Position numbers and translations under genes: made by a program. Under the pieces are notes generated by a model that was not told where the DNA came from, ran no database searches, and saw only the letters and a program-made list of their open reading frames with translations. Below, one piece after another: positions 1 to 64,000 of a stretch of 64,000 bases of DNA. Origin of the DNA: Sphaerolaimus hirsutus (taxonomy: Eukaryota > Nematoda > Chromadorea > Monhysterida > Sphaerolaimidae). The stretch is taken from NCBI GenBank assembly GCA_964036195.1, contig OZ038452.1, positions 31,259,785 through 31,323,784 of the forward strand, given 5' to 3'. Positions within the stretch are counted from its first letter, which is position 1; every line of letters begins with the position of its first letter.

Positions 1-2310
1 TGCAAAATGCATCATTTCACAATAAGAAATTTTTGGGTCTAGGGGTTCAATTTCAGGGTTTTAGTAATGTAGTGTCAAAATGGAGTGCATATTTGAAATC
101 GCTACAATCAGAAACCCACAAATGCATCATTTTATGATTTGAAAGTTTTTGGCTTAGGGGGTTCATTTTTATGGTTATGGTAATGTAGTGTGAAAATGAA
201 GTGCATATTTCAAATGAGTGAAATCAGAAACCTGAAAATTTATGATTTCACAAATTGAAAGTTTTTGGCTCCAGAGGTTCATTTTCAGGGTTATGGTTAT
301 GTAGTTTTCAGGGTTTTGTAGTGTCAAAATGGATTGCATATTTCAAATCAGTGCAATTAGAAACCCACATCAAATCATTTCACAATTTCTAATTTTTTAA
401 GCCCTGGGCATATTTGAAATTGCTACACTCAGAAACCCACAAATCCATCATTTTATGGTTTGAAAGTTTTTGGCCCAGGGGGTTCATTTTTAGGGTTATG
501 GTAATGTAGTATCAAAATGAAGTGCATATTTCAAATGAGTGCTTTCAGAAACCCAAAAATGCATCATTTCTCAAATTGAAAGTATTTGGCCCCATGGGTT
601 CATTTTTAGGGTTATGGTAATGTAGTGTCAAAATGGAGTGCATATATCAAATTGGTGCAATCAGAGACCCAAATTTGAAATCAGTGCAATCAGAAACCCA
701 AAAATGAATGATTTCACAAATTGAAAGTTTTTGGCTCCAGAGCTTCATTTTCAGGGTTATGGTTATGTAGTTTTCAGGGTTATGTAGTGTCAAAACAGAG
801 TGCATATTTCAAATCAGTGCAATTAGAAACCCACATTGAATCATTTCACAATTTCTAATTTTTTAAGCCCTGGGCATATTTGAAATCGCTACACTCAGAA
901 ACCCACAAATCCATCATTTTATGGTTTGAAAGTTTTTGGCCCAGGGGGTTCATTTTAGGGTTATGGTAATAAATGAAGTGCATATTTCAAATGAGTGCTA
1001 TCAGAAACCCAAAAATGCATCATTTCTCAAATTGAAAGTATTTGGCCCCATGGGTTCATTTTTAGGGTTATGGTAATGTAGTGTCAAAATGGAGTGCATA
1101 TATCAAATTGGTGCAATCAGAGACCCAAATTTGAAATCAGTGCAATCAGAAACCCAAAAATGAATGATTTCACAAATTGAAAGTTTTTGGCTCCAGAGGT
1201 TCATTTTCAGGGTTATGGTTATGTAGTTTTCAGGGTTATGTAGTGTCAAAACAGAGTGCATATTTCAAATCAGTGCAATTAGAAACCCACATTGAATCAT
1301 TTCACAATTTCTAATTTTTTAAGCCCTGGGCATATTTGAAATCGCTACACTCAGAAACCCACAAATCCATCATTTTATGGTTTGAAAGTTTTTGGCCCAG
1401 GGGGTTCATTTTAGGGTTATGGTTATGTAGTGTCAAAATGAAGTGCATATTTCAAATGAGTGCAATCAGAAACCCGAAAATGCATCATTTCTCAAATTGA
1501 AAGTATTTAACCCCATGGGTCCATTTTGAGGGTTATGGTAATGTAGTGTCAAAATGGAGTGCATGTATCAAATCAGTGCAATCAGAAACCCAAATTTGAA
1601 ATCAGTGCAATCAGAAACCCAAAAATGCATCATTTCACAAATTGAAAGTTTTTGGCCCCAGTGGTTCATTTTCAGGGTTATGGTAATGTAGTGTCAAAAT
1701 GAAGTGCATATTTCAAATGAGTGCAATCAGAAACCCAAAAATGCATCATTTCTCAAATTGAAAGTATTTGGCCCCATGGGTTCATTAACGGGTTATGGTA
1801 ATGTAGTGTCAATGGAGTGCATATATCAAATCAGTGCAATCAGAAACCTAAATTTGAAATCAGTGCAATCAGAAACCCAAAATTGCATCATTTCACAAAT
1901 TGAAAGTTTTTGGCCCCATGGGTTCATTAACGGGTTATGGTAATGTAGTGTCAATGGAGTGCATATATCAAATCAGTGCAATCAGAAACCTAAATTTGAA
2001 ATCAGTGCAATCAGAAACCCAAAATTGCATCATTTCACAAATTGAAAGTTTTTGGCCCCAGTGGTTCATTTTCAGGGTTATGGTAATGTAGTGTCAAAAT
2101 GGAGTGCATTATATATCAAATCAGTGCAATTAGAAACCCACAATGCATCATTTCACAATTTGAAAGTTTTGGCCCCATTTTGGGTTCAATTTCAGGGTTA
2201 TTGTAATGTACTGTCAGAATGGAGTGCATATTTCAAATCATTGTAATCAGTAACCCACAAATGCATTATATCACAATTTATATTTTTTAGCCCCGGGGGC
2301 CTCACTTAAG
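1..2310. repeat. AT-rich satellite with higher-order repeat
   Basis: Tandem monomers of roughly 115 bp share a GGTTATGGTAATGTAGTGTC segment and an ATCAGAAACCCAAAAATGCA segment. Monomers are grouped into a higher-order unit: the marker GCCCTGGGCATATTTGAAAT recurs at about 401, 867 and 1323, so the larger unit is near 460 bp. Copies drift toward the right edge of the array near 2310. The array continues past the left edge of the window. The short open frames inside it are repeat artefacts. Confidence 0.9.
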
Positions 2311-2968
2311 GATTATGGTAATGTTATTGTTAACTCCCATAAACTCAGCCCCTAATTTGGCAAACACCCATCAACTCAACTCCCATAAACTCGGCCTCTA
2401 ATTTGTGAACTTGTGTCAACAGCCCCTTATTTTTAAACTTCTGTCAACTCAACCCTAATTTATAAACACCCATCAACTCAACCCTCAATTGTAAACTCAG
2501 CCCCTAAAAACTCAAGTCAACCCCCTATACATGTGCAATTGCATTCTTGGGAAGCAACTTTGCCATCTACTAACCCTGTTTGTCAAGATTGTGGATCGTG
2601 TTTGTAAAGGGCATTTGTACTAATAAATAGTGACTGCATTGTGTGCAAAAACACACACGAATTGGGCACAATGAGGCCTGTGATTGTGCGTCCTATCTTT
2701 TACATTAGGCATACCTAGCACGCAATTCTTTCACAATTGTATATGTTTTGATGACACGATTCGTTCGAGTTACGATGTTCTACACAAATTTAAAGTTTGA
2801 TCGTTTTTATTACTTTACAACAGTCATGCAATCTTTTAATTATAAATAGTTATCACACTGCCAACTTGACATATAAATAAAAACCGCGCAAATATCCACA
2901 CCATTATTTCGCCACATTAATCTACCATAACCTACCAAATCAATCGCTCAAATGCCTCAAACTCTCAG
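2311..2968. other. Degenerate CCCCTAATTT tract and possible NOP2 intron
   Basis: From 2330 to 2530 the sequence repeats phrases such as AACTCAGCCCCTAATTT with drift. The remainder is AT-rich single-copy-looking sequence ending in the splice acceptor used by the first visible NOP2 exon. No convincing exon for the NOP2 N-terminus was seen here. Confidence 0.4.
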
Positions 2969-12639
<9,671 letters not shown>

Positions 12640-14387
12640 TTTTTAATGCGTTATTTGAGTTTTGATGGCGAATTGTTTTAGTGAAAATGTCGCTACGCAC
12701 ACTTGTTTGACATCGCCAATTCGTGTCAACTAACTGTCAAGTCAATAGCACAACAAAATAGAAACAATGAAAACAATGAAAAAAAACATTGAAAACAATG
12801 AAACACGATATAAAATTGACTATGCTCTATCTCATCGGAAACTTGAAATCACATAGGTAATTGACCAAAATTAAGTTTCCTTTCAGTTGACACGAATTTT
12901 GATGTCAACTAGTGTGGGGTGTGATGGCGCTGCGCACACGCGCACTAGTTGACACCGGTGCCACTGTTAATTCATCGGATGCCAGTTCCGCAAGTGGAAA
13001 AGTTAAGAGTAAAGAGTTGAGTAAAATTATAAATGATAAGTTAAGAGTTAAGTTAAAAGTTAAAAGTTTTGAATTGAGTACAATCATTCATCATTTTACT
13101 CAACTCTCAACTCATAACTTTACTCTTAACTTGCCACTTGTAATTTTACTCAACTCTTAACTTTTACTCTTCACTTGTACACTTGCGGAACTCGCCCCTG
13201 GTTTTCAATCCAGATTTTAGTCAACTGGTCGCTCGAAATGTTCAAATGCACATGCCGCAAAAATTATTTTACAATGTTGCGGTATGACTTAGCATCGTCA
13301 ACTAAAATCCTGGTATGCAAACTAGTTGACACCCAATAGCAATTGAAGAGTTTCAGTCCAAAAATGCACAAGCGCCAAATCCAGAAAAATCGAGTTAAGC
13401 GTGGATTCGACTTCCACGTATAGTTTTTCACATTTTAGCCAAAAAATTTTAGGGTTATAGTGCATTTCCTTCCCGAGATACAGTGGTACCGTTTTTCAGA
13501 AAAATAACAATTTTCACATCGAAAGTGCACATATCCATCTCAGATCCCCTATGAAAAACAGAACTTTCATTTCGAAAGTGCACATATCCATCTCGGACCA
13601 CCGGAGTTTCATTTCATAAGTGCACATATCCAAAAGATAGTTTCATTTCCAAAAGTGCACGCGTGCTCCGGATCGCTCGCGAAGAGCCGGCCGCATTTCC
13701 CCTACAAAAAAAAGTTTCATTTCCAAAAGTGCATGCGTGAATTTCCAAATCTGTTTTGCACTAAAAATGTGTGTATATATATAGATCTGAAAATTTAAAT
13801 CGAGGTACTTTTCGACATGAGCTTTTGAATGGCAGACTCGGTTTTGCTCCACGGTGCATAGATTAGCATTTATTCCACTTTTGATTGCAAATATTCAGAT
13901 TTACTCCCTATTTTGGATGTTTTCCAAAATATGACATAACTCCCAAAATATATGCAGGCCGACAAAAATTGTGGAATAGAAAAATGTAGACAAATGTTCA
14001 AGGTATCTGAAAAGTGTGGGCAAGCTTTGTCGCCCAAACATGGCGCTGTCGGGCCACTGCCAAACTTTATCACGCGATTGTGAAAAATAAAAAAATCTGG
14101 ATATGTTCACATTTGGTATGAAACTCTTCAATTGGTATGCACTGTGCACAACTCCATTGCATCGGAATTTCTGCGCTATAAAGCTTGTTTAATTCAGATA
14201 TGTTATTAGATACTGCTGGATTTTGTTGTTATCGATTTTTTTATTGTTTAAAATTGGACAGTGCGTCGAAAATAAACAATCGTTGAAATGCGGCCCGATA
14301 CATAAATAATATTGACCGGTTTTATTTTACACATTTATGATAACTTCAAACGACTAAAGCTACTCAATATTACTAGTAAACCAAATA
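12640..14387. repeat. Intergenic repeats downstream of NOP2
   Basis: A hairpin at about 12965-13200 pairs CCAGTTCCGCAAGTGGAAAA with an inverse near 13180. At 13500-13740 the phrase TTTCATTTCCAAAAGTGCAC is repeated about five times with variation. No gene was recognised. Confidence 0.5.
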
Positions 14388-14883
14388 ATGGCAAGACCAA
14401 ACCTCAAAAACACGTATGTACTTGTGAATTTCATGATCATATGCTGCAGCTGTGCCAAATTCGCTTTGAAAACGCCAAAATTGTCAGAAATCAGTCCTAC
14501 AAACTGTAAACATGACACGTTATTACTTGAAAATTCGGCAAAAGATTTCGCTGGCATTTCCCCCGTCGCGTTTGCCGAGGGTATTTTCGACCAGGTGCCA
14601 ATCCCAGACCCTGTAAAATGTCAAATGTCATGCGATTGGGTTGTCAGGCAAACTCGGTTGCCATTTTGCAGGGCATTTTCCATGACTTAGACACTTTGCA
14701 TGACATTTGACATTTTACAGGGTCTTGGAGTGCCACCAGTACGCGGTAGTTTTCCCGGACAACGGTAGTTTTTATCTGCCCGAATCGTTCCATTTTGTCC
14801 CGGGTGATGTCGTTGGCTGCGCGCCAAAATCGTTGGTTTATTTTGTTGGATTTGAGCGTCTAATGGTTAGGCAGTTCCAATGA
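14388..14883 (+). CDS. Two exons of an unrecognised gene, joined across an introner
   Basis: An open exon runs to 14594 and ends with residues AEGIFDQ. The second exon, 14740-14883, encodes YAVVFPDNGSFYLPESFHF and onward to a TGA. The two join in phase 0 across the hairpin at 14595-14739. The 5' limit is uncertain: 14388 is only the first upstream ATG in frame, and the sequence before about 14500 is less protein-like. No family was recognised. The second exon has a coding-like composition and 47 codons before the stop; that stop may instead lie in an intron, because a GTTAGG donor candidate precedes it. Confidence 0.45.
14595..14739 (+). mobile_element. Introner-like fold-back element, copy 1
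   Basis: The left end GTGCCAATCCCAGACCCTGT and the right end ACAGGGTCTTGGAGTGCCAC are inverted repeats. CAG stands before the left end and again after the right end. Read on the plus strand this gives CAG|GTGCC...CAG|, a ready-made intron of 145 nt between two in-frame exons. Confidence 0.75.
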
Positions 14884-15934
14884 ACGATCATCGTGAATCG
14901 CAACAATTTGTATTTGTACTCTGCGGACCGCAAAATATGCGCCCAGAATTACTTAAGTATTGGTCAATAATGCGTGAGCAGGATACTTATGTACGCATTT
15001 TCACAAAAAAAAGAATAATTTAAAAAAGAAAAATACAAGCAATGAAGGCGTTTGCTAGATTCTACTTTCCGTCCGGTTTGGCTCGCTGCCCGCTTGCGCT
15101 TGGGAGTTTTTTATGCGTTGACCCCGCCTTGATGATGAAGTCAGGTCGGGGTCGGCGGCGGGATGGATCAAAGGTTGAATGCCATTGGATTACGTTTGCA
15201 CTCACTCGGGATTAGTTGGGTGTGGTGCCTAGTATAAGACGTGACGTGTGTGTACTTATGACCGGTAGAATTTTGATGGGCATTGAACAGACACAGACAC
15301 AGATTGTCATCGGTAACTCTGTGCATGTATTTACGTAAAAATGATTCTGATCGGCAATGAGCTAAGAGCTGTTTGCATGGGAATTATGGGCCATAATCTG
15401 GGGTGTTTTCCGCAAGTGGAAAGGTGCAATCCTTTGAGAAGTGAGTAGTGATAAGATAAGTGAAATGGCAAGTAAAAGTAAAATGTGATGTACAATGAGA
15501 AGAACAAAGTTTACTTCATTTTTACTTGCCATTTTATTTATTACTTCTCATGTTTCTTCTCACTCTACATCTAGACTTGATTAAAAATTTGTAGATGGAT
15601 TTCTAAAATCTACTTTTGTAAAAGTTTGAATTCACTATTGCCAACGATTTATTCCTATGTAAATGTTGAATTGACATGACTTGTAAATACACATGGAAAG
15701 TATTAATCCGATCGCATTCAGCCTTTGATCCATTCTGCACAAAATTGTTTGCATGAAAAGGGTCGATTCAATCGGCGCAATTAATACGCGTGCAGTGTGG
15801 GGGTCGTGTCTTTCATTAGAAATCAACCGCATGCGTACAATTTGGTCAGCAGACGCCACTCTTTATAAAAAACGTCCCGCGCGCAACCCAAGCCAAGCCT
15901 AGGCCGGACGGAAAATACAGTCAATCAGGCGTTT
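14884..15934. other. Intergenic, no gene recognised
   Basis: This is mostly unique-looking AT-rich sequence. A hairpin at about 15405-15560 pairs AAATGGCAAGTAAAAGTAAA with TTTTTACTTGCCATTTTAT. No coding exon could be supported. Confidence 0.4.
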
Positions 15935-16358
15935 TATACTTATTGTCAGTACTTTTCTATTGCATACGGCGCGTGGCTTGGGTCAACGGGTGTGCAACAG
16001 ACGTCATTATGCTGCTTAAGCGGATTAACGTGACGTTTGTAGATAAATAATTAAATATAGGCAAAGAAATGATCGATGAAATTAAATGATAACATGCCCC
16101 AGAATTCGTCTTGATAAAACTACGCAAAGTTTTTATCTGCATATGAATGACGGCCAGTTGTAAATAAAGTTCCGAAAGTCTGCGAATAATTGATAATTCC
16201 CTCGCTCATAACTAAGAAGTTCATTTGTAACATCACAATAAATCACTGCATTGTATTATTTTTTTCTTTACGTATGAATTGCGCTATTTGTGCTAATGGC
16301 GTCTGTTGCACCCAAGCCACGCACCGTATGCAATAGAGAAGTACTGACAATAAGTATA
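15935..16358. mobile_element. MITE with about 70-bp inverted ends
   Basis: The left arm TATACTTATTGTCAGTACTT...GCGTGGCTTGGGT is matched by the inverse right arm ACCCAAGCCACGC...AAGTACTGACAATAAGTATA. The element is 424 bp and has no coding capacity. It looks like a non-autonomous DNA transposon. Confidence 0.75.
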
Positions 16359-16683
16359 GTGAACCGCAATGAATTGTTTTTTCCAAAAGTTTTTTCTGAA
16401 ACAATTTTTATTTTATTAACGATGATGTCATAATGGAGTGTTTCCTTCAGAAAAATGCATAGCGTGCGCTCCGCCGAGTAGCTATACCTGGAAATTTTTA
16501 GTATCGTTTTTTTGCTATTTCTGAAGCGCTTCCTCCGTTTTGTGCTCTAGTCTAATCTATAAAGTTAAATAACGAAAATATTCTTTATACGAAAGAACAT
16601 TTTGGATGACAGACGAGGCTTTACAAGGTTCGGGACTGCCACCATGTGTAGTGGTTCTACGCCCACTAGTTTATCACTGTATT

Positions 16684-16845
16684 GGGCCCACACACGCTAG
16701 TTGACATCGACATCAAATGTCTACTGGTGCCCATCCCGATTCAAAGCTTGCTGACGAGCCGACGAATGACGTTCAAATGCAAGCTTTGAATTGGGAATGG
16801 AACCAGTTGACATTTGGTGTCGATGTCAACTAGCGTGTGGGGGGC
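16684..16845. mobile_element. Fold-back element family D, second full copy
   Basis: GGGCCCACACACGCTAGTTG is inverted at the right end. The interior repeats the AAGCTTGC/GCAAGCTT arms seen at 10811-10973. Confidence 0.7.
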
Positions 16846-16994
16846 CATTTTTGAAAAATTATGTCAGCTTTGAACACATTTGAGTTGTTGACCTAAACAA
16901 ATCATGATTGCGTCCAGAACTAACTCACTCGAGTATGCTCAAGTGAGTTCTAAGCTGATTTGTGAGTACCGTATTTCCTCGAAATGAACTTCAG

Positions 16995-17472
16995 GCGTAT
17001 TTCTGGGAAATTTGTTACAGGGTCGTCAAGAATATCGATCAGCCGGACTGTCCATTCAGTTCATTTCACGATCCAAACATTTGGCAGGTTTCCAGCGATG
17101 AAAGTATGGTCAGATTTTTGGACATGGATAAAGTTCCTTCGAATATGGATTATGTCAATCTTGATTCTAATAACTGTATCAGACTGGAGATTAACAGGTG
17201 CCACTCCCAGACCCTGTAAAAAGCCCTGTAAAATGTAAAATGTCATGCAACGTGTCTAAAGTCATGGAAAATGCCCTGCAAAATGGCAACTCAGTTGCCA
17301 TTTTGCAGGGCATTTTCCATGACTTTTGACACTTTGCATGACATTTGAAATTTTGCAGGGCTTTTTACAGGGTCTGATGGTGCCCCCAGGCCAATTCACT
17401 TGAAAAGAGTTTCATTTGACTCCATGGAAATGTATAGTAATACCATGAAAGATATGATTTGGTCAGTTGAAG
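16995..17472 (+). CDS. Two internal exons of an unrecognised gene
   Basis: Exon 16995-17197 encodes AYFWEICYRVVKNIDQPD followed by about 50 coherent residues, ending NNCIRLEIN. Exon 17390-17472 continues PIHLKRVSFDSMEMY. The junction is phase 2 to phase 2 across an introner at 17198-17389. The first exon starts directly after a terminal fragment of family B (16968-16985). Neither the 5' nor the 3' end of the gene was found. Coding is supported by long stop-free protein-like sequence and a matched splice phase. No family was recognised. Confidence 0.55.
17198..17389 (+). mobile_element. Introner-like fold-back element, copy 2
   Basis: It starts GTGCCACTCCCAGACCCTGT and ends ACAGGGTCTGATGGTGCCCC followed by CAG. 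CAG also precedes it. The core is a near-perfect hairpin around TTGCCATTTTGCAGGGCATT. The element is exactly one intron (192 nt). Confidence 0.78.
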
Positions 17473-18059
17473 GTTAGCAGCGGTCATTTCTGTAAGTGGA
17501 CAAGCGAAAACAGTGCGAAGTAATAGTGTTTTTATTTCTGCGTTTTTTGTAAAAACTTCGAGTTTTTTGAGTTAAAAAAATGCCCAGCAATGACAATTTG
17601 CGCAGTACTCCAAAATTCTTCGATGAATGTGCACTGTATGGAAAACTACGGAATTGATTTGAACTATTTTTAACTATACTTAAAAACATGTCAAAACTTA
17701 AATATGAATACATTATGTGCATAAAATATCTACATACATGCATATCTTATCTTGTTTAGTTTAACTGAATTCATGTGCATTCGACTGCTTCGCTGAAAAA
17801 ACAAAAACTCAAAAAAAATTTCTGTGTTTCGGTGTTTCTGTGTTCTCCAAAAAAACTCATTTCAGTTTTGAGTTTTTCAAAATTTGTGAGTTACCGTGTT
17901 TCTGTGTAAAACAAAAACACATAAACTCAATGAGTTTCTGTGCTTATTCCATCGTTGCGTACATGACAAAAGGTGTGTTTTGTGAACTTGCAATGCATAA
18001 CAAACGTTAAAAACAATGACTGTGTTACAATATAACGTTGTTTATACCACCGACATATG
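17473..18059. other. AT-rich, no gene recognised
   Basis: Low-complexity phrases such as GAGTTTCTGTGTT occur near 17800-17945. No exon continuing the upstream gene could be supported. Confidence 0.4.
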
Positions 18060-18518
18060 TACCGTATTTCCTCGAAATACCCCCCGGGGGGTGATTGTTT
18101 CATAGTGGTCCCAAGAGGGGGGGGGGGGTTAAACGAGGGGGGGGTATTTCGAGGGGGGGGGTTATTATTTCACAAGAAAATTTTTGAAAACCAAGTACGA
18201 AATTGTCGTCTGAAACGTACGCAGACGTTGAAAAATGCAACAAAAACCGCCATTTATAAGGTTCTGTAGACTAATATTAGTACGTAGATGGTATAAACAC
18301 TGTTCTAACATGATTCCGACATTGTTTTAACGTGTGTTCTGCACTACGCAGAACACAAACTGCAGTATTTGTCATGTACGTTCTCTTTACACTCAATTTG
18401 GGGGGGGTATTTCGAGGGGGGGGGGGTGATTGTTTCATAGTGGTCTCGTGAGGGGGGGGGGGTCAAACGAGGGGGGGGGGGTATTTCAAGGGGGAAGGTA
18501 TTTCGAGGAAATACGGTA
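18060..18518. mobile_element. Hairpin element family B, intact copy
   Basis: It begins TACCGTATTTCCTCGAAATA and ends with the inverse TATTTCGAGGAAATACGGTA, 459 bp in all. Several G-runs of 8-10 and the phrase GATTGTTTCATAGTGGTC occur in both halves. Confidence 0.78.
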
Positions 18519-20030
18519 CATGTTTAAGTCTGTAGACTATTATATATGATGGTTTTTGTCGCATTTTTCTAGGTCTGCGTACGTACAAACAAATTAGTAT
18601 ACTCGGCGTACGTGATACTCTGCCCTCGCACTGATTTATGTCTCGTGTTGGAAGCGTGCCAATGATTATTTAATCATGCGATTTCCATAAAATAATGAAA
18701 AAAATTCATCGATGTGAATATGTTAATGAATAACATTATAACAACAATCAATTTTGTCATCTTTTTATGAAACTCTGACGCGTTAACCATCGTTGGCACA
18801 CTTCCAGCGGGAACCACGCATGCAGGGTGTAAAGTAATCGGAGTATACTGGATTTTCAAAAAATTTCTGGCGAAATAATACCCCCCCCTTGAATTACCTC
18901 CCCCCTCGAAATACCCCCATCAAAATTCTCACTCTGAAAAAATAAACGCCCGGGGGTATTTTGAGGAAATACGGTATTTACCTTGTTCCAGATGGGGTGT
19001 ATTTCGAGATGTATTATTTTTACCTCACAGCTCGCTATAACCTGGGGGTTTTTAGGGGGGGAGTAGTGATGTAAAGGCACCGGGGCACCGGTGCCCCGGT
19101 GCTGTGCTGGTGCGGTGCCATTGCAATCTTCAGGGGTGCCATGCCGGTGCCGGTACCATTTTTTTCAGAATAGCACCGGTGCCGGTGCGGTGCGGTGCTA
19201 TTTTTTTGCCGGTGCCAAAGGTGCTAGCACCAGGGCCAAAGTAAAAGGCACCGGGAAAAGCACCGGCCAAGGCTTCATGTGCTGTGCAATTTTGTCCATA
19301 GTATGTGCTTATTCATATTTCAAAAAACAGCGATATATTTACCCAACCGTTTTTGCCTATTTTGTAAACCTCCCATTAAATAAATATATCTACTGTGAAA
19401 TCCATTATACCCAATACGTGATCTGATGAGCGAATCTAAAACTTTGTTGAATTTTAAATCATTTTCATATTTTATATTTATCTTACTTGTTTGTTCAAAA
19501 TTTGTTGTCAGTTTATGACAGAGATAGTTCCATTCTCTGTACAGTAACGACTCCGATCAGTAGACAATAATGGCTATGGACATTGCAGTGAATAAAATAT
19601 TTTATCTTTCATTTGTAATCATTGTAATTGCTTCATAAAAGTGTTTGCCACATCATTCTGATCATTTTAAGTGCTCAACCATCAAAATCGGTTGAAAATT
19701 CATGGAAATATGCACTTCCAAAGGTGAGACCACTGAGAATCTGCCCGATATTTACTCCAGAAATTCCAGCCCGGTGCGGTGCGTTTCGGTGCTAGCACCG
19801 GCAACCCGCCGGTGCCCTTCGGTGCCGGTGCCATTTTTTCCAAAAGGCACCGGTGCCGGTGCGGTGCGGTGCCATTTTCTGGCCGGTGCCCCAGGGTGCC
19901 AGGTGCCCTTTCCATGCGTTGGCAAAGGTGCCGGTGCGGTGCGGTGCATTTAGGGGGGGGGGGTATTTAGGGTATTTCAATAAAATGCATTTTGTCACAA
20001 AAATAAACAAGAACAACTTTTCAAGGGCAG
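18519..20030. repeat. GGTGCCGGTGCGGTGC minisatellites and family B debris
   Basis: Family B debris lies at 18878-18977. GC-rich arrays of CACCGGTGCCGGTGCGGTGC-type units occupy about 19073-19265 and 19768-19950, flanking a 0.5 kb AT-rich spacer. Open frames over the arrays on both strands are repeat-derived. Confidence 0.6.
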
Positions 20031-22299
20031 CTTCAACTGAGGCCTGGTGTTGAAATAGCAAAGAAGGTGCCTGTTAATGGTTATGACTTCATGTGGCCGA
20101 TTTTGACAGAAAATTTAATCACTGTTGAAAAATGTTCAGACAGTTTGGGCTGCCTTTCGAGCAACTTGGCTGATTCGGATGAAATTTGCAGGTTTTTTAT
20201 TGTTACTTTTTAAATTTTAATCCTCACCCTGACCCACTTTCCTGAGTCACTACAAAAAAGAAGCACATGAGAGCATTCTGTGAACATGTGTGTGAAGCAG
20301 TCACTGAATGGAGACTTTCAAACACTTCCACATCAGCAGGGTTGGTTTTACTAAAATTCTTTTTTAAATACAAATTTTTTAGTAAAATTAGATACAAAAT
20401 TGTATTTTAATTTAATTTTATTCTTTTATTTCCCATTTTATTTTTATTTTATTCTTCAATTTTCCATTTTATGTTAGTTTGTGACCAGAATTGGTTTTAG
20501 TAAAATTCATTTTACAAAAATTGTAGTAAAGTTGTATAAAAATTGTATCTTATTTTTTTTCATTTCATGTTTTATTTTGTTATTCTTCAATTTTCAATTT
20601 TATTTTATTTTTTTCTGAGATTTTACCAACCCTGCACATGAGTAGTTCAGAGTAGCTATATTCAGTGAACTACTCTCCTTGACCTTCCACCTATCATGAT
20701 AACCAAAGGCATGCATCACAAACCAAATACAATAGACTTTGCATGATTTATAAAGTGATATGAATTCTGAGACTTATGGTGGCACAGTGTGCTTGCCTCA
20801 CACAATGCCATATTTCTGCAGGAAGCTTCATGTCACCATTCACCACACATTTTTAGCCTTAATTGCAGTCACGTCACATGCAACAGTGTTGCTGAAAGTC
20901 CATGTGACAATTCATTGACCTATGAAGACATGTTTGGAGCAAGTTGCTGTCCCATTTGTGGACTTTTGCTGGATATCAATGTTGACAAAAACTTGTATAG
21001 AAGTGGAAGTGGGCCATTGGAGTTGAGGGAAGATATTGAAAACATAGTGACCCAGTTCAATTCCGAATATGGGAGGAATCTTTCATTTGGTTTCTATAGG
21101 GCGCCTGAAAATTATGTCACGCAAATAAAGTTGGCAGAATTTTGTGTAAATTGTGTAAAATTATTTTTTTCATCACTTTTTTATCAGGTATAAACTGGTT
21201 ATGGCATCAGTTGATGTTGCAAATGATGGCTATGATTGGGCATTAATGGTGCAGATAGCTGAGCAGCAATTGAAAGATCTTCTGAAATCTAGGCATGCTG
21301 GAGATTTTTTTTGGTTTCAAAAGTGTATCCAAAAGTGATAGAATGGCGCCACACGAGTTCATGGTGCCAGGTCATGTGCACTTGACACCACTTTTAATGA
21401 CATCGTTGAAATTTTTCAGCTTGCACCATTTGTCTGGCCCTATTCTCTCACTATTTTTTCATGATATAGATCTAAATGGCCTCACACTTCAGGAAATTTC
21501 ACCACACCACTAAAATATCTGAACAGAAATCCCTGCCGGGCACATTTTCGATTTTATCCAGCATTTTTGGCATGTGCGCCCTATGCGCCTTACTTATGAT
21601 ATGCATGCTATTGTTGCATAGAAGCAAGAGGGGGGATTGGCCAAATGTCGATTTTCAAAATGTTGTCATTGGATGGAGGGGGTCCAGAAAGGGTATGTCA
21701 ATGTTAACATGGTATTGATTCTACTCGGATTAGGGGGGTCTCCTGATTTTGTTCATCGTGTTGATAAATAGTAAATGCACATTTGGCATTGTTGCAGGAA
21801 AAATTGTGCAAAATCTGGGCTTTTGATTTAATTTTAATGGTAGTGTGTGCACAATTCTGACTGATTGTTGTAAACTACGCAGATTTGATGTGGCGTATGA
21901 GATACAAGGATGATGAACCTACTGCAGAGTCTCTGCAGTTGCAGGTAATTGCTTCACTTTTGATTGAAAAAATTTATTTTGTATTCTCAGAAAGGGGTTT
22001 CCTGGAATGGAATTCGGTGTTTTTTACTTTGACAATGCAGGGCAAAAAGCTCATCTTTTGTCTATTGTCATTCGTAAATAGCTTATATTCTCTGTGAATT
22101 GAACATATTTATAGTTCACCACGCAAGGCAGATGTTTTTCTTCATTATTTTGCTCATTTTCAAATGGTTTTTTAAGGTGGCTTATTCAATGATATATGGT
22201 GATGTGATTTTGCGCATAATTATTGAAGTGAATGTTTGTTTTGAATGCAGGAAACCGGAGCGGCGGAGGCACAGCCGACAGCAACGGCATCTGTGGTGG
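20031..22299 (+). CDS. Exons of an unrecognised multi-exon gene
   Basis: Candidate exons are 20031-20191 (LQLRPGVEIAKKVPVNGYDF...), about 20262-20339, 20822-21155 (Cys-rich: CHHSPH, CSHVTC, CCPICG, then an acidic segment LELREDIENIVTQF), about 21187-21300 (VDVANDGYDWALMVQIAEQQ...), 21884-21944 (LMWRMRYKDDEPTAESLQLQ) and 22250-22299. GT and AG sites border most of them, but not all phases could be matched, so the model is incomplete. The CCPICG segment looks like part of a zinc-binding fold. Intergenic and intronic AT-rich TTTTATTTT tracts (20390-20630) separate the exons. No family was recognised. Confidence 0.38.
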
Positions 22300-22817
22300 G
22301 TTTCATTGGTTTACGCATACTTTACCTCTAGTTTAGGCGGTGTTTACGGTAAAAAATGACCACATAGTGATTTCTATTTCTATCATAAAGTTCTGTATTT
22401 GTGAGAAAAGGCAGTGAAGTATACATACTACACATAACGTTCTAAAACTCTCTGGGAGATTTATATTAAAAAATCTCAGAAAATTTAATTAAATAACACA
22501 TTTATTTATATATTTTTTCTAAAATTTTTCAGAGAGATTTAACTATACTTTTTATTTCTGGGAAAAAAATATATAACAATCTTTCTGAAGTCACCTTTTT
22601 GAGAAATTTTGCCCCAATTTTCATACTTTTTGCCCATTTTCACCTTCAACTCTACTACAATCCATGATTTTTCTCCTTATTTTTGGCTATATTTACGTGT
22701 GCATATTTATATACCATTTTTGGCTACCTTTTTTTTATGTCTTGAAACATCTTACACACCTAGAAGCCTATCTGATATATTTACGTGTTATGTACTCCAG
22801 TAGATTCAAAGAGTACC

Positions 22818-23271
22818 TACCGTATTTCCTCGAAATACCCCCCGGGGGGTGATTGTTTCATAGTGGTCCCGAGAGGGGGGGGGGTTAAACGAGGGGGGGG
22901 GTATTTCGAGGGGGGGGGTTATTGTTTCACAAGAAAATTTTTGAAAACCAAGTACGAAATTGTCGTCTGAAACGTACGCAGACGACGAAAAATGCAACAA
23001 AAACCGCCATTTATAAGGTTCTGTAGACTAATATTAGTATGTAGATGGTATGTACACTGTTCTAACGTGACACCGACAGTGTTTTAACGTGTGTTCTGCA
23101 GTACACTGAACACAAACTACAGTTATTGTGATGTACGTTCCCTTTACACTCAATTTGGGGGGGGGGTATTTCGAGGGGGGGGGTGATTGTTTCATAGTGG
23201 TCTCGAGAGGGGGGGGGTCAAACGAGGGGGGGGGTATTTCAAGGGGGGGGGTATTTCGAGGAAATACGGTA
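22818..23271. mobile_element. Hairpin element family B, intact copy
   Basis: It has the same ends and internal phrases as 18060-18518, with which it is nearly identical over long stretches. It is 454 bp long. Confidence 0.78.
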
Positions 23272-23734
23272 TACCATATTTCCTATTCCATATTCAAAAG
23301 AATTTCCTATACCGTAAAGAGTGAGAATTTTGAGGGGGGTTAAACGAGTGGGCTATTTCGAATATTATTCCGTCAGAACATTGTTGAACTCCCAATACTA
23401 ATTTGTTGTCTGTAACGTACGCAGACGTCGAAAAATGCAACAAAAACATGATGTGTAGTAGTCTATAGACCTATAAAAGTATGTAGGTAGATAGTACAAA
23501 CCATGTTCTAACGTGACACAGACATTGTTTTAAACGTGTATTCTGCATTTGTCCGCAAATTCTGCTATCTGCAAACCGCATTCTGCAAACGGCAGTTTTG
23601 TCATGTACGTTCTCTTTACACTCAATTTGGGGGGGGGGTATTTCGAGCTGGGCAATTATTTGATAGTGCCCATTTCGAGGGGGAAATACGGAATGTAAAA
23701 GCGAGTACAGGTACTTTTTTCAGAAAAATGTGAA

Positions 23735-24746
23735 TACCGTATTTCCTCGAAATACCCCCCCCCTCGAAATACCCCCGTCTCGAAATACCCCCCTCAAAAT
23801 GGGCACTATGAACTTATAAACCCCCCCTCGAAATACCCCCCCCCCCCAAATTCAGTGTAAAGCGGGAATTAGAGCTCAGCGTCGATTCGACGTGAAATGA
23901 TGACGTGAAATGTCGTCGTGAAATTAATTACACGAGTGTGGATCATGCTACGGGTCTACAATTTTCTAAGGATAATATATGAATCAATACCTTAATCGTG
24001 TCCAATACTGAGTGTTATCAGCCACAACTAGAGCGAATTGAAAAATTCATTTTTATCATTTCACGTCATCATCATTTCACGTCACAGTGTCAGGGAACAA
24101 CTTGACATTTCACGTCAGACTATTGCTTGCAATAGTCCCCCTGCAACTTAAATTGAACCAACTTGAACCAACTCAATGACCTACTCAAAATTATCACAAA
24201 ATGAACTTATTCAAACCCAATGTACCCAATCTACCATTGCACAGAGACACAAAAAAATTCGCAAAAGAATTCACCCGACAGTGACAGCGCCGGAATGGTG
24301 CAGCAGATTAAGGTATTGATTCATATATTATCCTTAGAAAATTGTAGACCCGTAGCATGATCCACACTCGTGTAATTAATTTCACGTCGTCACTTCACGT
24401 CGAATCGACGCTGAGCTCTAATTCCGGCCTAAAGAGAACGTAGATGACAAATGCTGCGGGAAACGCAGATCACACGTGAAAAACAATGACTGTGTTATGT
24501 TAGAACATGGTTTATACCGTCTACGTACTTATATCAGTCTATAGAGTCTTATAAATGGAGGTTTTTTTGCATCTTTTTGACGTCTGTGTACGTTTCAAAC
24601 AACGATTTAGTATTTACTGGGATTTTAAAAAATTTCTGGCGAAATAATAAACCCCCCTCGAAATACCCCTCTCGTTTAACCCCCCCCCTCAAAAATTCCA
24701 CTCTGGAAAAATAAACCCCCTGAGGGTATTTCGAGGAAATACGGTA
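23735..24746. mobile_element. Hairpin element family B carrying a nested fold-back
   Basis: The family B ends TACCGTATTTCC and GGAAATACGGTA are 1 kb apart because another hairpin (23864-24428) has inserted. That inner element pairs TAGAGCTCAGCGTCGATTCG with CGAATCGACGCTGAGCTCTA at its ends and has a second inverted block around TCTACAATTTTCTAAGGATA. Confidence 0.72.
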
Positions 24747-24838
24747 TATTTACTCAGTAATTACTCAGCAAACTTGATTTTTCGGTTGAGGGAATTGCCG
24801 ACGCAGCATGTCAGCCCCTAATAGTGAAGAGCCCAGCC

Positions 24839-24909
24839 GCCTGTGTAGTCTAGTGGTTAGGGCACTCGTGTTCTACACGAGAGGTGTGGGTTCGATTCCC
24901 GCCTGAGGT
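24839..24909 (+). tRNA. tRNA-Arg(TCT)-like sequence, possibly a SINE head or pseudogene
   Basis: Read as a cloverleaf: D-arm GTCT...GGGC, a perfect 5-bp anticodon stem CTCGT/ACGAG with loop GTTCTAC (anticodon TCT), and T-arm GTGGG/CCCGC with loop TTCGATT. The A box (TAGTCTAGTGG) and B box (GGTTCGATTCC) are good. The acceptor stem GCCTGTG/CTGAGGT has two mismatches and a wobble, so this may be a tRNA-derived SINE head or a pseudogene. Confidence 0.55.
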
Positions 24910-25686
24910 AAGTGCAATTTTGCACTCTTTCTATATTTTTGGAGAAAAAGTAATTGTTTCAGCAACTTTGGAAAAAAGAGAAAAGTTGAATGGTAAAAAT
25001 GGGTGAAAGTAAAAATTCAGTGAATTCTGATGTCCTTCTGATTCTGAGTGAAGTGCTGCTAGTGCTCAGCAACTTTTCAGTCAGACTTCAGTTGCAACAA
25101 ATGAGTGTTTGAATTTGAGTGAGAAGACTTTGCAGCTTGATTTATCTTTGAAGTAGGGGTTAAAGTAAAATTTGTGACATTTGATGGTTTCATATGACTC
25201 TATTTGAAAATTATATTTTTGTTTTTGTTGTGTGTAATTTCAAACTAAAACTGCGGAAGCGACACATAAGAGTTTATTGAATACATATTTACCATGTGTT
25301 GACCCTGAAATGTCAAATAAAATAAAAATTCCAGCTGGGAGATTTTTGAGATATTTTTCAGCATGGGAGATTTTCTCGGAGATTTACTTATATTTTCCAA
25401 AAGACGAGAGATTTAATTATATTTTATTGTTGGAGAGATTTTCTGAGATTACATGTAATTATATTTCCTCGGAATCGGCCATTTTTTGGAATGCTTAACT
25501 AGTGCAATTTGAGCTGGGTCGCATAAGTGGCAACTCAATACATCTCTTAATGACTACAACTGTTGTAGAATAAGCACTCTGCTTAAACAACTCAAAAGAA
25601 CCTGAAAAACACTGCTTTATAAAATTTAGGCTGTTCAGAGCCTGGCCAAAAACCTTACCATCAACTCACCAAGTTCACTCGTGAGT
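24910..25686. other. No gene recognised
   Basis: AT-rich sequence with repeated phrases of the type GGGAGATTTTT near 25330-25440. It separates the tRNA-like sequence from the 3' end of the LINE-like element. Confidence 0.4.
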
Positions 25687-25858
25687 TCAATTCAATTCAA
25701 TTCAATTTGACAAATGAGATCTAGGGCCATACCCCTTGCAGGGTTACGCCCCTCTCCTACTGTGTGACAATCCGGTCTTGCTGCTCCACCGCAGCCGTGC
25801 CATCATGCCTGATCATTTTTCCTTAACTCTACAGGTGGTCATCTGACCTCAGGTCGAC
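25687..25858 (-). repeat. LINE-like 3' UTR with AATTG microsatellite tail
   Basis: On the minus strand, about 170 nt follow the ORF2 stop and end in four to five copies of AATTG (25688-25710). A short 3' UTR with a terminal microsatellite is typical of several non-LTR clades and marks the 3' end of the element. Confidence 0.7.
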
Positions 25859-28800
25859 CTATCGATCAGTAATCTGGGTAAGACATTTTAATATCATTTT
25901 ATCGATCCCCATCCTGTGTGCATGACATAGTTTTGCACCTAGCGGATTGGCACACCAGTCACATGGGACAGTACATTGTATGTCTCTTAGACGACTACGC
26001 TCGTAGTCATTGTGTCTGCAAACATACATTACGTGACACAAATTTACCACTACCCTAACATAATCAGAGGAACACGCTGTGCAAATTTTTTTCCTTTTAC
26101 CTACACGTGTTCTCAGGGCATTATATCTTGCTGATAGCCAATTCAATTCATTGTAGTAGATGTTCTTCATTTCAATCATATCACATATTTCGTTTCTATA
26201 CATGTGTGCTGTTTCACATCGGACTTTTCTTAACAGAGTCCTTTTCCGTGCAGCAAGTATGTGATTTCTAATATCAGATGACCTCACGTTTCTCATGTTT
26301 GCATATAGTTTCACTGCCTTACTACTGTTAGTTACAAGAGTAAGGTTTGTGTTGTCATGTAAGAGCCTTTTGTTCCCGCTCAGAGACATGTCTACTTCAT
26401 GTGCTCTTACCAACCATCTATACCTGTTGATATGATGTGTATAAACATCATTGGTTAATACTAGCTGATGATATTTATCAGATGGTAGAACTCCGTCTAA
26501 ATCCAACAATAGTGAGCTGGTGCTACAAGATGTTGGCAACTTAGCTATTTTTTTCATCGTATTTATATAGATTCTATCCATCTCATTCAGTTGATTTTCA
26601 TTTAAGCCCGTTATTTCACATCCATACATACTACCCGGTTCTACGTATGCTTTCCATGTAACGTAACCCACGTTGATTGGACAAACAGTATTCTGAGCTG
26701 CAGTCACTGCCAAGTGACAAAGTTGTTTCATTTTGGAAATGAGCCTTTCCTTGTGGTGTTTGAATGGATCTGGGCCGGTATTTATTAGTACTCCTAAGTA
26801 CCTAATTTCACTTGTTTCTGACAGTTTTTCTAGTGTGGTGCCCCCATTATATCCAGTTGTTATATACCAATCTCGTGGAGGTACCTTGCTGTTACCCCAG
26901 CGTAGCACCTCACTCTTTGATGCATTTATGCTCACGCTCCATCGCCATGCCCATGAGCTGAAGACCTTCAGCAAATGTTCTAACTCACTTTCCTTAGATG
27001 ACATAATAACTATATCATCTGCAAAGAACAGCGCTGGAATCTTGTCGCTATTTCGACCGCATTTGGCTCCCATTTTTGTATCAAGCAGGCACTTTGCCAG
27101 ATCATGTAAATATATTGCATACAGAGTTGGACTTAACGCACAACCCTGTGTTACCCCAATTGGGTATGGCATTACGTCACTCTCATAACCTCCATATGTC
27201 ATTATAGCTGATGTTTTTGCATATACACCTGAAATGGCTTGTATCAGTATGCTGGGTATACCCATCATACTCATTTTGTGCCAGAGTTTATCTCTATCCA
27301 CTCTGTCAAATGCCTTCACAGCATCAACAAAGCATGTTATGAAATTGTTCCCATTTGCCTGCGCATAGTTGAAGCACGTCTTTAGTATCTGTACATTGTC
27401 AAGTGTTCTTCTACCTGGTCTGAAACCACCTTGCATCTCTGTAAGGGCGTTTGTGTCTTCTAGCCAGCGTATCAAGCGTCGGTTGAGTACTGACATATAC
27501 ACCTTCTTGATATTGCATGACAGCCCCAGTGTACGATAGTTCAGTAGATTGCACTTATCTCCTTTTTTATGTAGTAGTATCAGCTTGCATATCGCTGCAC
27601 TATCTGGGATCTCCTCCCCGTTCAGCCATTCATTGAATATTTTGAGTAAAATGTTTTGATGTGAGTCCTCTAGAAGTTTAAGATGTTCATGAAATACATC
27701 TGTAGTACCACCTGATTTGTTATTTTTCAGTAGCATGATTGATTTTTCTATTTCTATAGCTGAAATCGGCTGTGTTAATTTTCTAATATCTTTCTTGGTT
27801 GTAACTATTGCTGGGATTGTTCCTACGTCTGACAACCCAGCACCTGGATTTTTCTTCATGACTACACCCCAAGCCTTATGCATCTCTGCATTCATGTCAT
27901 TTCTATTTGTGATTTGCAGCCCCTTCTGATCATGTATTGTGTGTACTATCGACCGACCTTCATCTCTTATTAAGTTAACCTTACGAAATATTTCGGCAAT
28001 CTGCTGATTCCCATGTTTATATCGTATTAGCTTTTTGATATGATTTTCCTTCAGTGTTCTCTCGTGATCTGATTTAACTGCCTTTAGATATTTTCTTTCA
28101 TTTTTCAATTCGTTGTATAACGTATCTCGCAATTCAGTTCTGTCATTAGTACCGTCAGATTGTTCCAGCCTTTTTATCTTGCGTCTTAATTTTGCAATTT
28201 TTCTGCATTGTTTCTTGATTTTTGATGGTACTTTCAACGAAATATGCTCTGATTTTTCCTTCTCTGAGCTTGATTTTATAGCCTCCACTAGTGTTTCATA
28301 GCCTGTGACACTTTTATTTGCCATTTTTTCTTGAAAGGCAATTTCTTCACCTGTGGTCTTTGGTCTTGAATAATATTTGTGTTCAAGTTTTTTGTAAACA
28401 GTGTGTCCAACACGTAATAAAATGGCATTATGATCTGATTGAATTGTGCTTAAGGTACCACATTCATCTACAACCCCCGACTGCATTGTTATGTCATGAT
28501 CTGCAAAACAAAGATCAATGACAGAACGGGCATTTCTTCTCTGAAATGTCCATAGTCCTGTCATGTCTTTGTTGAGTAATTGTAGACCCGATTGACATAT
28601 AAAGTTCCTTACAAGGTCACCATTTATATTGATTTCCGATGTATTGCCGTGCAGGCCAAACTCGTCATTGCCAATGTGTCCATTGAAGTCTCCCAGAATC
28701 AGTACACCTTCATTCATGGCATGCATTGTTTTCACATTGTCTAGTATGTCTGTGAGTATTGCTTTATTCAATTTACTCACTACACTGGATTTTTTCACCT

Positions 28801-29761
28801 TGCTGTTGTTTTCCATATATACAATAATAATGTTTAAGTTTTTACTCTCATCACCTGCATAATTCATGCTAGGATGGTCTGTCACTTTTAGACTCAAAAT
28901 GTTATTCTCAAGACCTTTTAATACTTTGTTTTGGGAATATCTGATCCCTTTACGAGCATAAAATGATATCCCTCCATTCTGTTTTGGATTTTTGTATGAG
29001 TGAACACAAGTATAGCCGCTTATGTGTGCACAGTCTGATGCATTTTCATATTGAGTTTCAGTGAAGCACAGTATATCACTACCTGTCTTGACGACTGTGT
29101 CCCAAATGTTTATGGCTTGATTTTTCAAATAGCGCGTATTTTGATAGAGAATTGTTAATGCTAAAATAGTTGTCAGTTCGCCAGTTTTGACGTGGCCGTA
29201 GTTGTCTCTTGCCGCGTGTACTGCATCTATACAGTACATAAAAATCGTGAAATGTATCAAATATGAGTTACATTGAATAAACAGGTAAAAATGTTTTAAA
29301 ATAACATGTAATATTACCAAGGTTGTAATAATATCCATTAGTTTATAAGCTATCTTGAAAATTCTGATTCCACAGGTAACAACAATTGATTTCGGTGAAT
29401 AATTTTGCAACTTTCTGTTATTCCATAATTCACGATTGATGCATTTCCGACTAATACTTATCCCAGGTGATATGTGCTGATTTCGGTTCAGCATATTTTG
29501 CAAATGTGTGAAAAAGCCGATAAATTTGACATTGACAAGCTGTTTCAATACACTCATGCGTCCCGGGAGTACAATAATGTCATAATTCATTCTTTCAATA
29601 GTTGCATATTGACATTGATAAAACGCAGTATAAATAGAATGGGTGAGACTGTCAGTCACATGCGTAAAACTATGCGTCCACAGCGAGCAAGTAAAATACG
29701 TAACTATAGATCTATCCGTTTTTGAACACATGACGCACCATACCGTTAAATGTGCCTTCAA
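25859..29761 (-). CDS. Non-LTR retrotransposon ORF2: endonuclease plus reverse transcriptase
   Basis: ORF2 of LINEs nicks target DNA and primes reverse transcription of the element RNA. An AP-type endonuclease spans about residues 190-445: LTILYQNTRYLKNQ, FTETQYEN, GDFNGHIG near 28680 and the SDHNA box near 28430. Reverse transcriptase spans about 680-1000, with CFVDAVKAFDRVD, GVTQGCALSPTLY and the catalytic ALFFADDIVI near 27020. The C-terminus is Cys/His-rich (CTACSSDY...CHVMYVC...CDWC), a possible zinc knuckle. Residues 1-185 look non-coding (AT-rich, ending in an AG acceptor-like site before VHAARDNYGH) yet contain no stop. The listed start is a TTG, so the functional start is unknown. 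The frame is the same as ORF1. Confidence 0.9.
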   Translation of the reverse strand: MKAHLTVWCVMCSKTDRSIVTYFTCSLWTHSFTHVTDSLTHSIYTAFYQCQYATIERMNYDIIVLPGRMSVLKQLVNVKFIGFFTHLQNMLNRNQHISPGISISRKCINRELWNNRKLQNYSPKSIVVTCGIRIFKIAYKLMDIITTLVILHVILKHFYLFIQCNSYLIHFTIFMYCIDAVHAARDNYGHVKTGELTTILALTILYQNTRYLKNQAINIWDTVVKTGSDILCFTETQYENASDCAHISGYTCVHSYKNPKQNGGISFYARKGIRYSQNKVLKGLENNILSLKVTDHPSMNYAGDESKNLNIIIVYMENNSKVKKSSVVSKLNKAILTDILDNVKTMHAMNEGVLILGDFNGHIGNDEFGLHGNTSEININGDLVRNFICQSGLQLLNKDMTGLWTFQRRNARSVIDLCFADHDITMQSGVVDECGTLSTIQSDHNAILLRVGHTVYKKLEHKYYSRPKTTGEEIAFQEKMANKSVTGYETLVEAIKSSSEKEKSEHISLKVPSKIKKQCRKIAKLRRKIKRLEQSDGTNDRTELRDTLYNELKNERKYLKAVKSDHERTLKENHIKKLIRYKHGNQQIAEIFRKVNLIRDEGRSIVHTIHDQKGLQITNRNDMNAEMHKAWGVVMKKNPGAGLSDVGTIPAIVTTKKDIRKLTQPISAIEIEKSIMLLKNNKSGGTTDVFHEHLKLLEDSHQNILLKIFNEWLNGEEIPDSAAICKLILLHKKGDKCNLLNYRTLGLSCNIKKVYMSVLNRRLIRWLEDTNALTEMQGGFRPGRRTLDNVQILKTCFNYAQANGNNFITCFVDAVKAFDRVDRDKLWHKMSMMGIPSILIQAISGVYAKTSAIMTYGGYESDVMPYPIGVTQGCALSPTLYAIYLHDLAKCLLDTKMGAKCGRNSDKIPALFFADDIVIMSSKESELEHLLKVFSSWAWRWSVSINASKSEVLRWGNSKVPPRDWYITTGYNGGTTLEKLSETSEIRYLGVLINTGPDPFKHHKERLISKMKQLCHLAVTAAQNTVCPINVGYVTWKAYVEPGSMYGCEITGLNENQLNEMDRIYINTMKKIAKLPTSCSTSSLLLDLDGVLPSDKYHQLVLTNDVYTHHINRYRWLVRAHEVDMSLSGNKRLLHDNTNLTLVTNSSKAVKLYANMRNVRSSDIRNHILAARKRTLLRKVRCETAHMYRNEICDMIEMKNIYYNELNWLSARYNALRTRVGKRKKICTACSSDYVRVVVNLCHVMYVCRHNDYERSRLRDIQCTVPCDWCANPLGAKLCHAHRMGIDKMILKCLTQITDR

Positions 29762-29776
29762 AGTATGTAGACATAT

Positions 29777-32700
29777 TCAATTTCGTAAGTGATTAAAATT
29801 TTGCCATGCATCGAACCTCACTACAAGAATCTGTTTGAGGTAGACGTGCGTCATGTGTGTCAGGATTAAAAAGCGGTCCAAATCACACAAATCTTTTATC
29901 ACTGTCGCATCTAGCAAGTAAAAATAGAAGAATTTTATTGAACGCACAAAATGTAAATCAAAATCCGCTGACGTATAGGCAATGTTTACGTGGTCGTACC
30001 GGACAGGTAAATAATGGCAGAAAGGTGAGGCGCGCCATTTTTGTACAGCGTCGACGGGCCAGATCACTGAAAAGTTTGATAATATGCAGGGCTTTTTTGC
30101 CATATGTGAGTGGCTTGTTGAAATAATGATAACTGTTTTGACAATATGTACACTATTAATGTGCACTTGGTTTTCAGTTGTTCGTTCCCTTAATTCACCA
30201 AAATTTTTCCAGCGCCATTTTTTGCTAAAAATGTTGATAAGTTTACATAACCCCTTTATTTGTGGCATGACTACATTTAAACCACATTTTTGTTTAAGTG
30301 ATAGACAACTTATCCTATGAGAAGTGCCATATCGCGGCATCCTATTGAAATGCCAGAAAATTGACTCACCGATACAAGATTTCCGGAAAACAGCGCGCCA
30401 TATTTGAATTCGGTCGACGCGCCAACCCATATTGACGTCATTTTCATAGCCAAGAACGCAATTGCACCAACACCTCGTACGACTCGAGATCACGCCCCAA
30501 TGCGAAGAAACAACTGCGTATGAGCATGTATGGTTTAGCGTGGTCAATCGGTTACGAGTTATCGATAGTGATATGTCCGAAACTCTAAATATTCTTCCAT
30601 TTTGATATGTGACAATGTGCACACTATTTTCTAGATCGATTGAATGTTGAAAAGTGTTACCGAAAGTAACATATCTGAAGCATTTGCTGAAGTGACCGGA
30701 AGTGAACTCACAATAAGTAAAATTGGAAAACGTAACGCGCCATATTTGAACCGGGCCGACGCGCCAACCCGCAGTTAAATCAATTTCTGCGGTACGTAAA
30801 TCGTATGTTAAGATAGTCACGGATTTCTGTGTTGAATGATATTGCGGCATCCTATTGAAATGCCAGAAAATTGACTCACAGATACAAGATTTCCAGAAAA
30901 CAGCGCGACATATTTGACTTCGGTCGATGCGCCAATCCATATTGACCACATTTTCATAGTCAAAAACGCAATTGTACCAACACCTCGTACGAGTCGAGAC
31001 CGTACCCCAACGCGAAGAAACAACTGCGTATGAGCATGTATGGATTAGCGTGGTCAATCGATTACAAGTTATCGATAGTGATATGTCCGAAATTCTAAAT
31101 ATTCTTTCATTTTGATATGTAACAATGTGCACACTATTTTCTAGATCAATTGAATGTTGAAAAGTGCTACAAGAAGTACCGTATCTGAAGCCTTTGCTGA
31201 AATGACCGGAAGTGAACTCACAATTAGTAATATTGGAAAACGTAGCGCGCCATATTTGAACCGGGTCGACGCGCCAACCCGCAGTTAAATCGATTTCTGC
31301 GTTACGTAAATCGTATGTTAAGATAGTCACGGATATCTGTGTTGAATGATTGTGTGTTATATTCACTATATCTCTTATTTGACCAGTTTCATCTGAATTG
31401 ACGGGTTTCATCTGTAATTTATCCCTATTCGATCTTTGTACTTCGATAAAGACGCCACGTATACCCCATTTTGTGTCGGGTGTACATGAACAATTTGATT
31501 TTACATTTGTAGAGCTCAAGACCCTTTTATTATATAATTTTCTAGATATGTTACGAAAATCTATTTCAAATGTGGAATCTATTGAGCGTGATCTAGCCAA
31601 AAGAATACTTACGTCAATTTTAACGTCTATTCCCGCGGCGCCATAAAAGAAGTAATTTGCCTTTGGTAGCAGGGCGGTCGAGCGATCAGTTCTGCCCTCC
31701 GCTTTCGCGTTTTTTCCACCTGTGTGGTAAAATGTATCACATTGACTATTTTGTGTGCTGTAGGTGTTTTTATTTCCCATATGATTTACTTCCCAAAAAT
31801 CAAGAATAATTTCAGATTTTTCGCAGAGTTTAAGTGTACTTTGTCTGTGAAAGTGATTTGTAAAGTACCCGGTTAAATCCCCAAGAAATCCTGTATAAAC
31901 AAACATTGTTTTGAGGGTCTGCAACAAGAGGTGACCCAACACTTTTGTGCCTGATTTTGATGGGTGCAATCCATCTCTCGCTATCATACTTGTCATGGCG
32001 CGAACAGGGGTTGATATACCCATTTTGGCGTGGTCTCTTATCAGAAAATTCATGACTGGCAGCACCATGACCTTCTCAAATCTGGCCTTGATAAAATCGA
32101 TCAGAGCTTGTTCGAGGTCAAGGTAAAAATAAAATATCTCAGCTGTCAACTGCTCACACCATGTTGAGAAATTGAAATCCGGTAGGGTCGGCCCTATCAA
32201 GCTCAAGATTAACCGCCCGTGCGGTTGCAATTGATACGATTTTGCAGTTTGAATCTCCCGGATTAATTCAGCAATAGGTTGCAAAAAATTTTCTCTTATT
32301 GAAACGCCAGGAAACTCGGTCGCTGTCGAGAGTTCTATGTCTGAGCTGTCCAGGACAGCCCTGATTATAATCGCATCGTAAGCGGTGTGCATCTGATTGT
32401 GTTTCAGGGCAGTGCAGATGCAATTCAGCCTCTGGCCGCAATAGAGCGACCCAGTTGAGTCAACGTGAATTTTGACCATTTCCGATTCTGCTTGTTGCAA
32501 GATTTCTGATTTTAGAGCCGTACTGGAACTATCTCCAGTCACGTATATCGTGAAAAAATACTCAGTTGGGGCTTTTTTTTCTGAAGCTATATCATCGATC
32601 ACTGAAAACAGGTCTCTTCCATCTGTTCTGCGGTACCCCATCTGTGGACCCATGGGGGGTAGGACCTTTAGGCGTCTTAAGATACTCATAGGGGCGAGTA

Positions 32701-35700
32701 GAGAATTTTGCAGCGATGGGTCTCTCAGCAACTTTTGTTCCGGAATTTTCCCCGTTTTGATCAAGTTTTTCAAAAATCGGCCGATTTTTTTCTGGGATTT
32801 GACTGTCAGACCTTCAAACGTTGCAATTTCAGTTGGTCCCCAGCAGGGCACCTCTCTGTTGCAGGCCCTGAATTCACGCAGCCCCTTACGTACCTGAGAG
32901 AGGGGTGGCGCGTGTTGTCCAGTGGGTGGGTTTGTGTCAACGATGGCAACAGTAGCGGTACTAGCCTTCTCAGGGGCTGCACTGACAATTTCGTTCGTGC
33001 GAGTTGGCGCCTCAGGCGAATCTGTAAAGTGTTTTACAGTTTCTATTAGTACCACAAAATGTTTTTGTACATAAGTACGTCGTTTATGTATAAATATCGG
33101 TTTCCAATCTATTATTAGTTTATTTTCCCTTGACATTGTAATTATACGCAACATTGATGGTTTCAGTTTTTTTAACCAGCTCATATGGTCAGGTGTACCC
33201 AGTATTGACAACACCAACTCACCGAATTCCATGCCCTCGTCGTAAATTGTGCCCTCATCAAACATGTCGTTTTCGGCATTTGCGAAAGTGTCGGTTGTGG
33301 GCGTGGCTAAGTCTGATTGCGCTGTCTCCACATCTTCAGTGAGCGCCATTTTTTCGGTTTGTTGTTGTTTTGCCTTGCCGCGCACAATATTCATTATCTC
33401 CGTCAACCGCGCATTGACAGCCGCCAGATCTGCTTCACCTGGAAAGCAAATGTCAGTTGAAGTATGTTCTGACATGTGCACCATGTAAATGAAAATTTCA
33501 TACCAAAAATTATTGAGTTTCGTAAATTTTTTCAGATTAATTTCGGCCGACACCCAAAATTGTTTATAAATACTATTTGTACATTTAAATTCAGTCTCTA
33601 ACTCACCGCTGGCTACTTCAGCGCTCGCCTTCGCGTCAGAAAAAATATTTTCTGACATCTCATTTAAACTTTCATCAGTGTCAGGCTCAGTAGCGCCGTC
33701 AAAACGAACGGCCAGAGACGCGGTGTGCGCTGGAGTAGCGCTGACACTGCCGCGCCCTCTATAGCCACCAAATCGGTCGCCTCGGCCACGTCCGGGATTT
33801 CCACGCGAATTTGGCATGTTGCCAACGTTCGCCGAGTTGAGTAAATCGCCGCGGCCTCTCCCGCGGCCTCCACCACCACCGCGGCCGCGCCCGCGGCCCT
33901 GTGTGCATACTTTTGTTAGATTGAAATAAGAAAATGACTTTTGAGATAGATATACATTCTTACATAAAAAGTGGGATTTTTTACAAATACTGCATGGTTT
34001 GCCACGAAGTAGGTTGAACGTTTTGATTTTTTGCGAAATATGTATGTACACTTTACAGTTATCAGAAAGCTTATGTCTATTTACTAATGCCAAGCCTGTA
34101 TATATATTAATCAATCGATATATCATACCATGACTTACCCGCATCATGAAAGCAACTCTCTTATTCACACCGTTTGGGTCGCTGATTTTCCACTGTCCCT
34201 TGGCGTCAAATTCGGTGAAAGTACCATATTCTTTCATTTGGACCCAAAGGCCATCGTCATTGCGTTTGCGATAAGCCAGTTTTTGATTGATTTTTGCACG
34301 TTGTTCCATTATTGCGTCCCCCCATAAGCTCATGTAGGGCGATTTGTAGTTGACATTTACGCATGTCGCCAGGGCCACCTGAATGTGTGATATATAGGTA
34401 TAATTTGTCAGAAATAGTGAGTATCTCCCAACTACATTCATTTGCCAAAAAATTATGTATCGCACTAGGAAAGTGGATTTGGCATTCGGTAGACCAAATT
34501 GACAGATGTCACTCTGTGAAAACAGTATTTTTGGTTCAAATCGTGAATGAAATGCATTTTCCACAGCTATCAGTAGAAGTTTAAATTCTGTATTTTTAAG
34601 TTCATATATTCTAGCTACATGCCAATCAAGAAAGTTGGGTCTTACCTCCGTGGCGGATTTATCCATTCCACACATCAGCGCGCCCCTCCAGCCAGTGTTG
34701 GGAAAAGAGCCGCTGCATCTGATGAAACGGTAGTTGTCAATTATGGAGTTGCCAGCGCGCTCTTTGCCAGTCTGCCATATCAGCTGTCTGTAAAATTGGC
34801 AAACGTTAATCATTATGTGGACGTTTCGGTGTATGTCTCGTGTAGTCATTTTGAATGTAAATCTGGTCAGTGATAATTTTGTAGAGACATGTTCAAGGTT
34901 TTCTTTCTCAAATAGAATGGTGGTGTTAAATACCGTATTCTCTATACTGCCCTTTGTAGTTAAAGAACACCAATTTGAACTCAATTTGCTCATAGCGCAG
35001 GTTTTCGAAAAAGCAACATATACTAACCGCAGTTGAGGATTCGTCATGATTGCACTGCCAAGAACTTTGAGCAGGGCTTGGTAGGCCGGGGATCTTTTCG
35101 CATCTTCAAGTGTTTCATAAAGCAACTCGTGTGCACGCCCACCACCTGTGTTGAACCAGAGTGATGTCATCTCGTCGCCAAGTGTCAATTCATAAGTCCA
35201 AAGTCGACTCCATGCACCGTACATTTTCCCCGCAAAGTCATGATATTTTTCATCGAAATCGCTGCCATTATGCTTGACAAAAAACGGATTGCAAGCATAC
35301 ACGGCATTTTCCAATTCTGGACTTCCAAGCGCTTTAGCCTCCGCCTGCGAGATTGTGTATAAGTTAAACACCATATACACTTTGATTTTATGGTCATTCA
35401 AAATCGAGAACATACTCATTTTGCAATAGTTTTGGAAAGCCCAATATAAAAAATCACATTTTCCCGTGCTCTCATCTCTAGAAGTATATATGTGCATATC
35501 AGTTACGCCCTTTTGACAGCTAACCATCATTAAAGCCAATGCAATACATGGGAATTCCATGCCTTTGTATTTGACTTGCCACGGGAACATCATACTTAGC
35601 GGGTCTGTTGGGTCCATGAGCCATACCACGAGGTCTGTGTCCGCTTTTCGACCCCGAAAATCAACTGGAATATTGTTTTTCGACCCCCCGATAGGCGCAG

Positions 35701-37564
35701 CCACCTGTAAATAATTTGCTGGTATGTGATATACTAACTGATCACTACTCGAATTTGCCCCTATCGACCGAGTACCACAAGTGAGTGTTGTTGTATTATA
35801 TCTACCATATTTAAAAGCTGTGGTCGTTTCACAATAATTTATGGAGGTATGTAGAGTTGTATTGTTATTCGATTTTTCACATTGAATCGATGTGCCCAGA
35901 GATATGATTAAACATAGCAAAAAGTGCATAGATAGTTTGGTGCTGATATAGCTACTTCTCAAAAAGCAGCCTGGGATTTTATATTTTCTACATTTCCATT
36001 CCACTTCTAATTTTGAATTAATCGCAACACAAGCGCTCAAATTACTAACTTGTTCAGTTTTCGATTTTTTCGGAGCGCTTTGAACTGTCTCTGTCTCTGC
36101 GTGTTTTCTTTTTTGATTCACCGAATTTCCGGTGGGTGGTAAAGTTGACGCGGCAGAGGCGTAGGTCGCCATTTTGTTTCCAGTCGCATTGATGGAGTCT
36201 TTCAACTCTAGTATCGACGCCAAAAGTTCATCGCGCTTCTCCACCCCCTGCGTAAATTGTGAAGGTAGTTTATCTGTGTATGAAGTAAACAGTGGTAAAG
36301 GTGTATGACATCTACTAACTATGTGACGTATATAAAAATTTTCTAATTGTAATGTTAAATTTAAGTAGCACCTATTTATAGTGCTCTTACTTAGCAGTGA
36401 TCTCACCAATAAGAATTTTCGATTGGACAATATTTTTCGTTTTCTTTTTGTGGTATTTTCGCATTTCATTGTAATTTCAAAGTATCCGTAAGTCCAAGAC
36501 GATAAAAACTTTAGTAATGTAGGTACCTTAGCGTCCAGGCCGGTGACCTTGTCGTCCAGGTTGATTGTGTCGTCCATCAACATTCTGATATCGCCCTCAA
36601 TCTGGTCAACCCTCGCCCACAAACTGTCAGTATCTTCTTTGAGCGAGGTCGCCAATTTTGATGTATAGACTTCGAACTGAGTATGTGATGTAAAGAAGTA
36701 GAGTATGGATATGAACAATGTTCCCCATTTCCATGCACTGTTATTACGTAGATGTACCCCCAGCTGTGTGTTTTCAAACATTTTACCGTTTTCTTCACCG
36801 GTCGACAGATAAGTGATGTAAAACATGTGCTGATAAGTTTGCACAAAAGTCAATAAAATCATAGCAATCCAAAAATTCCAAAAATTCCGGAAAATTTCCC
36901 AACTCACACTTTGGCAAAAATCTGACATCAAATTCATTTCGTTGAGGCAGTAATGTAGCAGCTGGCCAGTCATAACAATCGCTCTGGATGCGTGGTTATT
37001 CATATCCAAATTAGAGCAACTTTTGTGAATTTCTTCGATGATTTTATCTGCATCGAAATTGACCCCATCCAAGCTGTAGCGCCTTTTTATACTGGCACTC
37101 ATGCTAGGCCAGTCCGCACTGGTCGGGCCCGAGTAGCCGGCTGGATCTGAGATAGAGCGCTCGGTTATACAAGAATCTAAGGTGCGCGGATTAGTTTTTA
37201 TATCGCACCCCGTTTTCTCTACTATTGATGTTCCATAGTAGTAACAGAGTTTATACGTATTTGTATCAATTTGACATGTGTAATGTGGGGGCATGGTTTC
37301 TGAAATATATATATCGAATCGTAATATAGCGTAGATAGCAGACCCACTCTCACCTATTTTTTGCCCTAGTTTGCTTGTCATCAATTTTTTGCTTTTGAAG
37401 ACTTTTAGTTCGCTTTTCAAATTGATTCCGCCCAGTCGCTTATTCGAGGCTGCAATTAGCGCAGCCTTGCGCCGGCGCACTAGCGAACCAGTATCTGAGA
37501 TGTGTACGATAAGTGTATGGTACAACATTGTGAAATTATACAAGATATAGCACACCGTGTGCAA
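29777..37564 (-). CDS. Giant ORF1 of the LINE-like element: coiled coil, NADAR-like, RG-rich and SGNH-like segments
   Basis: The frame is open for 2,595 codons. Coding-like blocks in order are: a basic N-terminus; a coiled-coil-like segment (about 36240-36676); a NADAR-like region (residues about 640-975, with PWQVKYKGMEFP at the start and NPQLRQ near the end); an RG-rich RNA-binding tract (about 1223-1262); an SGNH-hydrolase-like region with a GDS box near 32540 and DGLHPSKSG near 31960; and a 3' stretch of 510-bp tandem repeats. Between blocks lie AT-rich segments bordered by GT and AG that look like introns: 37353-37147, 36907-36677, 36526-36248, 36049-35705, 35506-35345, 35027-34788, 34645-34379, 34138-33899, 33606-33439, 33222-33022 and 31612-31412. 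All are multiples of three without in-frame stops. The first in-frame ATG is at 37381; the listed start is TTG. Domain assignments are motif-level only. Confidence 0.72.
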   Translation of the reverse strand: MHTVCYILYNFTMLYHTLIVHISDTGSLVRRRKAALIAASNKRLGGINLKSELKVFKSKKLMTSKLGQKIGESGSAIYAILRFDIYISETMPPHYTCQIDTNTYKLCYYYGTSIVEKTGCDIKTNPRTLDSCITERSISDPAGYSGPTSADWPSMSASIKRRYSLDGVNFDADKIIEEIHKSCSNLDMNNHASRAIVMTGQLLHYCLNEMNLMSDFCQSVSWEIFRNFWNFWIAMILLTFVQTYQHMFYITYLSTGEENGKMFENTQLGVHLRNNSAWKWGTLFISILYFFTSHTQFEVYTSKLATSLKEDTDSLWARVDQIEGDIRMLMDDTINLDDKVTGLDAKVPTLLKFLSSWTYGYFEITMKCENTTKRKRKILSNRKFLLVRSLLSKSTINRCYLNLTLQLENFYIRHIVSRCHTPLPLFTSYTDKLPSQFTQGVEKRDELLASILELKDSINATGNKMATYASAASTLPPTGNSVNQKRKHAETETVQSAPKKSKTEQVSNLSACVAINSKLEVEWKCRKYKIPGCFLRSSYISTKLSMHFLLCLIISLGTSIQCEKSNNNTTLHTSINYCETTTAFKYGRYNTTTLTCGTRSIGANSSSDQLVYHIPANYLQVAAPIGGSKNNIPVDFRGRKADTDLVVWLMDPTDPLSMMFPWQVKYKGMEFPCIALALMMVSCQKGVTDMHIYTSRDESTGKCDFLYWAFQNYCKMSMFSILNDHKIKVYMVFNLYTISQAEAKALGSPELENAVYACNPFFVKHNGSDFDEKYHDFAGKMYGAWSRLWTYELTLGDEMTSLWFNTGGGRAHELLYETLEDAKRSPAYQALLKVLGSAIMTNPQLRLVYVAFSKTCAMSKLSSNWCSLTTKGSIENTVFNTTILFEKENLEHVSTKLSLTRFTFKMTTRDIHRNVHIMINVCQFYRQLIWQTGKERAGNSIIDNYRFIRCSGSFPNTGWRGALMCGMDKSATEVRPNFLDWHVARIYELKNTEFKLLLIAVENAFHSRFEPKILFSQSDICQFGLPNAKSTFLVRYIIFWQMNVVGRYSLFLTNYTYISHIQVALATCVNVNYKSPYMSLWGDAIMEQRAKINQKLAYRKRNDDGLWVQMKEYGTFTEFDAKGQWKISDPNGVNKRVAFMMRVSHGMIYRLINIYTGLALVNRHKLSDNCKVYIHISQKIKTFNLLRGKPCSICKKSHFLCKNVYLSQKSFSYFNLTKVCTQGRGRGRGGGGGRGRGRGDLLNSANVGNMPNSRGNPGRGRGDRFGGYRGRGSVSATPAHTASLAVRFDGATEPDTDESLNEMSENIFSDAKASAEVASGELETEFKCTNSIYKQFWVSAEINLKKFTKLNNFWYEIFIYMVHMSEHTSTDICFPGEADLAAVNARLTEIMNIVRGKAKQQQTEKMALTEDVETAQSDLATPTTDTFANAENDMFDEGTIYDEGMEFGELVLSILGTPDHMSWLKKLKPSMLRIITMSRENKLIIDWKPIFIHKRRTYVQKHFVVLIETVKHFTDSPEAPTRTNEIVSAAPEKASTATVAIVDTNPPTGQHAPPLSQVRKGLREFRACNREVPCWGPTEIATFEGLTVKSQKKIGRFLKNLIKTGKIPEQKLLRDPSLQNSLLAPMSILRRLKVLPPMGPQMGYRRTDGRDLFSVIDDIASEKKAPTEYFFTIYVTGDSSSTALKSEILQQAESEMVKIHVDSTGSLYCGQRLNCICTALKHNQMHTAYDAIIIRAVLDSSDIELSTATEFPGVSIRENFLQPIAELIREIQTAKSYQLQPHGRLILSLIGPTLPDFNFSTWCEQLTAEIFYFYLDLEQALIDFIKARFEKVMVLPVMNFLIRDHAKMGISTPVRAMTSMIARDGLHPSKSGTKVLGHLLLQTLKTMFVYTGFLGDLTGYFTNHFHRQSTLKLCEKSEIILDFWEVNHMGNKNTYSTQNSQCDTFYHTGGKNAKAEGRTDRSTALLPKANYFFYGAAGIDVKIDVSILLARSRSIDSTFEIDFRNISRKLYNKRVLSSTNVKSNCSCTPDTKWGIRGVFIEVQRSNRDKLQMKPVNSDETGQIRDIVNITHNHSTQISVTILTYDLRNAEIDLTAGWRVDPVQIWRATFSNITNCEFTSGHFSKGFRYGTSCSTFQHSIDLENSVHIVTYQNERIFRISDISLSITCNRLTTLIHTCSYAVVSSRWGTVSTRTRCWYNCVFDYENVVNMDWRIDRSQICRAVFWKSCICESIFWHFNRMPQYHSTQKSVTILTYDLRTAEIDLTAGWRVGPVQIWRVTFSNFTYCEFTSGHFSKCFRYVTFGNTFQHSIDLENSVHIVTYQNGRIFRVSDISLSITRNRLTTLNHTCSYAVVSSHWGVISSRTRCWCNCVLGYENDVNMGWRVDRIQIWRAVFRKSCIGESIFWHFNRMPRYGTSHRISCLSLKQKCGLNVVMPQIKGLCKLINIFSKKWRWKNFGELRERTTENQVHINSVHIVKTVIIISTSHSHMAKKPCILSNFSVIWPVDAVQKWRASPFCHYLPVRYDHVNIAYTSADFDLHFVRSIKFFYFYLLDATVIKDLCDLDRFLILTHMTHVYLKQILVVRFDAWQNFNHLRN
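29990..31410 (-). repeat. 510-bp tandem duplication with a recurrent GC-rich box, between ORF1 and ORF2
   Basis: Copies at about 30331-30840 and 30841-31350 start with GCGGCATCCTATTGAAATGC and are roughly 90% alike by eye. A box resembling GCGCGCCATATTTGAA plus GGTCGACGCGCCAACCC recurs about every 255 bp (near 30395, 30735, 30900 and 31240), with a weaker version near 30030. The period is a multiple of three, and the ORF1 frame stays open through both copies although many encoded residues differ. Confidence 0.75.
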
Positions 37565-37582
37565 TATACGGAAGCAGAATAC

Positions 37583-38128
37583 GAGAGCCTTTGGACCTAT
37601 TGGCTAATAGGTAAAGCTTCACTCGTTCCCAGTAAAGAAAAAAGTGTGATTACTGTAGGTTTGTGTCCGGAAAGTGTCCGTTTAGGGGTACTTATGTCCC
37701 CCTGACATCATATTACGGTAGAATAGGATACGGTACTACCGTATCCAGATCTTGTTATGGTAATACTGGATTACTGTACTACCGTATCCAGATCTTGTTA
37801 TGGTAATAATGGTTACTGTACTACCATAACAAGATCTGGATATGGTGATATTGGGTTACTGTATTACCATATTCAGATCTGGGGTATGGCAATAAGGGTT
37901 ACTGTATGACTATATCCTGTGAGAGTGGGATATGGTAATACAGTATCCTAATCTACCGTAATATAGATGGATTATGGTAATACTGTGTCTATGATGGTAA
38001 CGTGGATTACATATTACTGTAATCTACGTTACCATAATCTTACAAGTCCAAAAATGCTGTTTTTGAGTGGATTTTTTGTGGGAATGAGTGTAGCTTTACC
38101 AATTGGTCAATAGGTCCAGAGGCTCTTG
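37583..38128. mobile_element. MITE with about 45-bp inverted ends
   Basis: GAGAGCCTTTGGACCTATTG...CACTCGTTCCC on the left is inverted on the right as GGGAATGAGTG...AATAGGTCCAGAGGCTC. The interior is a patchwork of ATGGTAATACTGGATTACTG-type units in both orientations. It lies between the LINE-like element and the Polinton. Confidence 0.72.
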
Positions 38129-38347
38129 TTGTTGAAGGTTTACTGGTCATTTTTATATCCTAATTGTAATATCAAAGTAAAGTTTTGTAGTATGTAAGTA
38201 AACCTACATGAGAATTCCTACTACCTATATGAGAATGAAGGAATGAATGAAGGAATGAAACTGGCTTGGCAATGTGAATAAGGTTTGAAAAGAGGGCATG
38301 CCACATCATCTAATTATGTCAAGCCAAATTACGTCATGTACACAGAG
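38129..38347. other. Left flank of the Polinton, terminal repeat not identified
   Basis: AT-rich sequence with a GAATGAAG microsatellite near 38235. No terminal inverted repeat matching the right side (58.4-59.1 kb) was seen by eye. Confidence 0.4.
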
Positions 38348-39641
38348 TTAATGCACATTAGGCATTAGTGTACAGGTTGTATGCCAAATGTCCTTGTGCA
38401 CATGCTTATTTGATTCATAATTTGGCCATGCTCCATTCTGCAGCTGTTGTGTGGACATAATCGATTATGTTTGCAATGGTATAAATAGAGCTCTCAGAAG
38501 GGAACAAATTTATTATTTCCATGGTTGTACTAAGAACAGTCAATAAGATCAAAAGTAGGTAATCATGATGTTCTACATGTATGTGAGGCATGTACCTCAG
38601 GCGATTTATCACAAAAGTGAAATTTTTCCATCATATCATTTTTGCTACTTTGAAAGACATTATACTTGATGTCATAGCGAAACTTAGGTGCATAGTCAAA
38701 TGTTATTATCTGCCTGATGTCACTAATCTTTTGCATCCACATTGTGAGAGGTGATGGATTCAGATTGAAATATTGAATTCTATTTGTAATGTTTACAGTA
38801 ATGTGACAGCGTTTACTTTTTGCTACAATGTACATTAGTCGACTTTGATCTAGAAACATTTGAAATAGCTGGTCTGTAAGTATATCATTGGTACATGCAA
38901 AGGATAAAATTAGCTGATTTTGTTTAAAGGAATCAATATTATTGTGTAAAAATTTGAATGCATGTTGAAAAGCAATTTGTGTGTAGTTGCCTATTACAAA
39001 CAAGGCTAGTTCACACATTTTTTCCTTTTTTGCAAATATGAGCCATAATTGATGTAGGTAATGTAAACAGTCATTTTTCATCTCATCTCTCACTACAAAG
39101 CATACGCGCTTAATGTTCATACACCAACACATCATATTAGATACATGTTTGGGTATTTTTTCACCATAGGCAATGGACATTGAGAAACCATCTTCTTTTC
39201 CGGATCCAAAGTAGTTTATAATGAGTTGTCTTGTACCATCGACTGTAATTGCCCTAGCTTGAAACTCTAATAATGTAATAAGTTTCCCTTTCATAATGGT
39301 TATTATATGATTACTATTAAGGAGATGAATCAGACTTCTCTGCATGTAGGTTTCACTGCTTTCTTCATGACTTCTCGTTTTGGTGGCAACAGTCTTGATC
39401 AGCATTAGAATGTGCCCAATGGGAATGTAGGACAGTAGCAGTGCGCTGACTTCCAATGGCACATCCTTTTTGAAGTATTGCTTGATGTTTTCAGCATAGT
39501 TGTCATCAGCCTGTAATTGTGGGTTTTACATGTATTTATATTCAAAAAATTTGTTGGTACTTGACTGTTTACCTTTGAAACATAAGTCTTTTTTCCATTA
39601 ATCACATTTTGAACCGCTGCAGATCGTGCATTGTTTTGCAT
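38348..39641 (-). CDS. F-box-like accessory protein of the Polinton
   Basis: The ATG at 39641 opens exon 1 (39641-39573). Exon 2 is 39510-38596 and a likely exon 3 is 38437-38348, all GT-AG and phase 0, giving about 358 residues. Near residue 38 of the spliced protein, VPLEVSALLLSYIPIGHILM matches the pattern of an F-box helix bundle (Pro-hydrophobic-Glu, then Leu-Ser-Tyr-Ile). The rest is a leucine-rich, Cys-containing region without a recognised fold. F-box proteins dock substrates onto SCF ubiquitin ligases. The start codon lies 12 nt from the divergent polymerase start, so both genes share one promoter. The F-box call is by pattern only. Confidence 0.5.
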
Positions 39642-39653
39642 AGTGAATTAAAT
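39642..39653. promoter_or_regulatory. 12-nt divergent start-to-start interval
   Basis: The minus-strand ATG (39641-39639) and the plus-strand ATG (39654) are 12 nt apart. Any shared promoter must overlap coding sequence, or transcription must start inside the opposite gene. Confidence 0.5.
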
Positions 39654-42600
39654 ATGGACGTTGCTGGTTCCTCTAGTGATGTAAATAGTGCAAATCAAAT
39701 GTTATCCGATGTTCTGAAAAGTAGATCAGGGAGTGGAATTTTATATGGGCGTAAATGTTTTACCATTTTTAAGCCACAAACGCAATATACTGAAAGGTTT
39801 AAGCTAAATTTGAATGCATATAGAATTTCTTTCCATGATTTGGATGAACATGCAAGTGTTGATTCTGTGTTGAGTGAGGCAATAGACTGTGTATACAGGT
39901 ATTTTGAATGGTGCATTAGCATCATTTTGAATTTGTTTTGTCACATGCTAATTTTTAGGCATAGCATTGGAGATCGACATCCATCTGGCTTGTATGTTGG
40001 TGTTTCCCTACAACATCCAAATTTGCCTGAATGTATGTTTTTTATGCATTACCGGTAAATGTAGCCTATTTCCTAATTTCTTACATGTTCTCATTGCAGC
40101 CTATTTAGAGCATTTTCGTCTGGGGACCAGATTTAGTGCTGTGGCTACAGCTCAAGACATTGGTAATTTGTTAAATTCACATCAAACTATCAATCTAACA
40201 GACAACTCTATGACCTTAATAGTGAATGTCATTGGTTTGTTGTTTTGATTTTGTCATATGTTTGCTTTACTATTGAGATGATACAATGTTTCACATGTTG
40301 CAGAACGATGATGGATCCAGCCGATCAACCATCCTGTTCGTATACTGCAGCCCCTACGTTCAATATAAACAAATGCTTTAATGACAAATTACTTGACGAC
40401 GATGAAAACTGTTCAGATGCATCAGATACTACAATACCCGAGGATTTAACTGATTTGAAAAACTTTGGTACTGTAGGTAGACTAAGTGGGGGGCGTAGGA
40501 GGTCTGCATATCAGGATGTCACAACGGCAAGGTTGCGTCAATCAATGATGGCAAATAAAAATCGTAAACATTGTGAATATGTTGTTGCATCAGAACAAAC
40601 CTTGGTCTATGCCGTTTGCTTGGCGTTAGGTAAAATACGTGCGTTTAATCCTAATAAGGGTAGGGAATCACGTAATTATTGGCGTCGTATTAGGCGTAAT
40701 TGTCAAAAGAGTCCATCGGCAGAGCTTGAAAAATTAGCTTCCCAACTGCGCACTGAGGCAAATTTGCCCCCCTCAAATGTATTTGTCGGTATTGATGTTT
40801 TGGATAGGATTGAACGAGTACCAATGTTAAGAGGTGTTACTATCAGGGTTTTTCAAGAGGGTACTAAAAAACAGGTGTGGCCACTGTCTAATTCAGGTCT
40901 TGTTTTTAGTGACCATACAATAAATTTGTGTTTATATCACCATTGCGGAAACATATTTTTTGCTGTAATATGGGGTTTAGTGACATTTTTAAGTGCACGT
41001 GGATATTGTGATACATGCAAGGAGGTGGTGTTTGGACGGAAAAGGTATGTTTTGTTTTGTTTAATGCTATTTATATTCTTGTTTAATTTGTGTTTTCTTT
41101 ATTAGGCATATGTGTCCATTTCGATGTGGCTATTGTGGAATTGCAGCTCTGACATCAACAACCAAAAATACAAGCTTATTGAGCGATTGTGTAAAAGTGA
41201 AAGGCGAAGAAAGGACATGTCCGGATTGTCTAAGAAAGTTTTTCTCCGTGTTTTGCTTCAGGTGCGTTTGTTTGACTTGTCATATATATTCTGGCACATG
41301 TATACCTGTTTTTTATATAGGCAACACGTGTGTGTACAAGGCAGAGGACAATGGTCTGTTGCACGGTGTTATGCACAACGATTATGTGCTGCATGTGGAC
41401 ATTATTTTAGTCTCAAAAGACAAGAGGATGGATCGTTTGTCAACAGACACAATTGTTCAGAGGAAAGAACCTATGGCTGTGCCTATTGCAAAAAGCAGGT
41501 GCTTTTTGACGAACCACATGAAGCATGTTATTTGCCGGTTTTGAAACCACACAAGATTGAAAGGTCCAAGAAAATTGTGTTTTTGGATTTGGAAACAAGG
41601 ATATGTAGCAGTACAAATATACACAAGGCCAATTTGCTGACAACTGTGACGTAAGTTTTTCTGTTTTGGTTTTTTGTACTACTTATAAACTGTACATTTT
41701 ATTATAGATCATGCTCTCGATGTTGGCGAAAGGATATGTATGCTCCATGTTCAAAATGTGGTATCGCCAGGGTGTGTGTTTGGTCTGGAGAGAATTGTGT
41801 ATATGAGTTTGTAGAGAGCTTTTTTTGCATCGGTAAGTTTTTTGTTTTTATTCTGTTTTTTCATTGTTTTTGCAATTCGTGTACCTTTTCAGAGAATAGC
41901 AATGCTACCATTGTCAGTCATTTTGGTAGTCGTTTTGACTTCCATTTTCTAATGTGTGCATTGATTGAGCAAAACAAAACGCCAGAGACGACTTTTTCAC
42001 GTGGCAATCGCCTTCTATATGTGAAGTTCAAGGGTGGAATCAAACTGATATGCTGGGCAAACTATATTCCAACATCACTGGAAAATTTGTGCAAATCGTT
42101 CGAGGTTCCTGTGGCCAAATCGTTCTTCTGCTATGATATGAATGAAGAATATGTTACTGACGCATACTGCCACTTGCGTCCAAAGTGGGAGTTTAGTGTT
42201 TCAGGCAGAAACAAGATCGATTTTGATCTGTACCATGCTGAACATTATGACAAGGTGTTCTGTGTGTTTGAAGAGATGTCGGTTTATTGCCAGAAGGATA
42301 GCTATGCGTTATCCTATGCAGCAATGCGCTTTCGAGATGAACTCATAAAGCTGTTGGATGTGGATCTGTTTGCAGAAACTGGCACATTCACAATATCCGG
42401 ATTGGCACTACGTGTGTTCCAAGGTATGTCTTTTACTATCATCTTGTGTGGGGGGTACCTTTTCATATTGGTTCTCATTGTTTTCAGTCCGATTCCTACA
42501 AGAGAATACATTGGCTATTTATCGAGGTGAAGCTCTAATGGATCGAAACAGCAGATTTTCAATGGCTTTCTTGACTGCATATAGTAGATACTTTGGTGTT

Positions 42601-45021
42601 AGTGTTTTCCTTTTTTGTTATAATGCAATGCCGTTTTATACATTTTGTGTTCAACATAGGTTCATGTACAACATGCTGGCAACAATCGTGAACATGTTGT
42701 TCGATGCGCCAACAATCGACGATACAAGGTGGATGGAGCAGAGTTTGAAGATGATTCTGGGGCACCTTCAAGGCTAATTGACATTCATGGATGCTTTTTT
42801 CATGCATGCCCAATGTGTACAAATCACTTGGCAACAGTGAGGTTAGTTGGCTTTATTGATTGTTTTCATGTATATATGCTTGATATAATCTTATTCATGC
42901 AGACCACTTACATTGCTCGGTGGCAAAACGCCATTGCAAGTTCGAGAACGCGACTTTTTTCGAGCAAATAACATTGCGAAGGCCGTTCACCCTTTGCTCT
43001 ATGATGTATATTGGGAACATGAATGTCGGAATGTTTTAAGTTCAAATCGGGTTATGAAACAGTATTTCACAGAGGCATTGTCTGACAAACCGTTAAGCAT
43101 TTATGATGCAAACTTTGGTTAGTGTTAGAAAGTGGCATTTTTTGCTGTTTTATGTTTTATGCATGAGTGTTGTTGTTTTTCAGGTGGCAGAATTGACACT
43201 TTCCAAATTGGCACCTATGACAACATGAATGTCACAAAGCCAAATGCAGATTTTTTGGACTTTTGCAGTTTGTATCCTGCAATGTGTTTAACAAAGCCAA
43301 TGGCTCAAGGACCAGGGAGAATTATTTCTGAAGGGGGTATTTCTGGAGATCTGAACGAATGGGTTTTGGTATGTTTATCTTTTGTTTTTGGTATTATACA
43401 TTCTTTAATCGTAGTACTCTTAACAGACTCATTTTGGTGTCGTGAAAGCATGGGTACATTATCCACGGGCTGATGTGTTTGTTCCACCGTTACCCTTTAG
43501 AGCTAAACTACCAGGTGGAGATGAGAAGATTTTCTATAGTACATGTGCAGCGTGCTGTATTGAACAGAACGTGAATGTATGTACGCATACGTTTCATGAA
43601 TAGGTTTTTCGTGGCACATGGACAACCGTGAGTTTATGGTACTTGGTGGTGGTGGTGGTCTTATATTATTACAGCAGATATCACACAGGTTGAACTGTGT
43701 GCGGCAATCAAGTATACAGGTCTGAAGATTGTGCGAATTATTTCTGCACATGTTTATGAGTCCCGTGTTTGGACAAGAGATGGTGGTCCTGAATCAGGAT
43801 TGATCAGTGCTTTTATGCTTGCTTTCTATAAGCTAAAGTGCCAAGCAAGTGGTTAGTTTTTGTGTTTGACTGTATGTAAAATGCTTATTAATATATACAT
43901 AAATGTAGATTTGCCACCGGGCAAGACTGCAGCGGAATACTCAGCTGAAATATTTGAGAAGTTTGGAATTTACATTGCTCCAAGATCATTTGCTCCAAAT
44001 CCTATCAAACGTTCTGTTGCAAAGTTGATGATCAATTCTCTAATTGGAAAGTTTGCACAGAAAAAATCAGGTTCACAGACAGAGTTCTTCAAAGATCATG
44101 GAAGCTTGTTAAAGGTTCTTGAAAATCCGAATTTGAATGTACACTGGCTACAGGTTTATTTTTTGTTTTTAAATCAGCATATAACCAATTTTCTTTAATA
44201 CTTTCCACTTTTAGCACTTTGGATCAGCTGATGCTACAAAGTTGGGCACAGAGTCTTCTGTAATGGTACAGCATTCAGTTTCCCAAGATTCAAGTTTGTC
44301 ACATGTTGGCCCAAACAATGCATTCAGTGTTCCCATAATAACAACAATGGTAACGGGCTATGCCAGAGTGGAGCTATATGAAGCTATGATCAGAATTCCT
44401 GAGGAATGCTTATTATATACAGACACGTTGGTTTTCTGTTAACTAATTGTCATTATTATTCAGTCTATTAAACATCCATGTCATAGGGATTCAATAATGA
44501 CACTGGATGGATCAAATTTGCAACCTCTATGTGGACACCATCTTGGACAATTGACACCGGTGCTGAAAGACGAATATAAATTGGAGCATATTTGCATTGT
44601 GGGGGTGCGTTTATATTTACATGACAATTCATAAATTTGTATTTTGAATCTGTATGTTTTACAGCCCAAACAATATGCCTACACGGCCAAAAACTGTACA
44701 ACTGGAGAAAGCTACAAGACTGTACGACTGCGAGGTTTTGCAACAGCCGCAGAAACTGATGAACAAGGACAGAGTGATCGAAAACCCACTGTTTCCTATG
44801 ATAATATGTGTGATGCTGTCCGATCTCTTTTGGAACAAACAGAGTTGAAAAAACTTGGACTGAATGAGCTCAACTTTTTGTTGAGCAAAGATTTCCGTAT
44901 ATCTATTGATGGGCGGAAAAAGTACTATAAACCTGTTTCAAATAAGCGCTTCTTTGTTCCTCCTGGTGCTGGAGGAGCCACTGCTATTCGAACTTTCCCA
45001 TATGGATATAATCGCATTTAA
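39654..45021 (+). CDS. Protein-primed family B DNA polymerase of the Polinton
   Basis: It would replicate the element by protein priming. About 17 short introns (56-71 nt) include 39899-39958, 40033-40099, 41045-41105, 41262-41320, 41651-41707, 41833-41892, 42424-42487, 42598-42659, 42842-42902, 43118-43183, 43369-43426, 43852-43908, 44154-44214, 44427-44486 and about 44605-44664. The N-terminal region (residues SGLYVGVSLQHP onward, with C-x2-C and C-x2-C sites) resembles other Polinton polymerases. Exo I is VFLDLET, Exo II HFGSRFDFHF and Exo III YCQKDSYAL. Palm motif A is DFCSLYPAMC (about 43260), motif B KRSVAKLMINSLIGKFAQ (about 44010), and motif C YTDTDS, assembled across the 44427-44486 intron. 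All catalytic motifs appear intact. Confidence 0.92.
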
Positions 45022-45337
45022 ACGCTACTATTGTATGTTGTTGTTTTTATTGTGTCATCATGCAAACTAATGTGAAAAATAAAAAATCACAGGCTCTAAT
45101 CTAATACAACTAAATTGCTACTATAATTGCATGCTCGACTAGTGACATCACAATTGATTCCTTCGATTCACTATTACCAGCTGATTTCGAACTGGATTCA
45201 GTTCGTATAATTACTGAAGCCGAATATCAGTGTTTGGCCAATTGTCAGAAACAGGTGGAGCGCTTGAAAAGTTGGTTTTTCTTGGTATCCTTTCCTAAAC
45301 ACCGCTTGATCAAATCGCTTGTGTCCCTTCGTACAGA
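45022..45337 (+). other. Possible short exon upstream of the Cys-rich gene
   Basis: A protein-like stretch (ITIDSFDSLLPADFELDSVR) lies at about 45135-45265 without an ATG in frame. It is followed by a GTTGG donor candidate and an acceptor at 45336. It may be a 5' exon of the next gene. Polymerase 3' UTR signals (AATAAAAAAT) occur near 45080. Confidence 0.35.
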
Positions 45338-47548
45338 ATGTCCACTGATTTCGCAAACGTTGGGACCAGACCAGGCCAACCAAAATCAGATAAGCATGGC
45401 AGAGAGGTCCATGTTCTATCAGCCACAGCTATTGGAAACAGTACAGGAGGCCCCACAAATGCAGCACCAACAACAACAACAGCAGTCCGTGCCACTTCAG
45501 GAGATTATGCACTTTCCAAACCCCCCACCAACATTACCAGACCATATACAAAGGGGGCCACCAGTGCAGTGGGATCAAACAAGCCAAAACCCTCTGGCAG
45601 GGGTGGAAAATCAGCCATGCGGGGTGGCGCCAGACTACAACAACAACAACGACATGGTGGCACAGTCGATGCAGGCGACCCTCCAGGTTATTTTTTATTT
45701 TTTAACTGTTATAATTGATCGTTTAATGTTGTGTTTTTTATGCAGAGTACCTCAACAGGAACGAGGCCGATGCAATTCACAAGAGAAAGTTCACTGCAGG
45801 AGGACTGGGAAGAGATGGTCTCACAGCTACAAACCTCCCCGCCCAAGTCATTGAACAAAACGCCGGTCTCACACAACATGCAGAACATGCAAACGCACGG
45901 CGATCACTCTTCCCCGGTGGTTTATTCCACAGTGACGACGATTGTGCAGACGAAAATTCGAGACCTCCAGTCCTTGAAAGGATACCCCCAACAACATTAC
46001 AAATGGATACAACAGCAGCAGCAAGGTTCAGACACAGAGGGATTGCTGGCAACAAAGTTGTCCCCGGAACAACAACAACAACAACCGAAACAGAAGAAAA
46101 CTATGAAGAAAAGGATGGGGCAGATGAAAGTGTCGACAGTGGGGATGACACCAGTGAGTATGAGTATGAGTATATTGGGAGTGATTTGCAAATGCTAAAG
46201 AGACCAAAACCACGTCGCCTTGAAGCAGACATCGTTGGGTTATCACATGGTATTGCGCCATCCAGTCAACAGCAACAACAACAGCAAGAAGAAAAAGACG
46301 CAAAAGGACAAGATGTTGTCTTCAGAAAACGTGCCGGTGGAGAAAGTGGTGGAAATGTGAACAGAAAGAGTGCCAAAAGTTTGAGACGTGAGAATTCCTT
46401 TTTTACAGAGTGTCAGAAAATTGTGCACATTACAGACGAAGACGATATGGACGACCTGTTTATGGAGACTTTGGAAAGGGCTACAGACACCAAGAAACGG
46501 CGACACCTTCCAATAATTGACGACGAAGTGAAAAGAGGTTCTACAGGTTCGAGTCCAGACGACAGTGTGATTCCCTCCAGACACAAAGAGAACAAGGTTT
46601 CTGAAAACGCCGGTGGCCGAAAGTACATTGGATTGACTGAGTATGAACGCGGCGTTAAACATGAAGATGAGCATGGCAACGGCTCAAACCTTGCACGTTA
46701 GTTTGTGTTGTGGTTTGGTGAAAAAACTTGTTATTGTTGATTTTGTTGCAGGTGGAAATCCAGCACGATTTGATGCACCGTTTGTGAAGAAGGATGTGCT
46801 GGATGCACCGCCGTTTCCGTTTCGGCCTCCAAACACTGTTGTGTTCTGGATGTGCAGAACATGCCGCGAAATTTCACAACGTGCAAAAGGGAAACGTTTT
46901 GAAAATGGTCGCACAACGTTCACGATCGACATATGCAAGGTTGTGTTTTTTGCTGTTTTGTTTGTGAACATGTTTTTTCACTGTTTTCACATATACAGGC
47001 ATGTCGAACACTGAACTGTGAGGCTTATGATACGTTCCAAGGCGACAGTGAAGAACCAGAATTTGACACATTGGGCAAAAGTGACATTGAACCCTGCCAC
47101 CAAAAGTACCCCTATCCGGTCCAATATACGTTATTGGCTGGACCACCGTTCTCACTCACACGCACAGAGGCAATTGTGCTACTAATGTGCGAATACTGCA
47201 GGTAAACCACATGTTTTCCCACTGTTTTTCCCCCTTACTGTCAAAATGACTATCGTTTCTTTCAGAAATGTGACATCTTTCCGGGAATGTATGCGAGATG
47301 TGAATGGACGATGCCGGGTATGTTTTTGCAGTTTTCATGTTTTGTGCATTCTCTAACAATAACTGTTTCAGCTGACAATTGACATGTGTCAAAAGTGTAC
47401 GGATGCCAATTATGAAATGTCCATGTCAACCTACCCAACCCAAGCTGAACTGGATCGTACAAAGGATCGCAGGGACTATTTTGCAGGAATGTATGGTGGA
47501 TCAAGCAACAAGATTGTGCATACTGCCGGAAAATGTGTCCGTGATTGA
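45338..47548 (+). CDS. Ser/Gln-rich protein with C-terminal Cys-pair domain
   Basis: The first exon runs from the ATG at 45338 to a donor after codon GDPP; the second starts EYLNRNEADAIHKR and extends to about 46698. Later exons are about 46752-46936, 47000-47203, 47266-47319 and 47372-47548. The N-terminal 400 residues are low complexity: poly-Thr, poly-Gln, RG and acidic stretches. The C-terminal part carries spaced Cys pairs (CRTCRE, LNC, CEYC, CQKC), suggesting a zinc-binding module. Its position between polymerase and ATPase fits a Polinton accessory or virion protein, but no named family was recognised. Other frames through the CAA repeats are also open; this one was chosen because it splices in phase. 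Confidence 0.6.
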
Positions 47549-47680
47549 TTATGATGACATGTGTATACTTAGGCTTTTCGCATTTTTGTTATTGACCAGT
47601 GTGTATATAAATTGTTAGTGATGGTCAAATAAAACTTCAAAATTAAAAAATCTTGTTGTTTCAGTTAACTATACAGCAAA

Positions 47681-49055
47681 ATGCAAAGACTTCATAGTTC
47701 GTTTCCAATGCTAATTTTTGGAAGCTCAGATGCCTTTGAAATTTATACAAATGTCAACTGTTACATAAAGCATATATGAAAACAACATATATGGGTTATG
47801 TAATTGTGAGATGATGTTTATATAAATTTCTCCCATGCTCTGGAAAAACAACACTACTTATTGAGCTGATCAAAAATCGACAACACATTTACGACCATCC
47901 GCCGGATCACTGTCTATTTTTGTTCAGTTATTGGCAAGAAAAGTATTTGGCATTAAAAACATATGCGGAATTTGGCAGAACGGAAGATTTTTGTGATTCG
48001 TGGAGAACCATCGTGAAATATAAGGAGGAACTCGATGAACGTTCAAATACAAAGGATTCACACTTGTTACTGGTTTTCGATGATCTTTCAGCCAGTGTTT
48101 CATCAGCTATTGACATTGATGATAAAAGTGGAGAAGGTATAAGCAAAAACACTCGATCAGCATCAACAGCCAATCCGACCCGATTATTGCGAGACCTCGC
48201 ACAGGGAGCAGCAAGACACCACAATATAACGCTTGTGGCCACATTGCAAAGTCTTTTTGACACTCAGGTAATCACACACTGGTTCCACACAAAATACCAT
48301 ACTACCTTTTTTCCACCATTACAGAATCTAAAGCAAACACGCAGCTCTATCATTTATTTTGTGCTATTCAGGTTTGTCTGTATTTTACTGTTGATACACA
48401 ACAACAGCAAGAAACATGCTTATACAAATGCAGCTTCCCATCGGATGCACTGACAACAAAATCGTTTGCACAACGTTGGCAAGATCCAGCTTTATTTATT
48501 GGCGCATACAAGCAAGCAATTGCCGATAAGAATTTTGGATATTTGTTTGCAAACTCGGACCCCTCAATTCCCGACGAGTTAAGGCTGTCAAATTCGGTGT
48601 TCCCCTGGGAGAAAGATCGTGTTTTTTATCAATGGGAGAAGCTATCAAGCGACATTGACCAGCCCATGTCGTCAAAAACGAAAGGAGAACATTCGTCATT
48701 AGGAGAACATCAAAAAAACACGCTGAGATTTGCACCTCTTTCACGTCATGCACAACGATTTGGGCGTAAAGTGGTTGCTGTGCCATCTGACATTGCAATA
48801 GAGCGTGTTTGTGATTCTGATGAATCATTTCGAAAAGAACTTTGTGCAGCTGGAGGTCCATTAAAGGCAAAGTGGTCAAGTTTGAATCGTCGTCGTCACA
48901 ATAGTGCAAACAAAAACAAGCAAACAGAGCATAGCGAAGGTGCAGAGAAGGAAAATCGACAAAATGAACGATGGACCTTCCAATCCGAACCACCCTACAC
49001 AACAACAGCTTTCGGAGCAGCAAAACAAGCCGCCGCCGGTGGTAGTACAGCATAG
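47681..49055 (+). CDS. FtsK/HerA-type genome-packaging ATPase, interrupted at the P-loop
   Basis: Packaging ATPases pump DNA into the capsid. Codons from the ATG at 47681 read up to LIFGSS, the start of a Walker A loop. After about 105-110 nt without canonical splice sites, the frame resumes with SGKTTLLIELIKNR at 47839. Walker B is LLLVFDD (about 48060-48085), and the sensor region reads ITLVATLQSLFDTQ. Later introns (48268-48324, and one from about 48371 to about 48449) are GT-AG. The tail is Lys/Arg-rich and overlaps the next gene by about 90 nt in another frame. Unless the 47730-47838 segment is removed in RNA, the protein is broken. Confidence 0.8.
47730..47838. mobile_element. Short insertion in the ATPase P-loop
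   Basis: The tetranucleotide ATGC occurs at 47730-47733 and 47835-47838. Just inside, CTTTGAAATTTATACAAA on the left resembles the inverse of TTTATATAAATTTCTCCC on the right. This looks like a tiny fold-back insertion with a target duplication. Removing it to leave one ATGC would still leave the frame off, so the pre-insertion sequence is uncertain. Confidence 0.5.
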
Positions 49056-49431
49056 CCAAGGGAATGTTGTTGTAAAACGACGAAGAAGTACACGTCGATT
49101 GGTTCGCAATTGGTTAATGCTGGAGAAGTTGGCAAACGTATCATCAGTGAAGGAACGGCGCAACATTATAAATTCCATTTCCGAGGATGCTCTCAGATGT
49201 CTACAGGATGTTATTGCAAACCTTATGTCTGGTGTGATACATGTGAATAAAAAACGTAAGCGTCTATTAAAGCGATATAAGCACAAGTTTATGGCTGTTT
49301 TATCCGGCAACATGCAGGAAAACTCGCTTCGACGTGCCCTTTTATTGTTGTGCAATGGGCAAGCACTAAAAATTCTTTTAAACTTTTTTCTGTCTCACTT
49401 TTCCCCCCCAAGTAGTGCTGCCAAAAAGTGA
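48964..49431 (+). CDS. Small basic Leu-rich protein typical of Polintons
   Basis: The ATG at 48964 overlaps the end of the ATPase in another frame. About 155 residues: a Pro/Gln-rich start, an Arg-rich segment (VVVKRRRSTRRLVRN), then helices of the pattern LEKLANVSSVKERRNIINSI and KKRKRLLKRYKHKF. Many Polintons carry a short basic protein with this helix pattern, whose function is not established. Here the overlap and composition suggest a virion or DNA-binding role, which is inference. Confidence 0.6.
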   Translation: MNDGPSNPNHPTQQQLSEQQNKPPPVVVQHSQGNVVVKRRRSTRRLVRNWLMLEKLANVSSVKERRNIINSISEDALRCLQDVIANLMSGVIHVNKKRKRLLKRYKHKFMAVLSGNMQENSLRRALLLLCNGQALKILLNFFLSHFSPPSSAAKK

Positions 49432-49519
49432 TTATTATTGCCATTTCAGTTTTTCCATGTGACTGTTTATGTGGTGACTGTGAATAAACAACAACTATAT
49501 ACTCATTTGTTGAATAATT

Positions 49520-50750
49520 ATGGCTTGGCTTGAGTTTAAACAGAAAGGCCATAGACATGGTGTTGCAGAAGATCCAATAAAGAAAGCAAGAATTGTAGGA
49601 GCTAATGACTCTAACTTATATGCACAAACCGTGGCTGACAATGAACGACTATCGACGTTTTTACATGGTGCTGCACGCAAAGTACGAGGACAACACTTGA
49701 AAGAGTTACGTGGTGTGATTGATCCAAAGATCCCTGCAATCCCCCCGGAAGCTGTTTTAGAAGAAGCTCATAAACTACAGCAGAATATATTACACAAGAG
49801 CAAGGGTGCTCCTGTGCCATATTCTAAAAACGCGGTGCCACTACCATATTCGGCTTCCCTAATACGTGCTAGTTTCGCCCCCGAACATCGACCGGCAGTG
49901 GATAAAGTACTAAAAGGCCTAGAACCGATTGCATCTGATGTTTTGGATCCGTTGGGGCGCTTGAAAATACCCGGAGAGGAACAACCTGGAGCTGACGTTT
50001 TTGATTATTTACATCATGGAATTGTTGGACCTGAGCCTGGCTCAAGTTCTGAGCCTCCACAAGGGTCAAGTTATTTCTTCAATAAAGTTATGGATAGCTA
50101 TGAGAAACAGCAGGGGCAGAAAAGCGGAGATGTAAATGCTAAAATACAGACAGAGGTTCAACAAACACCACAGAGTGGTGGGGGGGGGTACAACAAAACA
50201 TGAAGCAGATAGAGCCGAATATAGTGATGGAGAAGGTTACGATGGAAACTTGGAGATGGAAAAGGTTGAAACGGATGAAGATGTCGATGGCGATGACGAC
50301 GATGAAAGTATAATAATTGAGGATAGTAGTGATCAGGATGAAAGGGGGGACTTTAAAAGTGCACCTACAGAGTTTGGAACACCATTAGAAGAACCCAAAA
50401 AGGGCAGTGCTGATGTACCTTCTCGAAAAAGCACCACACCAAAACCCCCTCGTGATATTCTCAAAAGTGGTCGTGGTGGTCCTGGCCGGGGTCGTCCTCG
50501 TGGTAGCTCTAGTGTTGGTACTCGTGGGGCTAGTGGCAGTACCAGACCAGAACCGTTACCCAAGAGAGAAATTACAAAACGATCTGCAGCTATTGCAGCA
50601 TCTAGTGCATTACAAGAACAAGCCACTTCCGATGAGGATGAAGCAGTAGGCGACGAGGACTATCGAAAATCATCTGCACCAAGAGGCAGAAAAGGTGCAC
50701 GACAACAGTTGCCTAAACACTACAGTGAAATAACAAAGAAATCACATTAA
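49520..50750 (+). CDS. Acidic/RG-rich structural-type protein, frame broken at a G9 run
   Basis: The first frame runs from the ATG at 49520 to a stop at 50203 and encodes a hydrophobic-patterned N-terminus (MAWLEFKQKGHRHG...). A second frame, open to 50750, continues with an acidic stretch (about 50260-50340), an RG tract (GGPGRGRPRG) and a Lys-rich end. The two frames meet at a run of nine G near 50180-50188. The downstream part has no good start of its own. The gene is read as one protein with a homopolymer frameshift, which could be a sequencing error, a mutation or slippage. No family was recognised. Confidence 0.55.
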
Positions 50751-50760
50751 TTTTACCATA

Positions 50761-52932
50761 ATGCATAAACAATATACTCAAAATCTTGGTGGTTCTAAAT
50801 GGTTACGGTCGCAATATAATCTACCTAGTGATGAATGGCGGAAACATGTATTATTAAATGAACCTGCATATTATTTGAAGGGGCATCCATCATGGAGACG
50901 TGGATTTGAACGTTTGCCTATACTGGTACGTACTGTATTATTATCATTGTTACAACCAAGAAATCGTCGTTTTACTCTGTTTAGGTGAGCGGTCCAGATC
51001 GTTTTTGGTCTGTTGATTTAATGGTGATGCCAGAGCGTGACATGCATGCAAACGACAATTATCGATATATTTTTGTGTGTTGTGATGATTTTACAAATGA
51101 AGTTTGGATGGAACCGTTGAAGCAAAAGACTGGATTAGAAGTGACAAAAGCTTTCAAGTACATTATGGAACGTAATGGTGGACGTGCCCCCATGCGTCTG
51201 CGTTCAGATTTTGATCGGTGCTTCATGTCTATACATTTTCAAAAGATGTTATATGGCGTTAGTGTTTCCCTTGATTTGCTGCTGTAGTACATGTGTTACT
51301 GCTACTGAATTCCCATGCAGATAAAATGTACGTTTGCACCGGCCGCCGAAGATGTTACACGACTTCCCAAATTGGATTCACTCATTCGAAACATTCGCAA
51401 ACGCATTGAAATGTATTTCATGACACTTGTTGAACAGCAAAATCCGGAAGGTGGCCATCGGCGATGGATACATATTTTGCCAGCAATTGAAAAACAAATG
51501 AACACCACGCGAACACGAGCATTATTTGGAGCAGCCCCTGTTGAGACATCACAACCACAAAGTGCAAATGCACATGCATTGCTGATTGCCCGACAATTAC
51601 GACATAGGCGGAGACGTGCACAGCCAAATACCGTATACAGTGGAACTAGTCGTGAGGCCGCAGAGGCGGCGCATGACAAGCTTTCGTCGCTGACTGGCTG
51701 GGTACGCCTCTCGAGGCCTCCGCCCGCGCATGGAAATCCTATAAAACTAATTGCACGTGAAAAATATACGCGTGAAGTATTCCCACTAGGCCGCAGATTT
51801 GTAAAACGAGATAAACCGGATACATATTTAGTGTTGGACCCACAGGATGAGAAATTGGCACCTTTAAAAGGACGTTTCTATCGACAAGAATTGATTGCAG
51901 CACGTCAACCTGACAAAACTAAACCTCCTCCTACAGTACTTTATAATCTTACTGCAGCAACCAAAACTAGTAGGACTACTACCACAATTGGGAACAGTGG
52001 AAATAGTGACAGAAAGCAAAATGTCAATGACAACGTCAATAGTCATAGTGACTATTCTAATAATAACAACGGTGATATTAATCACCGCAGTGGCCGCTCT
52101 GGTTCTAATGCTAATGGTTCAGAAATGGCTGATTACAACAATAGTGGAATACCAGCATTGTACTCAGTGGGAAAAGTCGTCCAGAGACAGCAACGCTTAC
52201 AGCAATCACAACAACAATCATCGCAACAACAACATAGAACACCACTACTATCCATACGAAAGTCCACCCCCTCTGATACCAAACTTAACGGTACCAATGC
52301 GACTTCCAATGGAGTCATCGATTCTGGGGAGACATCGGAGAAATCGACATCAGACAAACCCCACACTACCAAATCGTGGCAGCCAAGTAGAAGGTCGAAA
52401 CAGAAGGAGCAGACTGTCATATCGTTACGGAGGCGGTGGAGCAAACGACAAGAAGAGAAGCGGGAGCGAGAGCGACAACACGAGCAACAACACGTATGTG
52501 TTTCTCTCTTGTCATTAGGTGTTTTTTATCATTACAATACTACTACTATTATTGCAGGATAATCGTCGCAGAACCAACACCACCGGTACAAATGAGAAGA
52601 ACAACACTTCCTCATATGAGCGCGCGCCCCCCCGTCGCGGCTTTGCCGCGACAACAACACGACGATCGCACCGGTCTGCTGGAGCCCGTGGGGGGTCCCG
52701 TGGGGGGTCCCGTGGGGGTCGCGGGGGGGACGGGGGGACTCGTAGCCGGTCTGCGACCCCACCCCATCCCAATGCCAAGGATGTTGGAAAACCGGCGCAG
52801 ATGGGGAATGGTGATGGAGTGAGTGGTCATGGCCGGAAAAGAAGAAGAAGAAACAAGAAACAACCCTCTGCTACTAGTAGTAGTAATCGGCGATACAGTG
52901 CACGCTTGCAAGCGCTGCAGCAGAAACGATAA
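50761..52932 (+). CDS. Retroviral-type integrase of the Polinton
   Basis: Polinton integrases insert the linear element into host DNA. Exons are 50761-50925, 50985-51257, 51321-52493 and 52558-52932, all phase 0, giving about 661 residues. The core begins DRFWSVDLMV (first Asp); the second Asp is in LRSDFDRCF; the third position lies in RLPKLDSLIRNIRKRI, where an Asp stands instead of the usual Glu. A chromo/SH3-like end, DTYLVLDPQD...FYRQEL, is followed by a long low-complexity Asn/Gln/Arg and RGG tail that this family usually lacks. The alternative overlapping frames in the tail are judged to be shadows. Confidence 0.85.
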
Positions 52933-53016
52933 TGTGATTTTGTATTTAAGCATGTTCATGTCACGTGTGATTCACTTGTGCTTATTATTAATAATAAAGG
53001 ATTGAAAACTGCAAGA

Positions 53017-54382
53017 ATGCGACAAATTGTATATCTTAGCTCGGACAGACAATGGAATGAGAAAACCAGTTCACACGGGTTTTTCTCAAACTTCTTGGCA
53101 CGTGGTGGCAATTCAGTACAGCAGCCACTTCCAGTAGCTGGGGCAGCCGGTTCACAGCACAACATTGGTACTGCGTTTTTGTTATCTCGAGCACTACTAC
53201 TATTGTGATTATTGAGAAAACGTTTCAGTTCCCTCACAATCACCTGTCGACGAGGGAAGCACAATTGTGTTGGAAGAGACGTTTACACGCTGTGCTGATC
53301 TGCAGAATCGTGCAGACCACATTAGTTTGATTGATTTGGAGCTTTGGGGGTCGCCTGTTTTTGAAGGAAAAGATACTATCCCCGATTTTATTGTGGTTGA
53401 CTGTGGAGGTACACTGTTGTGGTGTCAGATTGACATTACCAGTGCATTGACGTTTCCAAGGAACAGCTTTGAGGATTGGGCACAGATTGTTGAACGTGAA
53501 TTAAACTCAATTTTACGAGCTAATCCCGAAGAAAACGCTGGCAGACTGGGGGGAGGCAAACTGCGGGAGTTGGATGAGTCTACAGCTGCGCTATTAGGCC
53601 GATTGGAACCTGGGTTTTTCCGTTGGCTTCAAGATGGTGCGAACAAAAAAGCAGCTGCTGACGAAAAACTACTCAAAGAGAAACAAAAAAGGTCAGCAGC
53701 AGCAACGCACACTGGGGAAGGCAATACAAAAGAACCTTGGTGTAATGGAACTACACCACACCAAGAGAGGGGCACAGCGTCCCCCGTTTTACCCAAAAAC
53801 GAGTCACGGTCTGGACACGTCAAACCCAAACCTCGTCACACGCCCATCTCCAATGGACATGATGACCGTAGCATCGACAAGTGCCAAGACACAGAAGGTA
53901 CAAAAGGCACAAAAGAGATTGGCACTAACAGCGGGCGCGGGCCGGCTGAATCGTCGGATATGTCCACTACGGAACGAAGCACTAGGAAGCTCGTCAAAAC
54001 TAGCTCACTTCACGACATGGAAATATCCCCGATTAAGGAGCGGCCAGCTGGTGGCAAAACCGACAATGGTGCCCACCAAAGTGACAAAAGTAGCGGGGTC
54101 GGCAGTACCGAAAGCACCGGCACAAACGGGTCCCCCCACCTCGGCACAGGCGGGGACATCGCAGGGAACAGCGACAACATAGCTGACAATCCGACACTCG
54201 CAGAGTTAATGACAATGGTAGAATGGGATGAGGAAATGGATGACAATCGATCAGTAGACTTGACAGAAATGATGACTGATTCTGAAGCTGGTGATGATGA
54301 AATTGATGAAGAGTTTATGGTGGATAGTGACGACAACGACAACAGTCCTACGGTAAGTGTTTCTACTGTTCCTGTTTGTTAA
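53017..54382 (+). CDS. Polinton virion-type protein with disordered acidic C-terminus
   Basis: Exon 1 (53017-53167) encodes MRQIVYLSSDRQWN and onward. Exon 2 (53229-54352) starts with PSQSPVDEGS and has a folded-looking part (DHISLIDLELWGS...IDITSALTFP), then a Lys-rich, Ser/Thr-rich and finally acidic tail. A strong GTAAGT donor at 54353 joins in phase to the acceptor at 54419, the start region of the next gene, so a fused product is possible; without splicing the frame stops at 54382. The N-terminal pattern resembles Polinton proteins of unknown role encoded near the capsid genes. Confidence 0.55.
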
Positions 54383-54398
54383 TGTATAATACATCACC

Positions 54399-55463
54399 AT
54401 GACAACCCAACAACAACAGCCACTAACAAAGGACGAAATGGATGCCGTGAGACGTGGACGACTGTTACGTCTCAAAAGACAAACCGCACAAAAACCGCCA
54501 AGAAAAACGACAGCGACAACGACAAAGCAGCAAGACAATAAACAGCTCATTAATGATCCGGAACAAATTAACAAAGGAGTTTTCATGGTGAAAGAGATTA
54601 TTGTCCGCAACGGATATAAAATGCCAAGTGCATGGGTATCCAATATGGCTACATCGACATTGGATTATTGGATAGCCAAAAGGCTAAAGGAGACCTTGAC
54701 ACTCCATCACAGCATGACAATGCGTGATGCAAGTGTTTTTGTTGCTTCTCTGTTACTTGAGGACGAAAACTCACTGCTGAATGGCGATGCGGCACGAACA
54801 AATACACTAGCATTCGAGTCCAATTCAGAGACACCATCTCATATTGGGATACGTCGCTTTGCGATTAGAAATCCCGATACGAATCTGGTGACTCGAATGT
54901 ATATTAGTGAACAGCTGGCATTAGAACTGGGCTTTGTTAGTGTGTCAAGCATACAAGCAAACCAAATCGATTGGCAAGATACCAGTAACAAGCAATATGG
55001 CTACATGAAAAACAGAAAGCGGACGTATGCCACTGTTCCGCATCAATTCGATTTACGCCGACAAGTGCAAGTAAGGTGCGATAGTGTCGAGGCAATGTGT
55101 ACCGTGTTTCAGTCAGAGGAGAAACCATTACTAGCTGTGTTTACGTGGAAACCAGCTTTACACACCCCCGATAGTGGCTCAAGCGCATGGGCTTCATCTC
55201 GACGCAACTATGTATATGAGCCGCTATCACCACACTTTGTACAGTTGAAGCAGGTATGTTGCTCATGCATTTTCAAATGTCATTAGCTACTCCAAACCCC
55301 TCCCCCCAAAAAACAGACGCCAACGAGTGGATGCGAAAAAGGATTGAAGCTGATCCTTTTTAACCATTGGGGGAAACCGATTCGTGCAAATGGTCTTGTG
55401 TTTGCAAAATGCGCACTAACGAATTCGGATGCAGAAGGCGGACTGGACGCTGATTGGATTTGA
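54399..55463 (+). CDS. Polinton minor-capsid-type protein
   Basis: It runs from the ATG at 54399, or is spliced from the preceding gene into 54420. Exons are to 55253 and 55317-55463. After a short basic region, the body (NGYKMPSAWVSNMATSTLDY..., YISEQLALELGFVSVSSI, FDLRRQVQVRCDSVEAMCT, LKLILFNHWGKPIRANG) follows the beta-rich pattern of a protein widespread in Polintons and often proposed as a minor capsid or penton component. The assignment is from pattern, not alignment. Confidence 0.6.
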
Positions 55464-55574
55464 TATTGATGCATTGATTGTCATTTGATATTAAGAAACA
55501 AAATAAAAATCCGTTTTTCTCAGTGATCATTCTGCTATACTACCATAATCATTGTCAGCAATACAACCGTCAAA

Positions 55575-56135
55575 ATGGCTAATCGATCTCGTTCAAAGCC
55601 ACTATATCAATCTTCAACCAATTTTCTAGCAGGTGCACGACACCAAACAACCAGCTGCAATTCTTATTTGCAGTTTGCACCACGCGGTACACACTGGTAT
55701 GACAACATGGCTAATGTACCGGATGAAATATTTACTAAACAATATTGGTCACAACAGTTTGATCAAAACATGGGCGACTTAGAAGCCACAAATAGACATA
55801 AATGGTCATCGGCTATGTTGTCTGAATTATCTTCACAAAAACTGGTGACACCAAGTGCCCAAGATACATCCGATGTAAACCTACAACAACAGCAAGAACA
55901 GTTTGCGCATACAACTGGCGAACCGGCAGCTGCACAGGGCGACTTACATTCACAAAAACCGCCATTAGAAAACACCACAATCGGTAATGTCGCCACTGTA
56001 AAAGGAAAGAAAAAAGCCACAAAGCATGAAAAGCAACAAGAAAGTGTACAGTTTGTACAGCCACCAAGTAACAGTGCGAATGTGAAATCGAACAGCTCTA
56101 CCGCTGGAATTGCTGTTTCTAGTGAATGGCTATAG
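55575..56135 (+). CDS. Small Polinton protein of unknown function
   Basis: One exon of 186 codons starting MANRSRSKPLYQSSTNFLAG. The N-terminal half is aromatic and ordered-looking; the C-terminal half is Gln/Ala/Lys-rich and probably disordered. It sits between the minor-capsid-type and major capsid genes and has its own AATAAT/AATAAA signals downstream near 56150. Not recognised. Confidence 0.55.
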   Translation: MANRSRSKPLYQSSTNFLAGARHQTTSCNSYLQFAPRGTHWYDNMANVPDEIFTKQYWSQQFDQNMGDLEATNRHKWSSAMLSELSSQKLVTPSAQDTSDVNLQQQQEQFAHTTGEPAAAQGDLHSQKPPLENTTIGNVATVKGKKKATKHEKQQESVQFVQPPSNSANVKSNSSTAGIAVSSEWL

Positions 56136-56296
56136 TGATTGTTTGTGCAATAAATAATAATAAAACATTGTCCTGTTTTTAATGTCAATCATGAATTAAG
56201 CGTAGTAATCATACACGCATGTGCCCCTTACACATATTGCAACAACCACAGTTGTAGTACAGAGTGTTCGTTTAACATATGCGTGTAGTTAACAAG

Positions 56297-58418
56297 ATGG
56301 CATCTAATAATCCTGCACGTATATTGAGCCCAAGGAAGAAACTTTTGGACAGTGGATCACATCTTTTGCCATGTCCACCCGAATTCAGACCAGGTAAGAC
56401 ATGTGGGAGAGTATGACATGTGAAAACGTAAAAGTATAATTCTGCAGATGCGCTACCACCTACACAAGCCTATGTGAGCCATTGTGAGCGTGAACAGCTT
56501 TTGCTAATAAGTGATGGAAGTGAAACATCACCATGTGAGCTTTTTGTATTTTGTTAGTTGAACACTTGTGGTGAAAATAACATGCAATATACCACACAAA
56601 GATGTGTTTACAACCGTGGCTGCCAGTACGGGTTTATTGGATTTCTCGTCGCTACATTTACATTTGGTGATGCGGGTCGTTACAATCGATGGACATGAAA
56701 TTAAGGGGGAATATCCAATAGGCAACGTTTTTAACGCTGCTGAGACTGTCACATTGAGAGATCAAGTTGCATATGTGCCAAATCCCTTAGAGAGCATATG
56801 GGATGGCATTGAGATATTCCACAATTCTCTATTGCTTTGTAGAGAATCCAACTATAGTAAAAAAGCCTATATAAAGAAGGTTTTACAGACAAGCGGTGTC
56901 TTTAGACGTACACAATTAGCCGCCAGTGGCTGGGTAGAGCTCAAAGATGAAGAAGCACCGAATATTCAAAGCGGTGGAACAGAGTACTTTCGAAAAAGAT
57001 CTGAGCCTGTGTTTATGACCCAAGAGTTTTATGGAAGATTAGCTCTTGACTTTGGCGAGCAGGCTAAGCCATGGCATTCTTCAATGCAGTTGACAATTGT
57101 GCTTAGACGAGTGCCAGACAGCTTAATGTTTGAATCCTTCACTTTGCCAAAAGAGTATGTTGGCAAATTGAAAATCAAACTTGACAACATTGAGCTGTCT
57201 GTACGCAAAATACACCCGGTATGTTGTTTTCACACACTACATGTTGTTTTAACACACCACATGTGATTTTCACACCATATATGTTATTTGCACACCCCAC
57301 ATTCCAGGTGACATCACTATCTGTTGCACTAGCTGATCGTGTAAAGACACATGGAATCTACCATTCATTTAGACAGTACAATGTGGGCCAGGTGCCAGTT
57401 CCACAAATGGAAATGTTAAATGTAACAGAGAGTGAAAACACAGCAAATATAGTGTTTTTTCTGGGTGTTCGTTTAACATATCCACTTGTGAAACTGGCAT
57501 ATCGATCTTTTTAAGTGAAGGAGCTCGGGCTGCGCCTCCTATTGCCTTAGGAACACAGGTTTTTTTAAAAACTTTTTTAAAAATTTGAAAAACTTTTTTA
57601 AAAAACTTTTTTTATTTCATGTGGGCCGTCTTCCGCGTGGACTGGTGTCAATTCCACAAAATGAAAAGTGACAAGTGAAATGACAAGTGAAATGACAAGT
57701 GAAAAGACAAGTGAAATGACAAGTGAATAGGTGCCATTTCTCTTGTCATTTCACTTGGCACTTATTGTTTTGTGGAACTGCCCCCCTGATCATCTGCATG
57801 ACAAAAACTGATGCTGCCAACCCACAATCGACAAATGAACCAAGACATAACTATATGCCAATGCATGTGTCTGACCTCTCAGTCCAAATTGGTTCAAGGT
57901 TATGTCCAAATAGGCCTTTGAGGTTCAATTGGAACACTGCCAACAGTTCCGACATTTTTCGAGAATGCTATTCATTAATTGAGAACTGGACAGCTGTACA
58001 AAATGAGTTGTCAATGATCAAGTTCACAACATGTCAATTTTTTGTGTGTATAAGTCTGTGCAATGACAAAGTCACTAGGTATGTTGTCTTTTATTTCATG
58101 TTTATATGAGTTTATTTATATCAATGTTTTCATTTTTAGCAATAGCTGGGAAGCTTTAAACACTGGAGATGCTTTCCTAAATATGACCTTTGCTGAGCCC
58201 ATACCAAAAGGGGGAACTATATTATATAGTTTGCTTGTCAACGATGCATTCCTGAGGATTGGTATGTTATTTGCACAAGATGTTATTTGCACCGGATGTG
58301 ATTTGCACAAGATGTTATGTGCACAATGCGTTTTTTTGTTGCAAATGACATATGTATGCTATATAAATCAATTTCAGATGCTACAAACACAATCTACACT
58401 CAGCAAGTCCATGCATGA
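56297..58418 (+). CDS. Double-jelly-roll major capsid protein, interrupted
   Basis: Exons are 56297-56393, 56448-56534, about 56601-57218, 57308 onward, a middle part near 57615-57644, 57789-58078 and later exons ending at the TGA at 58416-58418. Recognisable blocks: VFTTVAASTGLLDFSSLHLH, GNVFNAAE, SLHD-like EIFHNSLL, FYGRLALDFGEQ and KIKLDNIELSVRKIHP in the first half; then GRLPRG, CMTKTDAANPQ and GDAFLNMTFAEPIPKGG in the second. This is the capsid shell protein of Polintons. A fold-back insert at 57645-57788 and an unresolved A/T-rich segment near 57480-57615 break the frame; stops occur in both. Confidence 0.78.
57645..57788. mobile_element. Fold-back insertion in the capsid gene, ends like the introner
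   Basis: GTGTCAATTCCACAAAATGA on the left is inverted on the right as TTTTGTGGAACTGCCCCC, with further CAAGTGAAATGACAAG arms inside. CTG flanks both sides. The segment is 144 nt including one CTG copy, and the capsid frame continues exactly after it. On the coding strand the right border reads CTG rather than CAG, so it lacks a normal AG acceptor. Confidence 0.7.
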
Positions 58419-59140
58419 AGATGTGATTTGACTGTATATGGTGATGTGATTTTGATTGGATTGTTTTGATGTAAATAAAAACAGCAATTCCTTCAACAAA
58501 TAACAATTTTATTTTTCTTATAACAATAACAATAAGTTGGCCTAAGACAATGGATATTCTATACAACATGCAATGTTTTTTTGGTGTGAACTCCTTATGA
58601 ACACTTTTCCCATGCTACACAAGAATCACAATAATAATGGGAAACTTTTTAAATTTTTAATTTTTTTAAACTTTTTCTTTTTGGACAAAAAATTCTGTAC
58701 AACATTCACTGTTTTTTTGGTGTGAACACTTTGTGTGAACACATTTTTATTTTTGGATTAAAAATTCTATACAGCATTCACTGGTTTTTTGGTGTGAACA
58801 CTTTTTGTGAACACATTTTTTATTTTGGATTAAAAATTCTATACAACATGCACTGTTTTTTTGGTGTGAACACTTCTTGTGAACACTTCCCCCATCCTTG
58901 ATAATTACATGTCTATTACAGAAAGAGAGAAAGAAAAATATTTACAAAAGAGATGGGGGCAATTTTACAATTTTTTATCTTGGTCTTTCACATTTTGGCA
59001 GACAGACCTAAATAGTACCATACAATGACAGCACCCATGTGGTAGCAAACTGTACACTTTAACCCATTTGACCACAAAAATCATACTTTATATACATACA
59101 TGCATAACTGTACACAATTAAGCTCATATTCTAAAGGCAT
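58419..59140. repeat. Tandem repeats at the Polinton right flank
   Basis: Four diverged units beginning TTCTATACAACATGCACTG and containing TTTTTTGGTGTGAACAC start near 58557, 58692, 58767 and 58838. No terminal inverted repeat could be matched with the left flank. Confidence 0.6.
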
Positions 59141-62100
59141 TCACATTGTTCTGCAAATTTCCATGCATTCTTCTGGTGATACTGATGCATGTCCTTCACA
59201 CTCACAATGGGCACAGCGAATGTACAAGTGGTGGGTGGCCCCAGCTGTGTTGCAGAACCTAGGGGTGGGAAAAAATACATTTTAAAAAGGTGGGAGACGT
59301 TTTTGCACATACTGAAAAACCTTATTCTTCAAAAACACCTGCAGTCTTTCCAAAACTCCAAGCCATTTGTGACCTGGACCTTTTCTACAGGTACCTTGTT
59401 GGAACAGATCTGTTCCCCAGTTGATCTTGGGGGGGGAGGGACATAGCCTTTTGTATTTGGTTTGGCAGAGCCAGGCCCCCTGCGGAAAGCTGAATTGAGG
59501 GGGATTTTGGGGACCTGACTGGGATTGGTGGAGATGTAGATGACTTGTGCAATGAATTTCTCCACATCTCTCCATCGGAGCAGCTTCAGCATGACCATTT
59601 GGTTCACCTCTTCCCCATCTGGCAGCTGTCCTTTGGCAGCTGTGCTGGCTTTCTGCAACTGGTCCACGTACGGTTGCTGCATGTCTGTCAGGGGGGTGTT
59701 TCGGGGGATCTACAAGTGGGTGGGGGGTTGTTTTTGAGTGAGTGGCAACAAATGGTATAATTTACATGAACATAGAGATTGACAACCAACATGGCCATCA
59801 ACAGCAATGTGCACTTGTCCAGACTTTGTGTCAGTAACCCATTGCACAGCTGGCAATGAGTTCAGAGGCTTTGGAGGGTTGCCAAAGCCCCTGCGCACAC
59901 GAGCATACAGGTTTGTGTACCCATCACCAGCCAGAGGTCCACTGGGCTCGCGCCCTGGATAGTCTTCTGTCAAAAAGGTGCCAGACATGTCATCGCCGTT
60001 CAGATCCCTATTCTGCCTAAACACTGCCAAAAAGGAACTGCTTCCTTCTACTCTGTTACTGTCCCTAGCCATAATGCGCTGAATTCTAATTGGAAATCCA
60101 CAGTTGAAGTGTATGGTCATTGCTGTGGCCACAGTGTGCAGATCATACGTGTTCACTTTGTATTTGCGCACCACATTGCAGTTTCGCTCAAACATCAATG
60201 TCCACCTTTGCCGTTCTGGCTGTGCGCTAACAAACTGCTGGAGCAGTTCTTCAGGTGGGAGTGTGTGCCGCTCAATGTCAAAAGCGTGCAGCATGCATGC
60301 ATAGCCACTCAGTGCCAACGTTGTGGCCACCATTGCCCTATCAGATTCTATTATATATTGCTGCACTGTTGCATGAGCTCTGGCAAGGTGCACATTTTGC
60401 TCCACATGTACAAGATGGGCTTTCTGTTGTGCTTTGGTAGGGTTCTTCAACTTTTGCACCCTTTGCCTATCACTTGCTGGGACAGCACTGTCAGGAAAGT
60501 TCAACTCAGCTGTGTGTACTGGTGGTGGGCTGGCTGGCTTGTACAGGGGTCGACCAGAAGAATCCCTGGGCACGACAGGCGGTGGTTGCAGAATGCCTGC
60601 CATGCCAGCCATCACAGCAGTCAGGCAGTGGTCCACAGCACTGCCCGGTCGCACATCAGCATTGGTGGTGGTGCTGGTGCTGGCACTGTCTTCTGCGGTT
60701 CCTGACATGGTAGAAGGCATATCAGTTGGCAGTGATGGTACAACAGGTTTGGGCACTTTGGATGGTGGCATTTCTGGCTGAAAACATTCAGTTTCTAACA
60801 TTGATGGTTGTGGTACAGATTCTAAAGAACTGGGTAGTGATGTGGGTTGTATTTGAAGTTCTAGGTCCATTCCCACTTGATAAGCTGCTAGAGCCAAAAG
60901 CATTGGATTCATGTTGGATTTTTCCCCCTCACACCACTGTACAAAAAGTGACATACGTCTCTGGTACTCTGGGTTGGACTGGATCACCGGCTCGGTGTTG
61001 ACACCACGACAACCTTCGGTGATCTGCACATCCCGATCTGCATAAAAAAAAGGCATTTTTAGGTATAGAATATAGGCACATGACACACTGGAGGCATTTT
61101 GGCTCAGTATCCCCACCCACAAAAGATGGCAACCCCCCACAAAAGATGGCAACCCCCCACAAAAGATGTCAATTCCCAAAAGATGTCAATTTCCCACAAA
61201 AGATGGCAATCCCCCACAAAAGATGGCAACCCCCCCCCCCAAAAAAAAGGCAAAACCCCCAAAAACAATAAAAAAAGCCAACCCTGCGCAGCTGGCTGGT
61301 CAAAGCTGGCAGGTCGTCTGTGTATGGGTTCAGGCCTAACAACCCCCAGATGTAATCCTCCTCCACTGACTGAAACAGACTGGCTTGGTCCCCCCCTGGG
61401 CAGCTGTTTGGTGGATCTGCCACGTTCATTCTTAGGTTTATTAATGATGTGATATCCAGTTCCTCCAGTGCCTTGTCTCTCTTTTCTGGATCGTCCCCTT
61501 CCAGAGCTGCATGCCATTCGTTGGCCTGCTCCACCAGCAACTCCTTCAGTCTCTCCAGGGGTGGGAGGTTCAGGTGCTGGCGTGCAATCTGTCTCAGGCG
61601 TGGGCAGAGTTCCAGCTGGTAATCCGGGCTCACCTGCAGCATCTCCTTGATTTTGCTCACCTCCAGTGGCAGACTGGGCAGATCCAGTTCCTGGTCCTGA
61701 GACATGTTTCCTGGAGGGCCACCCCCCCCTTCCACTCCCTCTCCACTGTGGGGGGGGGCATGTGTCCACCTTGTCCACTGCCAGAGCTGCTGCCTTGTTC
61801 TCCAGCTGTCTTAGTTCCAGTTTTGAGTTTACATGCTTCAGCATACGTGATTGGGGGGATGGGGAGCTCTCTGCACTGCTGTTGGACCTGCTGTTGGTTG
61901 TGCTTGCCCTGCACCTCCTGCACTTGTACTTCTTTTTCCTTGCCGACACAGAGCTGATTGAACTGCATTTGCTGTAGCTGGAGCCGCTTTCGCTGCTGCT
62001 CCAGCCCCATTTGCCATACTTGTGATGTTTTTTCGTACGTTTCACAGTAGGTTCCCCCATCCCCTTCTGACCTGTGGAAAACAGCCTCTTCCTCAGATAC

Positions 62101-64000
62101 TTGGTTGTGCTGCCCAGACATGAGAGTCTTCTCACATGTCGTTGCTGTGGCCTGGGAGCATTCTGGTGGCTGCTGCTGGCCACCGGGGTCCCTTGCTCCA
62201 CTGTGAACATCCTCACAACCTTCATCATCTCTATTTCTGGCTTGACCTTCTTTGGTGGTGGTGGCACTGGCTGCTTTGGGGGTATCGGTGGCATTGGAAT
62301 GGCCACTGCTGATGTGCTCGGTGGACAATCTGCCACTGTTGCTGTCTGTGATGGATAAACAGCTGGCAGTGGGATTGTAGACGGATCCATCAACAGTGTA
62401 CATGACTATGAATGGGGGAAAAGGTGTGAGCAATGGGATATGGCTTAGGCTTAGGCTTAGGCTTAGGCTTAGGCTTAGGCTTAGGCTTAGGCTTAGGCTT
62501 AGGCTTAGGCTTAGGCTTAGGCTTGAGTACCCCATAGGCTTGAGTACCCCTTAGGCTTGAGTACCCCTTAGGCTTGAGTACCCCTTAGGCTTGAGTACCC
62601 CTTTAGGCTTGAGTACCCCTTAGGCTTGAGTACCCTTAGGCTTGAGTACCCCTTAGGCTTGAGTACCCCTTAGGCTTGAGTACCCTTAGGCTTGAGTACC
62701 CCTTAGGCTTGAGTACCCCTTAGGCTTGAGTACCTTAGGCTTGAGTACCCCTTAGGCTTGAGTACCCTAGGCTTGAGTACCCTTAGGCTTGAGTACCCTG
62801 GGGGTGGGTACCCTGGGGGGTTGGGTACCCTGGGGGGTTGGGTACCCTGGGGGGTTGGGTACCCTGGGGGTGGATACCCCTTGGGGGTTGGGTACCCTTG
62901 GACCTGGGTACTCAAGCCTAAGGTACTCTTATGCCTAGGCTTAGGCTTAGGCTTAGATCCCCTTAGGCTTAGGCTTAGCTTTTGTGAAACATCAAAAACA
63001 TGGCCAATCAATTGAAACCACCACTGTCAACACACAACATATAAAAACAAAACAAAAACATCATAAAACCCACACACCTGGTCCACATCCATCAGTGTCA
63101 CAGGCTCCTGACACTGGCTGTCCACCTGCTGAGATGTTGTTTCCATTGGGATCTGTGACTGGCTTGGTGACTGTGATGCTGGCGATGGAGAAGGCTTTGC
63201 TGGGGCTACTGCTGGAGCCTGTAAATGAAAGGGTAAAAAAGGTTAAAAGAAAGCCACTTAAGCACACATACTTTGGAACATTATAAGCACTTCAAAAACA
63301 CAAAAAAACACTTTTTGAAACATATAAAACAATATAAAAAGACACACACCAAGGAGGAGACTCTGTTTCTCTGGTGAGCCTGGCTGGGGGATGGTGTGTC
63401 CAAAGGTTGGCAGGCCTGGCTGTTGCTGCTGAAAGAGCTGTCCAGGATGTTGATCTGCAGGATATGTGGTCTTTTGAGCAACAAAAACCAATAATACAAG
63501 ACATCACAAATGCTATGACAGGTCACAAAAACAACAGACCTGTCCCACAATAGACACCAAAAAAGCTATGTCAAACCACAAAAGCAACAGACCTGTTCCA
63601 GAGCACCTGCCCTCCTTTCTTCTCTCATCACTTCTCTCTCTGGATGGTGTGCTTGTCTTTCTCTTCTGGCAGCCATGCTTTGTCTGGATGTTGTCACCAC
63701 AAGTGTTGATGATATTTCCTTCTCTGTAGAAGGCTGAGTGGGGGGGATGGGATTTTGCACAATGGTTTTTTCACAGTTTTCCAACCTATTTAGCCAAAAT
63801 ATAACCATCACAAACCTGGGGGGGTGACTGCTGACGCTCTGCCAACCTCCTGACCCTGTGGGGATAGCTGGTGGTCTTTGCTGACTCCTTTTCTGACTTC
63901 TTTGTTCTGACCATTGGCTCTGTGTCCCTCTGATTGCTTGTTGATGGTCTGGGTGTCTGGATTGGAATTGGGTCCTGCTGGTTTGCAATCACACTGACTG
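59141..64000 (-). CDS. Multi-exon gene of unknown function, 5' end outside the window
   Basis: Exons with matching GT-AG borders: 59258-59141 (Cys-rich end, CAHCEC, TGA stop), 59709-59339, 61037-59766, 62405-61283, 63218-63078, about 63477-63350, about 63783-63594 and about 63988-63820. The protein is rich in Pro, Ser and Gln, with a basic Cys-pair segment (RKKKYKCRRCRA), helical stretches (LEVSKIKEMLQVSPDYQLEL; AHLVHVEQNVHLARAHATVQ) and an ordered C-terminal third. Within 62405-61283 the frame shifts at a run of eight G near 61732-61739, as if one base were gained or lost. Introns hold short tandem repeats. No known family was recognised; a mobile-element origin is possible. Confidence 0.55.
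61118..61262. repeat. 20-bp tandem repeat in an intron
   Basis: About six direct copies of AAAAGATGGCAACCCCCCAC with variants, in the intron between 61283 and 61037 of the minus-strand gene. Confidence 0.8.
62436..62985. repeat. TTAGGC hexamer and TTAGGCTTGAGTACCCC minisatellite
   Basis: About fourteen pure GGCTTA hexamers (62440-62525) pass into about twenty 16-17 bp units TTAGGCTTGAGTACCCC, then GGTACCCTGGGGGGTTG units, and return to TTAGGC. The array fills one intron of the minus-strand gene. Confidence 0.9.

Follow-up and report, generated by a model that had tools for sequence, protein, structure and literature searches.

The window, a 64,000-nt stretch of the genome of the nematode Sphaerolaimus hirsutus, carries on its minus strand, as do all features described below, a LINE copy of about 11.9 kb (25683..37617), delimited by a flanking 9-bp duplication and by the end of homology to other copies. 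The target-site duplication, given here for the window copy, has its 5′ copy (ACGAGTGAA) at 37618..37626 and its 3′ copy (ACGAGTGAA) at 25674..25682, behind a TTGAA-type tail. The homology of copies C4 and C16, which match only the 3′ 2.8 and 3.4 kb of the window copy, stops at 25691-25696. At the other end, the insertion begins at ~37617 and the upstream exons of full-length copies are absent; by this comparison the window copy is 5′-truncated. With an APE-type endonuclease and a reverse transcriptase (RT) predicted in one ORF, the element is classified as a non-LTR retrotransposon, a LINE of the APE type. An ORF2 search of the 348-Mb genome gave 42 scored matches among 1,370 candidates, marking a dispersed multi-copy family. 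ORF1 was read in six copies of this one genome, the window copy and five others located by tblastn, and exon numbers start at the first exon present in the window copy rather than at the first exon of the element.

In the window copy, a frame of 2,608 open codons (37603..29780) is closed by a TGA at 29779-29777, which bears out the long open frame of an earlier note (given there as 2,595 codons). Exons were located by tblastn with the other copies and introns by splice-site placement and stop counting, unless stated otherwise. Exon 1 (37354..37494; five other copies, with an acceptor, ...ATCTCAG, at 37495 read from the sequence) is followed by intron 1 (37147..37353; 207 nt, phase 1, no in-frame stop), exon 2 (36908..37146), intron 2 (36677..36907; 231 nt, phase 0), exon 3 (36527..36676), intron 3 (36248..36526; 279 nt, phase 0), exon 4 (36050..36247) and intron 4 (35705..36049; 345 nt, phase 0, borders approximate). 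Exon 5 (35525..35704), placed also by the unpicked GT/AG test described below, precedes intron 5 (35345..35524; 180 nt, phase 0), whose donor was set by homology. There follow exon 6 (35028..35344), intron 6 (34788..35027; 240 nt, phase 2), exon 7 (34646..34787), intron 7 (34379..34645; 267 nt, phase 0), exon 8 (34139..34378), intron 8 (33899..34138; 240 nt, phase 0), the RGG-rich exon 9 (33607..33898), intron 9 (33439..33606; 168 nt, phase 1), exon 10 (33223..33438) and intron 10 (33022..33222; 201 nt, phase 1). Exon 11 (31901..33021) may be SGNH/GDSL-like, with GDS and DGLHPS motifs recognised by eye and a Pfam Lipase_GDSL match at E 0.021, below the Pfam cut-off. Intron 11 (31720..31900; 181 nt, through-frame open) and exon 12 (31627..31719), the latter defined by comparison of copies, complete the map. 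Ten of the eleven intron-like blocks proposed in the earlier note have GT...AG borders, a length divisible by three (3n) and no in-frame stop, but behind the eleventh (31612-31412) the sequence examined shows no homologous exon, and this block was rejected as an intron. For the fifth block of the note (162 nt, from 35506), a start at 35524 (ATG/GTTAGC) is more likely, because the donor of the other copies stands there.

Comparison of the copies shows ORF1 to be broken by putative spliceosomal-type introns at conserved sites. The twelve exons keep their order across copies at 34-80% protein identity, while the blocks between them give no DNA alignment. Our splice-site picker required GT, AG and the window phase, so that its count of 66 of 66 GT-AG introns holds by construction; its donor score preferred a purine at the third position, alike in every phase. 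Independent splice evidence comes from the exon frames and from a GT/AG test without site picking. Applied to the five copies besides the window copy, this test found GT precisely on the homologous exon end 49 times out of 55, and AG precisely on the homologous exon start equally often (49 of 55), against means of 3.5 (GT) and 1.9 (AG) when it was slid by 3-30 nt. The 12 misses sit at introns 4 and 8 and are attributed to poorly aligned exon ends. Borders are approximate for intron 4 and for some introns of C2 and C9; those of intron 5 (window, C9) and intron 11 (C7a) were set by hand before the 65-intron count given below.

In a further copy, C13, introns 6 and 7 are missing, with the flanking exons joined precisely where the junctions were predicted; the intron 5 acceptor and the intron 8 donor remain. 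As a genomic record, it shows that some element RNA must have had introns 6 and 7 removed. A search with joined exons e1-e6 turned up no clear-cut further case of intron loss; two of its matches (C7:4559462-4559785 and C2:27664691-27664996) cross an exon junction at 35% and 28% identity. For the copies read, the maps show descent from RNA that retained nearly all introns. The locus might instead encode one giant protein in which the blocks are AT-rich linkers and no splicing occurs, a reading that would suit a frame that is open throughout, in one copy over 4,609 codons. Against it stand the GT and AG exactly at homologous exon ends, the failure of the blocks to align between flanks that are conserved in protein, the C13 junctions, and the conservation of exon 12 in a reading frame for which splicing of intron 11 accounts. 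We regard this reading as very improbable, and an unspliced giant protein as the sole product was rejected on the C13 junctions and the unpicked GT/AG test.

Exons e1-e11 lie in one frame in each of the six copies, except for a +1 shift in C9 past intron 7; an extra stretch of ~294 nt in C9 exon 11 leaves the frame open. With few exceptions, the predicted introns 1-10 are shown to be 3n (59 of 60) and stop-free, and they share with exitrons, which are usually 3n, GT-AG borders and the lack of an in-frame stop. Across the six copies, 65 introns (5,376 codons; C9 intron 7 was excluded because it is frameshifted) hold 1 stop in the through-frame, whereas the two alternative frames hold 397 and 449 and dinucleotide shuffling leads one to expect 341.6; C7a intron 8 holds one TGA. 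The check on other copies that the earlier note had proposed, carried out in part, has come out in its favour. That these are ordinary introns, open through chance or base composition, is extremely improbable: the stop counts of shuffled introns rule it out, and nothing was found in its favour.

At the sites as placed, the splice signals also follow the reading frame. TAG acceptors are absent where an in-frame stop would result (0/35) and occur elsewhere (3/30). GTTAG donors number 0/18 in phase 1, where they would read TAG, and 11/41 in phase 0, and GTRAG donors 0/6 in phase 2, where they would read TAA or TGA, and 13/18 in phase 1; phase 2 is a single intron position (intron 6), so that 0/6 rests on six related sites.

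Intron 11, the last of ORF1, has a length of 1 mod 3 in all six copies. Behind it, exon 12 is a conserved exon of ~30 residues that lies in the +1 frame relative to e1-e11 and ends in a stop codon in 6/6 copies. Splicing of intron 11 would move the ribosome into the exon 12 frame and to that stop, and only then would exon 12 be read. Differences between copies in exon 12 fall on the three codon positions of the spliced frame as 143:89:233. The window sequence reads VEKTRKRRAEL...QRQITSFMAPRE before the stop; its C-terminus appears basic and PIP-box-like, and a comparison of exon 12 with PDB sequences gave no match. The copies show two predicted routes, one in which intron 11 splicing leads into the short, conserved exon 12 and its stop codon, and one in which the unspliced frame leads through the tail to ORF2. 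Both the frame-shifting intron (31900-31720), which ends the short form in a dedicated exon, and the continuity of the long frame with ORF2 were missed by the earlier note.

Beyond exon 12, the through-frame continues as a tail or linker (29258..31626, by ORF reading), stop-free save for the TGA at 29779-29777 and containing, in the window copy, a 2 x 510-nt tandem duplication with a pN/pS of about 1. Past this TGA the same frame is open for 1,305 further codons (29776..25862, with a stop to 25859), which contain ORF2. A hydrophobic, signal-peptide-like segment (29210..29257, defined by comparison of loci) lies just upstream of the endonuclease. ORF2 (25859..29209, including the stop codon) encodes the APE-type endonuclease and the RT, with Pfam matches to RVT_1 (3.3e-31), Exo_endo_phos_2 (1.4e-9) and Exo_endo_phos (2.2e-6). 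Three of the six copies, all full-length, have ORF1, tail and ORF2 in single frames of 4,609, 4,561 and 4,397 codons, and open frames of >4,000 codons occur at 9 of the 42 ORF2 matches. Two stop-separated ORFs are usual in many LINE families, though not all; the three full-length copies are not split in this way, and a stop arises only in the spliced form, via exon 12.

In the 500 codons before the endonuclease-RT (EN-RT) domain, 18 of 30 loci have no stop and the other 12 have 1 to 39. The window copy has its TGA between ORF1 and ORF2, and the tail of C7a is open only via overlapping frames with two shifts. We read the stops and shifts in the window copy, C7a, C9 and the 12 loci as truncation and decay. 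The window copy and C7a had suggested that the tail might be a single large final intron whose acceptor stood directly ahead of ORF2; this was rejected, as AG is absent there in several copies and the peptide is conserved.

The pre-endonuclease segment was compared at 20 of 30 loci, 19 of which aligned. Most relatives carry the motif W.Q.....SLFTPVNA (TSV for TPV in L015), and L007, L010, L011, L012 and L026 have a different hydrophobic stretch at this position. No Met lies within 20 codons upstream at 13 of 21 loci, which, with the protein-level conservation of the segment, points to translation entering it from upstream. At 10 of 19 loci the hydrophobic segment contains a Met of its own, a potential ORF2 start in some copies. 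Upstream of exon 1, the through-frame is open for 604-889 codons in three full-length copies. Part of this open leader precedes the probable initiating Met, and translation simply starting at a Met would not account for it.

Constraint tests covered the tail, leader, exons and ORF2, and so carried out in part the codon-substitution comparison that the earlier note had proposed. The ORF1 exons show codon constraint. In three larger pairs, dN/dS is 0.63-1.07 in the tail behind ORF1 against 0.05-0.16 in ORF2, the pairs L013/L020 and L015/L020 having one member in common; the tail of L024/L023 gives 3.65 from 50 codons and 12 changes. The pair L030/L031 has 3 stop codons, and L030 is frame-shifted. 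Indels of 3n length account for 4/7, 3/3, 3/3 and 0/3 in four pairs, counted over whole aligned stretches including sequence past ORF2. The leader shows almost no codon bias in the one 55-codon block compared. The tail evolves nearly neutrally. A product of ~4,500 residues, hundreds of them near-random, would be a strange enzyme precursor, which weighs against a fusion.

We consider it probable that the expression of this LINE, with its APE endonuclease and RT, is switched by splicing, such that spliced RNA gives ORF1p and unspliced genomic RNA an ORF1-ORF2 fusion. The spliced product would carry the basic, PIP-box-like C-terminus, and the unspliced genomic RNA would be exported and then translated end to end into an ORF1-tail-ORF2 polyprotein. 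Given a cis preference as in LINE-1, stop-free introns would be the price of retaining introns, because the RT would act on the RNA from which it was translated. The proposal in the earlier note, that retained introns are kept translatable as unspliced genomic RNA is translated or must escape decay, with long and short ORF1 forms, gains support from these data.

A fuller version, to which we give slightly better than even chances, holds that this LINE overcame the difficulty that introns pose to a retrotransposon by keeping its whole genome readable. Translation of the unspliced 12-14 kb RNA from leader to RT would yield one polyprotein, at most some 4,600 residues long, tying the RT in cis to the intron-bearing RNA, and the spliced RNA would yield an ORF1p whose PCNA-binding tail is created by splicing. 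Selection on introns, splice signals and spacers would be for openness, not sequence. Alternatively, the introns could be real and the unspliced RNA translated, with the long product functionless, stops avoided only because of nonsense-mediated decay or similar surveillance, and ORF2 made otherwise. The little or no amino-acid constraint of tail and leader, where tested, is what would be expected if openness alone mattered, and 3n stop-free introns are reported to be counter-selected in several species, consistent with decay of retained introns (PMC2911113). In intact copies, however, the frame reaches ORF2 without a shift or a stop, so that a ribosome clearing introns and tail makes the fusion, and the pre-endonuclease segment is conserved as protein without a conserved upstream start codon. 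We judge surveillance escape alone to be rather unlikely, and favour the splicing switch.

This arrangement is best read as a probable switch like that of BARE1, but in a LINE. In BARE1, a barley copia-type LTR retrotransposon, unspliced RNA forms one ORF for Gag and Pol, and splicing of one 104-nt, non-3n intron shifts the frame to an early stop, giving Gag only (PMC3735527, which also describes Drosophila copia). The present element resembles it in an unspliced RNA that would hold structural protein and RT in one frame (4,609, 4,561 and 4,397 codons) and in a non-3n intron whose splicing would shift the frame to an early stop, as read from genomic sequence in 6/6 copies. BARE1 is, however, an LTR element described with one such intron, whereas the present element is non-LTR and carries ten or more additional introns, almost all of them 3n and stop-free, as well as an open tail that is near-neutral. 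The Arabidopsis copia93 element EVD likewise makes an unspliced full-length gag-pol RNA and a spliced short gag RNA (PMC8892269), a pairing proposed here from sequence, but EVD is an LTR element in which one intron is linked to early polyadenylation.

Stop-less introns translated into protein when retained are described as exitrons in host genes of Arabidopsis and human (PMC4484396, PMC10985678), whereas here a whole retroelement gene has more than ten such introns and a frame-shifting last one. Penelope-like elements also keep or disperse introns through transposition, and an antisense template has been discussed for them (PMC3846280); they carry a GIY-YIG rather than an APE-type endonuclease, and that account, as far as drawn on here, does not describe translatable introns. 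In human LINE-1, RNA can be spliced and the spliced form copied into the genome as SpIREs, described as generally dead ends (PMC5860796). Copy C13 is the SpIRE-like case, but the introns here seem to be a maintained component of the element.

Intron loss is the expected fate of an element that copies processed RNA, and in host introns a 3n length combined with an open frame is reported to be avoided; in this multi-copy family neither expectation holds. The family offers a way to test how tightly a LINE RT stays with the RNA from which it was translated, and whether long unspliced RNAs that are merely stop-free are exported and translated. Frame-dependent splice signals would offer a clean genomic signature for finding translated introns elsewhere.

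In domain order, an ORF1 with a possible SGNH-like domain followed by EN-RT would recall the CR1/L2/RTEX LINEs, which have an SGNH esterase in ORF1 and EN-RT in ORF2 (PMC3905857, PMC4120745). There, however, the two ORFs are separate and introns are not mentioned in the descriptions used, whereas here the frame is fused and intron-bearing. For ORF1, a search with residues 300-1100 of its spliced model scored 7,981 candidates and returned no relative at E 0.001 or better, and six ORF2 peptide patterns had no match in viral contigs. Against 5.8 billion proteins, ORF2 gave 27 distant matches at 21-29% identity.

The window corresponds to C3:31259785-31323784 in a genome of 348 Mb and 762 contigs, whose size, spliceosomal introns and LINEs mark it as eukaryotic. 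The LINE copy in the window lies on the minus strand (37617..25683). Its frame stays open for 2,608 codons (37603-29780, minus), meets a single TGA, and is then open on the same strand for 1,305 further codons, this second part (ORF2) encoding an APE-type endonuclease and a reverse transcriptase (EN-RT). The element is bracketed by the flanking pair ACGAGTGAA (37626-37618 and 25682-25674), and on this sequence evidence is therefore a 5'-truncated LINE insertion of ~11.9 kb. Two close relatives, on contigs C4 (95%) and C16 (79%) of the same genome, match only over the 3' 2.8 and 3.4 kb, respectively, of the 13.8 kb read at each, which is the usual 5' truncation.

An ORF2 query gave 42 scored matches among 1,370 candidates, nine of them within open frames of more than 4,000 codons. 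A separate protein search with ORF1 gave no relative at E 0.001 among the candidates that it scored. ORF1 was read in five other copies, named by contig: C7a (C7:21.92 Mb), C286, C7b (C7:26.33 Mb), C2 (C2:9.30 Mb) and C9 (C9:2.37 Mb). C286, C7b and C2 each hold one unbroken frame that starts in the 5' leader and takes in the whole of ORF2 (4,609, 4,561 and 4,397 codons). C7a carries a single TGA, within intron 8, and overlapping open frames with two shifts behind ORF1 (1,164, 717 and 1,199 codons), while C9 carries a frameshift inside intron 7 and an additional open stretch of ~294 nt in exon 11. ORF1 and ORF2 appear to have been reshuffled between copies, judging from C2:9303400-9319120 and C9:2370600-2386318, which are 95.7% identical in the ORF2 region and only ~70-79% in the ORF1 exons. 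Two further copies, C2:7096672 and C3:18082437, share an equal score and an identical 4,407-codon frame, probably reflecting recent transposition.

All twelve ORF1 exon queries (e1-e12) found counterparts in 5/5 other copies, in the same order and at 34-80% protein identity; between the exons, the DNA alignments break off. With sites left unpicked, GT is present at the precise end of the homologous exon in 49/55 cases, and AG immediately precedes the homologous exon start in 49/55, against means of 3.5 (max 10) and 1.9 (max 9) when the positions are slid by 3-30 nt. The exons bear codon constraint, differences between C286 and C7b at positions 1/2/3 being 26/16/63 in e6, 7/5/25 in e7 and 18/9/39 in e8. 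Introns 6 and 7 are both absent from a further copy, C13:26516382, where the joined e6-e7-e8 query aligns over 233/233 residues, gapless, at 73% identity; in its DNA, CCACAACTGAG runs directly into GCAACTT and GCCACTGAG into GTGTCG. This copy retains the intron 5 acceptor and the intron 8 donor, and its e1-e5 remain spaced apart. Such precise loss at the two junctions strongly indicates that introns 6 and 7 are excised from RNA, and that a partly spliced transcript has at some time been copied. It is the sole such case among the exon-6 matches listed (at least 64 places by hand count, from an exon 6-8 query), 14 of which sit within frames of more than 4,000 codons.

Exons e1-e11 occupy one frame within each copy (C9 shifts once), and introns 1-10 are consequently multiples of three in 59/60 cases. 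The frame read through unspliced introns contains one stop in 65 introns (5,376 codons, C9 intron 7 left out), against 397 and 449 in the other two frames and 341.6 predicted by shuffles. The stop-free, multiple-of-three introns described for the window in the earlier note are, with few exceptions, a property of the other copies too. The splice signals also obey the reading frame. Acceptor TAG occurs at 0/35 sites that would place it in frame as a codon and at 3/30 elsewhere; donor GTTAG, giving an in-frame TAG in phase 1, is found at 0/18 phase 1 and 11/41 phase 0 sites. Donors GTAAG and GTGAG, which in phase 2 create an in-frame TAA or TGA, occur at 13/18 phase 1, 12/41 phase 0 and 0/6 phase 2 sites, the last being six related sites at one position, intron 6.

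In 6/6 copies the final intron of ORF1 has a length of 1 mod 3 (181, 256, 190, 475, 172 and 184 nt) and is open in the through-frame. Splicing it leads to exon 12, which in 6/6 copies encodes 29-30 residues before a stop, with the peptide V..TR(K/R)RRA(E/A)L...QR(S/Q)I(T/M)SF(L/M)...; in the spliced frame, pairwise differences over codon positions 1, 2 and 3 are 143:89:233, indicating that this peptide is under selection. Its C-terminal end resembles the PCNA-interacting box, given in PMC10672205 as QRSIMSFF in human DNA ligase (consensus Q-x-x-hydrophobic-x-x-aromatic-aromatic), and is only PIP-like because position eight holds L or M. When the intron is retained, the main frame continues through the tail into ORF2; in C7b, C2 and C286 this tail runs for 429-1,013 codons with 0 stops, the other forward frames holding 21-68.

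In the 500-codon stretch preceding the EN-RT domain, the ORF2 frame has 0 stops at 18/30 loci and 1 to 39 at the other 12, summing to 178 against 856 and 1,004 in the other frames. Three close pairs, two of which share a copy, show 173 tail substitutions and 0 stops, where random changes would give ~4% (7); the fourth, L031/L030, has 3 stop codons, and L030 is frame-shifted. Tail dN/dS in the four pairs is 0.63, 0.69, 1.07 and, on 50 codons, 3.65, compared with 0.16, 0.13, 0.13 and 0.05 for ORF2, and within the window tail the two 510-nt units of a tandem duplication differ by 14/18/14 over codon positions (pN/pS near 1). By these measures the tail is kept open with little or no sequence constraint, with one exception directly before the endonuclease: W.Q.....SLFTPVNA.GG (19 loci aligned of 20 used, from 30), conserved at window 29257-29210 and upstream of ORF2 in loci L013-L036. 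In its TPV.A core, codon positions 1 and 2 are nearly fixed and position 3 is variable across the 19 loci. The segment resembles a signal peptide that carries a V-x-A cleavage site. No Met lies within 20 codons upstream at 13/21 loci, so the segment is probably read from upstream, despite an internal Met at 10/19; it could mark a cleavage site freeing ORF2p from a fusion. A tandem motif, GTTGGCGCG...AAATATG(G/T)CGCGC, was also seen in the window tail (31282-30364, 3 units) and that of C7a (L006, 4 units), with TGGCGCG pieces in C286 and L013 and none in the C7b, C2 and C9 tails; an RNA export or packaging role is possible.

The simplest account of this architecture is a LINE with a built-in splicing switch, in which spliced RNA would yield ORF1p and unspliced genomic RNA an ORF1-tail-EN-RT fusion. 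LINE-1 protein acts mainly on its own encoding RNA (cis preference). If this holds here, intron-keeping RNA would be copied only when ribosomes pass the introns to reach ORF2, which would account for introns that are retained and at the same time open. In the main rival explanation, the stop-free frame serves only to shield genomic RNA from decay; both readings alike require translation of unspliced RNA. Neither at once explains the leader before e1, whose main frame runs for 604-889 codons without a stop in 3/3 full-length copies (C286, C7b, C2) and is open even upstream of the likely start Met; a single 55-codon leader block (C286 vs C7b) differs by 22/18/26, almost without codon bias. The proposed switch would resemble that of BARE1 (PMC3735527), here built into a LINE. 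The papers listed cover Penelope elements that retain introns, spliced L1 (SpIREs), splicing switches of the copia type, exitrons, and selection against introns that are 3n and stop-free; none of them describes a LINE with many translatable introns, a weak negative for a search of the literature alone, with few subscription journals.

Around the insertion, tandem and inverted TACCGTA/GGTAATAC repeats (37729-37964) lie directly outside its 5' end, and a tRNA-Arg (tct) gene (24839-24910, plus strand) ~0.8 kb from its 3' end. The adjoining gene (40167-45400, plus strand) has short AT-rich introns by eye and an exon-sized ORF (41655-42530) matching Pfam DNA_pol_B_2 (E 5.4e-8), and is possibly a Polinton-like element or an integrated virus.
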